DNA of 64,000 nt from Microterricola viridarii (GTDB lineage: Bacteria; Actinomycetota; Actinomycetes; Actinomycetales; Microbacteriaceae), in assembly GCF_001542775.1 (NCBI RefSeq), contig NZ_CP014145.1:3472001-3536000 (forward strand), written 5' to 3'. Position 1 is the stretch's first letter, and the number at the start of each line of letters is the position of its first letter. The position numbers and the translations under genes are program-made. The notes under the pieces are model-generated. The model had not been told where the DNA came from, made no database searches, and worked only from the letters and a program-made list of their open reading frames with translations. Shown piece by piece: positions 1 to 64,000 of this stretch.

Positions 1-67
1 CCGGAGCGGTCGGAAACACCTGTTTCCGCCGTCGCGTCCGCGTGGCCCCCCGTCCTCGGTTCGATGC

Positions 68-1117
68 TCACAGTCCGAGCGCTCCCAGCTGCTTGACGAT
101 CGACTCAACGGCGCCGACGTTGCGCACGCCGGCCTCGGTCGACGGGAAGTCGAGCACGACGTAGCGCCGCTGCTGCACCGCAGGCAGCGCCGCCGTCGCG
201 GGGTTCGACTCGAGCTGCGCGATCTTGGCGTCTGCGGTGTTCCAGGCGGCGTCGACGAGCACGATCACGTCGGGGTTGGCGTCGACGATGGCCTCCCAGC
301 TCATCGACGTCCAGGTGTCGTGCACGTCCTTGCCGATGTTGTCCAGGCCAGCGGCGCCCATGATCATCTGCGGTGCGCCGATGCCGGCGCCGACGTAGGG
401 CGTCTCGTCGCCCGAGCTGTACCAGAGTGCCCGGAGGCCCTCGTCGTTCGGAACGACGGCGTCGAGCGCAGCCTGCTGGCCCGCGACGAGCCTGGCCGCG
501 ACATCCGGCACGCCGAAGATGTCTCCGGCCTCGACGAACTCGCGGAACACCTCGTCGAAGTTGAGCGGGTCGGGCTTGTAGCCCTCGCCCTTGCACGCGG
601 CGGGCGCCACGTAGCTGGCGACGCCGAGCTTGGCGAGATCCGCCCGTTCGCCGGCACCCTCTGCCGACAGGTTCGACTCCCAGCCGGCGAAGACGAAGTC
701 GGGTTCGAGGGCGAGCGTGGCCTCCTGCGACGGCACCTTGTCGCTGACGACGTCGATGCCGGATGCCGCCTCCGTGAACTGTTCGGGAACCGGGCCGTCG
801 CTGAACGCCGAGCCGATGATCCGGTCGCCGAGCCCGAGGGCGAGCATGAGTTCGAGGGTCGACGACTTGATCGTGAGCACACGCTCGGGTGCGGCGTCGA
901 GGGTGAGCTTGGTGCCGCAATTGTCGACGGTGAGCGGGTAGCCCGTGCCTCCGGCGGCCTCCTCGCTGGCATCGGTCGGGTCGGCGGCGGTGGCCGCGGC
1001 GTCGGCGGTGGCGCAGCCGGAAAGCAGGAGCAGGGCGATCGGCAGGGCGGCCAGCGCTGCAGCGTTGCGCGTGGGGCGGCGGGCGCTGCGAGAGCTGTTG
1101 GGGTGGCGAATGGGCAT
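68..1117 (-). CDS. ABC transporter substrate-binding lipoprotein, probable F420-0 importer
   Basis: This is a 349-residue extracytoplasmic binding protein of the siderophore/cobalamin (BtuF-like) fold. A lipobox (LLLSGC) ends the signal peptide near residue 35. The mature part begins YPLTVDNCGTKLTL, then PERVLTIKSSTLELMLALG. The sequence fits, from memory, the actinobacterial family proposed to bind F420-0, the untailed precursor of coenzyme F420. That role rests on genome context and is not proven. The start at 1117 is set by GGAGGA just upstream. Its permease and ATPase would lie left of the window edge. F420-linked enzymes and cofD nearby fit. The alternative is a heme or siderophore binding protein. 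Confidence 0.75.
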   Translation of the reverse strand: MPIRHPNSSRSARRPTRNAAALAALPIALLLLSGCATADAAATAADPTDASEEAAGGTGYPLTVDNCGTKLTLDAAPERVLTIKSSTLELMLALGLGDRIIGSAFSDGPVPEQFTEAASGIDVVSDKVPSQEATLALEPDFVFAGWESNLSAEGAGERADLAKLGVASYVAPAACKGEGYKPDPLNFDEVFREFVEAGDIFGVPDVAARLVAGQQAALDAVVPNDEGLRALWYSSGDETPYVGAGIGAPQMIMGAAGLDNIGKDVHDTWTSMSWEAIVDANPDVIVLVDAAWNTADAKIAQLESNPATAALPAVQQRRYVVLDFPSTEAGVRNVGAVESIVKQLGALGL

Positions 1118-1253
1118 GGTTCCTCCGGGACGGTGTGGAGCGGACTTCGACAGGTGTCAACGACTCACGGCCCAATCCCGGGCCATCACAACCGATCAAG
1201 CGAGACCGGCGGTCGAGTTCATCCTAGGGCGCTGATGGATTTCAAATCAATAC

Positions 1254-1268
1254 TGGATTCTGGATCCA
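1254..1268. promoter_or_regulatory. Imperfect copy of the island operator TGGATACnGTATCCA
   Basis: The sequence TGGATTCTGGATCCA matches 12 of 15 positions of the perfect palindrome at 9772-9786. It lies 131 bases before the alpha/beta-hydrolase gene that opens the first catabolic operon. It is symmetric in 6 of 7 arm pairs. I read it as a regulator site by similarity to the two perfect sites. The rest of the 281-base gap shows nothing else I can name. Confidence 0.45.
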
Positions 1269-1398
1269 AGATACGCAATGATGTGAGCGCGGGCCACTTC
1301 GGAGTATCCGAGTCCGGGTCTTCAGGTGCAGGTTCACCTGGCCGTCTCGAGGTCCGCGCATCGCCAGCGTCGACGAGATCCGAGAGGACCCGCATCAC

Positions 1399-2349
1399 AT
1401 GAAGACCACGAACCTCGAGTTCACGAGTGAGGGAGATCGCCTCTCGGCGATCTGGCGCACGCCCGACACCCCCGGCCCGTACCGCGCCATCGTGCAGGGT
1501 CCCGGCTGGCTCGGCCTCAAAGACGCGAAGCTCTACGTTCGCTACCACGAGGCGCTCGTCGAAGCCGGATTCGCCGTCCTCATCTTCGATTACCGGGGCT
1601 TCGGCGACTCTGAGGGCGACCGCGGCATCCTCTCGCCGGCCCGCCAGCTGCAGGACCTCGTGAACGCGGTCACCTATCTGACCACCCGCGACGACGTCAT
1701 CGCCGACGCGATCGGCGTCTTCGGCACCGGTGGGACGGGCGGCGGCAACGCCGTGCTGCTCGCCGACGCAGACCCGCGCATCAAGGCGGCCGTCAGCCAG
1801 GTGCCCGTCGCCGACGGTACCGACTGGCTGCACCGCATGCGCCAGGAGCACGAATGGCTCGCGTTCCTCGCGAGCCTCGACGAAGACCGCAAGCTGCGCG
1901 TCTCCACCGGCGTCGGCCGCCTCGTGCACCCGCGTGAAGAGATCATGGTGCCGACGCCAGAGCGCCGCGCCACGACGATCAAGGCCGACGTCGACGACCG
2001 CATCCCCAGCGCGATCCCGCTCTCCTGCGCCGAGGAGATCCTGACCTACCGCCCGCTGGCCGCCGCCGAGCGCCTCACCACGCCGCTGCTCGTGATCGGC
2101 GTCGAGGGCGACGCGACCACGCCCACCGACCACGCCGAGGCCCTCTACGCCGCGGCGAAGGGGCCGAAGCAGCTCATCATGCAGCGGCACACCACCCACT
2201 ACGCGGCCTACGACCGCTACTGGGAGCAGACCACCCCGCGCATCGTCGACTGGCTGGACCGCCATGTGCGCCCGAGCGACGTCGTCGTTCGCACCACCGA
2301 ATCGCCCGAAGCGGGCGAGACCATCGAATACACGGAGGCAGGACTGTGA
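1399..2349 (+). CDS. Alpha/beta-hydrolase lacking the usual serine nucleophile
   Basis: This 316-residue cytoplasmic protein has an alpha/beta-hydrolase fold. It shows the oxyanion region PGWLGLKD, the FDYRGFGDSEG strand-turn, an acid-loop aspartate (GVEGDATTP) and a histidine near the C-terminus (RHTTHYAAY). The nucleophile elbow reads IGVFGTGGTGGGN, where relatives have G-x-S-x-G-G. The catalytic serine is therefore absent, with glycine or threonine in its place. It is the first gene of an operon and overlaps the next by 4 bases. Its position recalls RutD of the pyrimidine Rut pathway, but the altered elbow makes esterase activity doubtful. Its substrate is unknown. Confidence 0.85.
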   Translation: MKTTNLEFTSEGDRLSAIWRTPDTPGPYRAIVQGPGWLGLKDAKLYVRYHEALVEAGFAVLIFDYRGFGDSEGDRGILSPARQLQDLVNAVTYLTTRDDVIADAIGVFGTGGTGGGNAVLLADADPRIKAAVSQVPVADGTDWLHRMRQEHEWLAFLASLDEDRKLRVSTGVGRLVHPREEIMVPTPERRATTIKADVDDRIPSAIPLSCAEEILTYRPLAAAERLTTPLLVIGVEGDATTPTDHAEALYAAAKGPKQLIMQRHTTHYAAYDRYWEQTTPRIVDWLDRHVRPSDVVVRTTESPEAGETIEYTEAGL

Positions 2350-3758
2350 GCATTGACCTGAGAATCAGTGGCGGCACCGTCGTCACCCCGAGCGGCCCCA
2401 TCGCCGGAGACCTGCTCGTGCACGACGGCAAGGTCGCGGGCGTCGTCGCACGTGACGTCGCCGTCGACGCGAGCCGCACGATCGACGCCTCTGGCCGTCT
2501 CGTGCTGCCCGGCATGGTCGACGTGCACGTGCACACCCGCGAGCCCGGGTACGAGCACAAGGACGACATCTTCACCACCAGCCGCCAGGCCGCGGCCGGC
2601 GGCGTGACCACCATGTTCGGCATGCCGAACCTGAAGCCGCCGACAGTCGACGTCGCGAGCCTGACCGACGTCTTCGAGCGCTACACGAGCTCGTCGATCG
2701 TCGACTGGAACCACAACCCGGCGCCGACCCAGTTCGACGACATCGTTCCGATGGCCGAGATGGGCATCAACGCGTTCAAGATCTACATGGTTGTCGACAC
2801 GGGCCGTGACTACCCGCACCCCTCCGGCACCGGCATCCACGACCACGGCCACCTGCTGCAGATCATGGATCAGATCGCCCCCACCGGCAAACGATTCATC
2901 ATCCACCCGCACGACCAGAAGCTCATGGACTACATCGAGGGCGCCGTGCTCGCCAGCGGCGACAACACCCCGGAGGGCTACGCCTCGGCATACGCGGCCC
3001 GCGAGGGCGTCATCTGGGACACGGCGATCGACGTCGTGCTCCGCCTCGCCGAGGCATCCGGATGCCCGGTGCACATCGCGCACATCCAGACGCGCCGCTC
3101 GATCGAGGCCGTGCGCCGCGCGAAGGCCAATGGCGTCGACGTCACCTGCGAGGTCAACCACTGGGCGCCCTTCCTCTCGACCTGGGAAGACGTGCAGACG
3201 CTCGGCCCGTACGCACTCTCCTACTGGGTGCCGGACGAGAACCGCGCCGCGATCTGGGAGGGCATGCGTGATGGCACCATCGACGTCGCGAGCTCCGACC
3301 ACGCGCCGCACACCCGCGAGGAGAAGGAGATCGGCTGGACGCAGATGTGGAGCGCCCACACCGGCACTCCCGGCATCCAGTACTACTACGAGCTCATGCT
3401 TGACGCCGTGAACCGCGGCGAGCTCACGCTCGAGCGCGTGGTCGAGATGGTGGCCCAGGTCCCGTCCGAGAAGTTCGGGCTCGCGGGCATCAAGGGCACC
3501 CTCGAGGTCGGTGCCGACGCCGACATCGTGATCGCCGACATGGCGCACGAATGGACCATCACCGACGACGACGTGCTGTCGAAGATCGGCTGGACACCGT
3601 ACAACGGGCGCACCATCAGCACCCGCATCGAGCGCACCCTGGTGCGCGGAACCGACGTCTACGTCGACGGCGTTGTCGTCGGCGAGCCCGGGTATGGAAA
3701 GCTCGCGGCCGCTCCGGCCGCACGCACGGCCGAACTGGCCGCAACGGAAGGGAAGTGA
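2346..3758 (+). CDS. Dihydroorotase/hydantoinase/allantoinase-family cyclic amidohydrolase
   Basis: This 470-residue binuclear metal amidohydrolase hydrolyses a cyclic amide bond. All expected ligands are visible: HxH in DVHVHTREPGYEHKDD, the carbamylated lysine in NAFKIYM, histidines in FIIHPHD and VHIAHIQT, and the aspartate in ASSDHAPHT. The REPG motif places it nearer dihydroorotase and allantoinase than the dihydropyrimidinase at 21559. It starts with GTG, overlapping the previous stop by 4 bases. Its neighbours are an LLM oxygenase and an importer, not pyrimidine biosynthesis genes. I infer catabolic opening of a ring such as a hydantoin, pyrimidinone or lactam. The exact substrate cannot be read from sequence. 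Confidence 0.88.
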   Translation: MSIDLRISGGTVVTPSGPIAGDLLVHDGKVAGVVARDVAVDASRTIDASGRLVLPGMVDVHVHTREPGYEHKDDIFTTSRQAAAGGVTTMFGMPNLKPPTVDVASLTDVFERYTSSSIVDWNHNPAPTQFDDIVPMAEMGINAFKIYMVVDTGRDYPHPSGTGIHDHGHLLQIMDQIAPTGKRFIIHPHDQKLMDYIEGAVLASGDNTPEGYASAYAAREGVIWDTAIDVVLRLAEASGCPVHIAHIQTRRSIEAVRRAKANGVDVTCEVNHWAPFLSTWEDVQTLGPYALSYWVPDENRAAIWEGMRDGTIDVASSDHAPHTREEKEIGWTQMWSAHTGTPGIQYYYELMLDAVNRGELTLERVVEMVAQVPSEKFGLAGIKGTLEVGADADIVIADMAHEWTITDDDVLSKIGWTPYNGRTISTRIERTLVRGTDVYVDGVVVGEPGYGKLAAAPAARTAELAATEGK

Positions 3759-3760
3759 AC

Positions 3761-4735
3761 ATGAAATTCGGTCTGCTGCTGCCGCACTTCGGCGAACACG
3801 CCAGCAAGGACAAGCTGCTCGAGGGCTCCAAGCGCGCTGAGGAACTCGGCTTCGACTCGGTCTGGGTGCGCGACCACCTCGTCTTCGAGCCGCACGGCGA
3901 GATGGAGAAGCCGAACCGCACGTTCTACGACGCGCTCACGACGCTCACCGCGATCGGTGCCGTCACCGACAAGCTGGAGCTCGGCACCGGTTCGCTCATC
4001 CCGTTCCGCCACCCGCTCGTGACCGCGCTCATGGCCGGCACGATGACCCAGCTGCTCGGCCCGCGCCTCATCCTCGGATTCGGCGCCGGCACCTTCGACC
4101 ACGAGTTCGAGGCGATCGGCTGGGGTGACAAGGACCGCGTCGAGTTGGTGCGCTCCAATGCCGAGATCCTCAAGCGGGTCTTCACCGAGAACGACGTCAC
4201 CTACGACGACGGCATCTTCAACTTCGAGAACGTCACGATCGAGCCGAAGCCGGTCGGCGGCAGCGTTCCGTTCTGGTACTGCGGTGCAACACCGCGTTCG
4301 GCCCGCCTCGCGGCGGAATTCGCCGACGGCTGGATGCCCGGACGCATCTCGCTCGCATCGATCGAGAAGCGCATGGGCGTCATGAAGGAGATGACGGATG
4401 TCTCTGGCCGCCCGATGCCGAAGGTCGGTGTGATCCCGCCCACCTCGATCGAGGCGACGCGCAAGGAGGCGCTCAAGGACGTCAACGTTCCCGGTCTGCT
4501 CGCCTGGGCCAACAAGGCCAAGTTCGCGGTCAAACCGCCGTCGGGTACCTTCGAGACAGTCGAAGACCTCGAAGGGCAGCTGATCGTCGGCAACCCCGAC
4601 GAAGCGGTGGAGGAGATCAAGAAGTTCCAGGCGACCGGGGTCGACCACCTCGTCTTCGACTTCCGTTTCAAGTTCGACCGGTTCTTCGAACAGATCGAAC
4701 TGCTCGGCAACGAAGTACTGCCCAAGCTCCGCTGA
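3761..4735 (+). CDS. LLM-class flavin/F420-dependent oxidoreductase
   Basis: This 324-residue protein belongs to the bacterial luciferase-like TIM-barrel superfamily, whose members use FMN or F420. Typical blocks are MKFGLLLPHFG, AEELGFDSVWVRDHLV, LELGTGSLIPFRHP, LILGFGAGTF and WYCGATPRSARLAAEFADGW. The chosen ATG lies two bases after the amidohydrolase stop, so the two are coupled. By position it may oxygenate or reduce the ring before amide hydrolysis, as RutA does for uracil. It is shorter than RutA (about 360-380 residues), so equivalence is only suggestive. Whether it uses FMN or F420 cannot be decided here. Confidence 0.85.
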   Translation: MKFGLLLPHFGEHASKDKLLEGSKRAEELGFDSVWVRDHLVFEPHGEMEKPNRTFYDALTTLTAIGAVTDKLELGTGSLIPFRHPLVTALMAGTMTQLLGPRLILGFGAGTFDHEFEAIGWGDKDRVELVRSNAEILKRVFTENDVTYDDGIFNFENVTIEPKPVGGSVPFWYCGATPRSARLAAEFADGWMPGRISLASIEKRMGVMKEMTDVSGRPMPKVGVIPPTSIEATRKEALKDVNVPGLLAWANKAKFAVKPPSGTFETVEDLEGQLIVGNPDEAVEEIKKFQATGVDHLVFDFRFKFDRFFEQIELLGNEVLPKLR

Positions 4736-4754
4736 CGCGAAGCCGAAGCAGGGT

Positions 4755-4787
4755 GATGCCGGTGGCCCCAGTGGGGCCGCCGGCATC
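4755..4787 (+). terminator. Stem-loop inside the operon, possible attenuating terminator
   Basis: Arms of 15 bases (starting GATGCCGG, ending CCGGCATC) pair with one mismatch around a 3-base loop. It sits in the 120-base gap between the LLM gene and the ABC ATPase gene. No T-run follows, so it may reduce read-through or protect mRNA ends rather than stop transcription. Confidence 0.5.
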
Positions 4788-4855
4788 GGCACAGGCGCTT
4801 GCGCCGCACATCTTTTCCCGAGACCGAAGAAGTTCCCGAGAGTGCGAGAGAGAGT

Positions 4856-5704
4856 ATGACCACAATGACGCTGCCGACCACCGAACGAGACGAGCCCGCG
4901 GCATCCGCCCCGCTCATCTCGGTGCGTGACCTCACGGTCAGCTACAACATCGCCCGGACCGGTGCGACGCTCACCGCGGTCGACGGGGTGAACCTCGACG
5001 TACACGAAGGGGAGTTCGTGACCGTGCTCGGCCCATCGGGCTGCGGCAAGACCACGGTGATGAACGTGATCGCCGGGTTGGTCAAACCCACCAGCGGCGA
5101 CGTGCTCGTCGATGGCCGCCCCGTGACCGGCCCCGGCCCAGACCGCGCCGTCGTGTTCCAGGACTACGCGTTGCTGCCGTGGCGCACCGTCTTCGACAAC
5201 GTCAAGTTCGGCCTTGAGATGCAGAAGCAGCTCAAGGGCGATGGATGGCGCGAGCGCGTGCAGGAGGCCATCGAACTCGTCGGCCTCAAGGGCTTCGAGG
5301 CGTCGTACCCCAAGGAGCTCTCCGGCGGCATGCAGCAGCGCGTCGGGCTCGCCAGGGCGGTCGTCGCGGAACCGCGCATCCTGCTCATGGACGAACCGCT
5401 CGGTGCCGTCGACGCGCTCACCCGCGAGGTGATGCGGGCCGAGATCGAGAAGCTCATCGCCGCGACGGGCAAGACCGTGCTGTTCATCACGCACTCCATC
5501 GAAGAGGCGATCCTGCTCGGCGACCGCATTGTCGTCTTCAAGAGCAACCCGGGCGCCATCAAAGAGATCATTGAGACGAACCTGTCGCGCCCGCGCTCCG
5601 AGCGCAGCGTGCAGAGCGACCCCCGCTTCCTGGAACTGCGCGACCACCTCTGGGACGCGCTGCAGGCCGAGGCGACCCAGGCCGCGGTGGCGGGCGGGTC
5701 ATGA
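4856..5704 (+). CDS. ABC importer ATPase (nitrate/sulfonate/taurine type)
   Basis: This 282-residue cytoplasmic ATPase powers an importer of the SsuB/TauB class. Walker A is GPSGCGKTT (residues 59-67), the signature is LSGGMQQR (about 155-162) and Walker B is ILLMDEP (about 175-181). The VFQDYALLPWRTV Q-loop is typical of the nitrate/taurine branch. I chose ATG 4856, preceded by GAGAG. An in-frame ATG nine bases on is possible. Two permease genes follow with 4-base overlaps. No binding protein lies in this operon. The orphan one at 8622-9704 is the likely partner. The substrate is probably the compound degraded by the neighbouring enzymes. Confidence 0.92.
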   Translation: MTTMTLPTTERDEPAASAPLISVRDLTVSYNIARTGATLTAVDGVNLDVHEGEFVTVLGPSGCGKTTVMNVIAGLVKPTSGDVLVDGRPVTGPGPDRAVVFQDYALLPWRTVFDNVKFGLEMQKQLKGDGWRERVQEAIELVGLKGFEASYPKELSGGMQQRVGLARAVVAEPRILLMDEPLGAVDALTREVMRAEIEKLIAATGKTVLFITHSIEEAILLGDRIVVFKSNPGAIKEIIETNLSRPRSERSVQSDPRFLELRDHLWDALQAEATQAAVAGGS

Positions 5705-6534
5705 GCGTCCTCTTCGCGAGCGGGCCGCGAACCGGAAGAGGAGGGCTCGCCGCCTGGCTCGCCGACCTCTCGACCGGGGGCAAGGCCGTCGTCATCGCCG
5801 TCGAAGTCTTCGTAGTGCTGCTGCTCTGGCAGCTCATCGTCGGCTACTGGGGGCTGGTCAACCCGGTGTTCTTCCCGCCGCCCCTCGCGGTCGCGCAGGG
5901 CTTCGCCGAGATCATCGCCAACGGCTCGCTTGCCGCGAACGCGGGAATCTCGGCGCAGGCGTGGCTCACCGGTTTCACGATCGCCGTGGTGATCGGCATC
6001 CCCGTCGGCCTGCTCATGGGCGCCTCGCTGCCGGTCGACAAGGTCGTCGGCCCGATCGCCTGGACGATCTATGCGACGCCGGCCATCGCGTACCAGCCGC
6101 TCGCGAAGGCCTGGTTCGGTTTCGGAATCGGGCCGGTGATCTTCTTGGTCGTGATCAGCGCGATGTTCCCGATCATGTTGAACATCGCGGCCGGGATGCG
6201 CACCACCAACCCGTCGATCCTGCGCGCCGGCCAGGTCTACGGCGCCAGCAAGATCGACCTCTACCGGCGGGTGTTCCTGCCGTCGACGGTGCCGTTCCTG
6301 TTCGCCGGGCTGCGCCAGGCGGTCGTGCTCGCCACGATCGGCATGGTCGTCGCGGAGCTCTCCGGCTCATCCAGTGGCATGGGCGCACTCATCGTCAGAG
6401 CCACCAACACCTATCAAACAGACCAGGCCTTCGCCGCGATCGGCGTCGTTGTCGCCTGGAGCGTCGGCATGACCGGCGTTGTGACGCTCGTCGAGCGCTG
6501 GGTCGCCCCGTGGACGAGGAAGGCACGCCGATGA
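5701..6534 (+). CDS. ABC importer permease (SsuC/TauC-like)
   Basis: This 277-residue integral membrane subunit has about six hydrophobic segments. The first lies near residues 27-50 (VVIAVEVFVVLLLWQLIVGY). Conserved permease-family text includes VIGIPVGLLMG, the TPAIAYQPLAKAWFGFGIG region and the cytoplasmic coupling loop around GAGQ-like RAGQVYGASKIDLYRRV. It starts inside the ATPase gene (ATGA overlap) and overlaps the next permease the same way. The two permeases would form a heterodimeric channel. The substrate is unknown and inferred from the degradative operon. Confidence 0.9.
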   Translation: MSVLFASGPRTGRGGLAAWLADLSTGGKAVVIAVEVFVVLLLWQLIVGYWGLVNPVFFPPPLAVAQGFAEIIANGSLAANAGISAQAWLTGFTIAVVIGIPVGLLMGASLPVDKVVGPIAWTIYATPAIAYQPLAKAWFGFGIGPVIFLVVISAMFPIMLNIAAGMRTTNPSILRAGQVYGASKIDLYRRVFLPSTVPFLFAGLRQAVVLATIGMVVAELSGSSSGMGALIVRATNTYQTDQAFAAIGVVVAWSVGMTGVVTLVERWVAPWTRKARR

Positions 6535-7361
6535 CCGCCACCGCCTCCATCGAAACGCTGAACGCGCCGCCGCGGCGCCGCGGTTCCGGACTGAGCAGCT
6601 GGACCACGGTGCTGCTCGCCGTGATCGCCGGCATCCTGCTCATCTGGGAGGCAGCCGTCTCGTGGCTGCATCTCGTGCCAGAGGCCTTCCTGCCGCCGCC
6701 GACGGCCGTGTTCGCGTCGTTCCTGCAGCTGCTCATTGATCCCGAGTTCTGGCAGGCCTTCGCCTACAGCATGCAGAACCTGCTGATCGGGCTCGTGCTG
6801 GCCGTCGTCGTCGGTGTCGTCGTGGGGCTCGCGGTCGGCTGGTCGCCGGTGCTGCGCTTCACCGTCGCGCCGTTCCTCTGGCTGCTGTACTCGACGCCGA
6901 AGGTGGCCCTCGCGCCGCTGTTCATCCTGGTGCTCGGGCTCGGCAGTGCCTCGAAGATCGCTCTCGTGTTCCTGCTGGCGGTGTTCCCGATCATCCTGAA
7001 CACGATGGAGGGCGCCGTCACCGTGCAGGCCTCGCTGGTGAACGCCAGCCGGGTGTACGGGGTGAACGGGGTGGCACTCGGCTGGAAGGTCATTCTGCCC
7101 GCCACACTGCCCTACAGCCTCGCGGGAATCCAGCGGGGTGCGGCGCTCGGCTTCACCGGCGCGGTGCTCGGCGAGTTCCTCGGTGGCACCGGTGGCCTCG
7201 GGCACATGCTCGAGTTCGCGGCGTACCAGTTCGAGATGGACAAGGCGATCGCAATGGTCATCGTGATGGTCATCATCGCGAACCTCACGCTCGCGCTCAT
7301 CTCGGGGCTGCGCAAGCGGCTCGCGCCCTGGTACGACGACCGACAGATCATGGGCCGGTAG
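6531..7361 (+). CDS. ABC importer permease (SsuC/TauC-like), second subunit
   Basis: This 276-residue membrane protein is homologous in layout to the previous permease. It has a first membrane span near residues 23-45 and the block YSTPKVALAPLFILVLGLG. The coupling loop is NASRVYGVNGVALGWKVILPATLPYSLAGIQR (split here: the key EAA-like part is SRVYGVNG...LPATLPYSLAG). The start ATG at 6531 overlaps the previous stop by 4 bases. It ends 22 bases before the RidA gene, so that gene is probably co-transcribed. Confidence 0.9.
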   Translation: MTATASIETLNAPPRRRGSGLSSWTTVLLAVIAGILLIWEAAVSWLHLVPEAFLPPPTAVFASFLQLLIDPEFWQAFAYSMQNLLIGLVLAVVVGVVVGLAVGWSPVLRFTVAPFLWLLYSTPKVALAPLFILVLGLGSASKIALVFLLAVFPIILNTMEGAVTVQASLVNASRVYGVNGVALGWKVILPATLPYSLAGIQRGAALGFTGAVLGEFLGGTGGLGHMLEFAAYQFEMDKAIAMVIVMVIIANLTLALISGLRKRLAPWYDDRQIMGR

Positions 7362-7383
7362 GCCGCAACCCGAACGGAGCACC

Positions 7384-7788
7384 ATGCGCAAAGACATCAT
7401 CGTTCCCGAGGGCATCTACCCTCCCACGGCGCAGTTCAGTCAGGCGATCCGCGTCTCCGGCGGCGACCTCGTGTTCGTGAGCGGCATCATCGGCATGCGA
7501 GCGGATGGCTCGCTGCCGGAGACCACGCGCGAGCAGATCGAGGTCGCCTTCGAGAACCTCACGGCGGTGCTGCGTGCGGCGGATGCCTCGCCCGACGACG
7601 TCGTCAAGGTGAACGTTTTCATCGGCGAGGAGTTCCGCCTCCTGCGCGACGACCTGCGCGAGATCCGTGCCAGGTACTTCACGCACGACTTCCCGGTGTC
7701 GACGCTCGTGCAGGTTGCCGGCTTCGCCGGTCCCGACTACCGCTTCGAGATCGAGGCGATCGCGGCGGTGGAGGCACGCGAGCAGTAG
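7384..7788 (+). CDS. RidA/YjgF/UK114-family protein
   Basis: This 134-residue trimeric-barrel protein belongs to the family that deaminates enamines/imines or protects against 2-aminoacrylate. Family landmarks are GDLVFVSGIIG, the helix FENLTAVLRAADAS, VVKVNVFIG and FEIEAIAAVE at the C-terminus. The arginine normally found in the ARSCV motif of active deaminases seems replaced: here the stretch reads PVSTLVQVAG. That suggests one of the Rid subfamilies without standard imine deaminase activity. It is the last gene before a clear hairpin. In the Rut pathway RutC, also a RidA protein, acts on aminoacrylate, so a ring-fragment role is plausible. Confidence 0.88.
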   Translation: MRKDIIVPEGIYPPTAQFSQAIRVSGGDLVFVSGIIGMRADGSLPETTREQIEVAFENLTAVLRAADASPDDVVKVNVFIGEEFRLLRDDLREIRARYFTHDFPVSTLVQVAGFAGPDYRFEIEAIAAVEAREQ

Positions 7789-7806
7789 CCGGGTTCGACG
7801 TAGACT

Positions 7807-7843
7807 GTCGGCCCCCGCGTCATGCGCGACAGCGGGGGCCGAC
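7807..7843 (+). terminator. Terminator-like stem-loop after the RidA gene
   Basis: A perfect 12-bp stem (GTCGGCCCCCGC and its complement) encloses a 13-base loop. It lies between the RidA gene and the nitroreductase gene. It is followed by TTCGTGG rather than a T-run. It suggests the nitroreductase is at least partly transcribed on its own. Confidence 0.6.
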
Positions 7844-7897
7844 TTCGTGGGGAGCGCGGCGTGAGACCGCCGCGGTTCGGGGGAGTAAGGGGAGCGC

Positions 7898-8512
7898 ATG
7901 GAATTCGAGGGGGTCGTCGCCGGCCGGCGAATGGTTCGGCGGTACACGACCGAACCGGTGGCTCCGGCATCCGTCGACCGGATGCTGCGCAACGCCGTGC
8001 GCGCCCCCAACGCGGGATTCACGCAGGGCTGGGCGTTTCTGCGCCTGGACGAGCCGGAGGCGGTCGCCCGATTCTGGCAGTCGACGACGCCACCGCTCGA
8101 GGGCAAGGGCGAGAGCTCGTGGCTCCGTGGGATGCGTACGGCCCCCGTTGTGATCGTGCCGCTCTCCTCGAAGGCCGCGTATGTGCGCCGCTACGCCGAG
8201 GGCGACAAGGGGTGGAGCGAAGAGGAAGAGCCGCGCTGGTCGGTTCCGTACTGGCATGTCGACGCGGGGATGGCGGCGCTGCTGATCTTGCAGACGGCGG
8301 TGGACGAGGGGCTCGGTGGCTGCCTGTTCGGCGTGCCGGCCGAGCGCGTGGCCGCCTTCCGCGCCGCGTTCGATATCCCGCCGGAGTACGAGCCCGTCGG
8401 CGCGATCACCATCGGCCATGCCGAACCGTCGGGCACCCGCGGCGGTTCTCCCTCGCGTCGCGCGCGACGGCCCATCGACGAGGTCGTGCACCGGGGGCGT
8501 TGGGGCGGCTGA
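7898..8512 (+). CDS. Nitroreductase-family FMN protein
   Basis: This 204-residue protein has the nitroreductase fold, which binds FMN and uses NAD(P)H. The N-terminal RRMVRRYTTEPV segment is the FMN phosphate-contact motif. APNAGFTQGWAF, HVDAGMAALLILQTAVDEGLGGCLFG and PVGAITIGHAEP are the other family blocks. AAGGGGAGCG precedes the ATG. In the Rut pathway RutE, of this family, reduces malonic semialdehyde, so its place beside LLM and RidA genes is notable. Its real substrate is unknown. It faces the binding-protein gene across a shared terminator. Confidence 0.87.
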   Translation: MEFEGVVAGRRMVRRYTTEPVAPASVDRMLRNAVRAPNAGFTQGWAFLRLDEPEAVARFWQSTTPPLEGKGESSWLRGMRTAPVVIVPLSSKAAYVRRYAEGDKGWSEEEEPRWSVPYWHVDAGMAALLILQTAVDEGLGGCLFGVPAERVAAFRAAFDIPPEYEPVGAITIGHAEPSGTRGGSPSRRARRPIDEVVHRGRWGG

Positions 8513-8553
8513 GGCTGCCGCTCGACCCCACGCAGCAACCCCGACACAGCAGA

Positions 8554-8587
8554 AGACCCCCGCCGGCATGCGCTCCGGCGGGGGTCT
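8554..8587. terminator. Bidirectional terminator between convergent genes
   Basis: A perfect 13-bp stem (AGACCCCCGCCGG with its complement) closes an 8-base loop. It lies midway between the nitroreductase stop and the stop of the convergent binding-protein gene. CCTCTT follows on the + strand. Confidence 0.8.
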
Positions 8588-8621
8588 CCTCTTCAGTCGA
8601 GCCGAGACTCGACGGATGCAA

Positions 8622-9704
8622 TCAGGGGTAGGGCAGCGTTGCCGGGCCGTCGTTGTTCGTGCCGACCAACTCCTGGGCCTTGTTGAGGTAGACGAGCTGG
8701 GACCGGTCGAACTCGATCGGCTCGAGCGACTGCGTCTCGATCGTGGTGTCCCATGCCTCGGTGTCGAAGTACAGGTTCGAGCAGGCGAGGTGGCCGTCCA
8801 GAACCCACGGGCTGTCGCTGCCGCGCAGCGCCTCGACGTCGAAGTCGTTCGCCTGGTAGATGTCGAGCACCGAGTCGACGTTTTCGGGGAATTCGCCCGG
8901 CGCCGGCGCCGTCATGTACCCGGTCGCCTTCAGCGTCGCGCGAAGGAATCGAACGAGGGTGTTCGGGTTCTCTTTCACCCAGCCGCTGCCCGCGACCTGC
9001 ACGTCGTTCGCCCAGTTGCGCAGCGACTCGACGATGACGTTCGCGCCGTGCTCCTCGAGGGCCGGCAGGTCGTCTGCGTAGAAGGGCTGCAGCGCAATGC
9101 GGTCGTTCACGAAGAACTCCGTCCACGACTCGGAGCCGGGGCCGGGGTAGGCGATCTCGGTGTTGACGGTGTCGAGGTCCCAGCCCTCTTCCTTCAGCAC
9201 GAGCTTGCGCTGGAACTCGGCCGGGTCGCCGGGTGTTCCGGCGAGCACGATGGTCTCACCCTCCAGGTCTTCAACCTTGGTGATGCCCGCCTGTGCGGCG
9301 AAGTCGAAGTTCTGGCGGCAGTAGTGGCCGCCGACGAGGTCGATGTCGACACCGCCGCGGATCGCCTCGATCACCGTTCCGGTCGACTCGACGCCGATGT
9401 CGGCGCTGCCGCTGGCGACGGCCGCCGTCACGTTGTCGGCCGTGATGACCTCGACGGTGAGGCCCTCGTCCTCGTAGTAGCCGAGGTCGGTCGCGAGGAT
9501 GAACATCGAGTACATCGTGATGTCCGGGAACGGGATGGCGACGGTGATCTCGGTGTCCTCGGCGGCACCGGGCTCTCCGTCGGCGAGGGCGACGGGCTCG
9601 GAGCCGGCCGTGGCTCCGTTGTTTGCCGCGCATCCGGCGAGCAGTGTGAAGGCGGCAATGCCGGCGGCCACGCTGAGGCCGGTACGTTGGATGGATCTGC
9701 GCAT
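8622..9704 (-). CDS. ABC substrate-binding lipoprotein (NMT1/SsuA-like), orphan
   Basis: This 360-residue periplasmic-type binding protein is anchored as a lipoprotein (TLLAGCAANN, cysteine near residue 25). After a low-complexity linker the mature domain starts ITVAIPFPDITMYSMF. ATDLGYYEDEGLTVEV and SGSADIGVESTG are hallmarks of the SsuA/TauA/NMT1 family. GGAG stands five bases before the ATG. No permease or ATPase is beside it in its own direction. The importer at 4856-7361 lacks a binding protein, so I pair them. An operator palindrome stands 68 bases before its start, and another guards the divergent dehydrogenase operon, so control is probably shared. Confidence 0.9.
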   Translation of the reverse strand: MRRSIQRTGLSVAAGIAAFTLLAGCAANNGATAGSEPVALADGEPGAAEDTEITVAIPFPDITMYSMFILATDLGYYEDEGLTVEVITADNVTAAVASGSADIGVESTGTVIEAIRGGVDIDLVGGHYCRQNFDFAAQAGITKVEDLEGETIVLAGTPGDPAEFQRKLVLKEEGWDLDTVNTEIAYPGPGSESWTEFFVNDRIALQPFYADDLPALEEHGANVIVESLRNWANDVQVAGSGWVKENPNTLVRFLRATLKATGYMTAPAPGEFPENVDSVLDIYQANDFDVEALRGSDSPWVLDGHLACSNLYFDTEAWDTTIETQSLEPIEFDRSQLVYLNKAQELVGTNNDGPATLPYP

Positions 9705-9771
9705 GATGCTCCATTCTTGGCGGTGGGTTGCACGGGACGCTCGCTCAGTGTGAACGCCCCGCTTGCTGTGA

Positions 9772-9786
9772 TGGATACCGTATCCA
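9772..9786. promoter_or_regulatory. Operator palindrome before the orphan binding-protein gene
   Basis: TGGATACCGTATCCA is a perfect 7-1-7 palindrome. It lies 68 bases upstream of the binding-protein start. The form resembles GntR-type operators. No such regulator gene is visible in the island, so the protein that binds it is unknown. Confidence 0.7.
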
Positions 9787-9915
9787 GAGTCCAGAGCCCT
9801 GTCTAGGAACTCGACAGATTCGTCACGACGCGGGGCCGCCCGTTCCGGCCCGCGAGGGCGGCCGGACCGCGCAGACCGCGGCCGCAGCAGAAGACACTAG
9901 ACAGACTTCCTGCAA

Positions 9916-9934
9916 ATTGGATACGGTATCCAAT
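9916..9934. promoter_or_regulatory. Operator palindrome before the dehydrogenase/CoA-transferase operon
   Basis: ATTGGATACGGTATCCAAT is a perfect 9-1-9 palindrome. It contains the same TGGATACnGTATCCA core as 9772-9786. It ends 49 bases before the MDR gene. The two centres are 146 bases apart in one divergent control region. Confidence 0.75.
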
Positions 9935-9983
9935 AGGTGTCGCGGGGCTGCGGCACGGTCGACACGTCGAGAGTGAGCAAGCG

Positions 9984-11006
9984 ATGCAGGCAGCACTTCT
10001 CACCGCGCATGGCCTCGATGGCCTCTCCGTCACCGGGGCAGACGTGCCAACGCCGGGGATCGGCGAAGTGCGCATCCGCGTCGAGACCGTCGGCCTCAAC
10101 CAGCTCGACCTCAACGTCATCTCCGGGCGGGGCCCTGGCGCCGCCGCGAAGCTCCCGCGCGTGCTCGGGCTCGACCCTGCCGGTGTCATCGACGCCGTCG
10201 GACCCGGTGTCGAGAGCTCCCGAATCGGCGAGCCGGTCGTCGTGAAGCCGAACATCCCGTGCGGCCGGTGCCCCCGCTGCAGCGCAGGTCGCGAAGCCGA
10301 CTGTCCCACGCAATCCGTGGTCGGGGTGCACCGCGACGGCGGGGCGGCCGAGTACGTCGTCGTGCCCGCGCGCAGCGCCTTCGCACGCGGGTCGATCCCC
10401 GCGGCCCTCGCCTCTGCGGCCGTGCACAGCCTGCCGATCGTCATCAACGCCTTCGAGGCGGCAGCCGTCAGCCGGCACGACCGCGTGCTCGTGACCGGCG
10501 CGAGCGGCACCCTCGGCCAGCTGGCCGTCGCCTACGCGCGGCACCTCGGAGCCACCGTCGTCGCAGCATCACGCGCCCCCATCACGGGTGCAGCTGCTTC
10601 GGCCGCAGCCGACGGTGTGCGTACCGTGCTCGTCGACTCGCCGGCGATACTCGCAGACGCCGTGGCACTCGGCGGCGCGCCCGACGTCGTCATTGACGTC
10701 ACCGGGCACGCGCCAACGCTCGCCGCAGCGATCACCGGCCTCGGCTGGGGCGGTCGCGCCGCTTTCTGCTCGGCATCGGTCGATGCCCACCTCGAACTCG
10801 ACTCCCGTGACTTCTACATCAAGCGCAAGCGGCTGGCCGGGGTGGCGAGCGCCGACTACGCCCAGGTCGAGCGCGCCATCGCGCTCGTGGAATCCGGGGC
10901 GATCGTTCCGCCGATCGGCAGCCGCATCGCGCTCGCGGACATCGCACGCGCCTACCGCGACTTCGCCTCCTCTCCCGCCGGGAAGGTCATCGTCGATGTC
11001 CGTTGA
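9984..11006 (+). CDS. Zinc-type MDR (medium-chain) dehydrogenase/reductase
   Basis: This 340-residue protein has the alcohol dehydrogenase/quinone reductase fold. A Rossmann nucleotide site VTGASGTLGQLAV lies near residues 172-184. The structural-zinc loop CGRCPRCSAGREADC has four cysteines. The usual catalytic-zinc ligands are not evident: the GHE motif region reads VLGLDPAGV and no cysteine stands in NQLDLNV. It may therefore work as an NADPH-dependent enoyl or quinone reductase. It is the first gene of a rightward operon under the palindrome at 9916. The next gene starts 134 bases on. Confidence 0.87.
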   Translation: MQAALLTAHGLDGLSVTGADVPTPGIGEVRIRVETVGLNQLDLNVISGRGPGAAAKLPRVLGLDPAGVIDAVGPGVESSRIGEPVVVKPNIPCGRCPRCSAGREADCPTQSVVGVHRDGGAAEYVVVPARSAFARGSIPAALASAAVHSLPIVINAFEAAAVSRHDRVLVTGASGTLGQLAVAYARHLGATVVAASRAPITGAAASAAADGVRTVLVDSPAILADAVALGGAPDVVIDVTGHAPTLAAAITGLGWGGRAAFCSASVDAHLELDSRDFYIKRKRLAGVASADYAQVERAIALVESGAIVPPIGSRIALADIARAYRDFASSPAGKVIVDVR

Positions 11007-11140
11007 ACTCACCGACCGTGCGCGACTGCGCGCCTCGCGGCAGCCGTACCCGTGTGTGACATGGTGAGGCATCGCGGATCACCCCTGAGCGACACACGCC
11101 CAGACCCCTTCAGCGCCGAAGACCGAGAGGAACCGACCAG

Positions 11141-12328
11141 ATGAGCGACGACCAGCCGCAACCTCGCGCAGACGAGGAGGCCGCCGCGGGCCCCCTGCGC
11201 GGCATCCGAGTCATCGAATTGGGGCAGTACATCTCTGGCCCCTACGCCTCGAAACTGCTCGCCGACCTCGGTGCAGACGTGATCAAGGTCGAGGCGCCGG
11301 AGGGCGACCCGATGCGCCGCTGGGAGGGCAACGGCACGATGAGCCCGCAGTTCGCCGCCTACAACCGCGGCAAGCGCGGGGTGACGCTCGACCTGAAGAG
11401 CGCAGAGGGGCTCGACGACCTGCTCGAGCTGGCGCGCACGGCCGACGTGCTGATCGAGAACTTCCGGCCCGGCGTCGCCGCTCGGCTCGGCTTCGGGCCC
11501 GACGTGCTGCACGACCTCAACCCGCGTCTCATCACGTGCTCGATCACGGGGTTCGGCGGCGGAGGGCCCTATGCGAAGCGGCCCGCGTACGACACCGTGA
11601 TCTCTGCGGTCGGGGCGATGTACAGCCAGGTGGTGCCGGCCGACACCCTGCGGCCACTCGGCCCGGCGTTCTCTGACCTGCTCTCTGGACTGTCGGCTTC
11701 GCAAGCCGTTCTCGCGGCGCTGCACGCCCGCTCGGAGCGCGGCGAGGCGGGGGAGGGCGAGCACCTCGAGGTGTCGATGGTCGGCTCCCTCATCGACTTC
11801 CTCACCGAAGCCGCGTCGACGTTCCTCGAGACCGGCCAGGTCGCCGGGCCCGACTCCCGGCCGCGCCGGGCGCAGGCGTACGCGTGCGTCGGCTCCGACG
11901 GCAAGGCCTTCGTCATCCACATGTCGGTGCCCGAAAAGTTCTGGACCGGCCTCGTCGCGGTGCTCGGGGCGCCGGAATTGGCGTCCGACTCCCGCTTCGA
12001 CACGCGCGAGGGCCGCGTGCACAACTACGACGCGCTCGACGCGGAACTCAAGGCCATCACCGAGCGGATGCCGCGCCAGCACTGGCTCGATGCGCTCGCC
12101 GCCGCCGACATCCCGCACGGCCCACTCAACACGGTCGCCGACCTGTTCGATGACCCGCAGGTGGCCTCGATGGGACTCGTCGAAGAGATCACCGGGCACG
12201 ACGGCACACCGCTCCGGGTGCCCGCGCCGAGCACGATCTTCCACCGCAGCGGCCGACCCGCGCTGCACGCCGCGCCCGGGCTCGGTGCCGACAACGAGCG
12301 TGTGCTCAGCGAAAGGACTCCCGCATGA
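11141..12328 (+). CDS. Class III CoA-transferase (CaiB/BaiF family)
   Basis: This 395-residue enzyme moves coenzyme A between carboxylic acids. Family features are GIRVIELGQYISGPYASKLL, LGADVIKVEAPEGDPMR, the LTLDLKS-like VTLDLKS, and VLIENFRPGVAARLG. The conserved nucleophilic aspartate of the family is most likely the one in AFSDLLSGLSAS. It ends in a 4-base overlap with the amidohydrolase gene. In this operon it could activate a ring-cleavage or aromatic acid for further breakdown. The acid itself is not identifiable. Confidence 0.9.
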   Translation: MSDDQPQPRADEEAAAGPLRGIRVIELGQYISGPYASKLLADLGADVIKVEAPEGDPMRRWEGNGTMSPQFAAYNRGKRGVTLDLKSAEGLDDLLELARTADVLIENFRPGVAARLGFGPDVLHDLNPRLITCSITGFGGGGPYAKRPAYDTVISAVGAMYSQVVPADTLRPLGPAFSDLLSGLSASQAVLAALHARSERGEAGEGEHLEVSMVGSLIDFLTEAASTFLETGQVAGPDSRPRRAQAYACVGSDGKAFVIHMSVPEKFWTGLVAVLGAPELASDSRFDTREGRVHNYDALDAELKAITERMPRQHWLDALAAADIPHGPLNTVADLFDDPQVASMGLVEEITGHDGTPLRVPAPSTIFHRSGRPALHAAPGLGADNERVLSERTPA

Positions 12329-13185
12329 ACATCGACGACGTCGTCGCCATCGACGTGCACACCCACCCGCAGACCGAGGAATTCCTCGCGGCGATGGGGC
12401 AGCGGCACCAGCAGATGGCGAAGCATTTCGGGCGCGAACGCCCCGTGGTGTCGTTTGCCGAGCAGGCCGACCAGTACCGTGAGCGCAAGATGATGGCCGT
12501 CATCGTGAACTCCGATTCCGAGACGACGTCGGGCATCAAGGGTGCGCCGAACGACCTACTCGGTCAGGCGCAGGTGGACCACCCCGATGTGTTCCTGTCG
12601 TTCGCGGGCATCGACCCGTGGAAGGGCGAGGCCGCCGTCGCCGAGATCCGTCGCATGCACGCCGAGTACGGCATCAAAGGCGTCGGCGAGCTCAACCCGT
12701 CGCGGCAGAAGTTCCTCGCGAACGACCGCCGGTTCTTCCCGATCTGGGAGACGTGCGCCGAGCTCGGGCTCGTCGTCATGTTCCACTCCGGATTCCCAGG
12801 GGCGGGGGCCGGAACACCCGGCGGTGGCGGTTACCGCCTCGAGAACGCGAAACCGGTGCCGTACATCGATGACGTCGCCGCGGAGTTCCCCGAACTCAAG
12901 ATCATCAGCGCGCACCCGGCCTGGCCGTGGCACCTCGAAAACCTCGCGATGGTGTGGCACAAGTCGAACGTGTACCTGGACCTGTCGGGGTGGGCGCCGA
13001 AGTACCTGCCGCCGGAGGTCGTGCGCTATGCCGACTCGCTGATCAGTGACCGGGTGCTGTTCGGCTCGGACTGGCCGGTGATGACGGCCGACCGGTGGAT
13101 GGACGAGTTCAACGAGCTGCCGTTCAAACCCGAGTCGCGCCAGAAGATCCTGCTCGACAACGCTCGCACGCTTTTCGGACTCTAA
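12325..13185 (+). CDS. Amidohydrolase-2 (ACMSD/LigI/LigJ-like) metal enzyme
   Basis: This 286-residue protein belongs to the COG2159 amidohydrolase family. The family includes aminocarboxymuconate-semialdehyde decarboxylase, gamma-resorcylate decarboxylase and the LigI and LigJ enzymes of protocatechuate meta-cleavage. Ligand motifs are AIDVHTHPQ at the N-terminus, VMFHSGFPG, IISAHPAWPW and FGSDWPVM. It is placed between a CoA-transferase and a LigBA dioxygenase. I infer decarboxylation, hydration or hydrolysis of a ring-cleavage product or its aromatic precursor. The fold is secure and the reaction is not. Confidence 0.88.
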   Translation: MNIDDVVAIDVHTHPQTEEFLAAMGQRHQQMAKHFGRERPVVSFAEQADQYRERKMMAVIVNSDSETTSGIKGAPNDLLGQAQVDHPDVFLSFAGIDPWKGEAAVAEIRRMHAEYGIKGVGELNPSRQKFLANDRRFFPIWETCAELGLVVMFHSGFPGAGAGTPGGGGYRLENAKPVPYIDDVAAEFPELKIISAHPAWPWHLENLAMVWHKSNVYLDLSGWAPKYLPPEVVRYADSLISDRVLFGSDWPVMTADRWMDEFNELPFKPESRQKILLDNARTLFGL

Positions 13186-13194
13186 GGGGACACC

Positions 13195-14037
13195 ATGGCG
13201 AAACTCGTAATGGCGGCGGTCACGCCCCACAACCCATTGCTCTGGCGCGCAATGCGCGAGCCTCTGCCCGACGACCTGCGGGGCGTCGCGGCGAACTTCG
13301 CGCTCATCCGCGACACGATCACCGAGCTCGGCGTCGACGTGATCATCGAGGTCGGCACCGATCACATCCGCCAGTTCTTCGGCGACAACCAGCCGGCGTT
13401 CCTCGTCGGTAAGGCCGAGAGCTACCACGGCACCTACGAGAACGAGGTGCGCACGTTCGGCATGGAGTACAGCGAGATCACGGGGCACCGCGAGCTCGCC
13501 GATCTCATCGCCGGGCGTGACGTGCTCACCGAGGCGATCGACTTCGCCGTCAGCCACGAGTGGCGCCTCGACCACGGTTTCACGATTCCGCTGCACTATC
13601 TGACGCCGAACTTCGACATCCCGATCGTGCCGATCAACGTGAACTCCACGCTGCCGCCGCTGCCGAGCCCGCGTCGCTTCGCCGCGCTGGGCGAGCACCT
13701 GCGCGACACCGTCGAGCGCTGGGACTCCGACGCCCGGGTGGCGATTCTGACGTCGGGGCACATGGCCACCGATGTCGGTGGGCCCAAGCAGTTCGCGGGT
13801 TCGCCCGACCCGGTGTTCGACGCCGAGGCGGTCGCGTGGATGCGCGACGGCGACCTCGAGGGCGCGATTCACGGCTGCCGCTATGAACGCATCATCGAGG
13901 CGGGCAACATCACCTACCAGTACGTCAATGCACTCACCGCGCTCGCCGCGATGGGCGGCGTGCCCGCCGACCTCGCCGAGGCGACAGAGTCGCGCTTCGC
14001 GTCGAGCCCGTTTTTCATGTGGAAGGCCCCGGTATGA
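13195..14037 (+). CDS. LigB-type extradiol ring-cleavage dioxygenase, catalytic subunit
   Basis: This 280-residue Fe(II) dioxygenase subunit belongs to the LigB (protocatechuate 4,5-dioxygenase beta) superfamily. Histidines appear in the expected places: TPHNPLLW near residue 12, VGTDHIRQFF, LDHGFTIPL and SGHMATDVGG. It cleaves a catechol-like ring next to the diol using O2. AGGGGA lies before the ATG. Its stop overlaps the small LigA-like subunit by 4 bases, so the two are made together. It is not a 3-carboxyethyl-catechol type by neighbours. The natural substrate could be a substituted dihydroxybenzoate or dihydroxypyridine. Confidence 0.88.
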   Translation: MAKLVMAAVTPHNPLLWRAMREPLPDDLRGVAANFALIRDTITELGVDVIIEVGTDHIRQFFGDNQPAFLVGKAESYHGTYENEVRTFGMEYSEITGHRELADLIAGRDVLTEAIDFAVSHEWRLDHGFTIPLHYLTPNFDIPIVPINVNSTLPPLPSPRRFAALGEHLRDTVERWDSDARVAILTSGHMATDVGGPKQFAGSPDPVFDAEAVAWMRDGDLEGAIHGCRYERIIEAGNITYQYVNALTALAAMGGVPADLAEATESRFASSPFFMWKAPV

Positions 14038-14381
14038 GCAAGTACATGATCGACAAGTTCATGCGCGCCGTCGAGATGAGCGACGCGGCGGTCGACGCCT
14101 ACGTCGCCGACACGGCCGGCTTCGTCGAAGCCTGGGAGACGGCATCCGGCGGCACCGATCGTCCGACCGACGATCGCACGCTCACCGCCGAGGAGCGCGC
14201 GGCGTTCATCGCGCGCGACTTCGAGGCGCTCTACGTGCTCGGCGCGCACCCGTATCTGCTCTGGCACTTCACCGAGGCGATCTTCACGCACGAGTTCACC
14301 GACACGTTCGGCTGGCGGGACCTCGTCGAGCGCTACCGGGCGGCCGTGACGCCGTACGGGGTGCCCGACTACATCGCCTAA
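14034..14381 (+). CDS. LigA-type extradiol dioxygenase, small subunit
   Basis: This 115-residue protein matches the protocatechuate 4,5-dioxygenase alpha (LigA) family. The helix-rich pattern is IDKFMRAVEMSDAAVDAYVA, then LTAEERAAFIARDFEALYVLGAHPYLLWHF, with positions like those in Sphingomonas LigA. LigA caps the active site of LigB and shapes its specificity. The ATG at 14034 overlaps the LigB stop. It is the last gene of the rightward operon. The cofD gene comes in from the other side, 50 bases away when read to its expected end. Confidence 0.8.
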   Translation: MSKYMIDKFMRAVEMSDAAVDAYVADTAGFVEAWETASGGTDRPTDDRTLTAEERAAFIARDFEALYVLGAHPYLLWHFTEAIFTHEFTDTFGWRDLVERYRAAVTPYGVPDYIA

Positions 14382-14431
14382 GCGCCCGGCTGAGCACGCC
14401 CGGCTGGCCGCGCCCCTCGTGGGCAGCGCGG

Positions 14432-15471
14432 TCAGCGCGCGCGGTGGGCCAGGTCGAGCGCCGCGCCCGCGAGGGCGGCCGAGGTGTCGAGGTCATGCAT
14501 CCAGAGGGGGCGGACGCGGCAACCAGCCCGTCCGCGGCCAGCCCGGCCACCGCGGCGGCATCGACTTCATCGAGGAGCCAGCCGTCGAGCAGCCCGCCCG
14601 CCGAGCGTGGCCCGTAGTGCCGGGCGACGGCTGCGGCATCCGTCTCGACGCCGATCGCGGCGAGGCAGGCGTCGGCCATGCCGCGCACCACGGAGCCGCC
14701 GATGATGGGCGACACCCCGACGACGGGTGCCGCGGTGGCGGCCAGCGCCTCGCGCATGCCCGGGATCGCGAGGATCGTGCCGATCGACACCACCGGGTTC
14801 GACGGGGCGATGAGCACGACATCGGCGTCGGCGATCGCCGCCAGCACGCCCGGTGTCGGCCGTGCGACCTCGAGGTGTTGCTGTTCGAAGCCACGGGCCG
14901 GGATGCCCGCGCGGTGCTTCGTCCACCACTCCTGGAAGTGCAGACGGTCGCGCCCGCCGACGCGCTCGTCGCTCGCATCGACCACAACGTGGGTGTCGAC
15001 CTCGGTGTCGGTCGCGGGCAGCAGGTGCGCGCCGAGCGGCCACCGCTGCTGCAGACGCTCGCCGACCTCTGTCGGCGTCAACCCCTCGCGCAGCCACGAC
15101 GTGCGAGCCAGGTGCGTGCCGAGGTCGAGGTCGCCGAGGGTGAACCAGGGCCACCCGACGCCCCATGCGCGCAGCTCGGCCGAGACCCGTTCGCTCTCGC
15201 CGGCACGCCCCCAGCCGCGTTCGGTGTCGTTCACGCCCGCGAGCGCATAGAGCAGCGAGTCGAAGTCGGGCATGAGCCGCACGGCCGAGAGCCAGAGGTC
15301 GTCGCCGGTGTTCACGACGACCCTGATCGACGCGGATGTCGCGGGCCCGGCCCCGTCGGAACCGGTGCCCGGTGTGCCAGCAGGCGCGGGCCAGCGGCGC
15401 GCGCACTCCTCGCGCACTCCGCGCACGAATCGTGCGCCCCCGACCCCGCCAGCGAGCACCGTGATTTTCAT
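14432..15471 (-). CDS. cofD: 2-phospho-L-lactate transferase CofD, with an apparent frameshift near its end
   Basis: CofD joins lactyl-phosphate (or its phosphoenolpyruvyl form) to the deazaflavin Fo, making F420-0. The start MKITVLAGGVGGARFVRG and VVNTGDDLWLSAVRLMPDFD are diagnostic. The first reading frame is good to about residue 320. There, at a run of five G on the + strand (14506-14510), the frame leaves the family pattern and would run on to 14296, into ligA. In the next frame the expected ending LWMHDLDTSAALAGAALDLA follows at once and stops at 14432. One missing base in the G-run explains both. It may be a real mutation or a sequencing error. Confidence 0.85.
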
Positions 15472-15589
15472 GCACTCAGCCTAGGTCGAAAGCACTGCGC
15501 GGCCGGACGCCCGCCGCACGGGGAGGGAAGAGGCTGGGGATTGCCTTGGGGGCGTGGTGGATGGCCCGACCGGGGCGTAGCGTGAGGCC

Positions 15590-16801
15590 ATGCGCGCTCA
15601 GAGCTCCAGTACACAGGGCAGCGCGGCGTCCCGCAGCTTCAGCCGCTGGATCCCCGCGATCGTGGCCCCACTCGTCATCGGTGTCGGCGTCGTGCTGGTG
15701 CCACTGCAGGCCAGCGCGGCGGTCGACCTGCCAGACAAGACCCCGGCCGAGCTGATCCAGTTCGCGGCGGAGAGCCCGGCGCAGCCGCTTTCCGGCACCA
15801 TCAAGCAGACCTCGGAACTCGGCCTGCCCGACCTCTCGGGGCTGAGCGGGCTGATGGGCGGCGCCCCCGGTGCCGGCCAAGGAGGAGAGCCGGCGGTATC
15901 CGCCACCGACCTCGCCGACGTCGTCTCGCTGGCCCTCGGCACGCACACAGCGCGCGTCTACGTCGACGGCTCAAACGCGCGCCTGCAGGTGCTCGACCCG
16001 CTCGCCGAGCGCAACGTCTACCGCACCGCCGAGGGCGTCTGGGTCTACGACTCCTCGGCCAAGGCAGCCACCCACCTCACCGTCGACCATGCGGCCGTCG
16101 AGGCACTGAAGGCCGACCTGAAGGCGGGTCACGCGGCGGATGCCGGGGCGAGTGCCCCCGTGACGACCCCGCAGGCGATGCTCGACCAGGCCCTCGCCGC
16201 GCTCGACTCCTCGACCGCCGTCACCGTCGGAACAGATGCCCTCGTCGCCGGCCGCGCCGCCTACGAGCTGGTGCTCACCCCACGCGACAGCCACACCCTC
16301 GTCGGCCAGGTCTCCGTGGCGATCGACGGCAAGACCGGCACGGCGCTCGCCGCCTCCGTCACCGCCCGTGGGGCGAGCTCGCCGGCGTTCAACGTCGCAT
16401 TCACCGATGTCAGCTTTGCGGCCCCGGACCCCGCGGTCTTCGCCTTCACCCCGCCGGCCGGAACCACCGTCACCGAGAAGGCGGTTCCTGTTCCGACCGC
16501 CGCTGAGCTCCAGCAGGCGAAGAGCGGCGCCGGCTCCAGCGCTGACGCCGCTGCCCAGCCGATTGTGCACGGCACCGGCTGGACCTCCGTCGTCGAACTG
16601 CCAGCCGGGGCGCTGGGCGCAGCCGGGGCGACGGCGGGCGGTGCCGCGGCATCCGGCGTGCTCGACACCCTGACGCAACCCGTCGACGGCGGGCGCGTGC
16701 TCACCACCTCGCTGGTGACCGTGTTCTTCACCTCCGACGGGCGCGTGTTCGCGGGCGCCGTGGACACCGCGACGCTGCAGGCCGCCGCGAGCGGGCACTG
16801 A
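15590..16801 (+). CDS. Secreted LolA-like lipid/lipoprotein carrier-type protein
   Basis: This 403-residue exported protein has a signal peptide (hydrophobic stretch about residues 22-42, ending QASA). The rest fits the LolA/LolB-like half-barrel families of actinobacteria: SGTIKQTSELGLPDL, ARVYVDGSNARLQVLD, VYRTAEGVWVYDS and GRAAYELVLTPRD. Such proteins carry lipids or sense the envelope, though none of this is proven here. An ABC ATPase and permease follow at once, suggesting a three-part envelope export system. The C-terminal third is alanine-rich and unlike any domain I know. Confidence 0.75.
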   Translation: MRAQSSSTQGSAASRSFSRWIPAIVAPLVIGVGVVLVPLQASAAVDLPDKTPAELIQFAAESPAQPLSGTIKQTSELGLPDLSGLSGLMGGAPGAGQGGEPAVSATDLADVVSLALGTHTARVYVDGSNARLQVLDPLAERNVYRTAEGVWVYDSSAKAATHLTVDHAAVEALKADLKAGHAADAGASAPVTTPQAMLDQALAALDSSTAVTVGTDALVAGRAAYELVLTPRDSHTLVGQVSVAIDGKTGTALAASVTARGASSPAFNVAFTDVSFAAPDPAVFAFTPPAGTTVTEKAVPVPTAAELQQAKSGAGSSADAAAQPIVHGTGWTSVVELPAGALGAAGATAGGAAASGVLDTLTQPVDGGRVLTTSLVTVFFTSDGRVFAGAVDTATLQAAASGH

Positions 16802-16814
16802 CGGGCGCCCGGGC

Positions 16815-17792
16815 GTGACGGACCTCGCGATCGAGACCAGTGGGCTGTCCAAGCGCTTCCGCACGCAGATGGCCGTCGACGGTATCGACCTCGCGGTTCC
16901 GAGCGGCTCGGTGTTCGGCTTCCTCGGCCCGAACGGCTCCGGCAAGACCACGACGATCCGCATGCTGCTCGGTCTGGTCGCGGCCAGCGGCGGCTCGGCT
17001 CGGGTACTCGGCGCCGAGATGCCCCGTGGGGTCGCCAGCGTGCTGCCCCGGGTCGGCGCGCTCGTGGAGGGGCCGGCCTTCCTGCCCTACCTCTCCGGCG
17101 CCGCGAACCTGCGCCGACTCGACGCGGCCGACCCCGGTACGGGGCACCGCAGCCGCTCGACCCGGGTTGCCGACGCCCTCGACCGGGTCGGCCTCGCGCA
17201 CGCAGCGACCAAGAAGGTGCATGCCTACTCGCTCGGCATGAAGCAGCGGCTTGGGCTGGCGAACGCCCTGCTCATGCCCCGCGAGCTGCTCGTGCTCGAC
17301 GAGCCGACCAACGGCCTCGACCCGCAGGGCACCCGCGAGGTGCGCAACCTGATCCGCTCGCTGGCCGGCGATGGCACCACGGTGTTCGTCTCCAGCCACT
17401 TGCTCGCCGAGGTCGAGCAGGTCTGCAGTCACATCGGCGTAATGCGTGCGGGGCAGCTCGTGACGCAGGGCACGCTCGAGGCGTTCCGCAGCACGGGTGT
17501 GGCCAGTGTGCGCCTGCACACCCCCGATGGCGCGCTGGCCCGCATGGTGCTGGCCCGCCTCGGGCTCGTTGTGGACGAGGCCGCCGGCGCCGGGCCGGTC
17601 GAGGCCGTGGATGCCGCGGCGCCCGACGGCACTCGGCTGGTCATCGCCCGGCTCGACGCGACCCCGCCGGAGACCGTCGTCGCGGAGCTCGTCGCCGCAG
17701 GGGTGCGCGTGCGCGGCTTCGAGGCGGCGCACCCCAGCCTCGAGCAGCGCTTCGTCGAACTGACGGGGGAGGGGTTCGACGTTGTCCAGTAA
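16815..17792 (+). CDS. ABC exporter ATPase (ABC-2 type)
   Basis: This 325-residue ATPase belongs to the CcmA/NatA-like branch. Walker A is GPNGSGKTT (about 38-46), the signature reads YSLGMKQRLGLA and Walker B is LLVLDEPTNGLDP. The last 80 residues form the extra C-terminal domain common in drug/lipid exporters of this type. It starts with GTG, 14 bases after the LolA-like gene, and overlaps the permease gene by 11 bases. It most likely pairs with that permease. The substrate is unknown. Confidence 0.9.
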   Translation: MTDLAIETSGLSKRFRTQMAVDGIDLAVPSGSVFGFLGPNGSGKTTTIRMLLGLVAASGGSARVLGAEMPRGVASVLPRVGALVEGPAFLPYLSGAANLRRLDAADPGTGHRSRSTRVADALDRVGLAHAATKKVHAYSLGMKQRLGLANALLMPRELLVLDEPTNGLDPQGTREVRNLIRSLAGDGTTVFVSSHLLAEVEQVCSHIGVMRAGQLVTQGTLEAFRSTGVASVRLHTPDGALARMVLARLGLVVDEAAGAGPVEAVDAAAPDGTRLVIARLDATPPETVVAELVAAGVRVRGFEAAHPSLEQRFVELTGEGFDVVQ

Positions 17793-18666
17793 CCAGCAGG
17801 CAACTGTGCCCGCGGCATCCGCCCGGCCGGCCAAGGCCGCAGAACGCCGTGGCAACACGGCCGCGCTGCTCGGCTCCGAGCTGCTCACGCTGTTCCGGCG
17901 CCGCCGCACCGCCGCCCTGATCGGGGCGCTCGCACTCATCCCGATACTGATCGGCGTCGCGGTCAAGATCGCCGGCGAGAGCAGCAGTGGCCGCGGGCCG
18001 GCGTTCCTCGACCTGATCACCCAGAACGGCCTCTACGTCGGCCTGACCGCGATCACCGTCGCGACCCCGCTGTTCCTGCCGCTGACGATCGGCGTCATCG
18101 CCGGCGACACGATCGCGGGTGAGGCCAGCCACGGCACCCTGCGCTACCTGCTCATCGCGCCGGCCGGGCGGCTCCGCCTGCTGCTGGTGAAGTACCTGAG
18201 CGCCGGCGTCTTCTGCCTCGCCGCGAGCCTGACGGTGCTCGTCGTCGGCACGCTGGTCGGCTGGGTGCTGTTCTCGATCGGCCCGCTCACCCTGCTCTCC
18301 GGCACAACGGTGACCGTCGGCGAGGGGCTGCTGCGCCTGCTCGGCATCGCGGCCTACATCAGCGTCTCGCTGCTCGGGCTGTCGGCCATCGGGCTGTTCC
18401 TCTCCACACTGACGACGGTGCCGGTCGGCGCCATGGCTGGCACCGCGATCCTCGCCGTCGCCGCGCAGATCCTCGGCGCGCTGCCGCAGCTGGACTGGCT
18501 GCACCCCTGGCTGTTCACCGACCACTGGTTGAGCTTCGCCGACCTGCTCCGCGACCCGGTGCAGTGGGCGTCCTTCGGCGACAACGCCCTGTTGCAGGCC
18601 GGCTACATCGTGGTCTTCGGCGCGCTCGCCGCCGGCCGGTTCCTCAGCAAGGACATCCTGTCCTGA
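17782..18666 (+). CDS. ABC-2 type transporter permease
   Basis: This 294-residue membrane protein has about six predicted spans. The first lies near residues 46-64 (ALIGALALIPILIGVAVKI). It contains the GDTIAGEASHGTLRYLLIAP block usual in ABC-2 permeases. The start is TTG at 17782, supported by GGAGGGG about eight bases before it. It lies inside the end of the ATPase gene. A degenerate tandem repeat array follows the stop. Confidence 0.87.
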   Translation: MSSNQQATVPAASARPAKAAERRGNTAALLGSELLTLFRRRRTAALIGALALIPILIGVAVKIAGESSSGRGPAFLDLITQNGLYVGLTAITVATPLFLPLTIGVIAGDTIAGEASHGTLRYLLIAPAGRLRLLLVKYLSAGVFCLAASLTVLVVGTLVGWVLFSIGPLTLLSGTTVTVGEGLLRLLGIAAYISVSLLGLSAIGLFLSTLTTVPVGAMAGTAILAVAAQILGALPQLDWLHPWLFTDHWLSFADLLRDPVQWASFGDNALLQAGYIVVFGALAAGRFLSKDILS

Positions 18667-18751
18667 GTGCGTCGCGCTGCGACGCGAAAGGCGGCAGCCC
18701 CTTCCCGGGCAGCCTGCGAAACCGTGACCGATGCGTGGCCGGGTGCGCGCT

Positions 18752-18786
18752 GTTGGCTTCGGTCGCTGGAGCTCCCTCGAGCCAAC
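18752..18786. repeat. Dispersed repeat family A, single copy
   Basis: An inverted repeat starts GTTGGCTTCGGTCGC and ends CTCCCTCGAGCCAAC. Related copies occur at 31338-31370, four times in 46077-46437, and at 56662, 56856 and 57051. It lies in the 307-base gap (18667-18973) between the convergent permease and MocR genes. Confidence 0.8.
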
Positions 18787-18802
18787 GGGCGAGGGATGCC
18801 GG

Positions 18803-18969
18803 CGGTTTCGACAGGCTCAACCAGCGGGAAGCAGGCTCAACCGGCGGGAGGCGGGCTCAACCAGCGAGAGCCAGACGCAGCCAACGGGCGAGGGATGCCG
18901 ACGGGAGGCAGGCTCAGCCAGCGTGAGGCAGGCTCAGCTGGCGAGAGGCGGACTCAGCCGGCGGGAGCC
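18803..18969. repeat. Degenerate 20-bp tandem array derived from repeat family C
   Basis: The array begins with one family C element (GGTTTCGACAGGCTCAACC). Its end then repeats with a 20-base period: units start at 18813, 18833 and 18853, and again at 18910, 18930 and 18950. Each unit resembles AGGCTCAACCAGCGGGAGGC. An irregular 37-base piece separates the two runs. Nothing else is recognisable in this gap. Confidence 0.8.
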
Positions 18970-18973
18970 GGCG

Positions 18974-20419
18974 CTACGCCTCCAGCGTGTAGAACGCGCG
19001 CGGCCCGGGCAGTGCCGCCGACGCGATGGCGGCGGCGACCGAGTCGGCATTGGAGCGCACCATGCCGGCCGTGACGCGCACGAATCCGGGCCCGACGCCC
19101 GGCACCGAGGAGACCCCGCCGACGGCTGCATCCGTGTGCACGGCACCGCCGGCCAGGAACGGCGACCCGGGAGCGACGCGGATGCCGGCCGCCGCCAGCT
19201 GCACCAGCGCGGCACGTTCGTCGGCCACCGGCAGCCAGATGTTGATGCCGTCCGGCAGGGTGCTCGGGGTCGTTCCGATGCCGGTCGACGCGTGCACGCC
19301 GACCCGCGCCAGCTCGGCGTTCAGGGCCTTCTGCCTGGAGTAGTACTGCCGGCGCGCCTCGGTCACCTCGTCCAGGGCGGTGCCGTCGGTGAGCAGGTCG
19401 GCGAGGATGCGCTGCACCATGCGGGAGGTCCAGCCCGGGCCGAGCATGCGCCGCGAGACGATCTTGTCGATCAGCGCGGCCGGGCCGCCGAGCGCGGCGA
19501 TGCGCAGGTCGGGGCCGTGCGACTTCGAGAAGCTGCGCACGTGCAGCACCTGGTCGGGGATCCACCGGCCGAGGCTCACCGGGGCGGCCGTGCTGATCTG
19601 ACCGGAGTGGTCATCCTCGACCACGATGAGGCTGGAGCCGTTGCGGGAGGAGCGGATCACGCGGGCCAACTCCTGCGCACGCTCGGCCGTCATCGAGGCG
19701 CCGGTGGGGTTCTGCGCGCGCGGCTGCAGCACGAGCGCCGACGGCCCCTGCCGCAGTGCGGCGGCGAGCGAACTCGGCACGATGCCGAACTCGTCGACCG
19801 ACACCGGCACGACCGAGGCGCCGAGCGCGCTGACCAGGTCGAAGAAGGCGGGGAAGCCGGGACTCTCCAACACCACCCGGTCGCCGAAGCGCACCACCGA
19901 CTCCAGGCTGCGCGAGACGGCGTCCTGGGCGCCGTCGACGACGGTGAGCGACTCGGCCCGGTAGGGCCAGCTCTCGTCGAGAATTCGGCCGAGCTCTGGC
20001 ACAACCGGCAGCTCGTGGTAGCTCGAGGTCTCGGCCCGCAGCGAGACGCGGGAAAGCGCGGGGCCGAGGGCGGGCAGCAGCAGCGGGTCGGGGGTTCCGT
20101 GCGAGAGATCGAGGTGGCTGGCATCGTCCGGCAGCTCGCCGCCGCCGACCAGGCCGAGCATGCGCGGAGGCAACCAGGTCTGCGGATGCTGCCGCACAAA
20201 GCTCCCGGCCCTGCCCCGCGATTCGATGAGGCCGGCTTGGTTGAGCGCCTGCCAGGCGTGGCTCACCGTTGCCGGGCTGACCCCCAGCAGTGTGCCCAGT
20301 TCGCGAACCGTCGGCAGCCTGTCTCCAGGCACCAGTTCCCCGCTGGTGACCCGCCTGGCGATGGCCGCGGCGATGCCGCGCGGGGTGGGATCGTCGATCT
20401 CATTCCAGAACTCATTCAC
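18974..20419 (-). CDS. MocR-type GntR regulator with aminotransferase-like domain
   Basis: This 481-residue regulator has an N-terminal winged helix (PRGIAAAIARRVTSGELVPG, then LGVSPATVSHAWQALNQAGLI). A fold-type I aminotransferase-like domain follows, binding pyridoxal phosphate. The PLP lysine is in VRSFSKSHGPDLRIAALG, and RAQNPTGASM is also typical. I chose GTG at 20419 because it places the winged helix as usual. Longer upstream readings add sequence with no family match. It diverges from the pyrimidine catabolic operon and most likely controls it. A PLP-reactive amine such as beta-alanine could be the signal, which is inference. Confidence 0.88.
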   Translation of the reverse strand: MNEFWNEIDDPTPRGIAAAIARRVTSGELVPGDRLPTVRELGTLLGVSPATVSHAWQALNQAGLIESRGRAGSFVRQHPQTWLPPRMLGLVGGGELPDDASHLDLSHGTPDPLLLPALGPALSRVSLRAETSSYHELPVVPELGRILDESWPYRAESLTVVDGAQDAVSRSLESVVRFGDRVVLESPGFPAFFDLVSALGASVVPVSVDEFGIVPSSLAAALRQGPSALVLQPRAQNPTGASMTAERAQELARVIRSSRNGSSLIVVEDDHSGQISTAAPVSLGRWIPDQVLHVRSFSKSHGPDLRIAALGGPAALIDKIVSRRMLGPGWTSRMVQRILADLLTDGTALDEVTEARRQYYSRQKALNAELARVGVHASTGIGTTPSTLPDGINIWLPVADERAALVQLAAAGIRVAPGSPFLAGGAVHTDAAVGGVSSVPGVGPGFVRVTAGMVRSNADSVAAAIASAALPGPRAFYTLEA

Positions 20420-20651
20420 GGAAACTCTTGCCTTTCCGGCACCTTCGGCAACATGATGATTAACGCGTGTGTCACACACTGAAACAAAAGAGAAATGTTT
20501 ACGCCGAACAATAACAGAATGAGCAACGAAGCTCGGTTCGGCTAAACCGCTCGGCGTTGGTGACTCCCGTGAATTGCCAACGCCGGCACCCCGCGACGCA
20601 ACACGCAACGCGGCTCAAACCCTGTTTGAAATCGGCGCAAGTGGAGGCAAA
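20420..20651. promoter_or_regulatory. Divergent control region, MocR gene / pyrimidine operon
   Basis: This 232-base gap is AT-rich at 20445-20520, unlike its surroundings, and must hold both promoters. GTGTG-TCA-CACAC (20467-20479) is a small palindrome that could be a regulator site. A 9-bp inverted repeat (CGGCGTTGG 20552-20560, CCAACGCCG 20577-20585) would form a leader hairpin in the rightward mRNA. GGAGG at 20643-20647 is the ribosome site of the first gene. Confidence 0.55.
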
Positions 20652-21515
20652 ATGACCGGCGACACCCCCAAAATCGTTCGTGCAGCACTCACCCAGACCA
20701 CCTGGACCGGCGATAAAGAGTCCATGCTCGACAAGCACGAGCAGTTCGCCCGCACCGCGAAGGAGCAGGGCGCTCAGGTGATCTGCTTCCAGGAGCTGTT
20801 CTACGGCCCCTACTTCGGCATCACCGAGGATGCGAAGTACTACGACTACGCGGAGCCCTCCGACGGCCCGATCGTGCAGCGCTTCGCCGCCCTCGCCAAG
20901 GAACTCGAGATGGTGATGGTGCTCCCGATCTACGAGGAAGACCAGCCCGGCGTTTACTACAACACCGCCGTCGTGGTCGACTCCGACGGCACGATCCTCG
21001 GCCAGTACCGCAAGCACCACATCCCCCACCTCGACAAGTTCTGGGAGAAGTTCTACTTCCGTCCCGGCAACATGGGCTACCCCGTCTTCAACACCTCCGT
21101 CGGGCCCATCGGCGTCTACATCTGCTACGACCGGCACTTCCCCGAGGGCTGGCGTGAGCTCGCCCTGAACGGCGCGCAGATCGTGTTCAACCCGAACGCC
21201 ACCAAGCCGGGCCTCTCCAACCGGCTCTGGGAGATTGAGCAGGCCGCCGCGGCCGCCGCCAACGGCATGTTCGTCGCCGCCTCCAACCGCGTCGGCCGCG
21301 AGGACAACGAGTACGGCGACCTCGCCGTCACGTTCTACGGCTCCAGCCAGGTGCTCGACCCGCGCGGCAACTGGGTCGGCGAGCTCGGCTCCGCCACCGA
21401 CGAGGAGGTGCTGGTGCGCGACCTCGACATGAGCCTGGTGCGCCAGGTGCGCAACGACTGGCAGTTCTTCCGCGACCGCCGGCCCGAGTCCTACACCTCG
21501 ATCCCGAAGCCGTAA
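20652..21515 (+). CDS. pydC: Beta-ureidopropionase (N-carbamoyl-beta-alanine amidohydrolase), nitrilase superfamily
   Basis: This 287-residue enzyme would convert N-carbamoyl-beta-alanine to beta-alanine, CO2 and ammonia, the third step of reductive pyrimidine breakdown. The catalytic triad is visible: Glu48 in CFQELFYGP, Lys121 in YRKHHIPH and Cys158 in ICYDRHFPEG. NPNATKPGLSNRLWEIEQ is typical of the beta-alanine synthase branch. GGAGG five bases before ATG 20652 fixes the start. Dihydropyrimidinase follows 43 bases on. A closely related N-carbamoyl amino acid amidase is the main alternative. Confidence 0.87.
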   Translation: MTGDTPKIVRAALTQTTWTGDKESMLDKHEQFARTAKEQGAQVICFQELFYGPYFGITEDAKYYDYAEPSDGPIVQRFAALAKELEMVMVLPIYEEDQPGVYYNTAVVVDSDGTILGQYRKHHIPHLDKFWEKFYFRPGNMGYPVFNTSVGPIGVYICYDRHFPEGWRELALNGAQIVFNPNATKPGLSNRLWEIEQAAAAAANGMFVAASNRVGREDNEYGDLAVTFYGSSQVLDPRGNWVGELGSATDEEVLVRDLDMSLVRQVRNDWQFFRDRRPESYTSIPKP

Positions 21516-21558
21516 CCACCAACAGAACGAGAAGAGGACCAGGAAAAGGGGAAACGAC

Positions 21559-23022
21559 ATGGCAACGACCCTCATCACCGGCGGCACCGTGGTCACCTCA
21601 ACGGGCCGGGCGGAGGCCGACGTGCTCATCGACGGCGAGCGCATCGTGGCGGTGCTGGCGCGCGGCAGCGTGCTGCTCGGCACCGACCTCACGGCCGGCG
21701 TCGACACCGTCATCGACGCCACCGGCAAGTATGTGATCCCCGGCGGCATCGATGCGCACACGCACATGTCGCTGCCGTTCGGCGGCACCGCGGCATCCGA
21801 CAACTTCGAGACGGGCACCCGGGCAGCCGCCTGGGGCGGCACGACGACCATCATCGACTTCGCCGTGCAGACGCACGGTCAGAAGGTGCAGGACGGCCTG
21901 GCCACCTGGCACGGAATGGCCGCTGGCCAGTGCGCCATCGACTACGCGTTCCACCAGATCGTCGGCGACGTGAACCCGGAGTCGTTGCTGGCGCTGCGCG
22001 GCCTGCCCGATGAGGGCATCTCGAGCTACAAGATGTTCATGGCCTACCCCGGCGTCTTCTACAGCGACGACGCCCAGATCCTGCGGGCCATGCAGGTGGC
22101 AGCCGACACCGGCATGATGACGATGATGCACGCCGAGAACGGCCCGGCCATCGACGTGCTCGTCGAGCAGCTGCTCGCGCAAGGCAAGACCGACCCGTAC
22201 TACCACGGGGTCGCTCGCGCCTGGCAGATGGAGGAGGAGGCCACGCACCGCGCCATCATGCTGGCCAACCTCACCGGGGCGCCGCTGTATGTCGTGCACG
22301 TGAGCGCGAAGCAGGCCGTTGAGCAGCTGGCCGCGGCCCGCGACAACGGCCAGAACGTGTTCGGCGAGACCTGCCCGCAGTACCTCTACCTCTCGTTGGA
22401 GGACCAGCTGGGCGCATCGAGCGACGAGTGGGGCAACTTCGAGGGTGCCAAGTGGGTGTGCTCGACGCCGCTGCGTTCCAAGGAGGAGGGCCACCAGCAC
22501 CACATGTGGCAGAGCCTGCGCACCAACGACATCCAGATGGTCTCCACCGACCACTGCCCGTTCTGCATGAAGGGGCAGAAGGATCTGGGCCTTGGCGACT
22601 TCTCCAAGATCCCGAACGGCATCGGCTCGGTCGAGCACCGCATGGACCTGCTCTACCAGGGCGTCGTCGACGGTCAGATCTCGTTGGAGCGCTGGGTGGA
22701 GATCACCAGCACCACCCCGGCGCGCATGTTCGGCCTGTACGGCAAGAAGGGCGTCATCCAGCCCGGTGCCGACGCAGACATCGTCGTCTACGACCCGAAC
22801 GGGCACACCTCGATCGGCTACCCCGTCGATAAAGACGGCAAGCCGACCGGGCGCAGCCACCACATGAACATGGACCACTCCGCCTGGGAGGGCTACGAGA
22901 TCGACGGCCACGTCGACACCGTGCTCTCACGCGGCAAGGTCGTCGTCACCGACCGGCAGTACGTCGGCCAGAAGGGTGACGGCCAGTTCGTCAGGCGGGG
23001 GCTCAGCCAGTACCTGATCTAG
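21559..23022 (+). CDS. pydB: Dihydropyrimidinase / D-hydantoinase
   Basis: This 487-residue binuclear zinc enzyme opens dihydrouracil, dihydrothymine or hydantoin rings. Metal ligands are His67 and His69 (GGIDAHTHMSLPFGG), carbamylated Lys158 (SSYKMFMAYPG), histidines in MMHAENG and LYVVHVSAK, and the aspartate in VSTDHCPF. GETCPQYLYL is the family signature. AAAAGGGGAAACGAC precedes the ATG. It sits between the ureidopropionase and an F420-type enzyme. A strong hairpin follows the gene at 23031-23060. Confidence 0.92.
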   Translation: MATTLITGGTVVTSTGRAEADVLIDGERIVAVLARGSVLLGTDLTAGVDTVIDATGKYVIPGGIDAHTHMSLPFGGTAASDNFETGTRAAAWGGTTTIIDFAVQTHGQKVQDGLATWHGMAAGQCAIDYAFHQIVGDVNPESLLALRGLPDEGISSYKMFMAYPGVFYSDDAQILRAMQVAADTGMMTMMHAENGPAIDVLVEQLLAQGKTDPYYHGVARAWQMEEEATHRAIMLANLTGAPLYVVHVSAKQAVEQLAAARDNGQNVFGETCPQYLYLSLEDQLGASSDEWGNFEGAKWVCSTPLRSKEEGHQHHMWQSLRTNDIQMVSTDHCPFCMKGQKDLGLGDFSKIPNGIGSVEHRMDLLYQGVVDGQISLERWVEITSTTPARMFGLYGKKGVIQPGADADIVVYDPNGHTSIGYPVDKDGKPTGRSHHMNMDHSAWEGYEIDGHVDTVLSRGKVVVTDRQYVGQKGDGQFVRRGLSQYLI

Positions 23023-23030
23023 AGCACGCC

Positions 23031-23060
23031 GGCGGATGCCGGAGAAATCCGGCATCCGCC
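23031..23060 (+). terminator. Stem-loop between dihydropyrimidinase and LLM genes
   Basis: A perfect 12-bp stem (GGCGGATGCCGG and its complement) closes a 6-base loop. It begins eight bases after the dihydropyrimidinase stop. No T-run follows, so partial termination or mRNA-end protection within the operon is more likely than full stop. Confidence 0.55.
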
Positions 23061-23113
23061 CCATAGACACACAGACACGCGATTCGGCACACTTCGTTAG
23101 AAACGGGAACCAG

Positions 23114-24130
23114 ATGGATTTTGGAGCGGTACTGCAGACCAACCCACCCTCGGCGCGCACGGTGCAACTGGCCAAGCTGGCAGAGGACCACGGCTTCAGC
23201 CATGTGTGGACCTTCGACTCGCACCTGCTCTGGCAGGAGCCGTACGTGATCTACAGCCAGATCCTGGCCGAGACGCGCAAGGTCATCGTCGGCCCGATGG
23301 TCACCAACCCGGCCACCCGGGACTGGACGGTCACCGCCTCGCTCTACGCCACCCTCAACGAGATGTACGGCAACCGCACCATCTGCGGCATCGGCCGCGG
23401 CGACTCCGCCGTGCGCGTCACCAACGGCGCCCCGACCACGCTGAAGACGCTGCGGGACTCCATCCACGTCATCCGTGAGCTGGCCAACTCGCGCTCGGTC
23501 GAGTACAACGGCTCCACTCTGCAGTTCCCGTGGAGCGTCGGCTCCAAGCTCGACGTCTGGGTGGCCGCATACGGTCCGCTCGCGCTCAAGCTCACCGGCG
23601 AGGTCGGCGACGGCTTCATCTTGCAGCTGGCGGATGTCGACATCGCCGCGTGGATGATCAAGACTGTGCGGGCTGCGGCAGAGGCGGCCGGGCGCGACCC
23701 GATGTCGATCAAGTTCTGCGTCGCCGCCCCGATGTACATCGGCGACGACTGGGAGCACATGCGCGACCAGTGCCGCTGGTTCGGCGGCATGGTCGGCAAC
23801 CACGTGGCCGACATCGTGGCCAAGTACGGCGCGCACGGCGATGTGCCGGAGGCGCTCACCGACTACATCAAGTCGCGCGAGGGCTACGACTACAACGAGC
23901 ACGGCCGCTCCGGCAACACGCACGCCAGCTTCGTTCCGGACGAGATCGTCGACCGCTTCTGCATCATGGGCACCGCCAAGGAGCACATCGAGAAGCTCGA
24001 GGCGCTCAAGGCGCTCGGCGTCGACCAATTCGCCGGCTACCTGCAGCACGACAACAAAGAGGAGACGCTGCGGGTATACGGGGAGACGATCATCCCGGCC
24101 CTCAGCGATCACATCACGGCCAAGGCATGA
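23114..24130 (+). CDS. F420-dependent LLM oxidoreductase (CPS_4043-like family)
   Basis: This 338-residue luciferase-like TIM-barrel protein matches closely, from memory, the TIGR03842 family. That family is predicted to use F420 and has no assigned reaction. Hallmarks are MDFGAVLQTNPP, HGFSHVWTFDSHLLWQEPYV, GPMVTNPATRDWTV and GIGRGDSAVRV. The ATG at 23114 is where the family begins. It lies between dihydropyrimidinase and an importer in an operon that lacks a classical dihydropyrimidine dehydrogenase. I infer that it could do that ring reduction, or an oxidation, with F420. The family call is strong and the reaction is a guess. Confidence 0.88.
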   Translation: MDFGAVLQTNPPSARTVQLAKLAEDHGFSHVWTFDSHLLWQEPYVIYSQILAETRKVIVGPMVTNPATRDWTVTASLYATLNEMYGNRTICGIGRGDSAVRVTNGAPTTLKTLRDSIHVIRELANSRSVEYNGSTLQFPWSVGSKLDVWVAAYGPLALKLTGEVGDGFILQLADVDIAAWMIKTVRAAAEAAGRDPMSIKFCVAAPMYIGDDWEHMRDQCRWFGGMVGNHVADIVAKYGAHGDVPEALTDYIKSREGYDYNEHGRSGNTHASFVPDEIVDRFCIMGTAKEHIEKLEALKALGVDQFAGYLQHDNKEETLRVYGETIIPALSDHITAKA

Positions 24131-25227
24131 CAGTGACGAACGCAGAAGCTGGAGGAGGTGGCACCGGTCTCGAGACCGGGTCACCAGGCCTCGATACGGC
24201 CGCGGGCGGCCTACTCGACCAACGGTCTGGGGCCGAAAACCCCGCTGGTCGCGGGAACCCCGCTGGTCGCGGGAACCCCGCTGGTCGCGGAAACCCCGCT
24301 GGTCGAGTAGCGAGGAACGAGCGTATCGAGACCAAGGCGCGCCAGACACCGCGCGGCGCCCGGGAGCTGCAGGTGTGGGCGTACGGCGCACTCGGCCTGG
24401 CCGCGATCGTCATCGTCTGGGAGCTGTACAAGCTGCTCGCTCCCGCCGACGGCGTCGTGATCGGCGAGCTGCGGGTGCTGCCGCGCACCACCGATCTGTC
24501 CATGCCGCACATCTGGGACATGCTGGCCCGCCTGTTCGAACCGGTGACCAGGGCTGAGGGCGCTGCCCCGCTCTGGGCGGCCGTCGGCGCCGGCGCCCTC
24601 GTCACCCTCGGCATCGCCGCCGTCGGCTGGCTGGTCGGCCTCGTCGTCGGCGTCGGCCTCGCCCTGGTGATGCTGCGCTGGCGGCTGGCCGAGTGGGGCC
24701 TGCTGCCCTGGATCATCCTCAGCCAGACCGTGCCGCTGATCGCCTTCGCGCCGATCGTGCGCAGCTGGGGCTCCAAGATCCAGATCGGCGGCTTCGAGTG
24801 GGCCGACTGGATGTCGGTCGCACTCATCGCCAGCTACCTCGCCTTCTTCCCGATCGCAATCGGCGCGCTGCGCGGACTGCAGTCGCCCGACGTGATCCAC
24901 ACCGAACTGATGCACAGCTACGGCATCGGCTGGTGGCGCACGCTCGTGAAACTGCGCGTGCCGGCATCCGTGCCCTACCTGCTGCCCGCACTGCGCCTGG
25001 GCGCGGCCAACGCCGTGATCGGTGCCGTCGTCGCCGAGGTGTCGACCGGCCTGCAGGGTGGCCTCGGCCGCATCCTCATCCAGTACGCCGGCCAGGCCAG
25101 CGGCGACCCCGCCAAGGCATGGGGGCCGATCTTCGGCGCCATCGTGCTCGGCCTCGTCGTGGCGGGCTCCATCGCCCTGCTCGGCGTCTTCCTCAAGAAC
25201 TACCGACGCGTGGAGGTCAACGCATGA
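24127..25227 (+). CDS. ABC importer permease with a repeat-derived N-terminal extension
   Basis: This 366-residue membrane subunit belongs to the nitrate/taurine/NMT1-type permease family. The core starts near residue 83 (VWAYGALGLAAIVIVW) and contains TVPLIAFAPIVRSWG, AFFPIAIGALRGLQSPD and RVPASVPYLLPALRLG. ATG 24127 overlaps the LLM stop by 4 bases. Residues about 14-69 are encoded by dispersed repeat family B (24166-24333), read in frame, including four NPAGRG-like units. That makes the N-terminus roughly 55-60 residues longer than usual. No better start lies between the repeat and the first span, so I keep the full reading. Confidence 0.85.
   Translation: MTVTNAEAGGGGTGLETGSPGLDTAAGGLLDQRSGAENPAGRGNPAGRGNPAGRGNPAGRVARNERIETKARQTPRGARELQVWAYGALGLAAIVIVWELYKLLAPADGVVIGELRVLPRTTDLSMPHIWDMLARLFEPVTRAEGAAPLWAAVGAGALVTLGIAAVGWLVGLVVGVGLALVMLRWRLAEWGLLPWIILSQTVPLIAFAPIVRSWGSKIQIGGFEWADWMSVALIASYLAFFPIAIGALRGLQSPDVIHTELMHSYGIGWWRTLVKLRVPASVPYLLPALRLGAANAVIGAVVAEVSTGLQGGLGRILIQYAGQASGDPAKAWGPIFGAIVLGLVVAGSIALLGVFLKNYRRVEVNA
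24166..24333. repeat. Dispersed repeat family B inside a permease gene, with an 18-bp tandem array
   Basis: The element starts GGTCTCGAGACC, contains CCTCGATACGGCC and CTACTCGACCA, and ends GGTCGAGTAGCGAGGAACGA...TATCGAGACC. It is thus an inverted pair like those at 29655 and 44275. In its middle, AACCCCGCTGGTCGCGGG repeats four times (24238, 24256, 24274, 24292), the last copy diverging. The whole 168 bases (56 codons) have no stop in the permease frame. Confidence 0.85.
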
Positions 25228-26111
25228 CTCACATCTCACAGACCGCCGCAGCCGCCGACGCTGTCACGGCCGATGCCGTCACCGTCGTCGGCGTCGACAA
25301 GACGTTCGAGACCCGCAGCGGCCAGGTGCGCGCCCTGCAAGGCATCGAGCTCTCGGTCAAGGCCGGCGAGTTCGTGTCGCTGATCGGACCGAGCGGATGC
25401 GGCAAGTCGACCCTGCTGCGCATCATCGCCGACCTCGACCAGCCCAGCACCGGCCGCGTCGCCGTGTTCGGCAAGAGCGCCGGCCAGGCCCGGCTCGACC
25501 AGGACTACGGCATCGCCTTCCAGCAGGCCGGCCTGCTGCCGTGGCGCACGGTCGCCGCGAACGTCGCTCTGCCGCTCGAACTGCACGGCGTCGCCGCCGC
25601 GGCCCGCGCCGCCCGGGTTGCCGAGCTGCTCGACATGGTCGGCCTGACCGAGTTCGCCGACCGCTACCCCGACCAGCTCTCCGGCGGCATGCAGCAGCGC
25701 GTCGCCATCGCCCGCTCGCTGGCCGAGAATCCGAAACTGCTTCTCATGGACGAGCCGTTCGGCGCCCTCGACGAGATGACGCGGGAGCGGATGCAGACCG
25801 AGCTGGTGCGCATCTGCGCCGAGACCGGGGCGGCCGTGGTCTTCGTGACCCACTCCATCCCCGAGGCCGTCTACCTCTCTGACCGGGTCGTCGTCATGTC
25901 GGCGCGCCCCGGCCGGATTCAGGAGATCGTGACGATGCGCCTGGACGACGAGCGCACGGAGTCGCTGCGCGAGGACACCCGCTACTTCGAGATGATCACC
26001 GCGGTGCGCGAGGCATTGCACGGCGGAAACCCGGGCACCGGCGGCATCCAGACGGCGGGCCTCGGCACGGCATCCGTGCCGGTGAACGTGCGCGGGGCGG
26101 AGACCCGCTGA
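25224..26111 (+). CDS. ABC importer ATPase (NMT1/nitrate type)
   Basis: This 295-residue ATPase has Walker A GPSGCGKST (about 55-63), signature LSGGMQQR (about 152-159) and Walker B LLLMDEPFGALDE. The AFQQAGLLPWRTV Q-loop matches the SsuB/ThiZ group. The ATG overlaps the upstream permease stop by 4 bases, and its stop shares TGATG with the next permease start. It drives the two flanking permeases and the binding protein at 27080. Pyrimidine or a pyrimidine derivative is the likely cargo from operon context. Confidence 0.92.
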   Translation: MTHISQTAAAADAVTADAVTVVGVDKTFETRSGQVRALQGIELSVKAGEFVSLIGPSGCGKSTLLRIIADLDQPSTGRVAVFGKSAGQARLDQDYGIAFQQAGLLPWRTVAANVALPLELHGVAAAARAARVAELLDMVGLTEFADRYPDQLSGGMQQRVAIARSLAENPKLLLMDEPFGALDEMTRERMQTELVRICAETGAAVVFVTHSIPEAVYLSDRVVVMSARPGRIQEIVTMRLDDERTESLREDTRYFEMITAVREALHGGNPGTGGIQTAGLGTASVPVNVRGAETR

Positions 26112-26932
26112 TGAGCTCCGCGACGGTATCGAGAACGGGCGCGGCGCCCGGCAGGAAGCCGATGAGTGCGCGCACCGAGCGTGTGCTGCGCATCGTCGCG
26201 CCCATCTCGGTCGGCGTGATCGTGCTCGGTGTTTGGCAGTTCCTGGTCAGCGTCGTCGGCGTCAGCGAGTACCTGCTGCCGAGCCCGGCATCCATCGCCA
26301 CCCAGTTCGTGGAGTACCTGCCGTCGATCCTCTCCGCCATGGCCATCACCGGAACGAACGCCCTGATCGGCCTCATCGTCGGCTCGATCCTCGGCATCGG
26401 TCTGGCGGCGCTGGCCGCGAACTCGCGCCTGGCCGACGGTATGAGCGCGCCCATCGTCGCCTCGATCGCCGTCATCCCGATCGTCGCCCTCGCCCCGGTG
26501 CTGAACTCGATGTTCGGCGCGGACAGCCAGTTCAGCCGACAGGCCATCGCGGCACTCGCCACCTTCGTTCCGATCTTCATCAACACGCTGCGGGGGTTCC
26601 GGCAGACGCGGGCCGTGCACCGCGACCTGATGCGGGTCTACGCCGCGTCCTCCAGCCAGGTGCTGCGGACGGTGACCCTGCCGACGGCGAAACCGTTCAT
26701 CTTCACCGGCATCCGCATCGCCTCATCGCTGGCCGTCATCTCGGCCCTCGTCGCCGAGTACTTCGGCGGCCCGCGGGGCGGGCTCGGCGGCCTGATCTCG
26801 ACGTCGGCCGCCTCCAGCGCCTATGCCAGGGCGTGGGCCTACGTCGTGGCATCCATCGTTCTCGGCCTGCTCTTCTACGTCGCGACGCTCGCGCTCGAAC
26901 GCCTCGCCAATCGGCGCGGGGGCGGTTCGTAG
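26111..26932 (+). CDS. ABC importer permease, second subunit of the pyrimidine-operon importer
   Basis: This 273-residue permease has spans from about residue 28 onward (IVAPISVGVIVLGVWQFLV). It has the family blocks SEYLLPSPASIATQF, VASIAVIPIVALAPVLNSMFG and the coupling loop VYAASSSQVLRTVTLPTAKP. It starts on the TGATG overlap. A 147-base gap to the binding-protein gene follows, holding simple CAAGGCAACGCAC-like repeats at 26981-27035. The heterodimer with the 24127 product is inferred from order. Confidence 0.9.
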   Translation: MSSATVSRTGAAPGRKPMSARTERVLRIVAPISVGVIVLGVWQFLVSVVGVSEYLLPSPASIATQFVEYLPSILSAMAITGTNALIGLIVGSILGIGLAALAANSRLADGMSAPIVASIAVIPIVALAPVLNSMFGADSQFSRQAIAALATFVPIFINTLRGFRQTRAVHRDLMRVYAASSSQVLRTVTLPTAKPFIFTGIRIASSLAVISALVAEYFGGPRGGLGGLISTSAASSAYARAWAYVVASIVLGLLFYVATLALERLANRRGGGS

Positions 26933-26980
26933 CCCACACAACGTCCTCGGCCCACCCGGCGCCGAGGCGACCACAACCCA

Positions 26981-27035
26981 ACACAACGCACGGCAAGGCA
27001 AGGCAACGCACGACAAGGCAACGCACAGCAACACA
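26981..27035. repeat. Short low-complexity repeats between permease and binding-protein genes
   Basis: Variants of CAAGGCAACGCAC recur about every 16-18 bases. The stretch is almost free of T. No hairpin or gene is visible. It may set spacing or mRNA stability before the highly expressed binding protein. Confidence 0.5.
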
Positions 27036-27079
27036 GGCACCACGGCACCAACAACATCTAGGGCAGGGAAAGGACTGAA

Positions 27080-28243
27080 ATGAAACACAGCACACGTCGC
27101 CTCGCGACACTGGGCGCGCTCACACTCTCGGCAGCGCTCGTACTCTCCGCTTGTTCCGGTTCTGGCGACACCTCCGGAGGTTCGGGTGGCTCGACCGATG
27201 GCGCCGACGGCGGCACCACCGCGGTCAAGCTCCAGCTGCAGTGGCTGCCGCAGGGCCAGTTCGCCGGCTACTTCGCCGCTCAAGACCAGGGCTACTTCGC
27301 CGACGAGGGGTTGGACGTTGAGATCATCCCGTCCGGCGGCGACATTGTGCCGCAGGACGCCCTCGCCAACGGCGACGTCGACTACGCCATCGCCTGGGTG
27401 CCGAAGGCGCTCGGCTCGGTCGAAGCCGGCGCCAACATCACCGACATCGCGCAGATCTTCCAGCGCTCCGGCACCCTGCAGGTGTCGTGGGCGGATTCCG
27501 GCATCAACTCTGTCGCCGACTTCGAGGGCAAGAAGATCGGCTCGTGGGGCTTCGGCAACGAGTGGGAGATCTTCGCCGCCATGGCCGCTGAGGGCCTGGA
27601 CTCCTCCACCGTGCAGATCATCACGCAGGACTTCAACATGAACGCCTTCCTGCAGGGTGACATCGACGCCGCCCAGGCCATGACCTACAACGAGTACGCG
27701 CAGCTGCTCGAGGCCGTCGACCCCAAGACCGGCAAGCAGTACACGCCGGCCGACTTCAACGTGATCAGCTACCAGGACACCGTCGGGGCGATGTTGCAGG
27801 ACGCCATCTGGGCCGACACCGCGCGGCTGGAGAGCGACACGGCCTACCAGGACACGACCGTCAAATTCTTGAAGGCCGTCGTCAAGGGCTGGATCTACGC
27901 GGCGGAGAACCCCGAGAAGGCCTCGGAAGTCACCATCGCCGCCGGTTCCAACTGGGGCCCGAGCCACGAGCTGTGGATGGTCAACGAGACCAACAAGCTC
28001 ATCTGGCCGGCCGAGAACGGCATCGGCATGATCGACGAGAAGGCCTGGGACGCGACCGTCAAGGGTGCCATCTCGGCCGTCAACGAGACCGGCGCATCGC
28101 CGATCACGAAGGCGCCGCCGGCATCCGCCTGGTCGAACGACTGGATCACCAAAGCACTCGACGAACTCAAAGCTGAGGGAGTCGATGTGACGGGCGAGAG
28201 CTTCAAGCCCATCACTGTCACCCTCGCCGAGGGCGGCAACTAA
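27080..28243 (+). CDS. ABC substrate-binding lipoprotein of the NMT1/THI5 family
   Basis: This 387-residue lipoprotein has the lipobox LVLSACSGSG (cysteine near residue 25) and a Ser/Gly linker. The mature start LQLQWLPQGQFAGYFAAQDQGYF is the THI5/ThiY-type motif, a family that includes binders of pyrimidine moieties of thiamine precursors. SGGDIVPQDALANGDVDYAIAWVP and IGSWGFGNEWE follow the fold. GGAAAGG precedes the ATG by five bases. Its place in a pyrimidine-degrading operon supports a uracil-like or hydropyrimidine ligand. A strong hairpin follows the gene. Confidence 0.9.
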   Translation: MKHSTRRLATLGALTLSAALVLSACSGSGDTSGGSGGSTDGADGGTTAVKLQLQWLPQGQFAGYFAAQDQGYFADEGLDVEIIPSGGDIVPQDALANGDVDYAIAWVPKALGSVEAGANITDIAQIFQRSGTLQVSWADSGINSVADFEGKKIGSWGFGNEWEIFAAMAAEGLDSSTVQIITQDFNMNAFLQGDIDAAQAMTYNEYAQLLEAVDPKTGKQYTPADFNVISYQDTVGAMLQDAIWADTARLESDTAYQDTTVKFLKAVVKGWIYAAENPEKASEVTIAAGSNWGPSHELWMVNETNKLIWPAENGIGMIDEKAWDATVKGAISAVNETGASPITKAPPASAWSNDWITKALDELKAEGVDVTGESFKPITVTLAEGGN

Positions 28244-28247
28244 CCCC

Positions 28248-28291
28248 GGTTCCGACAGGCCCAACCAGTGACGGGTGGGCCTGTCGGAACC
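28248..28291 (+). terminator. Stem-loop after the binding-protein gene, made of a repeat family C copy
   Basis: A perfect 16-bp stem (GGTTCCGACAGGCCCA and its complement) closes a 12-base loop. It starts five bases after the stop codon. The arms are a variant of the family C element GGTTTCGACAGGCTCAACC. It probably lowers transcription of the two downstream genes relative to the binding protein. Confidence 0.7.
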
Positions 28292-28323
28292 ACCACAGCA
28301 CCATCTGAAAGGCACCAACGCAC

Positions 28324-29643
28324 ATGCTCGAAACACCCAACCCCGATCTCGACGCCATCACGGCGGAGCTCGACCAGCGGCACGTCTTCCACTCGTGGTC
28401 GGCGCAGGCCGCTCTCGCTCCGTTCGTGATCGCAGGCGGCAGGGGGTCGCGGGTCTGGAACCATGAGGGAACCAGCTACCTCGACTTCTCGAGCCAGCTC
28501 GTGAATGTCAACATCGGGCACCAGCACCCCGCCGTCATCTCCGCCATCCAGGAGCAGGCCAGCCTGCTCGCCACCATCGCCCCCGCGACCGCCAACCTGG
28601 CCCGCGGCGAGGCGGCCAAGCGCATCGCCGACCGCGCGCCGGAGGGATTCAACAAGGTCTTCTTCACCAACGGTGGGGCGGATGCCAACGAGAACGCGAT
28701 CCGCATGGCGCGCCAGTTCACGGGCCGCGACAAGGTGCTCAGCACCTACCGCTCGTACCACGGCAACACCGGCTCCGCCGTCGTCGCAACCGGCGACTGG
28801 CGCCGCATCCCGAACGAGTACGCCACCGGCCACGTGCACTTCTTCGGTCCGTATGCCTACCGCAGCGACTTCTGGGCGACCACGCCGGAGCAGGAGTCGG
28901 AGCGCGCTCTGCAGCACCTGGAGCGCGTCATCCTGAGTGAGGGCCCGGCGTCGATCGCCGCGATCCTGCTCGAGACGATCCCCGGCACCGCCGGCGTGCT
29001 GCTGCCGCCGCCCGGCTACCTGGCCGGCGTGCGCGAGCTCGCCACCCGCCACGGCATCATGCTGATCCTCGACGAGGTCATGTGCGGCTTCGGCCGCACC
29101 GGTCGCTGGTTCGCCTTCGACGGCTACGACGTGGTGCCCGACCTGATCACCTTCGCCAAGGGCGTCAACTCCGGCTACGTGCCGGTGGGCGGTGTCGTCA
29201 TCAGCGACCCCATCGCCGACTTCTTCAACGACCGGGTGTTCCCCGGCGGCCTCACCTACAGCGGCCACCCGCTGGCGATGGCCTCGATCGTAGCGGCCCT
29301 CGACACGATGGCCTCAGAGGGCATCGTCGAGAACGCGGCGACCGTCGGCCGCGAGCACATCGGGCCCGCCCTGGCTGCGCTGGCCGAGAAGCACGACATC
29401 ATCGGCGAGGTGCGCGGCGAGGGCGTGTTCTGGGCGGTCGAGCTGGTGGCCGACCGGGCCACCCGCCAGCCGGTCAGCGCCGCCGTGATGGGCCGGATCA
29501 AGAGGGAGCTCGTCGCCCGCGGCCTGCTGCCCTTCCTGGCCGACAACCGCATCCACGTCGTGCCGCCGTGCGTCGTCACGCCGGAGGAGGTCGCCGAGGC
29601 GATGGCCATCTACGACGAGGTGCTCTCGCTCGATCTGATCTAG
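28324..29643 (+). CDS. Class III aminotransferase, probable beta-alanine aminotransferase
   Basis: This 439-residue PLP enzyme is of the omega-amino acid transaminase type. The PLP lysine is Lys279 in LITFAKGVNSGYVPVGG, the cofactor site is TNGGADANENAIR (about 115-127), and LILDEVMCGFGRTG is the class III signature. In this operon it would move the amino group of beta-alanine (or 3-aminoisobutyrate from thymine) to a keto acid, giving malonate or methylmalonate semialdehyde. The next enzyme oxidises those. Taurine:pyruvate transaminase is a close alternative by sequence, but context favours beta-alanine. Confidence 0.87.
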   Translation: MLETPNPDLDAITAELDQRHVFHSWSAQAALAPFVIAGGRGSRVWNHEGTSYLDFSSQLVNVNIGHQHPAVISAIQEQASLLATIAPATANLARGEAAKRIADRAPEGFNKVFFTNGGADANENAIRMARQFTGRDKVLSTYRSYHGNTGSAVVATGDWRRIPNEYATGHVHFFGPYAYRSDFWATTPEQESERALQHLERVILSEGPASIAAILLETIPGTAGVLLPPPGYLAGVRELATRHGIMLILDEVMCGFGRTGRWFAFDGYDVVPDLITFAKGVNSGYVPVGGVVISDPIADFFNDRVFPGGLTYSGHPLAMASIVAALDTMASEGIVENAATVGREHIGPALAALAEKHDIIGEVRGEGVFWAVELVADRATRQPVSAAVMGRIKRELVARGLLPFLADNRIHVVPPCVVTPEEVAEAMAIYDEVLSLDLI

Positions 29644-29654
29644 CCCGCTCACTC

Positions 29655-29748
29655 GGTCTCGATACGCCGCAGGCGGCGCTACTCGACCAGCGGGAGGTTC
29701 CACCTCTCCGTTGATCGAGTAGGCCTGCCAGGGCCGTATCGAGATCCC
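29655..29748. repeat. Dispersed repeat family B, inverted pair
   Basis: GGTCTCGATACGCCGCAGGC...CTACTCGACCAGCGG is followed 14 bases later by its inverted relative TGATCGAGTAGGCC...GGCCGTATCGAGATC. Together they could fold into a long stem. It lies in the 142-base gap between the aminotransferase and dehydrogenase genes, so it is inside the operon. Confidence 0.75.
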
Positions 29749-29785
29749 GCACCCTGATTTTCACAATAGAAAAGGAAACACCGCA

Positions 29786-31285
29786 ATGTCCGAAATCCCC
29801 ACCGTCCAGCACTGGGTCAACGGCGCACCCGCAGCCGGAACGTCCACGCGCACCGCTCCCGTCTTCAACCCGGCCCGCGGCGTCGCCGAGAAGAACGTGC
29901 TGATGGCCAGCACCGCCGATGTTGACAGCGTCGTTGCTGTTGCCAAGGCTGCACTCCCGGCCTGGCGCGACATGTCGATCGCGAAGCGCCAGAACATCAT
30001 GTTCAACTTCCGCGAGCTGCTGCACAAGCGCACGCCCGAGCTGGCTGCGATCCTCACCAGCGAGCACGGCAAGGTGCTCTCGGATGCCGCCGGCGAGATC
30101 GCCCGCGGCCTCGAGGTCGTCGAGTACGCCTGCAGCATGCCGACCCTGCTGAAGGGCGACTACTCCGAGAACGTCTCCACCGGTGTCGACGTGTACTCGC
30201 TCAAGCAGCCGGTCGGCGTCGTCGGCATCATCAGCCCGTTCAACTTCCCCGCCATGGTGCCGCTCTGGTTCTTCCCGCTGGCCATCGCCGCCGGCAACAC
30301 GGTCGTGCTGAAGCCCTCGGAGAAGGACCCGTCCTCTGCCAACTTCATGGCCCAGATGTTCAAGGACGCCGGTCTGCCCGACGGTGTCTTCAACGTCGTG
30401 CACGGCGACAAGGAGGCCGTCGACGCGCTGCTGGTGAACCCGGACGTCGCCTCGATTTCCTTCGTCGGATCGACCCCGATCGCGCGCTACATCTACGAGA
30501 CCGCCAGCGCTCACGGCAAGCGGGTGCAGGCACTCGGCGGCGCGAAGAACCACATGCTGGTGCTCCCGGACGCCGACCTCGACCTGGCCGCCGACGCCGC
30601 CGTCAACGCGGGCTTCGGCTCGGCCGGTGAGCGCTGCATGGCGATCAGCGTGATCCTGGCCGTCGACGCCGTCGCCGACGCCCTGATCGGCAAGATCACC
30701 GAGCGCATGGCGACCCTGAAGACCGGTGACGGCACCCGCGGCTGCGACATGGGCCCGCTCATCACCGAGGTTCACCGCGACAAGGTGTCCAGCTACATCG
30801 ACATCGCGGCGGCCGACGGCGCGACCGTCGTCGTGGACGGCCGCGGCATCGAGGTCGACGGCGACGCCGACGGCTTCTGGCTCGGCCCGACCCTGCTCGA
30901 CCGGGTGCCGCTGGACTCGGCCGCCTACACCGACGAGATCTTCGGCCCGGTGCTGTCGATCGTGCGCGTCGACGGCTACGAGCAGGGCCTCGACATCATC
31001 AACTCGAGCCAGTACGGCAACGGAACCGCCATCTTCACCAACGACGGTGGTGCAGCCCGGCGCTTCCAGAACGAGGTGACCGTCGGCATGATCGGCATCA
31101 ACGTGCCGATTCCCGTGCCGGTGGCGTACCACTCCTTCGGTGGCTGGAAGAACTCGGCGTTCGGCGACGCGAAGGCGTACGGCCCGGCCGGCATCGCCTT
31201 CTTCACCCGCGAGAAGGCCATCACCTCGCGCTGGCTCGACCCGAGCCACGGCGGCCTGAACCTGGGCTTCCCGCAGAACCACTAG
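29786..31285 (+). CDS. mmsA: CoA-acylating malonate/methylmalonate-semialdehyde dehydrogenase
   Basis: This 499-residue NAD enzyme converts methylmalonate semialdehyde to propionyl-CoA, or malonate semialdehyde to acetyl-CoA. The catalytic cysteine is Cys284 in GSAGERCMAIS. IISPFNFPAMVPLWFFPLAI and QALGGAKNHMLVLPDAD are diagnostic of MmsA/IolA against other aldehyde dehydrogenases. AAAAGGAAA precedes the ATG. It completes the route uracil/thymine to central CoA esters. The same enzyme also serves valine and inositol breakdown, but none of those genes are nearby. A terminator follows at once. Confidence 0.92.
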   Translation: MSEIPTVQHWVNGAPAAGTSTRTAPVFNPARGVAEKNVLMASTADVDSVVAVAKAALPAWRDMSIAKRQNIMFNFRELLHKRTPELAAILTSEHGKVLSDAAGEIARGLEVVEYACSMPTLLKGDYSENVSTGVDVYSLKQPVGVVGIISPFNFPAMVPLWFFPLAIAAGNTVVLKPSEKDPSSANFMAQMFKDAGLPDGVFNVVHGDKEAVDALLVNPDVASISFVGSTPIARYIYETASAHGKRVQALGGAKNHMLVLPDADLDLAADAAVNAGFGSAGERCMAISVILAVDAVADALIGKITERMATLKTGDGTRGCDMGPLITEVHRDKVSSYIDIAAADGATVVVDGRGIEVDGDADGFWLGPTLLDRVPLDSAAYTDEIFGPVLSIVRVDGYEQGLDIINSSQYGNGTAIFTNDGGAARRFQNEVTVGMIGINVPIPVPVAYHSFGGWKNSAFGDAKAYGPAGIAFFTREKAITSRWLDPSHGGLNLGFPQNH

Positions 31286-31299
31286 CGGCGACCTGTGAG

Positions 31300-31334
31300 A
31301 GGGGCTCCTCCGGCATCCGCCGGGGGAGCCTCTT
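31300..31334 (+). terminator. Terminator-like stem-loop after mmsA
   Basis: A 15-bp stem with two G-T pairs (left arm AGGGGCTCCTCCGGC) closes a 4-base loop. It lies 14 bases after the mmsA stop and ends the pyrimidine operon. Confidence 0.65.
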
Positions 31335-31337
31335 CCC

Positions 31338-31370
31338 GTTGGCTCGAGGGAGCTTGCGACCGAAGCCAAC
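31338..31370. repeat. Dispersed repeat family A, single copy
   Basis: The copy starts GTTGGCTCGAGGGAGC and ends GCGACCGAAGCCAAC. It lies between two hairpins in the gap of convergent genes. Confidence 0.75.
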
Positions 31371-31412
31371 TGCGCGCAACGCCGCCCTGGGGGAACCCGC
31401 TCGCGGCCCCCG

Positions 31413-31456
31413 AAAAGTCTCGCGGCCCCCGATTTATCGGGGGCCGCGAGACTTTT
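31413..31456. terminator. Strong bidirectional terminator
   Basis: A perfect 20-bp stem (AAAAGTCTCGCGGCCCCCGA and its complement) closes a TTTA loop. A-run and T-run flanks make it work in both directions. It separates mmsA from the convergent MDR reductase gene. A second copy of the arm sequence CTCGCGGCCCCCGAA lies just before it. Confidence 0.9.
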
Positions 31457-31521
31457 CGCGTGCCGCGACGGACGGCCCGACGCATTGCGGTGCGCGGATG
31501 CCGCGGCGCCCGGCATCCGGG

Positions 31522-32493
31522 TCAGACGGTGATGACGACCTTGCCAGCGGGGTGGTCGTCGCGCCAGTGCCGGATCGCCGCCGGTGCCTCCGCCAGCGGG
31601 TAGCGGGAGTCGATCACGGGCCTGAGCGTGCCCGCCTCGATCAGCTCGGTCAGCGAGTGCAGCAGGCCGGCGTTCTCGGTGGCCGCCAGCATGCGCAGAG
31701 TGTGGCCGACGAACGGCGACTTCAGGCTTGCGCCGACCGGGCGCCCCATCCCGCCGAACACGGGGGCATCGACCTCGGACCCGACGATCACGAGCGTGCC
31801 CTGCGGGGTGAGGGCGCGGCGCAGCTCCGCGACCGGACGGTGGCCGGCCGTGTCGATGATCACGTCGAACTGGCGCGAGCCGTTGGTGAACGACTCGCGC
31901 GTGTAATCGATGACCTGGTCGGCGCCGAGCGAGCGCACCAACTCGAGCTTCCCGGTGCTGGTGACGCCCGTCACCCGCGCCCCGAGCTCCTTGGCGATCT
32001 GCACCGCGAAGGCCCCGACACCGCCGGCCGCCCCGATCACGAGCACGCTCTGGCCGGCCTTCACCGCGCCGCTGTCGCGCACGGCCTGCAGCGCGGTGCC
32101 CGCCGAGATCGGCAGGGCAGCCGCCTGCTCGAAGCTCAGCGACGCCGGCTTGGCGGCGATGCGGTCGGCCCGGGCGCAGACGAAGTCGGCGAAGGCGCCC
32201 TCGCAGTAGCCGTAGACCTCATCGCCGACCGCGAATCCGCTGACCCGTTCTCCGAGCGCCGCGATGACACCGGCCACCTCGCGCCCCTTGACCTTCGTCT
32301 TCGGGCGGCGCAGGCCGAAGCCCATGACGCGCGCCAGATACGGGCGCCCCGTCATCAGGTGCCAGACGCCGGCATCGACGCCGGCCGCCTTCACCCGGAT
32401 CAGCACCTCGTTGGCGCCGGGCGCCGGGGTGGCGATGTCGTCCAGCCGCAGGGCCTCCACGTCGCCGTACTCGTCTTGAACTATTGCTCGCAT
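31522..32493 (-). CDS. NADP-dependent quinone/zeta-crystallin-type MDR reductase
   Basis: This 323-residue protein belongs to the medium-chain reductases without zinc (quinone oxidoreductase group). The nucleotide site is VLVIGAAGGVGAFAVQIAKELGA (key part GAAGGVG near 149-155). The substrate domain has VKAAGVDAGVWHLMTG and VAGVIAALGERVSGFAVGDEV. It starts ATGCGAGCAATAG on the minus strand. The XRE regulator gene lies 51 bases upstream, in the same direction, so it may be last in that operon. Its physiological substrate is unknown. Confidence 0.87.
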   Translation of the reverse strand: MRAIVQDEYGDVEALRLDDIATPAPGANEVLIRVKAAGVDAGVWHLMTGRPYLARVMGFGLRRPKTKVKGREVAGVIAALGERVSGFAVGDEVYGYCEGAFADFVCARADRIAAKPASLSFEQAAALPISAGTALQAVRDSGAVKAGQSVLVIGAAGGVGAFAVQIAKELGARVTGVTSTGKLELVRSLGADQVIDYTRESFTNGSRQFDVIIDTAGHRPVAELRRALTPQGTLVIVGSEVDAPVFGGMGRPVGASLKSPFVGHTLRMLAATENAGLLHSLTELIEAGTLRPVIDSRYPLAEAPAAIRHWRDDHPAGKVVITV

Positions 32494-32544
32494 GATCTGG
32501 ATCCCTTCTGTTGTGGGTCGGGTCCTACTGCTGGGGGCCGGGCC

Positions 32545-32769
32545 CTACTGTTGCTGCGCCGGGTACTGGAAGACCGTGTCGAGCGAGACGCCCAGCGCAT
32601 GGGCGATCTGGAAGGCCATCTCGAGCGAGGGCGAGTAGCGGCCCTGCTCGATGGCGATGACGGTCTGCCGGGTCACGCCGATGCGATCGGCGAGCTCGGC
32701 CTGGGTCATCTCGCCGCGCTCGAAGCGCAGACGGCGGATGTCGTTGGTCACGCGGGTCGGCTTCACCAT
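32545..32769 (-). CDS. XRE-family transcriptional regulator (small)
   Basis: This 74-residue protein is little more than a helix-turn-helix domain. It has [23 protein letters not shown] and [19 protein letters not shown], as in YozG/YgzD-like regulators. The ATG at 32769 lies 7 bases inside the end of the membrane-protein gene, so the two are coupled. Such pairs are common, and the regulator usually represses its own operon. A 19-bp inverted repeat around the operon promoter (33202-33265) is the obvious target. Confidence 0.88.
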
Positions 32770-33188
32770 GACTGGAACCCCCGGCGGTAGGCGATGATCC
32801 TGGTGGTGCAGCTGAGCACAGCCGAGAGAACGAAGCACAGGTAGAGCACGTTCGCGATCCAGAAGTAGCCGAGCTCGAACATCGCCAGCAGCATGGCGGC
32901 GATGCCGCCGACAACGAGGAAGGACTGGCCGATGCGCTCACTCGTCGCGTAGATCTCGCGGTCGCGCTGATCCTTCTTGGCCTCCGCCCGCGGGGTGAAG
33001 ATGCCGACGATGATGATGTGCAGCACGATCGACACGACGATGGCCCCGCCGATCGTCCACAGCATGGCCGGCACGTAGTCGACCTCGGGCAGGGGAGTGC
33101 CGGCGCCCAGAATGATGATCAGGTAGCTGAGGTAGCCGCCGATTGCGACGACCCCCATGATCCAGGTGCTCTTCTCTTCAGATGACAT
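32763..33188 (-). CDS. Four-span membrane protein paired with the XRE regulator
   Basis: This 141-residue integral membrane protein has four hydrophobic segments: about residues 11-29, 40-62, 80-100 and 105-125. A basic, acidic loop ([16 protein letters not shown]) lies between the second and third. The layout fits the DUF2178-like proteins often found beside small XRE regulators. Function is unknown, and signal sensing for the regulator is a reasonable guess. I chose ATG 33188 because AGGAG precedes it by five bases. An upstream ATG in frame would start inside the inverted repeat. Confidence 0.8.
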
Positions 33189-33201
33189 CACCGCTCCTGA
33201 C

Positions 33202-33265
33202 ATGTAAAGAACTCTTGACACCGAATGTAAGCCAGAGCAGACATCGTGTCAAGAGTTCTTTACAT
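33202..33265 (-). promoter_or_regulatory. Promoter flanked by a perfect 19-bp inverted repeat (XRE operator)
   Basis: ATGTAAAGAACTCTTGACA (33202-33220) is repeated inverted at 33247-33265 with a 26-base spacer. On the minus strand the right arm ends in TTGACA (33252-33247). TACATT lies 17 bases on (33229-33224), giving -35 and -10 boxes for the membrane/XRE operon. The two arms thus overlap the -35 box and lie just past the -10 box. This is a good arrangement for repression by the small XRE protein. Confidence 0.8.
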
Positions 33266-33281
33266 TCCGAGGATGCCGGGG

Positions 33282-33755
33282 CTAGCGGGAGAGCGTGATG
33301 CCGACGGTGGCGAGGGTGCCGAACACCACACCCCAGATGGTGATCGCGATGACCTGCCAGAGGATGACGGCATTCTTGGACGCGCCGAAGGAGACCATGG
33401 CGGCAGAGGTGAACTGGCTCGGCAGCACGACAGGCCCGACCAGGCTCACCCCGGCGACGCCGTACTTGTCGAACCAGGCACGCACCTTTCTGCTGCGGGC
33501 CGACTCCTCCTTCGGCGTCTTGGAGTTGACGACGCCGGAGCGCACCCGGTGCGCGGCGAACACGAAGACCAGCATGGCCAGAACGTTGCCGACGATCGCC
33601 GCTGCGATCGCGACGACGGGGTTGAGGCCGGCGAGCACGCCGATGACCGAGCCGAGGTAGGAGTCGACGAACGGGATGGCCGCGACGAGCATCACGCCCA
33701 CCCACTGCAGCAGAGCGGGGAAGGAGGAGGTGAAGTCTTGCAGTGCGTCGATCAT
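33282..33755 (-). CDS. Putative small multidrug export protein (PF06695-like)
   Basis: This 157-residue membrane protein has about four spans. The conserved FVDSYLGSVIGVLAGLNPVVAIAAA and YGVAGVSLVGPVVLPSQFTSAAMVSFGAS regions fit the Sm_multidrug_ex family (COG2426), seen here split by a charged loop SKTPKEESARSRKVRAWFDK. Despite the family name, transport has rarely been shown. It is transcribed leftward, and the XRE operator lies past its stop. GAAAGGCACCACGA stands before the ATG. Confidence 0.78.
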   Translation of the reverse strand: MIDALQDFTSSFPALLQWVGVMLVAAIPFVDSYLGSVIGVLAGLNPVVAIAAAIVGNVLAMLVFVFAAHRVRSGVVNSKTPKEESARSRKVRAWFDKYGVAGVSLVGPVVLPSQFTSAAMVSFGASKNAVILWQVIAITIWGVVFGTLATVGITLSR

Positions 33756-33885
33756 TCGTGGTGCCTTTCGTGGTGGCCGTGGCCGAGAGTGTGTGGTGAA
33801 GCGATATCTCCATCCTGTCGACGGCGCTGGAGGCGAAGTAGTGCCGCGCTGTCACGCTGTTTGTGGCACTTTCGCCCGCGAGAAC

Positions 33886-33899
33886 GTGACAAATGTCAC
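33886..33899. promoter_or_regulatory. Palindrome before the two-component genes
   Basis: GTGACAAATGTCAC has perfect 5-base arms around AAAT. It lies 18 bases before a TACGCT -10-like box region and upstream of the kinase gene. NarL/LuxR-type response regulators bind such short palindromes, so autoregulation by the 35215 product is likely. Confidence 0.5.
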
Positions 33900-33917
33900 T
33901 GCTCTACGCTGGAGCGC

Positions 33918-33968
33918 ATGAACCGTTTCGCTCCGTCCGCCGCTCCGCGTCCAGCGCAGCAGGCATGA
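33918..33968 (+). CDS. Possible 16-codon leader ORF coupled to the histidine kinase
   Basis: The reading MNRFAPSAAPRPAQQA ends in a TGA that overlaps the ATG of the kinase at 33965. A TACGCT box lies seven bases before its ATG, so the mRNA could be leaderless and begin here. Translation would then couple to the kinase. No homology can be claimed for so short a peptide. Confidence 0.35.
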   Translation: MNRFAPSAAPRPAQQA

Positions 33969-35218
33969 TGCCGACGCTCCTGCGGCGTCCCCGTTCGGCG
34001 GAGCCGGAACAGGCTCCCCCCGCGCGCTCTGAGCGCTCCGACCACGGCCGTGGTGTGCACGCCACCTGGACCTACACGCTCGGTTCGATCGTGTTCGTTG
34101 TCGTCGCGCTCGCCTCCTGTCTCGTGCTGATGTCGGCCGCGGAATTCTCCGCCTCTCGCGCGCCGCTGGACGGCGCGGTGCTCGGGGCGGTCCTCGCCTC
34201 CGCCGCCGTGCAACTGCGCTATTGCTGGTTCCTGCGGCGCGGGCGCGGCGGAGGCCTGCCCGGCCCGGCCTGGACGGGTGCGCTGCTCGCGCCGGCCGTC
34301 GCGGCCTGGGTTCTCGGGCTCTTCAGCCCCGGGCTCGGTGTCATCTCCACGTTCTCGCTCTGGATGGCGCTCTGTCTGATGGCCTGCCTGCTGCCCACAC
34401 GACAGCGGTGGCTGCTGCTCGCCGCCGGTCTCGCGGCGATCGCGCTGCATCCCCTCCTCACCCAGGCGGTCGGCGGGAGCCTGCCGGACACCCCGTCCGG
34501 CAATGTCTCGTGGCTGCTCATCTGTTACGGCGTCATGTTCCCGGTGATGCTTCTCAGCGGCCTCTGGTGGTGGGAGATCGTGGTGGAGCTGGACCGGCAT
34601 CGCCGCACGGCGGCCGAGCTCGCCGTGGCGCAGGAGCGCCTGCGCTTCGCCGCTGATCTGCACGACATCCAGGGCCATCACCTGCAGGTCATCGCGCTCA
34701 AGTCCGAGCTGGCCGAACGGATGCTCGACCTCGATCTCGAGGCGGCCAGGGTCAACATTCATGAGACCCGCATCATTGCCAACCAGGCGCTGGAAGAGAC
34801 CCGCCTGCTCGTCTCCGGGTATCGCGAGATCTCGCTCGATGACGAGCTGCAGAATGCGCGCGAGGTGCTGACCGCGGCCGGTGCCGGCTGCACCCTGGAC
34901 CTCGACCCGTTGCCGGCCGGAACCGATCTGCGCCGGGCGCTCGCAATGACCGTGCGCGAGGCGACGACCAACATCCTGCGTCACAGCGAGGCCGCGCACG
35001 TGACGATCCGGTTCCGCGAGACGGCCGAGGCGTACACGCTGGAGATTCTCAACGACGGGGTTGTCGGCGCCGGATCCGGTGCAGCGGGCACCGGCCTGGC
35101 CGGCCTGCGGGAGCGGCTCGCCCCGGTCGGTGGCGAGATCGACACCGTGCTCGACCCGGCTGCCGGCCAGTTCAGCCTGACCGTGTGCGTGCCGACCCGG
35201 GTGGGGGCGCGCGCATGA
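33965..35218 (+). CDS. DesK/NarX-type sensor histidine kinase
   Basis: This 417-residue membrane kinase has a hydrophobic sensor part of about five to six spans (residues 37-205) with little extracellular loop. The HisKA_3 helix follows: ERLRFAADLHDIQGHHLQVI, with phosphoacceptor His233. The ATP domain has AMTVREATTNILRHSEA and GTGLAGLRERLAPVGG. The start is uncertain. I prefer ATG 33965, which overlaps the end of a short leader ORF. A reading from 33893 would begin inside a palindrome. The regulator gene overlaps its stop by 4 bases. Such pairs often sense membrane or cell-wall stress. Confidence 0.87.
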   Translation: MMPTLLRRPRSAEPEQAPPARSERSDHGRGVHATWTYTLGSIVFVVVALASCLVLMSAAEFSASRAPLDGAVLGAVLASAAVQLRYCWFLRRGRGGGLPGPAWTGALLAPAVAAWVLGLFSPGLGVISTFSLWMALCLMACLLPTRQRWLLLAAGLAAIALHPLLTQAVGGSLPDTPSGNVSWLLICYGVMFPVMLLSGLWWWEIVVELDRHRRTAAELAVAQERLRFAADLHDIQGHHLQVIALKSELAERMLDLDLEAARVNIHETRIIANQALEETRLLVSGYREISLDDELQNAREVLTAAGAGCTLDLDPLPAGTDLRRALAMTVREATTNILRHSEAAHVTIRFRETAEAYTLEILNDGVVGAGSGAAGTGLAGLRERLAPVGGEIDTVLDPAAGQFSLTVCVPTRVGARA

Positions 35219-35868
35219 GCGCGGGCACCGCCGCGGCCGTGGATGCCGCGCAGACCGGGCAGCGCGTCATCCGCCTGCTCATCGCCGACGACGAACACCT
35301 GATCCGCGGCGCCCTCGAGGCGCTGCTCGGGCTCGAGCCGGACATCGAGGTGGTGGCCAGCGCCGACAACGGCGTCACCGCCGCCGAGCTCGCACTGCAG
35401 ACCCGGCCGGACATCTGCCTGCTCGATCTCGAGATGCCGCACGCCGACGGCATCGAGGCGGCCGCGCGCATCCTCTCGACGGTGAGCACCCGGGTCATAA
35501 TCGTGACCAGGCACGCCCGCCCCGGCGTGCTGCGGCGCGCGCTCGAGGCGCGGGTCTCCGGCTTCGTGCCGAAGTCGACGCCGGCCGGCGAGCTGGCTGC
35601 GGTGATCCGCGATGTGGCTGCGGGCAAGCGCTACATCGACCACGAGATCGCGGCCGCCGCGCTGTCGGCCGAGCGCTGCCCGCTCACCGATCGCGAGCTG
35701 GATGTGCTGCGGGTCAGCCGCACCGCCGTCGGCGTACAGCAGATCGCCGAGCGGCTGCACCTCGCCCCCGGCACGGTGCGCAATTACCTCTCTGCCGCCA
35801 TGACGAAGCTCGACGCGGCCTCCCGGCACGAGGCCGCAGAGAAGGCCTGGCAGCAGGGCTGGATCTAG
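35215..35868 (+). CDS. NarL/LuxR-family response regulator
   Basis: This 217-residue regulator has a receiver domain with acid pocket Asp25/Asp26 (LLIADDEHLI) and phosphorylated Asp71 (CLLDLEMP). Conserved Thr/Lys positions are in IIVTRHARPG and FVPKSTPAGEL. The C-terminal LuxR helix-turn-helix is CPLTDRELDVLRVS...QQIAERLHLAPGTVRNYLSAAM. ATG 35215 overlaps the kinase stop. It should be phosphorylated by the kinase. The palindrome at 33886 is a candidate site. Confidence 0.92.
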   Translation: MSAGTAAAVDAAQTGQRVIRLLIADDEHLIRGALEALLGLEPDIEVVASADNGVTAAELALQTRPDICLLDLEMPHADGIEAAARILSTVSTRVIIVTRHARPGVLRRALEARVSGFVPKSTPAGELAAVIRDVAAGKRYIDHEIAAAALSAERCPLTDRELDVLRVSRTAVGVQQIAERLHLAPGTVRNYLSAAMTKLDAASRHEAAEKAWQQGWI

Positions 35869-35887
35869 GCGGCCGCGCCGCTCGGCG

Positions 35888-35995
35888 CCGGTTGGGCCCC
35901 CTCGCCGGTTGGGCCTCCCCCCGCCCGCCGGTTGAGCCCCCCCGGTTGAGCCCCCCCCGGTTGAGCCACCCCCGCCGGTTGAGCTTGTCGAAACC
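35888..35995. repeat. Irregular tandem copies of repeat family C
   Basis: CCGGTTGAGCC or CCGGTTGGGCC recurs six times (about 35888, 35905, 35928, 35942, 35957, 35975), separated by C-runs. It ends in a full element GGTTGAGCTTGTCGAAACC. This is the reverse orientation of the 18803 array. The 293-base gap 35869-36161 holds nothing else I recognise except the promoter area of the GNAT gene. Confidence 0.75.
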
Positions 35996-36161
35996 CCGTC
36001 GCTCAGTCGTGCAGGATTCGCTGGAACAGCAGGCGGATGTCGGTTCCGGCGGGCAGGGCGAGCGGCAGATTCGCGGATGTCGGCACGACACGGTGCTATC
36101 CAGCCGGGCGGTGAACACGGGCGCACCCTCGCGGCATCCGCCATCTCGTAGGCTCGAGGCT

Positions 36162-36698
36162 GTGCCAGCACCCTCGCCCCTCCTGATCGCCGTCGAATCG
36201 CCGTTCTCTGCCGCCGCCCGCGCGGTCTCCGCGCGCTACTTCGACGACTTGATCACGCGCTATCACGGCCGCCCCGCGACCGCCGCCGAGATCGCGGACG
36301 TCGACGCCTCGTACCCGGGGGAGCGCCTGGAGGAGCCGAACGGGCTGCTGCTGCTCGCCCGGCGCGACGGGACGGTGCTGGGGTGCGCGGGCATGCGCTT
36401 CGTCACCGAGGCGGCCGCGCCCGGTGCGGAGGGCGAGGCGGCGGCACCGCAACGCGTGGGCGAGGTGACGCGGGTGTTCGTCGACGCCGCCGCGCGCGGT
36501 CTGGGGCTCGGCCGCCAGCTGATGGGGGCGCTCGAGGCGCAGGCGCGGGCGCGCGGGCTCTCGGCGCTCCGGCTCGACACGCGCTCGGACCTGGTCGAGG
36601 CGCGCCGGCTCTACGCGGCCGTCGGCTACACAGAAGGGGCGCCGCACAACGACGACCCGTACGCCGACCACTGGTTCCGCAAGCAGCTGGCCGGCTGA
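36162..36698 (+). CDS. GNAT-family N-acetyltransferase
   Basis: This 178-residue acetyl-CoA-dependent transferase has the GNAT core. VGEVTRVFVDAAARGLGLGRQLMGALE carries the acetyl-CoA pyrophosphate loop (RGLGLGR). LDTRSDLVEARRLYAAVGY is the final alpha-beta motif. The start GTG at 36162 is preceded by GGCTCGAGGC, a weak ribosome site. Longer readings would run through the repeat array upstream. The acceptor is unknown. Confidence 0.82.
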   Translation: MPAPSPLLIAVESPFSAAARAVSARYFDDLITRYHGRPATAAEIADVDASYPGERLEEPNGLLLLARRDGTVLGCAGMRFVTEAAAPGAEGEAAAPQRVGEVTRVFVDAAARGLGLGRQLMGALEAQARARGLSALRLDTRSDLVEARRLYAAVGYTEGAPHNDDPYADHWFRKQLAG

Positions 36699-36760
36699 CC
36701 GGCTCGGACCGCGAGAGCGGGAGCACCTGGGCGGCGCGGCCTATGGAGGTGGAGCGGCCT

Positions 36761-36796
36761 CGTGCAAAGCAAGCGGCCCGTGCAAAGTAAGCGGCC
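36761..36796. repeat. 18-bp direct repeat, two copies
   Basis: CGTGCAAAGCAAGCGGCC is followed at once by CGTGCAAAGTAAGCGGCC. It lies just before three hairpins in the gap between the GNAT gene and the convergent ADP-ribosylglycohydrolase gene. Confidence 0.7.
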
Positions 36797-36944
36797 CCGA
36801 CAGGCCGCTCGGCGGGGGAGCGGAGCAGCCTGTCGGGGCCTGTGGTGATCGGGCCAGCGCGCCCCGCGGGGGAGCGGGGCGGCCCGCCCGATCACCGGTT
36901 CGACAGGGCCACCGGCTGGGGGCCGCCGGCTCGGCCTGTCGAAC
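36793..36944. terminator. Three consecutive stem-loops between convergent genes
   Basis: Stem 1 pairs GGCCCCGACAGG (36793-36804) with 36829-36840. Stem 2 pairs GGTGATCGGGC (36844-36854) with 36886-36896. Stem 3 pairs GTTCGACAGG (36898-36907) with 36935-36944. All pairings are perfect. They probably end transcription from both sides. Stem 3 resembles repeat family C. Confidence 0.65.
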
Positions 36945-36956
36945 GTGGGGGGAGCA

Positions 36957-37997
36957 TCAGGGGGCGCTGCTGAGCGCGGCCGCCAACTCCGTGATCGACG
37001 TGCCGGCGATGGCGGGAACGAAGAGGCCCTTCACCGCATCGAGGTCGGTGTCCCAGCTGGTGCCGAGCAGCTCTGACGGGTCGATGGCTCCGACGAGGGC
37101 GCCCACCATGGCTGGCAGACTGTCCGACTTGCGGCCGAAGGCCAGCGAGACGAGCAGGGCCTCGCTCAGGCGGCCCTCGCAGAGGCGCACGATCGAGAAA
37201 GCGAGCGGCAGGGTTTCCGGAGCGACGCCGCCGTGGCTGTACTCGCGCGAGTTGAGCGCGGCAGAGAGGGCGGGGATGCTCGCGAACGCGCCGGTCGCCG
37301 CATCCGTGATCTCGCGGGCCCTGGCCACATTCGCACCGAGCCAGCTGGTCGCGGGGATCTGCTCCTCGGCCAGTGCGAGGGCGGCCTCGAGCGGCGTTCC
37401 GCCGGTCAGGGCCGCGATCGCGACGGCCATGGCCGCGGTGGCCCAGATGCCGTCCTCTGCATGGGTGATCGCCGCGTAGTCGGCGGCGATGTCGGCCGCA
37501 CGCGACGGGTCGCCTGCACAGCGCAGGCCGATGCTGGCGCCGGCCGGGATGGCGCTGTCGGTGTAGAAGGCGGGGTTGTCGTTGCCCGTGATCGGGGGCA
37601 CGTAGCCGCGCTGGGTGTTGATGATGGCCGAGCGCTCGGCGATGCCGCTCCACACGTCGTCGCCGAGCATGTAGGCCTGCCAGCCGGTGAAGAGGGCCTC
37701 GGCGCGGGGCTCCGTGCCGGCGGCGGTGCAGTCGAGCAGCACCTTGGCGGCGACGACGGCCGTCTCGAGGTCGTCACTCGCGTGCGGCTTGGAGGAGCCC
37801 ATGCTGTGCGCGAAGGGCAGCATGGGGCGGGCGACGCGCTGCGCGTCGAGCTCGGCCGAGCCGCGCCACAGCATGCCGCGCACCCACGTGTCGCGGATGG
37901 ACTGGTGGTAGTCGGAGGCGATGCCGAGGGAGTCGCCGACGGCGAGGCCGAGCAGGGTTCCGTGGGCGCGCTCAGCGCGGCTCAGCGAATCAGACAC
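36957..37997 (-). CDS. ADP-ribosylglycohydrolase-family protein with altered active site
   Basis: This 346-residue protein has the all-alpha DraG fold (GTLLGLAVGDSLG at the start). DraG enzymes use two Mg ions bound by TDDT-like and DxDT motifs to remove ADP-ribose or related glycosyl groups. Here the first site reads ASDDLETAV and the last reads FGRKSDSLPAM, where active relatives have GRDSDT. A lysine and a serine replace metal ligands. It may be inactive or changed in substrate. It starts with GTG, 8 bases inside the end of its intact paralogue at 37990. Confidence 0.85.
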   Translation of the reverse strand: MSDSLSRAERAHGTLLGLAVGDSLGIASDYHQSIRDTWVRGMLWRGSAELDAQRVARPMLPFAHSMGSSKPHASDDLETAVVAAKVLLDCTAAGTEPRAEALFTGWQAYMLGDDVWSGIAERSAIINTQRGYVPPITGNDNPAFYTDSAIPAGASIGLRCAGDPSRAADIAADYAAITHAEDGIWATAAMAVAIAALTGGTPLEAALALAEEQIPATSWLGANVARAREITDAATGAFASIPALSAALNSREYSHGGVAPETLPLAFSIVRLCEGRLSEALLVSLAFGRKSDSLPAMVGALVGAIDPSELLGTSWDTDLDAVKGLFVPAIAGTSITELAAALSSAP

Positions 37998-39003
37998 GGG
38001 CGGGCTCCTCGGTGTTTTCGGGGGCAGTGGTGGGGCTCAGCTCGACGAGGGCGTCGGCGAGCTCGAGCAGGTTGGTTCCCGCGGTGGAGAGAATGCAGCG
38101 GCCCATCACCTGGATCACCTGGGCGCTCCACGCCTCGGGGATGGCCGAGTAGCCGATCATGGCGCCGGCCATCGCGCCGGTCATCGCGGCGATCGTGTCG
38201 GAGTCGCGGCCGATGTTCACCGAGGACTCGATCACGGTGGCGAAGTCGCCCTTGCACGCGGCGTAGAGGCCGAAGGCCAGCGCGAGTGCCTCGGGGCCGG
38301 CATCCGCCCACGGGTAGTGCAGCAGCGAGATCTCGTCGTAGAGCGTGTTCTCGGCCTCGACGACGGATGCCGCGCCGCGGGCCAGCTCGATGGCACGCGT
38401 GACGAGGCGGTACGACCAGGAGTCGACCGGGAGCGCCCCGACGCCGGCGGCGAGCACCTCCTCGAAGTCGTCGCTGACCATGGCGACGGCGACGGCGGCG
38501 GCGATCGCCTGACCGCAATATATTCCGTCGCGGGCATGGCTCACTGAGGCGTCGATGCCGGCGAGCCGGGCGGCCTCCGCCGCGTTGCCGCGGGCGAAGA
38601 TGCCGATCGGGGCGACGCGCATGGCGGCGCCGTCGCTCCACTGCTCGTAGTTCTCCTGGCCGCTGCGCGGTGGCGTGACGCCCTTGATGAAGTTGCTGAT
38701 GGCGACCATCTCGCTGAAGCCGGCTCCGTAGAAGCCGCCCTTCTGGTGCGAGACGGCGCGCACCCAGTGCGCCATGACGCCCTCGGCACTGAGCGCCGAG
38801 CCCTCGGCCAGCACGCCCTGGGCGCAGAGCACGGCGTACTCGGTGTCGTCGGTGCCGGCGGCGTCGCCGCTCAGGTATCCGGTGACCCGGCCGAACTGCT
38901 CGCGGATCGCGGAGATCGTCATGCCCTCCGTGGGGGCACCCATGGCGTCGCCGATGGCGAGGCCGATGATGGCGCCGCGGGCGCGGTCATGAATCGTAGT
39001 CAC
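37990..39003 (-). CDS. ADP-ribosylglycohydrolase-family enzyme
   Basis: This 337-residue DraG-type hydrolase has intact metal motifs: GTDDTEYAVL near residues 50-59 and IGRDSDTIAAMTGAMAGA toward the C-terminus. Its N-terminus, RGAIIGLAIGDAMGAPTEG, is typical. It starts with GTG, preceded by GGAAG. It diverges from lacI, and LacI-type operators stand before both genes. Sugar-importer genes are on the other side. I infer that it cleaves an imported or metabolic N-glycoside (ADP-ribose-like or nucleoside-like) rather than modifying proteins. Protein de-ADP-ribosylation remains possible. Confidence 0.88.
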   Translation of the reverse strand: MTTIHDRARGAIIGLAIGDAMGAPTEGMTISAIREQFGRVTGYLSGDAAGTDDTEYAVLCAQGVLAEGSALSAEGVMAHWVRAVSHQKGGFYGAGFSEMVAISNFIKGVTPPRSGQENYEQWSDGAAMRVAPIGIFARGNAAEAARLAGIDASVSHARDGIYCGQAIAAAVAVAMVSDDFEEVLAAGVGALPVDSWSYRLVTRAIELARGAASVVEAENTLYDEISLLHYPWADAGPEALALAFGLYAACKGDFATVIESSVNIGRDSDTIAAMTGAMAGAMIGYSAIPEAWSAQVIQVMGRCILSTAGTNLLELADALVELSPTTAPENTEEPARV

Positions 39004-39016
39004 GTAGCTTCCAAAC

Positions 39017-39029
39017 CATTACGTTTTGC
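39017..39029. promoter_or_regulatory. LacI-type operator, glycohydrolase side
   Basis: On the minus strand this reads GCAAAACGTAATG. It matches 12 of 13 bases of the operator at 39123-39138. It lies 13 bases before the GTG of the glycohydrolase gene, so a bound repressor would block its expression. Confidence 0.65.
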
Positions 39030-39122
39030 GGGGTCAGTGATCACCATATAGGCAAAGATGGCTTTGATTGCGCGGTGAATTTTATTTGACTTTGCCGCAT
39101 ATATCGCCCAATACTGAGAAAA

Positions 39123-39138
39123 CGCAAAACGTTATGCG
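39123..39138. promoter_or_regulatory. LacI-type operator before lacI
   Basis: CGCAAAACGTTATGCG is nearly palindromic around a central CG, as LacI-family operators are. It lies 11 bases before the regulator start and implies autoregulation. Confidence 0.7.
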
Positions 39139-39149
39139 TGAGGAGCCCG

Positions 39150-40166
39150 ATGAACAGTGCAACCGGAATTGTCGCCGTCGCGACCGAGGCCGGCGTCAGC
39201 GTGTCCACTGTCTCCCAGGTGCTCAGCGGCAAGCGCCCCGTCAGCTCCGCCACGCGTACCCGCGTCGAGGCCGCGATCGAGAAGCTCAACTACCGGCCGC
39301 ACCCCGGCGCCCGCAGCCTTCGCAGCCAGCGCACCGAGTCGGTCGCGCTGATCGTGCCCGACATCACGAACCCGTTCTACCCGCTCGTCGCCGTCGGCAT
39401 CCAGGACATCCTGATGCCGCAGGGCTACCTGCTCTCTGTCAACGATGTCGCGCTGCCCTCCCGCAGCGTCAGCGAGACGCTCCGGCATGTGCTGGCCCGT
39501 CGCGTCGACGGCATCGTGCTCACCACCTACGGCTGCACGCAGGCCGACCTCGACCTGATCGAGCAGTCTGGCACCCAGGTGGTCGCCCTCGGACAGGACA
39601 TCGGGGTCAGCGGCAGCGACTACGTCGACGTCGACGAGGCGGCCGGCATCGCCTCCGTCGTCGAGCACCTGCTCGGCAACGGCTTCCGACGCATCGCCTT
39701 CGTCGGCGGCGAACGCGAGGACTTCACCTCTACCCTGCGCCACTCCGGCTACCGCGACGCCCTGCTGCGCGCCGGCATCGCTGCGGAGGACGAGCTGTCC
39801 GTGTTCACCGCGTTCACCCGCGAGGGCGGCGCGACCGGGGCCCGCGTGCTGCTCGACCTGGAGACCCTCCCCGACGCGATCGTCTGCGCCAACGACCTCA
39901 TCGCGATCGGGGTCATCGACACCCTGCGCGGCAGCGGCCTCTCGATCCCGCAGGACATCGCGGTCACCGGCTACGACGACATCGAGGCAGCCGGCCTGAT
40001 CACCCCCGCGCTGACGACCGTGGACAACCCCGCGCGCGAGATCGGCCGCACCAGCGCCCGACTCCTGCTCGACCGGTTGAACGGCTCCGTCGATGACGTC
40101 ACCCGCCACGTTCGACTCTCCCAGCACCTCGTCATCCGCGAGTCCAGCACTGTTGTCACCCACTGA
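39150..40166 (+). CDS. LacI-family transcriptional regulator
   Basis: This 338-residue repressor has an N-terminal LacI helix-turn-helix (VAVATEAGVSVSTVSQVLSG) and hinge (KLNYRPHPGARSL). A periplasmic-binding-protein-like sensor domain follows (VALIVPDITNPFYPLVAVGI, FVGGEREDF, TGYDDIEAAGLITPALTTV). AGGAG stands four bases before ATG 39150. It lies between two glycohydrolase genes and a sugar importer and has matching operators on both sides. Its inducer should be the imported sugar or glycoside. Confidence 0.92.
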   Translation: MNSATGIVAVATEAGVSVSTVSQVLSGKRPVSSATRTRVEAAIEKLNYRPHPGARSLRSQRTESVALIVPDITNPFYPLVAVGIQDILMPQGYLLSVNDVALPSRSVSETLRHVLARRVDGIVLTTYGCTQADLDLIEQSGTQVVALGQDIGVSGSDYVDVDEAAGIASVVEHLLGNGFRRIAFVGGEREDFTSTLRHSGYRDALLRAGIAAEDELSVFTAFTREGGATGARVLLDLETLPDAIVCANDLIAIGVIDTLRGSGLSIPQDIAVTGYDDIEAAGLITPALTTVDNPAREIGRTSARLLLDRLNGSVDDVTRHVRLSQHLVIRESSTVVTH

Positions 40167-40179
40167 AAGGAACACCCCT

Positions 40180-41535
40180 GTGTCAAAGATCTCACGACGC
40201 GTTCTGCGCAGCGCAGTAGTCGCCGTCGCCGCATCAAGCCTGCTGGCCGGTTGCGCCGGAGCGGCAAGCTCTGCGGACACCGTCAGCTACTGGGCGGCGT
40301 TCAATTCGACTGACACCCAGAAGCTGTTCCAGTCCGAGTTCATCGACGCGTTCAACGAGTCATCGGATGACGCCCAGGTGAAGCTGGACGTCAAGCAGTG
40401 GTCGAACATCGGCTCGCTCACCGACACCGCCGTCGCAGCCGGCCGCGGCGCCGACGTCGTCTTCTCGCCTGGCCCGTCGAGCGCGCTCGGCTTCGCCGCG
40501 GCCGACCGCATCGACTCGCTCGACGACTTCGCCAAGGAGTATGAGTGGGAGAAGGTGCTCGAGCCGTGGGCCTACCAGGCCAGCCTCGTCGACGGTGAGC
40601 TCTACTCGATCCCCACCGGCTACGGCTCCATCGTGATGTTCTACAACCCGGCCGTCTTCGCCGAGCACGGCTGGACCGTTCCGACGACCGCCGCCGAGTT
40701 CGAGAAGGTCGCGACCGAGGCTGCCGCGGCGGGCATGATCCCCGTGGGTGCTGGCAACAGCGGCTACCAGGCGCAGAGCGAGTGGTACCTCTCCGCCGTG
40801 CTGAACGCGGCCGTCGGACCGGAGAAGCTCTACGACGTGCTCACCGGCACCGCGAAGTTCACCGACCCCGAGTTCGTCGACGCGATGACGACCCTCAAGA
40901 CGCAGATCGACAAGGGCTGGTGGGGTGGCAGCGCGAACAGCTACTTCACCAACACCGACACCGACATGTTCACCGGCCTGGCCAACGGGAAGGTGGCGCT
41001 GTACATGACCGGAACCTGGTCGTTCAGCTCGGCCGGCTCCTACTTCGGTGAGGCCGCCGGCAACGACGCAACCTGGGACTGGGCCCCGCTGCCCGCCCTC
41101 AGCGACAGCGTCGAGCCCGGCGTCTACCCGCTCGCGATCGGCACGTCGCTCTCGATCAACACGGTCTCCAAGAACAAGCCCGCCGCGGCCAAGTTCCTGG
41201 ACTCCTTGATCAACGACCCGGCCAAGATCTACAACTACATGGCCAAGACCAGCGAGAACCCCGCCCCGGTCGTCGTGGACGAGGCAGACTTCCCCGCCGA
41301 CCTCGACGAGCGCGTCGCCCGCCTGTACAAGGACATCCCGAAGAGCAGCAACCTCGGCTACGCCTCGTGGACCTTCTTCCCCGCGGCGACCGACACGTAC
41401 CTCTACACGGAGTTCGACAAGATCATCACGGGCGACATGAGCCCGAGCGACTACCTCGCCGGTCTGCAGAAGACCTTCGACGGCGAGCTCGCCGCGGGCA
41501 AGGTCATCGTGCCGTTCGCCCCGACCGCGGGCTAA
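40180..41535 (+). CDS. Sugar ABC transporter substrate-binding lipoprotein (family 1)
   Basis: This 451-residue binding protein has a lipobox (SSLLAGCAGAAS, cysteine near residue 25). The mature domain has VSYWAAFNSTDTQKLF, GRGADVVFSPGPSSALGFAAADRI, SIPTGYGSIVMFYNPAVFAEHGW and KVALYMTGTWSFS, as in maltose/oligosaccharide binders. It starts with GTG, with AAAGG nine bases before it. Two MalF/MalG-type permeases follow. No ATPase gene is present, so a shared MsiK-like ATPase elsewhere probably energises it. Confidence 0.9.
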   Translation: MSKISRRVLRSAVVAVAASSLLAGCAGAASSADTVSYWAAFNSTDTQKLFQSEFIDAFNESSDDAQVKLDVKQWSNIGSLTDTAVAAGRGADVVFSPGPSSALGFAAADRIDSLDDFAKEYEWEKVLEPWAYQASLVDGELYSIPTGYGSIVMFYNPAVFAEHGWTVPTTAAEFEKVATEAAAAGMIPVGAGNSGYQAQSEWYLSAVLNAAVGPEKLYDVLTGTAKFTDPEFVDAMTTLKTQIDKGWWGGSANSYFTNTDTDMFTGLANGKVALYMTGTWSFSSAGSYFGEAAGNDATWDWAPLPALSDSVEPGVYPLAIGTSLSINTVSKNKPAAAKFLDSLINDPAKIYNYMAKTSENPAPVVVDEADFPADLDERVARLYKDIPKSSNLGYASWTFFPAATDTYLYTEFDKIITGDMSPSDYLAGLQKTFDGELAAGKVIVPFAPTAG

Positions 41536-41544
41536 TCCCACCCC

Positions 41545-42486
41545 ATGTCACGAACCGCAACCGCCGTGCCGCCGCAGGGAACCCCCCTGCGGCGGCAGGG
41601 CAGCACGAAGATCAAGTACCGCACGCGCGGACTCGCCTGGGCGTTCATGGCGCCCCTCCTCATCGTCAACCTCCTGGTGATCGGCGGCCCGGGGCTCGCC
41701 TCGTTCTTCTACTCCTTCACCGACTGGGACGGCCTGGGGCAGGCCAACTTCGTCGGGCTGGCGAACTACGCCGAGCTCTTCACGAGTCCCGCCGTGCTCA
41801 GCGCGATCCAGCACAACCTGATCTGGACCGGCTTCTTCCTCATCGTCCCGATGTCGATGGCCCTCCTCGGCGCCTTCCTGCTCTCGCGGGTGCGCCGCGG
41901 CCAGATCCTGTTCCGGGTGCTGTTCTTCATTCCCTACGTGCTCGCGACGATCGTCTCCTCGATCATCTGGCGCCAGATCCTCAGCCCGACGGCTGGCATC
42001 GGGCAGGCGCTGCAGAGCATCGGCATCGACTGGTTCGCCGACACGAACTTCCTCGGTGACCCGGCGCTCGCCCTCGGTTCCGTGGCATTCATCAACAACT
42101 GGCAGTGGTGGGGCTTCCTGCTCGTGCTGTTCCTGGCCGCCATGCAGGGCGTTGACCCGGCACTCTACGAGGCAGCCCGTCTGGACGGTGCGAACGCGTT
42201 CCGCGAGTTCTGGCACATCACGCTGCCCGGCATCCGCCCCACCCTGATGTTCCTCATGCTCATGACGGTGATCTGGTCGTTCCTCGTGTTCGACTACGTC
42301 TTCATCCTCACGCAGGGCGGCCCGGCCGGTTCGACGGATGTCGTCGGCACCGTGCTCTACCGCACGGCGTTCTCGGAGAACCGCGCCGGCTACGCCTCGT
42401 CGATGGCGATGCTGCTCACCGTCATCAGCGCGGCCATCGTGCTCGGCTATCAGCTGCTTCGCAAGAAGCTCAAGTGGGAGGTCTAG
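41545..42486 (+). CDS. Sugar ABC transporter permease (MalF/UgpA-like)
   Basis: This 313-residue protein has six spans, the first near residues 31-57. Conserved blocks are FFYSFTDWDG, FIPYVLATIVSSIIWRQIL and the coupling loop EAARLDGANAFREFWHITLPGIRPT. It begins nine bases after the binding-protein stop. It pairs with the next permease. Cargo is unknown, but the LacI/glycohydrolase context suggests a glycoside or sugar. Confidence 0.9.
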   Translation: MSRTATAVPPQGTPLRRQGSTKIKYRTRGLAWAFMAPLLIVNLLVIGGPGLASFFYSFTDWDGLGQANFVGLANYAELFTSPAVLSAIQHNLIWTGFFLIVPMSMALLGAFLLSRVRRGQILFRVLFFIPYVLATIVSSIIWRQILSPTAGIGQALQSIGIDWFADTNFLGDPALALGSVAFINNWQWWGFLLVLFLAAMQGVDPALYEAARLDGANAFREFWHITLPGIRPTLMFLMLMTVIWSFLVFDYVFILTQGGPAGSTDVVGTVLYRTAFSENRAGYASSMAMLLTVISAAIVLGYQLLRKKLKWEV

Positions 42487-42487
42487 C

Positions 42488-43402
42488 GTGAGCGCAGTCT
42501 CTGAAGTGCGCGAGAGTGCCGCGACCCGCGCGCGGCCGAGCTCGGCCGTCCGCCCCGGCCGCGGCCGGCGCAAGGTCGGCACGAACACGGGTACGGGGCC
42601 GCTCGGCTGGTTCCTGCTCATCGTGCTCGCCGTCTACGCCGGCGGCCCGCTCGTGGTGTTCCTGTTCAACTCGCTCAAGAGCCCGGCGGAGATCAGCAAC
42701 TCTCCGCTCGGTGCACCGACCGAGTGGCGCTGGGAGAACTTCATCACGGCGTTCCAAGACGCCAACATGGGCCAGGGCATCCTGAACAGCCTGATCATCT
42801 CGGTCTCGACCGCGGTGGGCGTCTGTGTGATCGCCGGCCTCGCGGCCTACGCGATGACCCGGCTCGACCTGCCGGGCAAGAACAACTGGATGCTCTACCT
42901 GCTGGTCTCCACCTCGCTGCCGATCCAGATGTTCCTGGTGCCGCTGCTGACCTGGTGGTCGACGCTCGGGCTCTACAACTCCCAGTTCGGGCTCATCGTG
43001 ATCTACTGGGCGATCTACAGCCCGTTCGCCACGCTGCTGCTGCGCTCGTTCCTGATCGCGATCCCGCCGCAGTACGAAGAGGCCGCGCGCATCGACGGTG
43101 CGGGCGAGTTCCGCCTGTTCACCAGCATCGTCGTGCCGATGATCTGGCCCGGCTTCATCACGGCGGCGCTCGTCGCGGGCCTGCAGGCCTACAACGAGTT
43201 CCTGCTCGCGGTGACGTTCATCCAGGACGCGGACCGGCTGCCCGCCTCGCTCGCCCTGTACTCGTTCCAGCAGAACCTGACGCCCAACTGGGCGCTGGTG
43301 AGCGCGGCCGGCCTGATCATGGCGCTGCCCGCGATCGTGATCTTCGTGCTGCTGCAGCGCCGCTTCATCGAGGGTTACACCCAGGGCGGCATGGCGAACT
43401 AG
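42488..43402 (+). CDS. Sugar ABC transporter permease (MalG/UgpE-like)
   Basis: This 304-residue permease has a basic N-terminus (RPGRGRRKVG) and six spans from about residue 41. The coupling loop is EEAARIDGAGEFRLFTSIVVPMI, and LQAYNEFLLAVTFIQD is typical. It starts with GTG one base after the previous stop (TAGCGTG). A long-loop inverted repeat follows the gene at 43443-43492. Confidence 0.9.
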   Translation: MSAVSEVRESAATRARPSSAVRPGRGRRKVGTNTGTGPLGWFLLIVLAVYAGGPLVVFLFNSLKSPAEISNSPLGAPTEWRWENFITAFQDANMGQGILNSLIISVSTAVGVCVIAGLAAYAMTRLDLPGKNNWMLYLLVSTSLPIQMFLVPLLTWWSTLGLYNSQFGLIVIYWAIYSPFATLLLRSFLIAIPPQYEEAARIDGAGEFRLFTSIVVPMIWPGFITAALVAGLQAYNEFLLAVTFIQDADRLPASLALYSFQQNLTPNWALVSAAGLIMALPAIVIFVLLQRRFIEGYTQGGMAN

Positions 43403-43442
43403 CCCCCTGCCGCGCCCCGGGCGCTGCATCCGGCACTCTGTC

Positions 43443-43492
43443 AGAGGGCCCAGACTCGGAATCGTTGAACGCGGTTGGCGTCTGGGCCCTCT
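43443..43492 (+). terminator. Inverted repeat after the sugar transporter operon
   Basis: AGAGGGCCCAGAC pairs perfectly with 43480-43492 across a 24-base loop. TTCTG follows. It lies 41 bases past the permease stop and probably ends the operon. Confidence 0.6.
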
Positions 43493-43536
43493 TTCTGTGC
43501 GCGAGGTGCTCTCCTGCGGGTGTCTAGGCTGGCCCC

Positions 43537-44268
43537 ATGCATGATGAGGCCCTGGCTGGCGGCAACTCGACCGACGTGCGCCGGGTCGGCGAGACCGTGC
43601 GGCGCACCTCCGGCCCGTGGACCCCGCGCGTGCACGAACTCCTGCGCGTCCTGCGCGGGGAGGGGGTGCTCGAGGTGCCCGAGCCGCTCGGCCTCGACGA
43701 GTCGGGGCGCGAGGTGCTCTCCTACCTGCCCGGTGAAGTGGCCAACTATCCGTTGCCCGGTTGGCTCTGGCATCGCTCCGTGCTCGCCGAGTCTGCCGCG
43801 ATGCTCCGCCGCGTGCACGACGCCGGCGCGCCGCTCGCCGGAGTGCGCGACGGCTGGCAGTTGCCGAGCCACGAGCCCGTCGAGGTCATCTGCCACAACG
43901 ATGTCGCGCCTTACAACCTCGTCCTCGTCGACGGCCACGTGGGCGGCCTGATCGACTTCGACACTGCCTCGCCCGGCCCGCGCATCTGGGATCTCGCCTA
44001 TCTGGCCTACCGGCTCGTGCCCTTCGTGGCGGATGCCGGGGCAGAGGCTCCGGCAGAGAGCGAGCGGATTGAACGACTCAACCTGCTGATCGCCGCCTAC
44101 GGAATGGACTACTCCCCGGCAGAGGTCCTGACGGTGATGGCGGCCCGGCTCGAGGAGTTGGCCGCATTTACCGAGCAGCGTGCCGACGACACCGGGCGGG
44201 CCGACCTCCGTGAGCATGCCGCGATGTACCGGGTCGATGCGGTGCGCGTGCTGGCGCTCGCGTCTTAA
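43537..44268 (+). CDS. Phosphotransferase-family (APH-like) kinase
   Basis: This 243-residue protein has the aminoglycoside/choline kinase fold. The Brenner motif is VICHNDVAPYNLVLVDG, with catalytic aspartate and metal-binding asparagine. GLIDFDTASPGPRIWDLAYLAYR holds the DFG-like aspartate. The N-lobe is short and lacks a clear glycine loop. Related genes of this size are annotated as phosphotransferases of unknown substrate, and resistance is not implied. Repeat family B follows the gene. Confidence 0.82.
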   Translation: MHDEALAGGNSTDVRRVGETVRRTSGPWTPRVHELLRVLRGEGVLEVPEPLGLDESGREVLSYLPGEVANYPLPGWLWHRSVLAESAAMLRRVHDAGAPLAGVRDGWQLPSHEPVEVICHNDVAPYNLVLVDGHVGGLIDFDTASPGPRIWDLAYLAYRLVPFVADAGAEAPAESERIERLNLLIAAYGMDYSPAEVLTVMAARLEELAAFTEQRADDTGRADLREHAAMYRVDAVRVLALAS

Positions 44269-44274
44269 CCTGTT

Positions 44275-44381
44275 GGTCGAGTAGTGCCGCCTGCGGCGCG
44301 TATCGAGACCCTGTTTGTGGCGGCCGGCAGAGCCCAGTGTGACGGTCTCGGTACGCTCGTTCCTCGCTACTCGACCAGCGG
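44275..44381. repeat. Dispersed repeat family B, inverted pair
   Basis: GGTCGAGTAGTGCCGCC...CGTATCGAGACC faces GGTCTCGGTACGCTCGTTCC...CTACTCGACCAGCGG across 36 bases. A worn family A copy follows at about 44399-44431. It lies between the convergent phosphotransferase and dgt genes and may act as a terminator. Confidence 0.75.
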
Positions 44382-44437
44382 AAGAGGGCATACCCCTGCT
44401 GACTCGAGTGAACTTGTGACCGCAGCCAACTCCGCCG

Positions 44438-46021
44438 CTACAGGCTGCGTCCCGACTCCCAGAGGTTGTCGCTGGTGCCGCTGACCAGAGCGGCGACCGA
44501 CATGGCCTGCGCGTCGGTGAAGGACGCGATGTAGTCCACGACGGCGCGGGAGCGGCCGAAGCGGGCAATGTCGGCGTCGCTCGTGGTGGCGCCCACGGCG
44601 GCGAAGTACTCCGGGGCGTTGTCGCGCAGCGCGCGGTACTCGTCGGTGGCGGCCTCGATCGAGTCGAGCAGCCGGCGCGGGGCGCGGCCGGCATCCGAGG
44701 GGTCGTTCAACCAGAGGTGGAAGCCGTCGGCGAGGGCCTCGAGCACGCGGGCCTGGCCGCGCTGGTAGACGGCGAGGTCGCTGCGGTCGAGCACGAAGCG
44801 GGTGTGCACGAACTTGAGCACGACGACGTCGTGCCAGGCGTGGCTGCGCAGCCGCACGTGGCCGCTGCGCACATTCGGCGTGCGCTCGACCCGGATCGAG
44901 CCCTTCAATCGGTCGATCCAGCGCCGGGTGAACGCGGCGACCGCGCGGTCGGCCTCCAACCCGCCGTCGTAGGGCAGGGTGAGCAGGCCCTCGACGAGGT
45001 CGCCGGTGACCCGCTCGACCGACTCGCGGAAGATCTCGGCGTCGGCGATCCAGGCGTCCTTGGTCTGGGTGTGCCGCCAGGCCGCCTCCAGCGCGTAGCC
45101 GGGCCGGCGCACGGCGAGGCCGGCGTGCAGCTCCGCCGCGTCCAGGGCGGCGAGCTCGTTCTGCGCGGCGAGCCAGCCGTTCAGCTCGGCCGAGACGGAG
45201 GTGTACTGCAGCACGCCCGCCCGGTAGAAGTCGTCGAGGTCGTGCACCGAATAGGCGATATCGTCGGCAATGTCCATCACCGAGCATTCCAGCGTCTGCT
45301 GGTGCTGCCCGATCGCCGGGAACACCGAGCGCACATCCGCCATCTCAAGTGCGTCGATCGAGTAGGCCGAGAACTTGAGGGCCCCGGATGCCGAGTCGGC
45401 GCCGACCCCGCGGGGCAGCCGTTCCGCGGGCTGCGGGGGCAGCGCCCGCCACTCGTTGCGGGTCCACGGGTACTTGAGCACGGCCGCGCGCACGGCGCGG
45501 GTGAGGTTCAGGCCGCGGGCGGTCGCGTCGGAACTGTCCAGCGCAGTCAGGATGCGGAACGTCTGCGCGTTGCCCTCGAAACCGTCGGGCAGGCCGAGCT
45601 TGCCGCGGGCGACACGGTCGAGCACCTGCTCGCCGAGGTGGCCGAACGGCGGGTGGCCGAGGTCGTGGGCGGATGCCGCAGCCTGCACGACGACGGGGTC
45701 ACAGCCGCCGAGCTCAGCGACCGTGTTGCGCGTGGCCTCCGGGGCGTCACGCAGCCCGACCGCGATGGAGCGCGCCACCGCCGAGACCTTGAGCGAGTGG
45801 GTGAGCCGGTTGTGCACGGTCGTGCCGGAGCCGGCCTGCGGGATCACCTGGGTGACGGCGGAGAGACGGGAGAAGTAGGGGGAGAAGCGGATGCGCTCGA
45901 TGTCGACGCGGAACTCGTCCTCGCCGCCTGCGTCGGAATTCGAGGCCGCTCCGGGGGCGGGCTGCTCGGCAATCGCGCGTTCGCGCCCACCGCCGGTGTG
46001 GGATTTGGCATAGCTCTGCAT
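44438..46021 (-). CDS. dgt: Deoxyguanosinetriphosphate triphosphohydrolase
   Basis: This 527-residue HD-domain enzyme releases tripolyphosphate from dGTP or other dNTPs. The HD ligands are His75 (NRLTHSLKV), His119-Asp120 (SAHDLGHPPFGHLGE) and the aspartate in MDIADDIAYSVHDLDD. FSRLSAVTQVIP and HNRLTHS mark the dGTPase family. ATG 46021 is the first start in frame and gives the usual N-terminus. It is alone, with repeats on both sides. It contributes to nucleotide-pool control. Confidence 0.92.
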   Translation of the reverse strand: MQSYAKSHTGGGRERAIAEQPAPGAASNSDAGGEDEFRVDIERIRFSPYFSRLSAVTQVIPQAGSGTTVHNRLTHSLKVSAVARSIAVGLRDAPEATRNTVAELGGCDPVVVQAAASAHDLGHPPFGHLGEQVLDRVARGKLGLPDGFEGNAQTFRILTALDSSDATARGLNLTRAVRAAVLKYPWTRNEWRALPPQPAERLPRGVGADSASGALKFSAYSIDALEMADVRSVFPAIGQHQQTLECSVMDIADDIAYSVHDLDDFYRAGVLQYTSVSAELNGWLAAQNELAALDAAELHAGLAVRRPGYALEAAWRHTQTKDAWIADAEIFRESVERVTGDLVEGLLTLPYDGGLEADRAVAAFTRRWIDRLKGSIRVERTPNVRSGHVRLRSHAWHDVVVLKFVHTRFVLDRSDLAVYQRGQARVLEALADGFHLWLNDPSDAGRAPRRLLDSIEAATDEYRALRDNAPEYFAAVGATTSDADIARFGRSRAVVDYIASFTDAQAMSVAALVSGTSDNLWESGRSL

Positions 46022-46076
46022 GGTGTCGTCAGCCTAGCGCCGGCGCTCCCCGCCCGCCCTCGCCGGGCGCCCTCCC

Positions 46077-46437
46077 GTTGGCTCGAGGGAGCGCCAGCGA
46101 CCGAAGCCAACCCCCGCCCCTGCAGCAACTGTGTCCGCGGGATCGCTCGGGGCTTCGGGCGCTGCGCTGCTCCTTCGTCGCGGCGCTGCACCCTCGAGCC
46201 AGCGTGCATTCTCCCGTTGGCTCGAGGGAGCGCCAGCGACCGAAGCCAAATCCCGCCTCTGCACCAACGGTGTCCGCGGGATCGCTCGGGGCTTCGGGCG
46301 CTGCGCTGCTCCTTCGTCGCGGCGCTGCGCCCTCGAGTCAGCGTGCATACCCCCGTTGGCTCGAGGGAGCGCCAGCGACCGAAGCCAACCCCGCCCGCTC
46401 CCGTTGGCTCGAGGGAGCGCCAGCGACCGAAGCCAAC
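46077..46437. repeat. Four copies of repeat family A, two within a 139-bp tandem duplication
   Basis: Copies of GTTGGCTCGAGGGAGCGCC...CGACCGAAGCCAAC start at 46077, 46216, 46355 and 46403. The first three are exactly 139 bases apart. The sequence between them (with GTCCGCGGGATCGCTCGGGG and CTTCGTCGCGGCGCTGC) is also duplicated with few changes. This fills most of the 425-base gap 46022-46446. I see no gene in it. Confidence 0.85.
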
Positions 46438-46446
46438 CCCGCAGCG

Positions 46447-47220
46447 TCAGCGCTTTGTGAACGCGGCGATGCGGGCGCCAGCCTCCGGGGTATCGAAGGC
46501 GGCGCCGATCGTGACGGCCTCGTCGTCGAGCGATTCCTGGAACGACCGCCCCTGCCCGGCCAGCACCAGCCGCTTCGCCTGCCCGAACGCGGCGGAGGCC
46601 CCGCCCAGCCAGTGTGCGGCGATGGCCATGGCGCGGTCGGCGACGGCATCCGGCTCGGCGAGCTCGGTGACGAGCCCCCAGTCCAATGCCTCGGCAGCGC
46701 TCAGCGTGCGCGGGGTGAGCAACAGTTCGAGGGCGCGGCGGGTACCGACGGCCTCCGGCAGCAGGGTGCTCACGCCGCAGTCGGGGGTCAGCCCGATGTC
46801 GGCGTACTTGCTGGCGAACCTCGCCGACGTCGAGGCGACGACCACATCGGCCACGAGCATGAAGCCGAGCCCGCCGCCCGCCACTGCGCCCTGCACGGCC
46901 GCCACGATCGGGATCCCGCTTTCGCGCAGCAGCCGGTGCCCGTCATGGATGACGTCGGCCAGCTCGCGCACGCCCTCGCCGGCGCTGGAGCCGTCGCCGC
47001 CCAGCCCGGCCATCGCCACGACGTCGCCGCCGGCGCAGAACGCGCGCCCGGCCGCATCGAACAACACGGCGCGGATGTCGCCCCGTCGGGCGATCTCGCC
47101 GGCCACCTCGCGCCAGCGATACGCGGCAGCCGCGTTGATGGCGTTCAGGCTGTCTGGACGGTTGAGGGTCACGTGGGCCAGGCCGTCGTCGCTGACGGTG
47201 AGGAGGATGCTGTCGCTCAT
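46447..47220 (-). CDS. Enoyl-CoA hydratase/isomerase family protein
   Basis: This 257-residue crotonase-fold protein has the oxyanion elements AAGRAFCAGGDVVAMAG and VQGAVAGGGLGFMLVADVVVAS. The glutamate positions of classical hydratases are partly altered: ASKYADIGLTPDCGVSTLLPEAVG carries Asp where many have Gly-Gly/Glu. It may be an isomerase or another crotonase reaction such as PaaG-like. I start at ATG 47220. Any longer form would cover the divergent padR gene. It is monocistronic. Confidence 0.88.
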   Translation of the reverse strand: MSDSILLTVSDDGLAHVTLNRPDSLNAINAAAAYRWREVAGEIARRGDIRAVLFDAAGRAFCAGGDVVAMAGLGGDGSSAGEGVRELADVIHDGHRLLRESGIPIVAAVQGAVAGGGLGFMLVADVVVASTSARFASKYADIGLTPDCGVSTLLPEAVGTRRALELLLTPRTLSAAEALDWGLVTELAEPDAVADRAMAIAAHWLGGASAAFGQAKRLVLAGQGRSFQESLDDEAVTIGAAFDTPEAGARIAAFTKR

Positions 47221-47304
47221 GGCACCGCAGTCTACGGACACTCCCGCGACGGCACCCTGAGAAGACCCTTGCCGGTATCGTGCCTGACCAGTATCTTGTG
47301 ACGC

Positions 47305-47658
47305 ATGAGTGAGGATGTCGGGGCCCAGCTGCGCAAAGGCGTCGTCGAGCCCTGCATCCTCGGCCTGCTCGCCCGCGAGCCCATGTACGGCTGGCAGCTC
47401 TCGGAGCAGCTCGTCGCGCACGGCATGATCGCCAGCATCGGCACGCTCTACCCGATCCTCGGCCGGCTGCGCGCGCAGGGGCTGGTGAGCAGCTTCGACG
47501 AGGCCTCGCCGGCCGGGCCCGTGCGCAAGTTCTATGAACTGACGGATGCCGGCCGTGACCGCCTCGGCGCCTTCCGGCAGCAGTGGGCCCCCTTCTCCGC
47601 CACCGTCCACCAGCTCGTCGGGGCGCCAGACCAACGCAAGGACGACTCCCATGACTGA
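47305..47658 (+). CDS. PadR-family transcriptional regulator
   Basis: This 117-residue protein is a PadR winged-helix regulator. It has LRKGVVEPCILGLLAREPMYGWQL, then IGTLYPILGRLRAQGLV and the C-terminal dimer helix. It overlaps by 8 bases a gene for a HAAS-domain membrane protein, the standard partner of such regulators. Two GTATC motifs (47274, 47292 area) lie just before the start and could be its own site. The inducing signal is unknown. Confidence 0.92.
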   Translation: MSEDVGAQLRKGVVEPCILGLLAREPMYGWQLSEQLVAHGMIASIGTLYPILGRLRAQGLVSSFDEASPAGPVRKFYELTDAGRDRLGAFRQQWAPFSATVHQLVGAPDQRKDDSHD

Positions 47659-48343
47659 CTCCCGAGTACCTGACGCCCGAGTACCTGACGCCAGCCTCGC
47701 CGACGCGGTCTCCGCCTACCTGGCCAGCCTGGATGCGGCGCTTTCCGGGGTCGACGCCGCGACGCGAGCCGAGATCGTCGCCGGGGTGCGTGAGGAGCTT
47801 GTTGGGCTGCCCGCGGAGGCGACCGCCGAGCGGATCCGCGAGATCGGCGACCCCGCGTTCGTCGCGGCCGAGGCCCGCGGCGCGCTGCCCGATGCGCTGC
47901 CCGCGGAGAGAGTGGGGGAGCCGGCGGCATCCGCCCCGGCGCCCACGGCCGCGAAAGCCGAACCCGCCTGGTTCGCGGTGATCGCGGGGCTGCTGGTGAT
48001 GATCGGAGGCGTCGTCGTGCCCGTCGTCGGCGCGCTGGCCGGCTACGTGATGGTGTGGCTGTCGGGCGCGTGGACCCGGCGGCAGAAGGTGATCGCGACC
48101 GCCGTACCGGTGGCGTACGTCGCGGTGTTGTTCGCAGTTTTGGCTCTGGTGGCCGACATCGCGCAGCCGGCACCCGCAACTACAGGCACCTCCGGCGAGT
48201 TCCACGCCCCTCTGAACCCGCTCCTGCCGGCCGGGTACGACGTGCTGTGGAGCGGCATCCTGCTGCTCGGAGTGGTGCAGCTCGCGGTCGGCGTCTGGCT
48301 GCTCGCGGCCGCCCGGCGCACCCGGATGCGCCGCGCCGCCTGA
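47651..48343 (+). CDS. HAAS-type membrane protein, PadR partner
   Basis: This 230-residue protein has an N-terminal helical HAAS domain (VSAYLASLDAALSGVDAATR, EIVAGVREELVGLPAE, IREIGDPAFVAAEA). It is followed by about three membrane spans, near 113-140, 154-175 and 203-222. HAAS proteins transmit signals to co-encoded PadR regulators. The N-terminal residues SRVPDARVPD are coded by a direct duplication of CCCGAGTACCTGACG. ATG 47651 overlaps the padR stop. A downstream effector is not identified. Confidence 0.8.
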   Translation: MTDSRVPDARVPDASLADAVSAYLASLDAALSGVDAATRAEIVAGVREELVGLPAEATAERIREIGDPAFVAAEARGALPDALPAERVGEPAASAPAPTAAKAEPAWFAVIAGLLVMIGGVVVPVVGALAGYVMVWLSGAWTRRQKVIATAVPVAYVAVLFAVLALVADIAQPAPATTGTSGEFHAPLNPLLPAGYDVLWSGILLLGVVQLAVGVWLLAAARRTRMRRAA

Positions 48344-48492
48344 GCTCGGTCCGCCCGACCCCGCCCGACCCCGCGTCATCCGCTGCGCCCCTTGCCCCGC
48401 GGTTCGGCCGCGCACTAGCGTGAGCTTGAGGGGCCGCAGCGGCAACTGCGAACTGGCCGACTGTGAAGCGGCCACCAGCGAGGGGTGGATCA

Positions 48493-49245
48493 ATGGCGCA
48501 CGTGGTGGCATCTGGGGCAGGCAAGGCGCTGATGGAACGGCGCAACGATCCGACCCACGACTACATCCTGGAGCTGACGGGCAAGCAACGCCCACGCGTG
48601 CTCTTCGTCGGAACGGCGACCGGCGACGACCCGGTCTACACGCTCAGTTTCTACCAGACCTACGATTCCGACCGCTGTGCCCCGCACCACCTTCCGCTGT
48701 TCCACCGCACGGTCGACGACCTCGCCGGTCTGGTCCGCGGCTTCGACGTGATCCACGTCGGCGGCGGCAACACCGCCAACATGCTCGACGTCTGGAAGCG
48801 CCAGGGGCTCGACAGCATCCTGCGCGAGATGTGGGAGGACCCCGACTCGAACACCGTGTTCACCGGCGGCAGCGCCGGCGGCATCTGCTGGTTCGAGGGC
48901 GGCACCACCGACAGCTACGGACCAACCCTGCAAGTGCTGCCAGAGAGCCTCGGCTTCCTGCCCGGCAGCTTCTCACCGCACTACGACGCCGAGGACCAGC
49001 GCCAGCCGCTCTACCACGCGGCGCTGAGGACCGGCGAGCTCGGGGCGGGCTACGCGGTCGGCAACCTGCAATCCGTGCACTTCACGAACAGCGGGGGCAG
49101 CGGCGAGTTCGTGCGTGCGATCAGCCCGGTCGATGACGGCCTGGCGCTCACCGTCGCCGCCGTAGACGGCCAGATCGTCGAGACGCCGTTGCCGATCACG
49201 GTGCTCGCCACGACGCGGGCCGCGAGCGGAACGGTCAGCACATGA
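48493..49245 (+). CDS. pepE: Peptidase E (S51), alpha-aspartyl dipeptidase
   Basis: This 250-residue cytoplasmic serine peptidase cleaves dipeptides that begin with aspartate. The nucleophile serine is in FTGGSAGGICWFEGG. The histidine is in GSFSPHYDAE and the glutamate region follows as in family S51. FDVIHVGGGNTANML is the other hallmark. I chose ATG 48493, preceded by GAGGGG. The next gene overlaps by 4 bases and codes for a C4-dicarboxylate carrier, which suggests joint handling of aspartate or fumarate. Confidence 0.88.
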   Translation: MAHVVASGAGKALMERRNDPTHDYILELTGKQRPRVLFVGTATGDDPVYTLSFYQTYDSDRCAPHHLPLFHRTVDDLAGLVRGFDVIHVGGGNTANMLDVWKRQGLDSILREMWEDPDSNTVFTGGSAGGICWFEGGTTDSYGPTLQVLPESLGFLPGSFSPHYDAEDQRQPLYHAALRTGELGAGYAVGNLQSVHFTNSGGSGEFVRAISPVDDGLALTVAAVDGQIVETPLPITVLATTRAASGTVST

Positions 49246-50597
49246 ACGACAGCGTGATCATCCTGCTGCTGCAGCTGCTCGTGGTGATCCTCGCGATCTT
49301 CATGGGCACTCGCACGAGCGGCATCGGTCTCGGAGTCTGGGGCCTGGTCGGTGTGGCCGTGCTGCTGTTCGGCTTCCAGACGGCCCCGGGTGCCGCGCCC
49401 ATCGACGCCGTCTTCATCGTGCTCACCGTGGTGACGGCGGCATCCGTCATGCAGGCGGCCGGCGGCATCGACTGGATGGTCTCGATCGCCGCGAAGGTGA
49501 TCAGGCAGCGGCCGAAGAGCGTCGTTTTCCTGGCGCCGGCGATGTCGTTCCTGTTCACCGTCGGCGCTGGAACGGGCAACATCTTCTACCCGCTGCTGCC
49601 CGTCATCTACGACGTCTCCTACCAGCAGCGCATCCGCCCGGAGCGCTCGCTCTCGGTCTCGGCCGTCGCCTCGCAGGTCGGCATCTTGTGCAGCCCGGTC
49701 TCGGCCGCGACGGCCTCGATGGTGGTGTTGCTCGCGCCGAGCGGGTTCGACCTCGGCAAGCTGCTGCTGATCATGTGGCCGGCATCCATCGCCGGATTGT
49801 TCGTGGCCAGCCTGGTGATGGTGCGCTGGGGCAAGAACCTCGAGGACGACCCCGAGTTCCAACGCCGCCTGGCCGCCCACGCGATCAAGCCGCCGGACTC
49901 GAAGGAGGAGAAGGTCGTGCTGCCCCGCACGGCCGTGCTCTCTGCCTCGCTGTTCCTCAGCGGCGTCGGCATCATCGTGCTCACCGGCCTGTTCGAGGGC
50001 CTGCGCCCCATCATCGGCACGGATCCCGACGGCGCCCCCGTGCGCGTGTCTGTCGCGATCGTCATCGAGGTTGTGATGGGCGTGATCGCCGCGGCGATCT
50101 TCCTCACCTGCAAGGTAAAGGCGTCGGAGGTTCCGAAGCAGAGCACGTTCCCCGCCGGAATGGTGGGGGCGTTCGCGCTGTTCGGGATCGCCTGGCTGGC
50201 CAACACCTTTGTCGCCAACAACAACCAGCTGATCGTTGACGGACTCGGCGCGCTGGTCTCCGGCTCGTCGGCGTTCGTCGGCGCCGCGCTGTTCGCCCTC
50301 GCGCTCGCCACCGTCGCCATGCTCACCACCAGCCAGTCCAGTGCGACGAACGCGATCGTGCCGATCGGTCTCGCCATCGGCCTGCCCGCCCCGCTGCTGG
50401 TCGGGCTCTGGCCGGCGGCGATGGGCATCTACATCCTGCCCGCCAACGGCAGCCAGGTCGCCACCGTCGCCTTCGACCAGACCGGGTCGACCAAGATGGG
50501 CAAGTTCGTCTTCGACCATTCCTTCCAGATCCCAAACCTGCTCTACATGGTGGTCGCCATCGTGGTCGGCGTTCTGGTTTCGTTCGCGGTCGCCTAG
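49242..50597 (+). CDS. DcuA/DcuB-family C4-dicarboxylate transporter
   Basis: This 451-residue membrane carrier has some ten to twelve spans. Its N-terminal half matches the Dcu family: LLLQLLVVILAIFMGTRTSG, MQAAGGIDWMV, FLAPAMSFLFTVGAGTGN and ASQVGILCSPVSAATASMVV. Dcu proteins exchange aspartate, fumarate, malate and succinate. It is coupled to pepE by ATGA. In an aerobe, uptake of aspartate or its export after dipeptide cleavage are both possible. Confidence 0.87.
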   Translation: MNDSVIILLLQLLVVILAIFMGTRTSGIGLGVWGLVGVAVLLFGFQTAPGAAPIDAVFIVLTVVTAASVMQAAGGIDWMVSIAAKVIRQRPKSVVFLAPAMSFLFTVGAGTGNIFYPLLPVIYDVSYQQRIRPERSLSVSAVASQVGILCSPVSAATASMVVLLAPSGFDLGKLLLIMWPASIAGLFVASLVMVRWGKNLEDDPEFQRRLAAHAIKPPDSKEEKVVLPRTAVLSASLFLSGVGIIVLTGLFEGLRPIIGTDPDGAPVRVSVAIVIEVVMGVIAAAIFLTCKVKASEVPKQSTFPAGMVGAFALFGIAWLANTFVANNNQLIVDGLGALVSGSSAFVGAALFALALATVAMLTTSQSSATNAIVPIGLAIGLPAPLLVGLWPAAMGIYILPANGSQVATVAFDQTGSTKMGKFVFDHSFQIPNLLYMVVAIVVGVLVSFAVA

Positions 50598-50641
50598 CGA
50601 GGCTTTCGCGCCGCGCGGCGCCGCCCCCGTAGAATCGGGGG

Positions 50642-51196
50642 GTGACTGACGCGCGAACCAAACTGATCGATTACATCTCGGCCGAGGCCGTCTTCCACGG
50701 TGACTTCACCCTGACCAGTGGCAAGAAGGCGACGTACTACGTCGACCTGCGCAAGGTCAGCCTCGATCACCGGGTCGCCCCGCTCATCGGTCAGGTCATG
50801 ATCGACCTCATCGCCGACATCCCGGATGTCGCTGCCGTCGGTGGCATGACCATGGGCGCAGACCCCATTGCGGCAGCCGTGCTGCACCAGGGTGCGGCCC
50901 GCGGCGCCAACTACGACGCCTTCGTCGTGCGCAAGGAGCCGAAGGACCACGGCCGCGGCCGCCAGGTCGAGGGCCCCGACCTCGAGGGCAAGCGCGTGAT
51001 CGTGCTTGAGGACACCTCCACCACCGGCGGCTCGCCGCTGGCCGCCATCGAGGCGCTCAAGAAGGTCGGCGCGATCATCGCCGGCGTCGCCGTCGTCGTC
51101 GACCGCAACACCGGTGCCCGCGAAGTGATCGAGGCCGCAGGCTACCCCTACTACGCCGCGATCGGTCTCGACGATCTGGGCCTCACGGATGCCTGA
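50642..51196 (+). CDS. pyrE: Orotate phosphoribosyltransferase
   Basis: This 184-residue enzyme makes orotidine monophosphate from orotate and PRPP in pyrimidine synthesis. The PRPP loop is RVIVLEDTSTTGGSPLAAIE. FTLTSGKKATYYVDLRKVS and VGGMTMGADPIA are family motifs. It starts with GTG right after a GGGGG run. The last 8 bases overlap the next, unrelated-looking gene. The rest of the pyr operon is not in the window. Confidence 0.93.
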   Translation: MTDARTKLIDYISAEAVFHGDFTLTSGKKATYYVDLRKVSLDHRVAPLIGQVMIDLIADIPDVAAVGGMTMGADPIAAAVLHQGAARGANYDAFVVRKEPKDHGRGRQVEGPDLEGKRVIVLEDTSTTGGSPLAAIEALKKVGAIIAGVAVVVDRNTGAREVIEAAGYPYYAAIGLDDLGLTDA

Positions 51197-53732
51197 GCAG
51201 GGCAAACCGGCGGCATCGGGCGATCATGAGCACCCGGATGTCGCTGGCGCCGACGGGGCGGCCAGCCCCGCCCCGGCGGCCGAGCCCGTCTTCGGCAGCG
51301 CCGAGTGGCTGCTCGCGCAGCTGAACGGCGACCGCAAGCCGAACGTCGCGCCGCGGAGCCCGCTGCTGCCGCCCGAGCCGGCAGCCAGCCCTGAGACAGC
51401 CCCGCCACCCACTGCCGCTCCGGTCGTGCCGCCGGCCGCGCCGACCCCGGCCGCCGCGACGCCGACCGCAGTGCAGCCGGTCGTCCCGGCCGCTCCGGCA
51501 GCTCCGGTAGCTCCGACTGCTGCGCAGCCCGCTGCGCCGGCCCCGCTTGCACCGCCCGTCGCCGCCCCGGCGCGCGACTACGCCGCAGCCGACTACTCCG
51601 CGTCTCGCTCGGCCCAGCCTGACTTCTTCGAGCTCGCGCCCGCTGTCGAACCCGCTGTCGAACCTGCTGTCGAGCCAGCCGTCGCCCCCGTCGCCGAGCC
51701 CGTCGCCCCCGTCGCCGAGCCCGTCGCCCCCGTCGCGCAGCCTGCCGCCGACACCTCGGCGCTCGGTGAGACCCAGCCGTTCATGGACGTGTTCCCGGTC
51801 GCCGCCCGTCGCGCCGAGCCTGCCTCGCAGGCCGACACCGCGCCGATCGCGGGCGCACCCGTCGATGCCACGGAACCCACCCAGCGGATGTTCAAGACCC
51901 CGGCACCCCCGCTCGTCGCGCCGCCCGCGAAGCCCGCCGCAGCCGCTGCACCCGCAGCCGCACCTGCGCCGGTCGCGCCACCCGCACCCGCGCCGCTCGT
52001 GCCGCCCGCCGCGCCCGCACCGCTGGTGCCGCCGGTCGCCGAGGAGCGCCGCGACGCCGCCGTGCCACCGCTCGACCAGTCGTTCACCGCGGCAATCCTG
52101 CTCCCCGTCGAGGGCGTCGAGTCCTTCTTCAACGACGAGTACCCCGACGACTACGACGACCTCGACGGCGACGACGAGCTCGCTGAGCCAACCGGCCCCG
52201 TGTTCCAGTGGGGCCTGACGCCGGGTGCCCCGGCCGCCGAGCAGGCTGCGGATGCCGTCATCCCGGCCGCCGAGGAGCCCGCCCCCGCCGTGGAGCCCGC
52301 CCTCGCCGCGGAGCCCACCCCCCTCGTGGCCCCGGCCGTGGAGCCAATTCCGTTCGTTGCCGCGGCCCCCGCCGCGCCACCGGTCGCACCCGCTCCGCTG
52401 GCCGCTCCCGTAGCTCCGGCAGAGCCGGCAGCACCGATCGTGCCCGCGTTCTTCGCCCGCGTGACCGGCGCCGCCGATCCCAGTGAACCCGCGCCCGCCG
52501 AACCCGCACTCGCCGAACCCGCACCCGCCGAGCCAGCAGCCGTTGAGCTCGAGCCCGTCGAGCCCGAGCCGACCGAGGCCGTGGCCGCTCCGCACGGCGC
52601 CGACGACGCTGCCGACAGCAGCGGCGACGACGAGGTCACCTCCGACGACCTCCTCGCCGAGTGGTTCGCCGCGAGCCTGCCCGGCGCCGAGCGCCCCGCC
52701 GCGCCCGCGACCGACACCGCCGGCGAAGACGCTGAGGACGCTGCGCACCAGCTCGCGGACGAGGCGCCCACCGTTGCTCTTCCGCTCACGCCGCCGCCGC
52801 TGATCGCCCCGCCTGCACCGAGCGCGGTTCCGCTCGCGGTTCCCGGGGTCACCGCCCAGCCGACTGTTGCTCAGCCGACTGTTGCTCAGCCGACGGTTGC
52901 CCAGCCGACGGCCCAGGCAACACCGGCCGCGACTCCGCCGCCGGCCTATTCCGCCGGCGCGGCATTCACCCCCGTCTTCGGCGCCCCGCGGGCACAGGGT
53001 GCCCAGCCGGGCTCGAATGCCGCAGCAACGCCGCACCGCAGTGCGGCCCCCGCTTCGGCACTGGCATCCGCACCCGCCGCGGGCCCGCAGAACCCGAGCG
53101 GCCCTGGCGGCCCTGGCTCTACCGGGGTGGGCCGCCCGCCGGCCCGCCCGGGCAAACCGCCGCGTGGACTCGTGATCGCGCTCATCGCGCTGGTCGCCGT
53201 CGCCGTGCTCGTCGGCTTGTTCGTGCTCGGCACGAAGTTGCCCGCGCTGTTCGGAACGGCCCCGGCACCCGCACCGACCGCATCCGCCAGCTCGGAGCCC
53301 GTCCAGGCAGAACCGACGCCGCCCCCGGCCCCGACCGCCGCTCAGCCGGCCGGCGAGCACGCCTGGGATGCGCTGTTCGGTGGCGAGTGCCTCGACCCGT
53401 TCACCACCCCGTGGGCAGAGACGTTCACCGTCGTCGACTGCGCTGCGCCGCACGCGGCCCAGCTGGTCTACCGCGGCAGCTTCGGCGGCGACGCCAGCAC
53501 CCCGTTCCCGGGCGAGGCGGACCTCGCCAGTCAGATCACCACGCTCTGCCAGGCTCCAGGAGTCATCGACCTCGCCGCGGCCGCCTCCTTCGGTCAGCTG
53601 CAGACCGTTGGCTCGTTCCCCGTCACCGAGGAACAGTGGACCGCCGGGCAACGCAATTACTACTGCTTCGCGAACCAGGTGAGCGGGGAACCGCTCACCG
53701 GCAGCGTCGCCGGGCCGGGCCCGGCTGCATGA
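51189..53732 (+). CDS. Very long Pro/Ala-rich protein with one membrane span and a septum-formation-like C-terminal domain
   Basis: This 847-residue protein has a disordered cytoplasmic region of about 650 residues rich in Pro, Ala, Val and Glu. It carries tandem units such as VEPAVEPAVEPAV, VAEPVAPVAEPVAPVA and VAQPTVAQPTVAQPT. Two short motifs with Trp (FGSAEWLLAQLNG, DLLAEWFAASLPG) and FQWGLTPG stand out. One span lies near 660-682 (LVIALIALVAVAVLVGLFVLG). The outer domain has cysteines in FGGECLDPF, TVVDCAAPH, LCQAPG and YYCFA, like the actinobacterial Septum_form domain. A role at the envelope or septum is inference. pyrE overlaps its start. Confidence 0.72.
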   Translation: MPEQGKPAASGDHEHPDVAGADGAASPAPAAEPVFGSAEWLLAQLNGDRKPNVAPRSPLLPPEPAASPETAPPPTAAPVVPPAAPTPAAATPTAVQPVVPAAPAAPVAPTAAQPAAPAPLAPPVAAPARDYAAADYSASRSAQPDFFELAPAVEPAVEPAVEPAVAPVAEPVAPVAEPVAPVAQPAADTSALGETQPFMDVFPVAARRAEPASQADTAPIAGAPVDATEPTQRMFKTPAPPLVAPPAKPAAAAAPAAAPAPVAPPAPAPLVPPAAPAPLVPPVAEERRDAAVPPLDQSFTAAILLPVEGVESFFNDEYPDDYDDLDGDDELAEPTGPVFQWGLTPGAPAAEQAADAVIPAAEEPAPAVEPALAAEPTPLVAPAVEPIPFVAAAPAAPPVAPAPLAAPVAPAEPAAPIVPAFFARVTGAADPSEPAPAEPALAEPAPAEPAAVELEPVEPEPTEAVAAPHGADDAADSSGDDEVTSDDLLAEWFAASLPGAERPAAPATDTAGEDAEDAAHQLADEAPTVALPLTPPPLIAPPAPSAVPLAVPGVTAQPTVAQPTVAQPTVAQPTAQATPAATPPPAYSAGAAFTPVFGAPRAQGAQPGSNAAATPHRSAAPASALASAPAAGPQNPSGPGGPGSTGVGRPPARPGKPPRGLVIALIALVAVAVLVGLFVLGTKLPALFGTAPAPAPTASASSEPVQAEPTPPPAPTAAQPAGEHAWDALFGGECLDPFTTPWAETFTVVDCAAPHAAQLVYRGSFGGDASTPFPGEADLASQITTLCQAPGVIDLAAAASFGQLQTVGSFPVTEEQWTAGQRNYYCFANQVSGEPLTGSVAGPGPAA

Positions 53733-53770
53733 CCCTCGTCATCCTGTAGTCCCCGAGTTAGAGGAGCACC

Positions 53771-54790
53771 ATGTCAGAGACCTTCGCCCGCCTCGTCGTG
53801 GTGGGCTCGCTCAACGTCGACAGCACGAGCTATGTTGAACATTTCCCCGCCCCGGGTGAGACCGTCGAGAGCACCGGTTTCGCCGTCGCGCTCGGCGGCA
53901 AGGGCACCAACCAGGCCGTCGCCGCGCACCTCGCCGGCGTACCCACCCGGTTGATCGCCCGCGTCGGCGACGACAGCTCCGGCGATTTCGCGTTGCAGAC
54001 CCTCACCGCGCTCGGCCTGCCCACGCAGGGCGTCGGTCGGCTTCCCGGCATCACCACCGGTGTCGCCCAGATCACCGTCGCCGGCTCCGGCGAGAACACC
54101 GTCATCGTCACCGCCGGCGCCAACGGGCAGCTCGACGCCGAGCTCGGCCCGGCCGACACCGAGGCGATCGCGGCGGCCGAGCTGCTGCTCAGCCAGGGCG
54201 AGATTCCCGCACCGACCATCGAGGCGCTGGCCGCCACGGCCCGCGAGGCGGGCACCCGTTTCGTGCTCAACCTCGCTCCGCCCATCGCCATCGACGCCGC
54301 TGCCCTGGCCGGCTGCGACCCGCTCGTCGTCAACGAGCACGAGGCGCGCGCCGTCGGGTTGGTCCCGGATGCCGCGGCCGCCGACGGCGCGGAGCCCTCG
54401 ATCGAGCGCTGGCTGGAGCTCGCGGCATCCGCCGTCGCAGCCGGCCGTTGCCGCTCCCTCGTCATCACGCTCGGTTCGGCCGGGGCCGTCGCGGCCGACG
54501 CCGACGGAAGCTGGCACCGGCAGGCGCCGCGGGTCACTCCCGTCGACACCACCGGCGCGGGGGACTGCTTCACCGGCACGCTCGCCGCTTTCCTCGCCGA
54601 GGGGCGCGGACTGGCCGAGGCGACCGGCCTCGCCGCCGCCGCCGGGGCCCTCTCCGTGCAGGGTCGCGGTACGGTCGGTTCCTACGCCGGGCGCGACGCG
54701 GTGCTCGCCTTCGCGGCCGAGCATGGGCTGGCCGGCCCCGGTCTGGACGGCACTGGTCTGACCGACACCGCCACGGTCGAAGCGCGCTGA
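53771..54790 (+). CDS. rbsK: Ribokinase (PfkB family)
   Basis: This 339-residue sugar kinase phosphorylates ribose or a similar pentose with ATP. PfkB motifs are GGKGTNQAVAAHLAG near residue 38 and DTTGAGDCFTGTLAAFLAEG with the catalytic aspartate. VGSLNVDSTSYVEHFPAPGET is the N-terminal substrate strand. GAGGAG precedes the ATG. A nucleoside hydrolase gene follows 7 bases on, which indicates recovery of ribose freed from nucleosides. Confidence 0.9.
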   Translation: MSETFARLVVVGSLNVDSTSYVEHFPAPGETVESTGFAVALGGKGTNQAVAAHLAGVPTRLIARVGDDSSGDFALQTLTALGLPTQGVGRLPGITTGVAQITVAGSGENTVIVTAGANGQLDAELGPADTEAIAAAELLLSQGEIPAPTIEALAATAREAGTRFVLNLAPPIAIDAAALAGCDPLVVNEHEARAVGLVPDAAAADGAEPSIERWLELAASAVAAGRCRSLVITLGSAGAVAADADGSWHRQAPRVTPVDTTGAGDCFTGTLAAFLAEGRGLAEATGLAAAAGALSVQGRGTVGSYAGRDAVLAFAAEHGLAGPGLDGTGLTDTATVEAR

Positions 54791-54797
54791 GCCGGCC

Positions 54798-55730
54798 ATG
54801 ACGATCCCGCTGATCCTCGACTGTGACCCCGGCCACGATGACGTCTTCGCGATCTGGCTGGCCGCGGGCAACCCCGCGCTCGAGCTGCGCGCCATCACCA
54901 CGGTCGCCGGCAACGGCACTCTGGTGCACACGACGCTGAACGCGCGGATCGCCTGCACCGTTGCCGGCATCACGGGCGTTCCGATCGCCGCCGGCGCCGA
55001 CCGGCCGCTGGTCAAGCCGCTGGCGACGGCCGAGTGGATCCACGGCGAGAACGGACTCGGCGGCCCCGAGCTGCCGGAGCCGACCGTGCCGCTCGACCCG
55101 CGCAGCGCCGTCGAGCTGATGGCCGACACCCTGCTGGCATCCGCGGAGCCCGTCGCGATCGTCGCCACCGGGCCGCTCACCAACGTCGCAACCCTGGTGC
55201 GCGACCGGCCGGACGTGCTCGACCGCATCCGCGAGGTGGTCTGGATGGGCGGAACCACCGAGCGCGGCAACGTCACCCCGTACGCCGAGTTCAACGCCTG
55301 GGTCGACCCCGACGCCCTCGCGATCGTGCTGGCCAGCGGCATCCGCTTCACCATGGTCGGGCTCACCGTCACCCACCAGGCGATGGTGACGGATGCCGTG
55401 CGCGACGCCGTCGCGGGCGTCGGAAACCGCACAGGGGCCTTCGGCGCCGAACTGCTGGACTTCTTCCGGCAGATGAACCAGCTCTCGCTCGGACTGCCGG
55501 ACGGCCCGCTGCACGACCCCGTCGCGGTGGCCGTGCTCGCCGACCCCGAGACCGTCGGCAGCGTGTTCACCCGGCTCGACGTCGAACTCGCCGGCACCGA
55601 GACGCTCGGCGCCACCAGCGTCGACCTGGTCGGCATCCTGGAGCGCGAGCCGAACGCCCACGTCGCCCTCGAACTCGACGTGCCCCGCTTCTGGCGGCTC
55701 ATCACCGACGCCGTCGCCACCCTCGCCTGA
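54798..55730 (+). CDS. Nucleoside hydrolase (inosine-uridine type)
   Basis: This 310-residue enzyme hydrolyses the N-glycosidic bond of ribonucleosides. The calcium-binding motif LILDCDPGHDDVFAIWLA is complete. VAGNGTLVHTTLNA, ATGPLTNVATLVRDRPDV, VWMGGTTERGNVTPYAEFN and the late HDPVAVAVLADP fit the IUNH family. It is in one unit with ribokinase. The base it frees could enter the pyrimidine route at 20652-31285, about 24 kb away. Exact base preference is not readable. Confidence 0.92.
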   Translation: MTIPLILDCDPGHDDVFAIWLAAGNPALELRAITTVAGNGTLVHTTLNARIACTVAGITGVPIAAGADRPLVKPLATAEWIHGENGLGGPELPEPTVPLDPRSAVELMADTLLASAEPVAIVATGPLTNVATLVRDRPDVLDRIREVVWMGGTTERGNVTPYAEFNAWVDPDALAIVLASGIRFTMVGLTVTHQAMVTDAVRDAVAGVGNRTGAFGAELLDFFRQMNQLSLGLPDGPLHDPVAVAVLADPETVGSVFTRLDVELAGTETLGATSVDLVGILEREPNAHVALELDVPRFWRLITDAVATLA

Positions 55731-55863
55731 GCACTTGGACAAAGTGCGTGGAAATCGCGCACAATCAACGCAACAGTCGCGCATTATGATGAACACGCCG
55801 GACGAACTGGACTGAAAGCAGCGGATTTCGAAACGGACTGCGTCATCGTCCATACTCGGATTC

Positions 55864-56598
55864 GTGAACGCTGAAGCCGCCCTCGCCATCCCTGCCTCGA
55901 TCGACGGACTCGAATTCGTCATGATCTCCTCCTCGGGGAGCGCCGTCTCCGACGAGTCGCCGACGCGCTTCCGCTACCAGCAGCTCGGTCAGATGATCTG
56001 GGGCGCCTACATCGGCGACACCGTGCAGCTCGGCCGTTTCGTCGGCCGCCGCGACGGCGACGTCGTCACGATCTGCTTCGCCCACAAGCCCATCGACGGC
56101 GGCGAGGTCGTGCTCGGCATGGCAGAGAGCACCCTGCGCCGGGCGGATGACGGCAAGCTCTACCTCGACGAGGTCTTCGAGAAAGACGGCGAACCGCACG
56201 TGAGCGCCTGCGTCGAGGTCGAGCCGCTTGCCGCATGGCCGGCCCTGGACCCGGCGCACACCAGTGAGCCGCGCATGGACGGCACCGCCTTCGTGCTGAA
56301 GAGCTCCACGGCCAGCACCGTCAGCGACAACCCGACCCGCTTCGAGTTCAACGAGAACTCCGGCATCATCTGGGGCGAGTACTTCGGCGACACCGTCACC
56401 GGCGGCCGCTGCGTCGGCCGCTACAGCGACGGCGTGCTGCAGGAGTACTTCGTGCACCACGTCGTGGCCAGCGACGCGACCCTGCTCGGCGACAGCACCA
56501 CCACGATCAAGCCCGTCGAAGACGGTCGCTTCGAGCTGATCGAGGACTTCGTGCTGGACGGCGTGCCCGGCTTCAGCGTCTGCGTGCAGGTCGACTGA
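55864..56598 (+). CDS. Two-repeat protein of unknown function
   Basis: This 244-residue protein consists of two related halves (about 15-122 and 134-243). Each half has F-V-x-x-S-S-x-x-S-x-V-S-D, then I-W-G-x-Y-x-G-D-T-V, then G-R-x-V-G-R, and ends x-S-x-C-V-x-V. Single-domain relatives of about 110 residues, often misnamed n-acetylglutamate synthase, share this beta-rich pattern. I see no catalytic signature. It starts with GTG after a region with its own small palindrome (GCACTT-GGACA-AAGTGC at 55731-55747). It is monocistronic. Confidence 0.78.
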   Translation: MNAEAALAIPASIDGLEFVMISSSGSAVSDESPTRFRYQQLGQMIWGAYIGDTVQLGRFVGRRDGDVVTICFAHKPIDGGEVVLGMAESTLRRADDGKLYLDEVFEKDGEPHVSACVEVEPLAAWPALDPAHTSEPRMDGTAFVLKSSTASTVSDNPTRFEFNENSGIIWGEYFGDTVTGGRCVGRYSDGVLQEYFVHHVVASDATLLGDSTTTIKPVEDGRFELIEDFVLDGVPGFSVCVQVD

Positions 56599-56618
56599 GT
56601 CGACCGGCGCCACCGCGG

Positions 56619-57084
56619 GGTTTCGACAGGCTCAACCAGCGGGCAACTCCCGCGCGGCGGGGTTGGCTTCGGTCGCAAGCTCCCTCGAGCCAGCGGGAGT
56701 GCTCCGGTGGTCGCGTAGGCTCGCGACCGCTGCTCTTCCGGTGGTCGAGTAGGCCCGCTAGGGCCGTATCGAGACTCTGGCATGGCCGGAAACTGACCCT
56801 GGTGCGAGGTCTCGATACGCTCGTTCCTCGCTACTCGACCAGCGGGTGACGCGGGGTTGGCTTGCGGTCGCAAGCTCCCTCGAGCCAACGGGAGTGCTCC
56901 GGTGGTCGAGTAGGCCCGCGAGGGCTGCTCTTCCGGTGGTCGAGTAGGCCCGCTAGGGCCGTATCGAGACCCTGGCACGGCCGGAAACTGAGCCTGGTGC
57001 GAGGTCTCGATACGCTCGTTCCTCGCTACTCGACCAGCGGGTGACGCGGGGTTGGCTTGCGGTCGCAAGCTCCCTCAAGCCAAC
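56619..57084. repeat. Composite repeat block with a 194-bp tandem duplication
   Basis: The block starts with a family C copy (56619-56643). Family A copies then start at 56662, 56856 and 57051, spaced 194 and 195 bases. Between them lie paired family B elements (GGTCGAGTAGGCCCGC...GGCCGTATCGAGAC and GGTCTCGATACGCTCGTTCC...CTACTCGACCAGCGG). So a composite A+B unit is duplicated in tandem with a partial third copy. It fills most of the 528-base gap 56599-57126 between convergent genes. No gene is seen. Confidence 0.88.
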
Positions 57085-57126
57085 GGGAGGGCGTCTCGAG
57101 GGTCGCATCCGCTGACCGGCTACGGG

Positions 57127-57714
57127 CTAGCCGCTGAGGCTGGCGCGGCTCGGGTTCGCTCGGGTGAACCGGGTCATGCCCAGCTGAGTGCCGCTCTGCT
57201 CCCGCGACGGCAGGTCGGTTGGCAGCAGGTAGGGCCGCTGGAACACCTCGTCGAGCACGAGAACGGTCTCCACCGACTTCACCTCGGCCAGAGCAGCCAG
57301 CACCCCGATCACGAAGTCGTGGATCGCGCCGACCTCGTCGCCGCGGATCAGCAGCATGGCGTCGTGCTCGCCGGTCGTGATGCGGCACGACTCGATCTCG
57401 GTCATCTCGGTGATCTTGCTGCGGAAACTCTCCCAGGACTGCGGGTGCACCGAGAGGAACACCAGCGCGCAGATTCCGAGGCCGGCCTTCGCCGGGTCGA
57501 TCTGCGCCGTGAAGCCGGTGATGACGCCATCCGTCATCAGCTGCTCCACCCGGGTGTACACATTTGCGCGTGAGACGTTCACCCGTTCTGCGAGTGCAGA
57601 CATTGATATTCGTCCGTTATCTCGCAGTTCAGCCAAGATTTTCAGATTGATCTCGTCGAGTGTGCGCGGTGATTGTCCAGAGTGGTCCTGAGCGCTCTGA
57701 GCTTTGCTAGACAT
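57127..57714 (-). CDS. Lrp/AsnC-family transcriptional regulator
   Basis: This 195-residue regulator has an Lrp helix-turn-helix (LDEINLKILAELRDNGRISMSALAERVNVSRANVYTRVEQL) whose core is LAERVNVSRANVYTRV. An RAM ligand domain follows (GLGICALVFLSVHP, ITTGEHDAMLLIRG). I chose ATG 57714, preceded by GGGGAAGG at a good distance. An ATG 21 bases upstream leaves that site inside the gene. It diverges from the dipeptide importer and probably controls it in response to an amino acid. Confidence 0.88.
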   Translation of the reverse strand: MSSKAQSAQDHSGQSPRTLDEINLKILAELRDNGRISMSALAERVNVSRANVYTRVEQLMTDGVITGFTAQIDPAKAGLGICALVFLSVHPQSWESFRSKITEMTEIESCRITTGEHDAMLLIRGDEVGAIHDFVIGVLAALAEVKSVETVLVLDEVFQRPYLLPTDLPSREQSGTQLGMTRFTRANPSRASLSG

Positions 57715-57910
57715 AATGTTTGGCCTTCCCCTCATTGGTGGCGCATTATCTGTAACAGGCTGGCTTTGATTGGACAGACTAGCGCCGATTGTGCAAATGT
57801 CATGCGAAGCCGTCCAAGTGTTTCGGACGGTGGAGCCGGTCGCCCCACACAGAGACGTGTGTGAAGCGGCGCTCGGCGCCCGCCCCGCAGTTCATGAGAA
57901 GGAGTTCACC

Positions 57911-59494
57911 GTGCGCACCAAGATTCGCTACGTCGCTACAGCTCTCGGGCTGAGCGCAACGCTCGCCCTCGTTGGTTGCGCCGCAACCGCTCCGGAAGGC
58001 GGAAGCGGCAGCGGCAGCGCTCCGACGAGCATCGTCATCGACACCGCGTTCACCCTCGAGACGGCCGACCCGGGTCGCAACTACGTGCCGACCGGCTACA
58101 TGGTCTCCAAGGCGCTCTACGAGACGCTCCTCGACTTCGCCGGCTCGGACGAGAGCACCGCCGTTCCCGGGCTCGCCAGCTACACCCAGAACGACGACGC
58201 CACCGTGTTCACCTTCACGCTGGCCGACGGCCGCGTCTTCTCCGACGGCACCCCCGTCACCGCCGACGACGTCGTGTTCTCGCTGAACCGCGTCAAGGGC
58301 ATGACCGAGAGCAAGGCCAACTTCCTGATGGAGGGCATCGAGGTCGCCAAGGTCGACGACAAGACCGTCGAGCTCAGCACCGCGACCCCGTCGCTCAAGC
58401 TGCCCGCGTTGATGACCAACCCGTCGCTCGCGATCCTCAACTCCAAGGTCGTCATCGAGAACGGTGGCACCACCGACAACTCCGACGCCGCCGAGAAGTT
58501 CCTCAACGGCACCTCCGCCGGCTCGGGCCCGTACATCCTCGACTCGCTCAGCGTCGAGTCGCAGGTCGTGCTCACCGGCAACGAGAAGTACAACGGCGCA
58601 GAGGACATCGACTTCGACCGCGTCGTCATCCGCAACGTCTCCGAGAGCGCCACCCAGAAGATGAACCTCGAGGGCGGCGACTCCCAGGTGGCCGTCGACC
58701 TCAGCGGCGACCAGGTTGCCGGCCTGAGCGGCGGGGTCAGCGTCACCTCCGGCCCCTCGGCCCAGACCATCTTCCTGCTGCTGAACCAGAACCCCGAGAT
58801 CGCCGGCGTCACCGCCAACCCCGAGTTCGCCTCGGCCGTGCGCTACGCCCTGGACTACCCGAAGCTGCTCGAGCTGGCCGGTGCCGGTTCAGAGCAGGCC
58901 ACGGGCGTCATCCCGCCGTCGTTCCTCGGCGCGCTGACCGACGGCGTCAAGCAGGACCTCGCCGCGTCCAAGGCGGCCCTCGCGAAGTCCGGTTACGCCG
59001 GTGAGACGATCACCCTCGAGTACCCGAACGACTACCCGGTCGGCGGCGTGAGCTTCACCCCGCTCGCCGAGCGCATCCAGTCGCAGCTGGCGGATGCCGG
59101 CATCACCATCGCCCTCGCCCCTGCACCCTTCACCACGCAGATCGACGAGTACGTCAACGGCCGCGAGGCGTTCAGCATCTGGTTCTGGGGCCCGGACTAC
59201 GCCGACTCGGCCAACTTCCTGCCGTTCCAGGCCGGAGCCAAGGTCGGCCTGCGCGCCGGCTGGACCGCCGAGATGGCGCCGTCCATCGTCGAGCTGGCCA
59301 CCGCGGCCGAGACCGCGACCAGCATGGAAGCCCGTGAGGGCGCCTTCAGCGACTTCGCGACCGCGCTGCAGAAGCAGGGCCCGTTCGTGCCGCTGATCGT
59401 GCCCGGCTCCAACATCGCCACCGCCGACTACATCACCGGCGTCAACTACAACTCGACGTGGACGATGGACATCGCCGAGTTGCAGGCTAAGTAG
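57911..59494 (+). CDS. Peptide/dipeptide ABC transporter binding lipoprotein (family 5)
   Basis: This 527-residue binding protein has a lipobox (LALVGCAATAP, cysteine near 23). Family 5 features are DPGRNYVPTGYMVSKALYETL, TFTLADGRVFSDGTPVTADDVVFSLNR and FSIWFWGPDYADS. It starts with GTG, preceded by AAGGAG. An operon of two permeases and two ATPases follows. Cargo may be di- or oligopeptides, though the family also carries other solutes. The Lrp-type regulator at 57127 diverges from it. Confidence 0.92.
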   Translation: MRTKIRYVATALGLSATLALVGCAATAPEGGSGSGSAPTSIVIDTAFTLETADPGRNYVPTGYMVSKALYETLLDFAGSDESTAVPGLASYTQNDDATVFTFTLADGRVFSDGTPVTADDVVFSLNRVKGMTESKANFLMEGIEVAKVDDKTVELSTATPSLKLPALMTNPSLAILNSKVVIENGGTTDNSDAAEKFLNGTSAGSGPYILDSLSVESQVVLTGNEKYNGAEDIDFDRVVIRNVSESATQKMNLEGGDSQVAVDLSGDQVAGLSGGVSVTSGPSAQTIFLLLNQNPEIAGVTANPEFASAVRYALDYPKLLELAGAGSEQATGVIPPSFLGALTDGVKQDLAASKAALAKSGYAGETITLEYPNDYPVGGVSFTPLAERIQSQLADAGITIALAPAPFTTQIDEYVNGREAFSIWFWGPDYADSANFLPFQAGAKVGLRAGWTAEMAPSIVELATAAETATSMEAREGAFSDFATALQKQGPFVPLIVPGSNIATADYITGVNYNSTWTMDIAELQAK

Positions 59495-59508
59495 AAGGAC
59501 CCTCCAGC

Positions 59509-60585
59509 GTGGGAAAGAACACCCGCGCGACCCGTGCGTACCCGGCCAGATCTCCACTAAGTGGATCCCCCCTGGCCGGGTACGTGCTTCGTCGCCTCGG
59601 AATGTCAGTACTGTTGCTCTTCGGCGTCACCCTGGTGACATTCAGCCTCGCCAACCTCGTTCCCGGCAACCCGATCGTGGCTGCGCTCGGCGAGGGCGCG
59701 GCCAGCAACCCGGCCACCGTGGCGGCGTACATCGAAAAGCACGGGCTCGATCAGCCGCTGCCCGTGCAGTACCTCAACTACCTGGTCAACCTGTTCCAGG
59801 GTGACCTGGGAGTCTCGCTGCGCACCGCGCAGCCGGTGGCATCCGACCTCGCCAAGGCCGTTCCGGCCACCATCGAGGTCGCCATCGGCGCCATCATCGT
59901 CAGCCTCGCCGTCGGTGTGGCGCTCGGCTCGCTCGCCGCCTACCGGCGCGGCAAGATCAGCGACCAGCTGGTGCGCGTGCTCTCGCTGATCGGCCTGAGC
60001 ATCCCGACGTTCTGGATGGCGCTGGTCAGCTTCAACCTCTTCTTCTTGCAGCTGCGCATCGCGCCCGGCTCCGGTCGGCTCTCGCCGATCCTCAGCCCGC
60101 CGCCGACGGTGACCGGGTTGTACACGGTCGACGCGCTTCTCGCCGGGCAGTGGACGACGTTCATGGACGCCATGGCGCACCTGATGCTGCCCGTGTTCGT
60201 GCTCTCGCTGTTCACGATCGGCCTGCTCACCCGCTTCGTGCGCACTTCGGTGCTCGAGGTGCTCGACGCCGACTACATCCGGGCCGGCCGGGCCAAGGGT
60301 CTCTCCGGCCCGCGGATGCTGTTCGGCTACACGCTGCGCGGGGCGTCGCTGCCCATCCTGACCATCGTCGGCCTGGCCTTCGGCTCGCTTCTCTCTGGCA
60401 CCGTGCTGGTCGAGGCCGTCTTCGCCTGGCCGGGGCTCGGCAGCTACGCCTACAACTCCGCCACCAGCCTGGACCTGCCCGGGGTGATGGGGGTCGGCCT
60501 CGTCGTCGGCGCAATCTATCTGGGCATCAACTTCGCCGTGGACCTGCTCTACGGCGTGCTCGACCCGAGGGTGAGGCTCGCATGA
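59509..60585 (+). CDS. Dipeptide-type ABC permease (DppB/OppB-like)
   Basis: This 358-residue permease has a signal-anchor span near residues 31-50 (MSVLLLFGVTLVTFSLANLVPG in part) and five more. Conserved parts are LGLDQPLPVQYLNYLVNLFQGDLG-like (key QPLPVQY and GDLGVSL), SLIGLSIPTFWMAL and the coupling loop YIRAGRAKGLSGPRMLFGYTLRGA in part (RAGRAKGLSG). It starts with GTG, 14 bases past the binding-protein stop. It overlaps dppC-like by 4 bases. Confidence 0.92.
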   Translation: MGKNTRATRAYPARSPLSGSPLAGYVLRRLGMSVLLLFGVTLVTFSLANLVPGNPIVAALGEGAASNPATVAAYIEKHGLDQPLPVQYLNYLVNLFQGDLGVSLRTAQPVASDLAKAVPATIEVAIGAIIVSLAVGVALGSLAAYRRGKISDQLVRVLSLIGLSIPTFWMALVSFNLFFLQLRIAPGSGRLSPILSPPPTVTGLYTVDALLAGQWTTFMDAMAHLMLPVFVLSLFTIGLLTRFVRTSVLEVLDADYIRAGRAKGLSGPRMLFGYTLRGASLPILTIVGLAFGSLLSGTVLVEAVFAWPGLGSYAYNSATSLDLPGVMGVGLVVGAIYLGINFAVDLLYGVLDPRVRLA

Positions 60586-61433
60586 CGCGGCGCTGGTTGC
60601 GGATTCCATCCGCCTGGGTGACGCCGCTCGGCGTGATCGGGGCCGTCATCGCGGCCTTCTGGATCGTCGTGGCGTTCACCGCGCAGTTCTGGGTGCCGTT
60701 CGACCCGCTCGCTCAGGTGCTGCCGCGCCTGCAGGCGCCCGGCATCGACACGCTGATGGGCACCGACGCGCTCGGCCGCGACATCTTCTCGCGCCTGATG
60801 ACGGGTGCCAGTGTCACGATCCCGTTGGCGCTGATGCTCGTCGTGCTGTCGATGCTGGTCGGCACCCTGATCGGCGCCATCGCCGGCTACTTCGGCAAGT
60901 GGGTCGACGAGGTGCTGATGCGCATCACCGACCTGGTGATGGCGTTCCCCACCGTCATCCTCGCCATGGTCGTCGCCGCCGCCCTCGGGCCGTCGCTGTT
61001 CAACGCCGTGATCGCCGCCTTCGTCGTCTCCTGGCCGCAGTACGCCAGGATGACGCGCAGCATCGTGCTCGGCCTCCGCACCCAGAACTACGTCATGGCC
61101 GGCCGGCTGCTCGGCTTCTCGCCGTTCAAGACGCTGCGCGTCGACGTGGCCCCGAATGTGGTCGGCCCGATCCTGGTGCTCGCCAGCCTCGACGTCGGCA
61201 CCGCGATCCTGCTGCTTTCCGGCCTCTCCTTCCTCGGCCTCGGCGCGCAGCCGCCGACCCCGGAGTGGGGCTCGATGATCTCCGCCGCGATGGCGAACTT
61301 CGACAGCTGGTGGATCGGGGTGTTCCCGGGGCTCGCGATCCTGACCGTCGTGATGGCGTTCAACTTCGTCGGTGACTCGCTGCGCGACATCTTCGACCCC
61401 ACCTCTCAGATGAGCAAGGCTGGAGCCCGCTGA
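60582..61433 (+). CDS. Dipeptide-type ABC permease (DppC/OppC-like)
   Basis: This 283-residue permease has the DppC hallmark MGTDALGRDIFSRLMTGASV. The coupling loop is QNYVMAGRLLGFSPFKTL, and LSGLSFLGLGAQPPTPEWGS is near the end. The start ATG 60582 overlaps the previous stop. TGATG links it to the first ATPase gene. It forms the channel with the 59509 product. Confidence 0.93.
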   Translation: MTRRWLRIPSAWVTPLGVIGAVIAAFWIVVAFTAQFWVPFDPLAQVLPRLQAPGIDTLMGTDALGRDIFSRLMTGASVTIPLALMLVVLSMLVGTLIGAIAGYFGKWVDEVLMRITDLVMAFPTVILAMVVAAALGPSLFNAVIAAFVVSWPQYARMTRSIVLGLRTQNYVMAGRLLGFSPFKTLRVDVAPNVVGPILVLASLDVGTAILLLSGLSFLGLGAQPPTPEWGSMISAAMANFDSWWIGVFPGLAILTVVMAFNFVGDSLRDIFDPTSQMSKAGAR

Positions 61434-62281
61434 TGGTTGTTGTGAACATGATGGCCCCGGCCGTGCTCAGCGTGCGAGACCTCACCATCGGCATCGGCCC
61501 GCGCAAGGCGCCGAAGCCGATCGTCACCGGCATCAGCCTCGAGCTGGTTCCCGGCCGCATCCACGGCCTGGCCGGCGAGTCAGGCTCGGGCAAGACCGTC
61601 TCCTCGCTGGCGATCCTCGGCCTGCTGCCGGCCAACGCCACCGTCGGCGGTTCGATCCGGCTCGGCGAGGCCGGGCCGGGCGGCACCGAGCTGATCGGCC
61701 TGCGCAGGCGCGAGCTCAACCGCATCCGGGGTCGTCGCATCGCGATGATCTTCCAGGACCCGTCCTCGAGCCTGCACCCGCAGCTGACGGTCGGATCGCA
61801 GCTGACCGATCACGTGCGCACCCACCTGAAGCTCGGCAAGGAGGCGGCGCGGGAACACGCCATCGACCTGCTGATGCGGGTGCGCGTGCCGAACCCGGTC
61901 GAGGCGCTCGGGCGCTACCCGCACCAGTTCTCTGGCGGGCAGCGTCAGCGCATCGCGATCGCGATCGCCCTGGCCTGCGACCCGGTGGTGCTGCTCGCCG
62001 ACGAACCGACCACGGCCCTCGACGTCACCGTGCAGGCCGGCATCCTGCACCTGCTGCGCGACCTCGCCGACGAGCGCCAGCTCGCCGTGCTGCTGGTCAC
62101 CCACGACCTCGGCGTGATGAGCGCGATCGCCGACGAGGTCTCGGTGATGCGCCACGGCGCCATCGTCGAGACCGGGCCGCGTGAGCAGATCTTCGGCGCC
62201 CCGCAGCACGCCTACACCCGTGAACTGCTGGCGTCGCTGCCGAGCGCGCACGGCACCCTGATCGAGGAGGACGCGCGATGA
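61433..62281 (+). CDS. Dipeptide-type ABC ATPase (DppD-like)
   Basis: This 282-residue ATPase has Walker A GESGSGKTV, signature FSGGQRQRIAIAIAL and Walker B VVLLADEPTTALDV. The C-terminal TGPREQIFGAPQHAYTRELLASLP is the OppD/DppD oligopeptide tail. A typical iron-sulfur cysteine extension is not seen, so the protein is a short DppD form. It overlaps the next ATPase gene by 4 bases. Confidence 0.93.
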   Translation: MVVVNMMAPAVLSVRDLTIGIGPRKAPKPIVTGISLELVPGRIHGLAGESGSGKTVSSLAILGLLPANATVGGSIRLGEAGPGGTELIGLRRRELNRIRGRRIAMIFQDPSSSLHPQLTVGSQLTDHVRTHLKLGKEAAREHAIDLLMRVRVPNPVEALGRYPHQFSGGQRQRIAIAIALACDPVVLLADEPTTALDVTVQAGILHLLRDLADERQLAVLLVTHDLGVMSAIADEVSVMRHGAIVETGPREQIFGAPQHAYTRELLASLPSAHGTLIEEDAR

Positions 62282-63120
62282 GCGATCTGTTGACCGTCGA
62301 AGACCTGGTCATCGAGTACCACGGCGCCTCGGTCGTGCGCGCCGTCGACGGCGTCTCGCTCTCGATCGCGCCCGGCGAGGTGCTCGCCCTGGTCGGCGAG
62401 AGCGGCTGCGGCAAGTCCAGCCTGGCCCGCGCCGTCGTCGGCATGGAGAAGCCGCGCTCCGGCAGCGTGCAGTACCGCGGCCAGACCGTGCCGCTGCTCG
62501 GCGTGCGGCGCCGGCCGATGAGCTTCACCTCGATCCAGATGGTGTTCCAAGACCCGAACTCCTCGCTGAACCCGCGTATCCGGGTCGGCGCCCAGATCGC
62601 AGAGGGCATCCGTGCCGCCGTCGCCCGCGGCGAGGCCGGCTCCAAGCCGGAGGAGTGGCTGGAGCGGGTCGGCCTGCCGACCGCGATGGTCTCCCGTTAC
62701 GCGCACGAGCTCTCCGGTGGGCAGCGCCAGCGCGTGGCGATCGCCCGTGCCCTGGCCGCCCGGCCGGACCTGCTCGTCGCCGACGAGCCGATCTCGGCGC
62801 TGGATGCCTCCAGTCAGGCCTCCGTGGCCGACATGATGCGCCGGTTGGCCCTGGATGCCGGCGCCGGACTGCTGTTCATCTCGCACGACCTCGCCATCGT
62901 GCGCCTGATTGCCGACCGCACCGTGGTCATGTACCGCGGCCAGATCGTCGAGTCTGGTGTCTCGGAGCGCATCTGGAACGACCCGATGCACCCGTACACG
63001 CAGGCGCTGCTCTCGGCCATCCCGGAACCGGACGGCCGCGGCATCCTGCCCGCAGCCCCTGCCGCCGAGGCGCCCGACGAGTGGCGCAGCGCCCTTCCGG
63101 CGGCACTCGACCGGGTCTAG
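62278..63120 (+). CDS. Dipeptide-type ABC ATPase (DppF-like)
   Basis: This 280-residue ATPase has Walker A GESGCGKSS, signature LSGGQRQRVAIARAL and Walker B LLVADEPISALDAS. The C-terminal ERIWNDPMHPYTQALLSAIPEPD is the DppF/OppF tail. It forms the heterodimeric motor with the 61433 product. It is the last gene of the five-gene operon and is followed by a strong terminator. Confidence 0.93.
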   Translation: MSDLLTVEDLVIEYHGASVVRAVDGVSLSIAPGEVLALVGESGCGKSSLARAVVGMEKPRSGSVQYRGQTVPLLGVRRRPMSFTSIQMVFQDPNSSLNPRIRVGAQIAEGIRAAVARGEAGSKPEEWLERVGLPTAMVSRYAHELSGGQRQRVAIARALAARPDLLVADEPISALDASSQASVADMMRRLALDAGAGLLFISHDLAIVRLIADRTVVMYRGQIVESGVSERIWNDPMHPYTQALLSAIPEPDGRGILPAAPAAEAPDEWRSALPAALDRV

Positions 63121-63122
63121 CG

Positions 63123-63196
63123 CCACAAAAAACAGGACCACAGCCCCGCGGAGCTCATATACGAGCCAGTGGAGCTGTGGTCCTGTTTTTTTGTGG
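63123..63196. terminator. Strong bidirectional terminator
   Basis: Arms of 22-23 bases (CCACAAAAAACAGGACCACAGC and its complement, with one extra T) enclose a 29-base loop. A-run and T-run let it act on both strands. It separates the dipeptide operon from the convergent phosphatase gene. Confidence 0.9.
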
Positions 63197-63216
63197 CTGG
63201 GTAGGGCTGGGTGGGG

Positions 63217-64000
63217 CTAGAGCGCGGACTCGCGCGGCTCGGAGTAGACCAGCTCGTGCACACCGGAGAGGATCTCGTCCGGGCGGAACGGGTAGCGGGC
63301 GATCTCGGCGTCGTCGCTGATGCCGGTCAGCACCAGGATCGTGTGCAGCCCTGCCTCGATGCCGGCGACGATGTCGGTGTCCATGCGGTCACCGATCATG
63401 GCCGTGTTCTCGGAGTGCGCGCCGATCTTGTTCATCGCCGAGCGGAACATCATCGGGTTCGGCTTGCCCACGATGTAGGGCTCCCGGCCGGTCGCCTTCG
63501 TGATGAGGGCGGCGATGGCGCCGGTGGCGGGCATCGGGCCGTCGGTGCTCGGGCCGGTGGCGTCCGGGTTGGTGGCGATGAAGCGGGCGCCGCCGACGAT
63601 CAGGCGGATCGCCTTGGTGATCGCCTCGAACGAGTAGTTGCGGGTCTCGCCCACGACGACGTAGTCCGGGTTCGTCTCGGTCATGATGAAGCCGGCCTCG
63701 TGCAGGGCGGTGGTCAGGCCCGCCTCGCCAATGACGAAGGCGCTGCCGCCGGGGCTCTGCGACTTGAGGAACGCTGCGGTGGCCAGCGCGCTGGTCCAGA
63801 TCGCCTCTTCCGGCACGTTGAGGCCAGAGGCGCGCAGCCGGGCGCTCAGGTCGCGCGGGGTGAAGATGGAGTTGTTGGTGAGCACCAGGTAGGGGTTGCC
63901 CTCACTGCGCCACTGCTCGAGCAGCTCGGCTGCACCCGGCAGCGGAACATTCTCGTGCACCAGCACCCCATCCATATCGGTGAGCCAGCATTCGATTTCA
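63217..64000 (-). CDS. HAD-IIA (NagD/phosphoglycolate-type) phosphatase, 5' end cut by window
   Basis: This partial protein, at least 260 residues, is a HAD-superfamily phosphatase of the IIA subgroup. The nucleophile motif [18 protein letters not shown] is read from the last bases of the window, before the first in-window ATG, so the true start lies beyond 64000. Motif II/III parts are [20 protein letters not shown] and [17 protein letters not shown]. NagD-like enzymes dephosphorylate nucleotides or sugar phosphates. An exact substrate cannot be given. Confidence 0.9.

Follow-up and report, generated by a model that had tools for sequence, protein, structure and literature searches.

Candidate F420H2-dependent ring-opening island sharing an operator with F420 supply genes in Microterricola viridarii

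The window, a 64,000-nucleotide stretch of the Microterricola viridarii genome, carried near its left end an island of genes whose families were assigned with Pfam and NCBIfam profiles. All gene classes named by the first-pass annotation were present. On the minus strand at 71..1117 lay the substrate-binding protein of a putative 'F420-0' type ABC transporter (TIGR03868, 475.5 bits against a cut-off of 392.4), and the permease and ATPase of this transporter were seen directly left of the window (own genome, locus L094). A trio of plus-strand genes followed: ABH (1399..2349), an S15/UilS-like protein of the alpha/beta-hydrolase fold by Pfam/NCBIfam; AMH (2346..3758), a cyclic amidohydrolase of the hydantoinase/allantoinase/dihydroorotase superfamily; and an LLM-class oxidoreductase (3755..4735, start taken at 3755), the proposed F420H2-dependent ring reductase. 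Next came ABC importer genes (4856-7361), all on the plus strand, for a taurine/nitrate-type ATPase (4856..5704, with a longer start at 4799 possible) and two permeases (5701..6534 and 6531..7361). The genes for a RidA-family protein (7384..7788) and a nitroreductase-superfamily protein (7898..8512, weak matches, to NCBIfam models only) were also on the plus strand, and an NMT1/SsuA-type substrate-binding protein, presumably the partner of the importer, was encoded on the minus strand at 8622..9704. Further right, the plus strand carried a Zn-dependent alcohol dehydrogenase (ADH) family gene (9984..11006), which like the importer, its binding protein and the flanking F420 genes had gone unnoted in the first-pass annotation, and the second half of the island: a family III CoA-transferase (11141..12328; best NCBIfam model succinate-glutarate CoA-transferase, 226.3 of 750 bits), the PF04909 amidohydrolase AMH2 (12325..13185), a LigB-like protein of the class III extradiol fold with a remodelled metal and catalytic site (13195..14037), and a LigA-like small subunit (14034..14381), which scored 22.3 bits for PF07746, under the 25.3 cut-off, and partners LigB in related loci. 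CofD/FbiA, the 2-phospho-L-lactate transferase of F420 biosynthesis, formed the right border of the locus on the minus strand (14296..15471; TIGR01819, 295.7 bits, cut-off 257.45).

F420 is a rare cofactor, and the island was embedded in an F420 locus, with a GntR-FCD regulator, an F420-type LLM, CofE, CofC, FGD and the deazaflavin-precursor ABC transporter on its left and CofD on its right, a setting that the first-pass annotation had overlooked. In the genome of M. viridarii itself, the genes left of the window comprised two CofE, the F420-type LLM, CofC, FGD and the transporter genes. Likewise, in Microbacterium paraoxydans (L044) an F420-type LLM, CofE, FGD (621 bits, cut-off 420), CofC and CofD adjoined the transporter and the trio. 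A CofD match was present in all 6 AMH-positive Microbacteriaceae genomes compared with 131/299 overall (P 0.0066), Fisher and hypergeometric P values here ignoring kinship among genomes; in one of the six (G013) the match was in two pieces, both under the cut-off, and in Leifsonia sp. Root4 the trio sat on a different contig from CofD. The FO synthase genes cofH and cofG were detected in none of nine genomes, that of M. viridarii included, so that of the CofD plus FO synthase (CofG/CofH) of complete F420 biosynthesis only CofD was found. In Mycolicibacterium-type loci, CofC, CofD and CofE were found in 0/7 and FGD in 1/7 (about 8 kb away, in L061). As a separate observation, among the 131 CofD-positive Microbacteriaceae the transporter occurred in 51/65 genomes without FO synthase versus 0/66 with it. 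Among the literature titles listed for FO uptake or TIGR03868, none was relevant.

The common operator postulated by the first-pass annotation exists. Exact copies of the palindrome TGGATNNNNNATCCA started at 1254, 9772 and 9918: one between the transporter gene and the trio (TGGATTCTGGATCCA, 1254..1268), the others at 9772..9786 (TGGATACCGTATCCA) and 9918..9932 (TGGATACGGTATCCA). With the operator-like site at 1236..1250, which has one mismatch, four sites with at most one mismatch were observed in the 64 kb versus 0.71 expected, a number that none of 100 shuffles reached. We found the exact palindrome upstream of the trio, in the same gap, in 24/26 loci and, allowing one mismatch, upstream of the second half in 25/25 and upstream of the LLM of the F420 block in 13/13. 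The gap before the second half held at least two operator sites in 23 of 25 loci, and the gap between ADH and the CoA-transferase held the palindrome in 0/17. Across 27 loci (549 kb) there were 61 exact sites, as against 0, 1 and 0 in three simulations. Since the GntR-FCD gene of M. viridarii also had a one-mismatch site upstream, these genes probably form a regulon under this regulator, the candidate operator-binding protein.

The trio ABH, AMH and LLM formed an unbroken run in 54 of the 60 actinobacterial loci compared. The second half was close to it in 28/60, including four loci in which the two were arranged divergently, a re-pairing seen in Actinomadura, Nonomuraea and Phytoactinopolyspora; no second-half gene was found in 32/60, some of these loci being cut short by a flank or contig end. 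Molybdenum hydroxylase genes replaced the second half in 14/60 loci, and the trio of Mycolicibacterium and Pseudonocardiales-type loci was accompanied by Tct transporters and molybdenum hydroxylases. The transporter substrate-binding protein was present in 26/60. Within Microbacteriaceae, AMH had a match at E up to 1e-90 in 6 of 299 genomes, and LigB at 68% identity or higher occurred in five of these six versus 0/293 of the remainder; G013 carried the trio without a LigB orthologue, and one TAG was reported within its amidohydrolase frame. The gene-order and co-occurrence comparison for which the first-pass annotation had called thus found the halves together, and with operators before both it supported the view of a single catabolic unit made up of two co-regulated halves. 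Among 1035 plasmid records no AMH orthologue was found, all being under 60% identity. Homologues of AMH2 on plasmids adjoined feruloyl-CoA synthase and crotonase genes in two of the five records viewed, which is suggestive only.

Residue conservation indicated how far the enzymes may follow known chemistry. By alignment, AMH had the metal site of the cyclic amidohydrolase superfamily (HxH, carboxylated Lys, His, His, Asp), with H61, H63, K145, H187, H246 and D318 invariant in 23/23 sequences, as were R65, N95 and H322. R65 and H322 matched dihydroorotase and differed in three allantoinase alignments; N95 is also Asn in allantoinases, with a one-residue insertion, and H322 is also His in L-hydantoinase. 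Among the best 25 of 50 models, AMH scored under all dihydroorotase, allantoinase and hydantoinase equivalog cut-offs (PRK06189, 280 of 631 bits; PRK02382, 278.6 of 452). In ABH, Asp238 and His267 were kept, and the nucleophile position (GxNxG), where Ser, Cys or Asp would be expected, was Gly in 55/55 aligned sequences with Thr or Ser one residue earlier. The first-pass annotation had let the pathway end in meta-cleavage, which now appears doubtful. LigB resembled the class III extradiol enzymes LigAB and DesB (PDB 1bou, 3wku) in fold (Foldseek E about 1e-18), in two His residues and in its small LigA-like partner, but at the metal-ligand Glu of three canonical enzymes it had Gln in 9/9 aligned orthologues and Gly in 8/8 cousins, and the GGLSH histidine was displaced (SGHMATD in the window). 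It therefore departed from the 2-His-1-Glu metal site with catalytic His, and a plain extradiol assignment was rejected. Because LigB lacks the usual Glu ligand and catalytic His and ABH lacks the nucleophile, both perhaps act outside textbook chemistry.

The best PDB sequence matches of the LLM were to F420-dependent Mer, with FGD and luciferases among the others, and its top Foldseek match was apo-FGD1. It scored 150.5 bits for the F420-dependent LLM model TIGR03619, under the cut-off of 166.9, and its homologues at E up to 1e-40 formed 2213 protein clusters, orthologues only in part. From context and similarity, we infer that this enzyme uses F420. We consider it fairly probable that the island encodes a pathway in which a carboxylated N-heterocycle is reduced with F420H2 and its ring opened, and whose regulon also supplies the cofactor. 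One part of the regulon would import a deazaflavin precursor and finish and recharge F420 (ABC transporter, CofC, CofD, CofE, FGD), and the other would spend F420H2 on breaking a nitrogen ring. The ABC importer would take up the substrate in the M. viridarii lineage, and in other actinobacteria a molybdenum hydroxylase beside the trio would make the lactam. With F420H2 as the hydride donor, the LLM would reduce a carboxylate-bearing lactam or imide ring that is aromatic or conjugated, AMH would hydrolyse the then non-aromatic amide, and ABH would act on the product of ring opening, perhaps through a non-canonical mechanism based on Asp and His. ADH, the CoA-transferase, AMH2 and the LigB/LigA-like pair would lead the product, or a companion part, into CoA-linked central metabolism. 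This reaction order and substrate class are predicted; a nitrogen ring, as proposed before, is plausible since AMH is a cyclic amidohydrolase and related loci pair the trio with molybdenum hydroxylases. Orotate, nicotinate by way of 6-hydroxynicotinate, isonicotinate by way of citrazinate, and picolinate were considered as candidate substrates. With regard to orotate, the LLM end in Mycobacterium sp. L057 was overlapped by an aspartase-like gene that scored over the PRK12273 cut-off.

The classes LLM, alpha/beta hydrolase, RidA and nitroreductase are those of the Rut uracil pathway, and the first-pass annotation had drawn this analogy, by which the LLM would be an FMN/O2 enzyme opening an amide ring. 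In favour of such an oxidative route, the LLM belongs to PF00296, has RidA and a hydrolase in its vicinity, and counts FMN-dependent SfnG and SsuD among its structural neighbours (Foldseek). However, RutA was absent from its PDB sequence matches (E up to 0.001), the scanned island genes included no recognisable RutB, RutF, RutG or flavin reductase, and two of the common classes were poorly conserved, RidA in 15/66 loci and nitroreductase in 1/66, the window itself (window counted in both). Together with the dense F420 context, these results made the oxidative route rather improbable. The analogy was not supported, and Rut membership was rejected on the LLM matches and on RidA, which scored 38 bits for the RutC model TIGR03610 (cut-off 169.1).

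That one regulator governs two distinct pathways, the trio acting on one compound and the CoA-transferase, AMH2 and LigB/LigA on another, joined by regulation and neighbourhood only, would fit the many loci without second-half genes, edges included, and the other operons, apart from the trio, in which a LigB/LigA-like pair and a CoA-transferase accompany a citrate-synthase-like (citryl-CoA lyase) gene and an amidohydrolase of another kind. We regard this as unlikely, as operators preceded both halves wherever both gaps were readable, three genera had re-paired the second half divergently, and LigB orthologues followed AMH within the family. That the trio degrades the deazaflavins FO or F420 themselves is suggested by the adjoining precursor transporter, and their ring, similar to that of uracil, might be open to attack by a cyclic amidohydrolase. 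Yet the trio shared its operator with neighbouring genes that make and recharge F420, and the Mycolicibacterium and Pseudonocardiales-type loci paired it with Tct transporters and molybdenum hydroxylases, leaving deazaflavin degradation very improbable.

The reductive ring-opening pathway was also compared with known systems. Nocardioides degrades picrate and 2,4-dinitrophenol with F420. Both there and in our proposal, catabolic F420H2 transfers hydride to an aromatic ring, whereas the substrates there are nitroaromatic; we know of neither a cyclic amidohydrolase nor regulation of cofactor import in those systems. No published pathway with a matching gene set was found in open-licence PMC, judged by titles and the starts of abstracts. 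As described in the accessible part of PMC12746152, the lumichrome lum cluster resembles the island in hydrolytic pyrimidine-ring opening, a xanthine-oxidase-type enzyme (as in the molybdenum hydroxylase loci) and an extradiol step, but its central P450, Rieske and TPP decarboxylase enzymes were not seen in the island; the lumichrome pathway was rejected on this difference in gene set. The reductive pyrimidine and uric-acid routes (PydA/PydB; YgfK/SsnA/HyuA), to the extent covered by the accessible part of PMC12507026, likewise dearomatise by reduction before an amidohydrolase opens the ring, and the paper gives a precedent in Chloroflexota, where putative F420-dependent luciferase-family genes adjoin an SsnA amidohydrolase. 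The island differs in its hydantoinase/allantoinase/DHOase-like AMH, in F420 supply genes within the same regulon, and in that no carbamoyl or ureido hydrolase was recognised in it.

A fuller scenario is put forward tentatively, as a possibility. An FO auxotroph would import FO, finish and recharge F420 under a catabolic operator and use F420H2 to dearomatise a carboxylated N-heterocycle reductively under aerobic conditions; the ring would then be opened, and LigB-fold and alpha/beta-fold enzymes whose catalytic residues were swapped for new chemistry would also follow. To our knowledge, growth-supporting roles of F420H2, a low-potential hydride donor, are little known beyond methanogens. If the proposal is true, 'F420-0' transporters would be predicted to import FO in bacteria with CofD and without FO synthase, a role would be assigned to a widespread LLM, and a regulon tying F420 acquisition to one catabolic pathway would be a concrete reason why some Microbacteriaceae keep F420.

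The trio of an alpha/beta-hydrolase-fold gene (ABH, 1399-2349), a cyclic amidohydrolase gene (AMH, 2346-3758) and an LLM gene (3755-4735), all on the plus strand, was contiguous in 54 of 60 actinobacterial loci, in hosts ranging from Agromyces and Microbacterium through Mycolicibacterium, Amycolatopsis and Pseudonocardiales. Of the exceptions, L066, L078 and L083 carried the full trio outside our spacing or identity rule, L064 lacked LLM, and L060 and L081 had AMH alone. The first-pass annotation had suggested one pathway for the left half, which includes the trio, and the second half of the island (11141-14381, plus strand; CoA-transferase CoAT, amidohydrolase AMH2, LigB, LigA). The second half, counted as present when any of its four genes matched at ≥40% identity, was found in 28/60 loci (24 on the same strand; L069, L070, L080 and L083 divergent). 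A Mo-hydroxylase subunit was found in 14/60 loci, 13 of them with the whole trio (families MoCoBD, FAD_binding_5 and Fer2_2, with CoxG as a neighbour), and none of these 14 held the second half, absences being soft as loci were bounded by 10-kb flanks or contig ends. Among 299 Microbacteriaceae genomes, AMH was detected in six (E up to 1e-90) and LigB in 16 (E up to 1e-50); five of the latter were orthologues (68-100% identity), all AMH-positive, and the other eleven matched at 34-37% identity. An aspartase/fumarase-family gene followed the trio in L055, L057, L061 and L062 (Mycolicibacterium-type), overlapping the LLM end in L057 and hinting at an aspartate-like product.

Every gene class named by the first-pass annotation was recovered with Pfam/NCBIfam in the window (G000:C1:3472001-3536000 of the single-contig, 3.69-Mb genome). 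Gene starts differed slightly (LLM from 3755, LigA from 14034), and the first-pass list lacked the ABC importer, the minus-strand NMT1 binding protein, ADH and the flanking F420 genes. The nitroreductase-like protein (7898-8512) had the FbiB C-terminal domain as its top NCBIfam match at 50.4 bits, against a cut-off of 249.55; it might be an F420-tail enzyme and not a RutE analogue. Between this gene and the convergent binding-protein gene lay a perfect, terminator-like 12-bp inverted repeat (8555-8586).

The closest PDB sequence match of AMH was L-hydantoinase, followed by allantoinases and dihydroorotases. Residues R65 and H322 aligned with HVHLREPG and DHAPH of Bacillus anthracis dihydroorotase; in three alignments allantoinases had Ser or Asn at R65 and Cys or Ser at H322, and L-hydantoinase had no Arg at the first position and His at the second. 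N95 was Asn in dihydroorotase and also in allantoinases, there beside a one-residue insertion. All three residues were invariant in 23/23 AMH sequences. The corresponding residues of dihydroorotase bind the substrate carboxylate. The best PDB sequence matches of LLM were Mer, FGD ranking below these, and its model (pLDDT 83.8) had apo-FGD1 as top Foldseek match with FMN enzymes interspersed. ABH had Gly at the nucleophile position in 55/55 sequences and retained Asp238 and His267.

The predicted structure of LigB had the extradiol fold, with residues 193-199 beside the altered site below pLDDT 50. Taking the roles of the compared positions (metal-ligand Glu, His) to be those in LigB/MhpB, we found the Glu replaced by Gln in 9/9 orthologues and by Gly in 8/8 cousins, and the His displaced. 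LigB/LigA-like cousins with a CoA-transferase occurred in 10/11 short Microbacteriaceae loci and on two alphaproteobacterial plasmids, and in four wider regions they lay beside a citrate-synthase-like and an Amidohydro_1 gene (Pfam on L105, BLAST for the other three). A separate Microbacteriaceae operon (L102, L103, L105-L108) comprised CoA-transferase, citrate-synthase-like (citryl-CoA lyase), LigB-like, LigA-like and Amidohydro_1 genes; those of its LigB cousins that were aligned had Gly at the metal-Glu site. Plasmids of Sinorhizobium and Aminobacter MSH1 bore sets similar to this operon, the amidohydrolase being absent from the Aminobacter set.

The island was embedded in F420 genes. CofD lay to its right (14296-15471, minus strand), and to its left were CofE, GntR-FCD, an F420-type LLM, a second CofE, CofC (44% over 129 residues), FGD (88% identical to that of L044) and the ATPase and permease of the putative 'F420-0' transporter, whose substrate-binding protein is encoded at 71-1117 (minus strand). 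In L044 of M. paraoxydans the order was F420-type LLM, CofE, FGD (621 bits, cut-off 420), CofC, CofD, transporter, trio. In our five-genome genus sample, which included G003, AMH was not found in G001, G002 or G004 at E up to 1e-60; in these three CofD adjoined the transporter, and CofE and FGD were also close by. G001-G004 (L095-L098) carried a cyclic amidohydrolase ~26% identical to AMH, ~3 kb from the transporter. Two CofE-like genes were present in the own F420 locus (L094:6326-7099 and 9181-9975), as in L099 of G144. The CofD frame encoded 391 aa, its model match ending at 276/301 and its arginine-rich tail overlapping LigA on the opposite strand; the match also ended early in G001, G003 and G004 (279, 277, 260) and reached 296 in G002.

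The common operator claimed earlier proved real: TGGATNNNNNATCCA had three exact copies (1254, 9772, 9918) and one copy with a single mismatch (1236), giving four sites (≤1 mismatch) versus 0.71 expected, a number reached in 0/100 shuffles. In 27 selected loci (549 kb) there were 61 exact sites, whereas three simulations under a first-order model gave 0, 1 and 0. Among the 60 loci, the F420-transporter-ABH gap held an exact site in 24/26 loci with both flanks and a site with at most one mismatch in 26/26; the NMT1-ADH gap held a site in 25/25 (exact in 16, at least two sites in 23). No site was found in the ADH-CoAT gap (0/17) or the perm2-RidA gap (0/6), and the LLM-to-ABC stretch had one in 4/24, namely Leifsonia Root4 and L067, L070 and L083, the stretch in the last three being in fact the divergent ABC/trio promoter region. 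TIGR03557-like LLM genes had a site within 250 bp upstream in 16/19 loci (7 exact): 13/13 of those preceding CofE and/or CofC and FGD (6 exact), and 3/6 of the remainder, near the trio. In the own genome, the GntR-FCD gene had a one-mismatch site upstream (L094:7162) and the F420-type LLM had two (L094:8028, 8035). Among the CofD loci of four genus members that have no trio at that place, L096, L097 and L098 each showed one site with a single mismatch ahead of the transporter gene and L095 showed none, so the F420 link of such sites may predate the island, or else reflect chance.

F420H2-dependent reductive ring opening ranked first among mechanisms, and we consider it reasonably likely. Reduction would come first and amide hydrolysis second, an order based on the enzyme classes and on the published reductive uric-acid route, for which a gene of the luciferase family, putatively F420-dependent, is mentioned close to SsnA in Chloroflexota (PMC12507026). 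The favoured substrate would be a carboxylated lactam or imide, on the indirect evidence of the AMH residues, the Tct-type transporters of Mycolicibacterium loci and the Mo-hydroxylase partners. The lumichrome cluster, as set out in the accessible part of its description (PMC12746152), differs in gene set, and full-text searches of open-licence PMC articles brought up no description of the island's. The island is a catabolic cluster whose novelty lies in its cofactor arrangement.

FO synthase was not found in the own group (CofH 0/9, CofG 0/9 genomes); the same CofH model scored above cut-off in 75/118 genomes of the class and 18/299 of the family. CofD was present in 131/299 Microbacteriaceae (128 above cut-off) and CofH-like genes in 67/299 (E up to 1e-30), the 49 below cut-off being counted as divergent FbiC because 46 lay in 779-1244 aa frames and 66 of the 67 genomes were CofD-positive. 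The transporter (TIGR03868) was above cut-off in 80/299. Among CofD-positive genomes it occurred in 51/65 without CofH-like genes versus 0/66 with them; 14 had neither at these thresholds, four showing 320-330-bit transporter matches. This distribution suggests that FO import through the 'F420-0' transporter replaces FbiC in CofD-keeping Microbacteriaceae. The transporter was also present in 29/168 CofD-negative genomes, for which the name F420-0 may still be apt.
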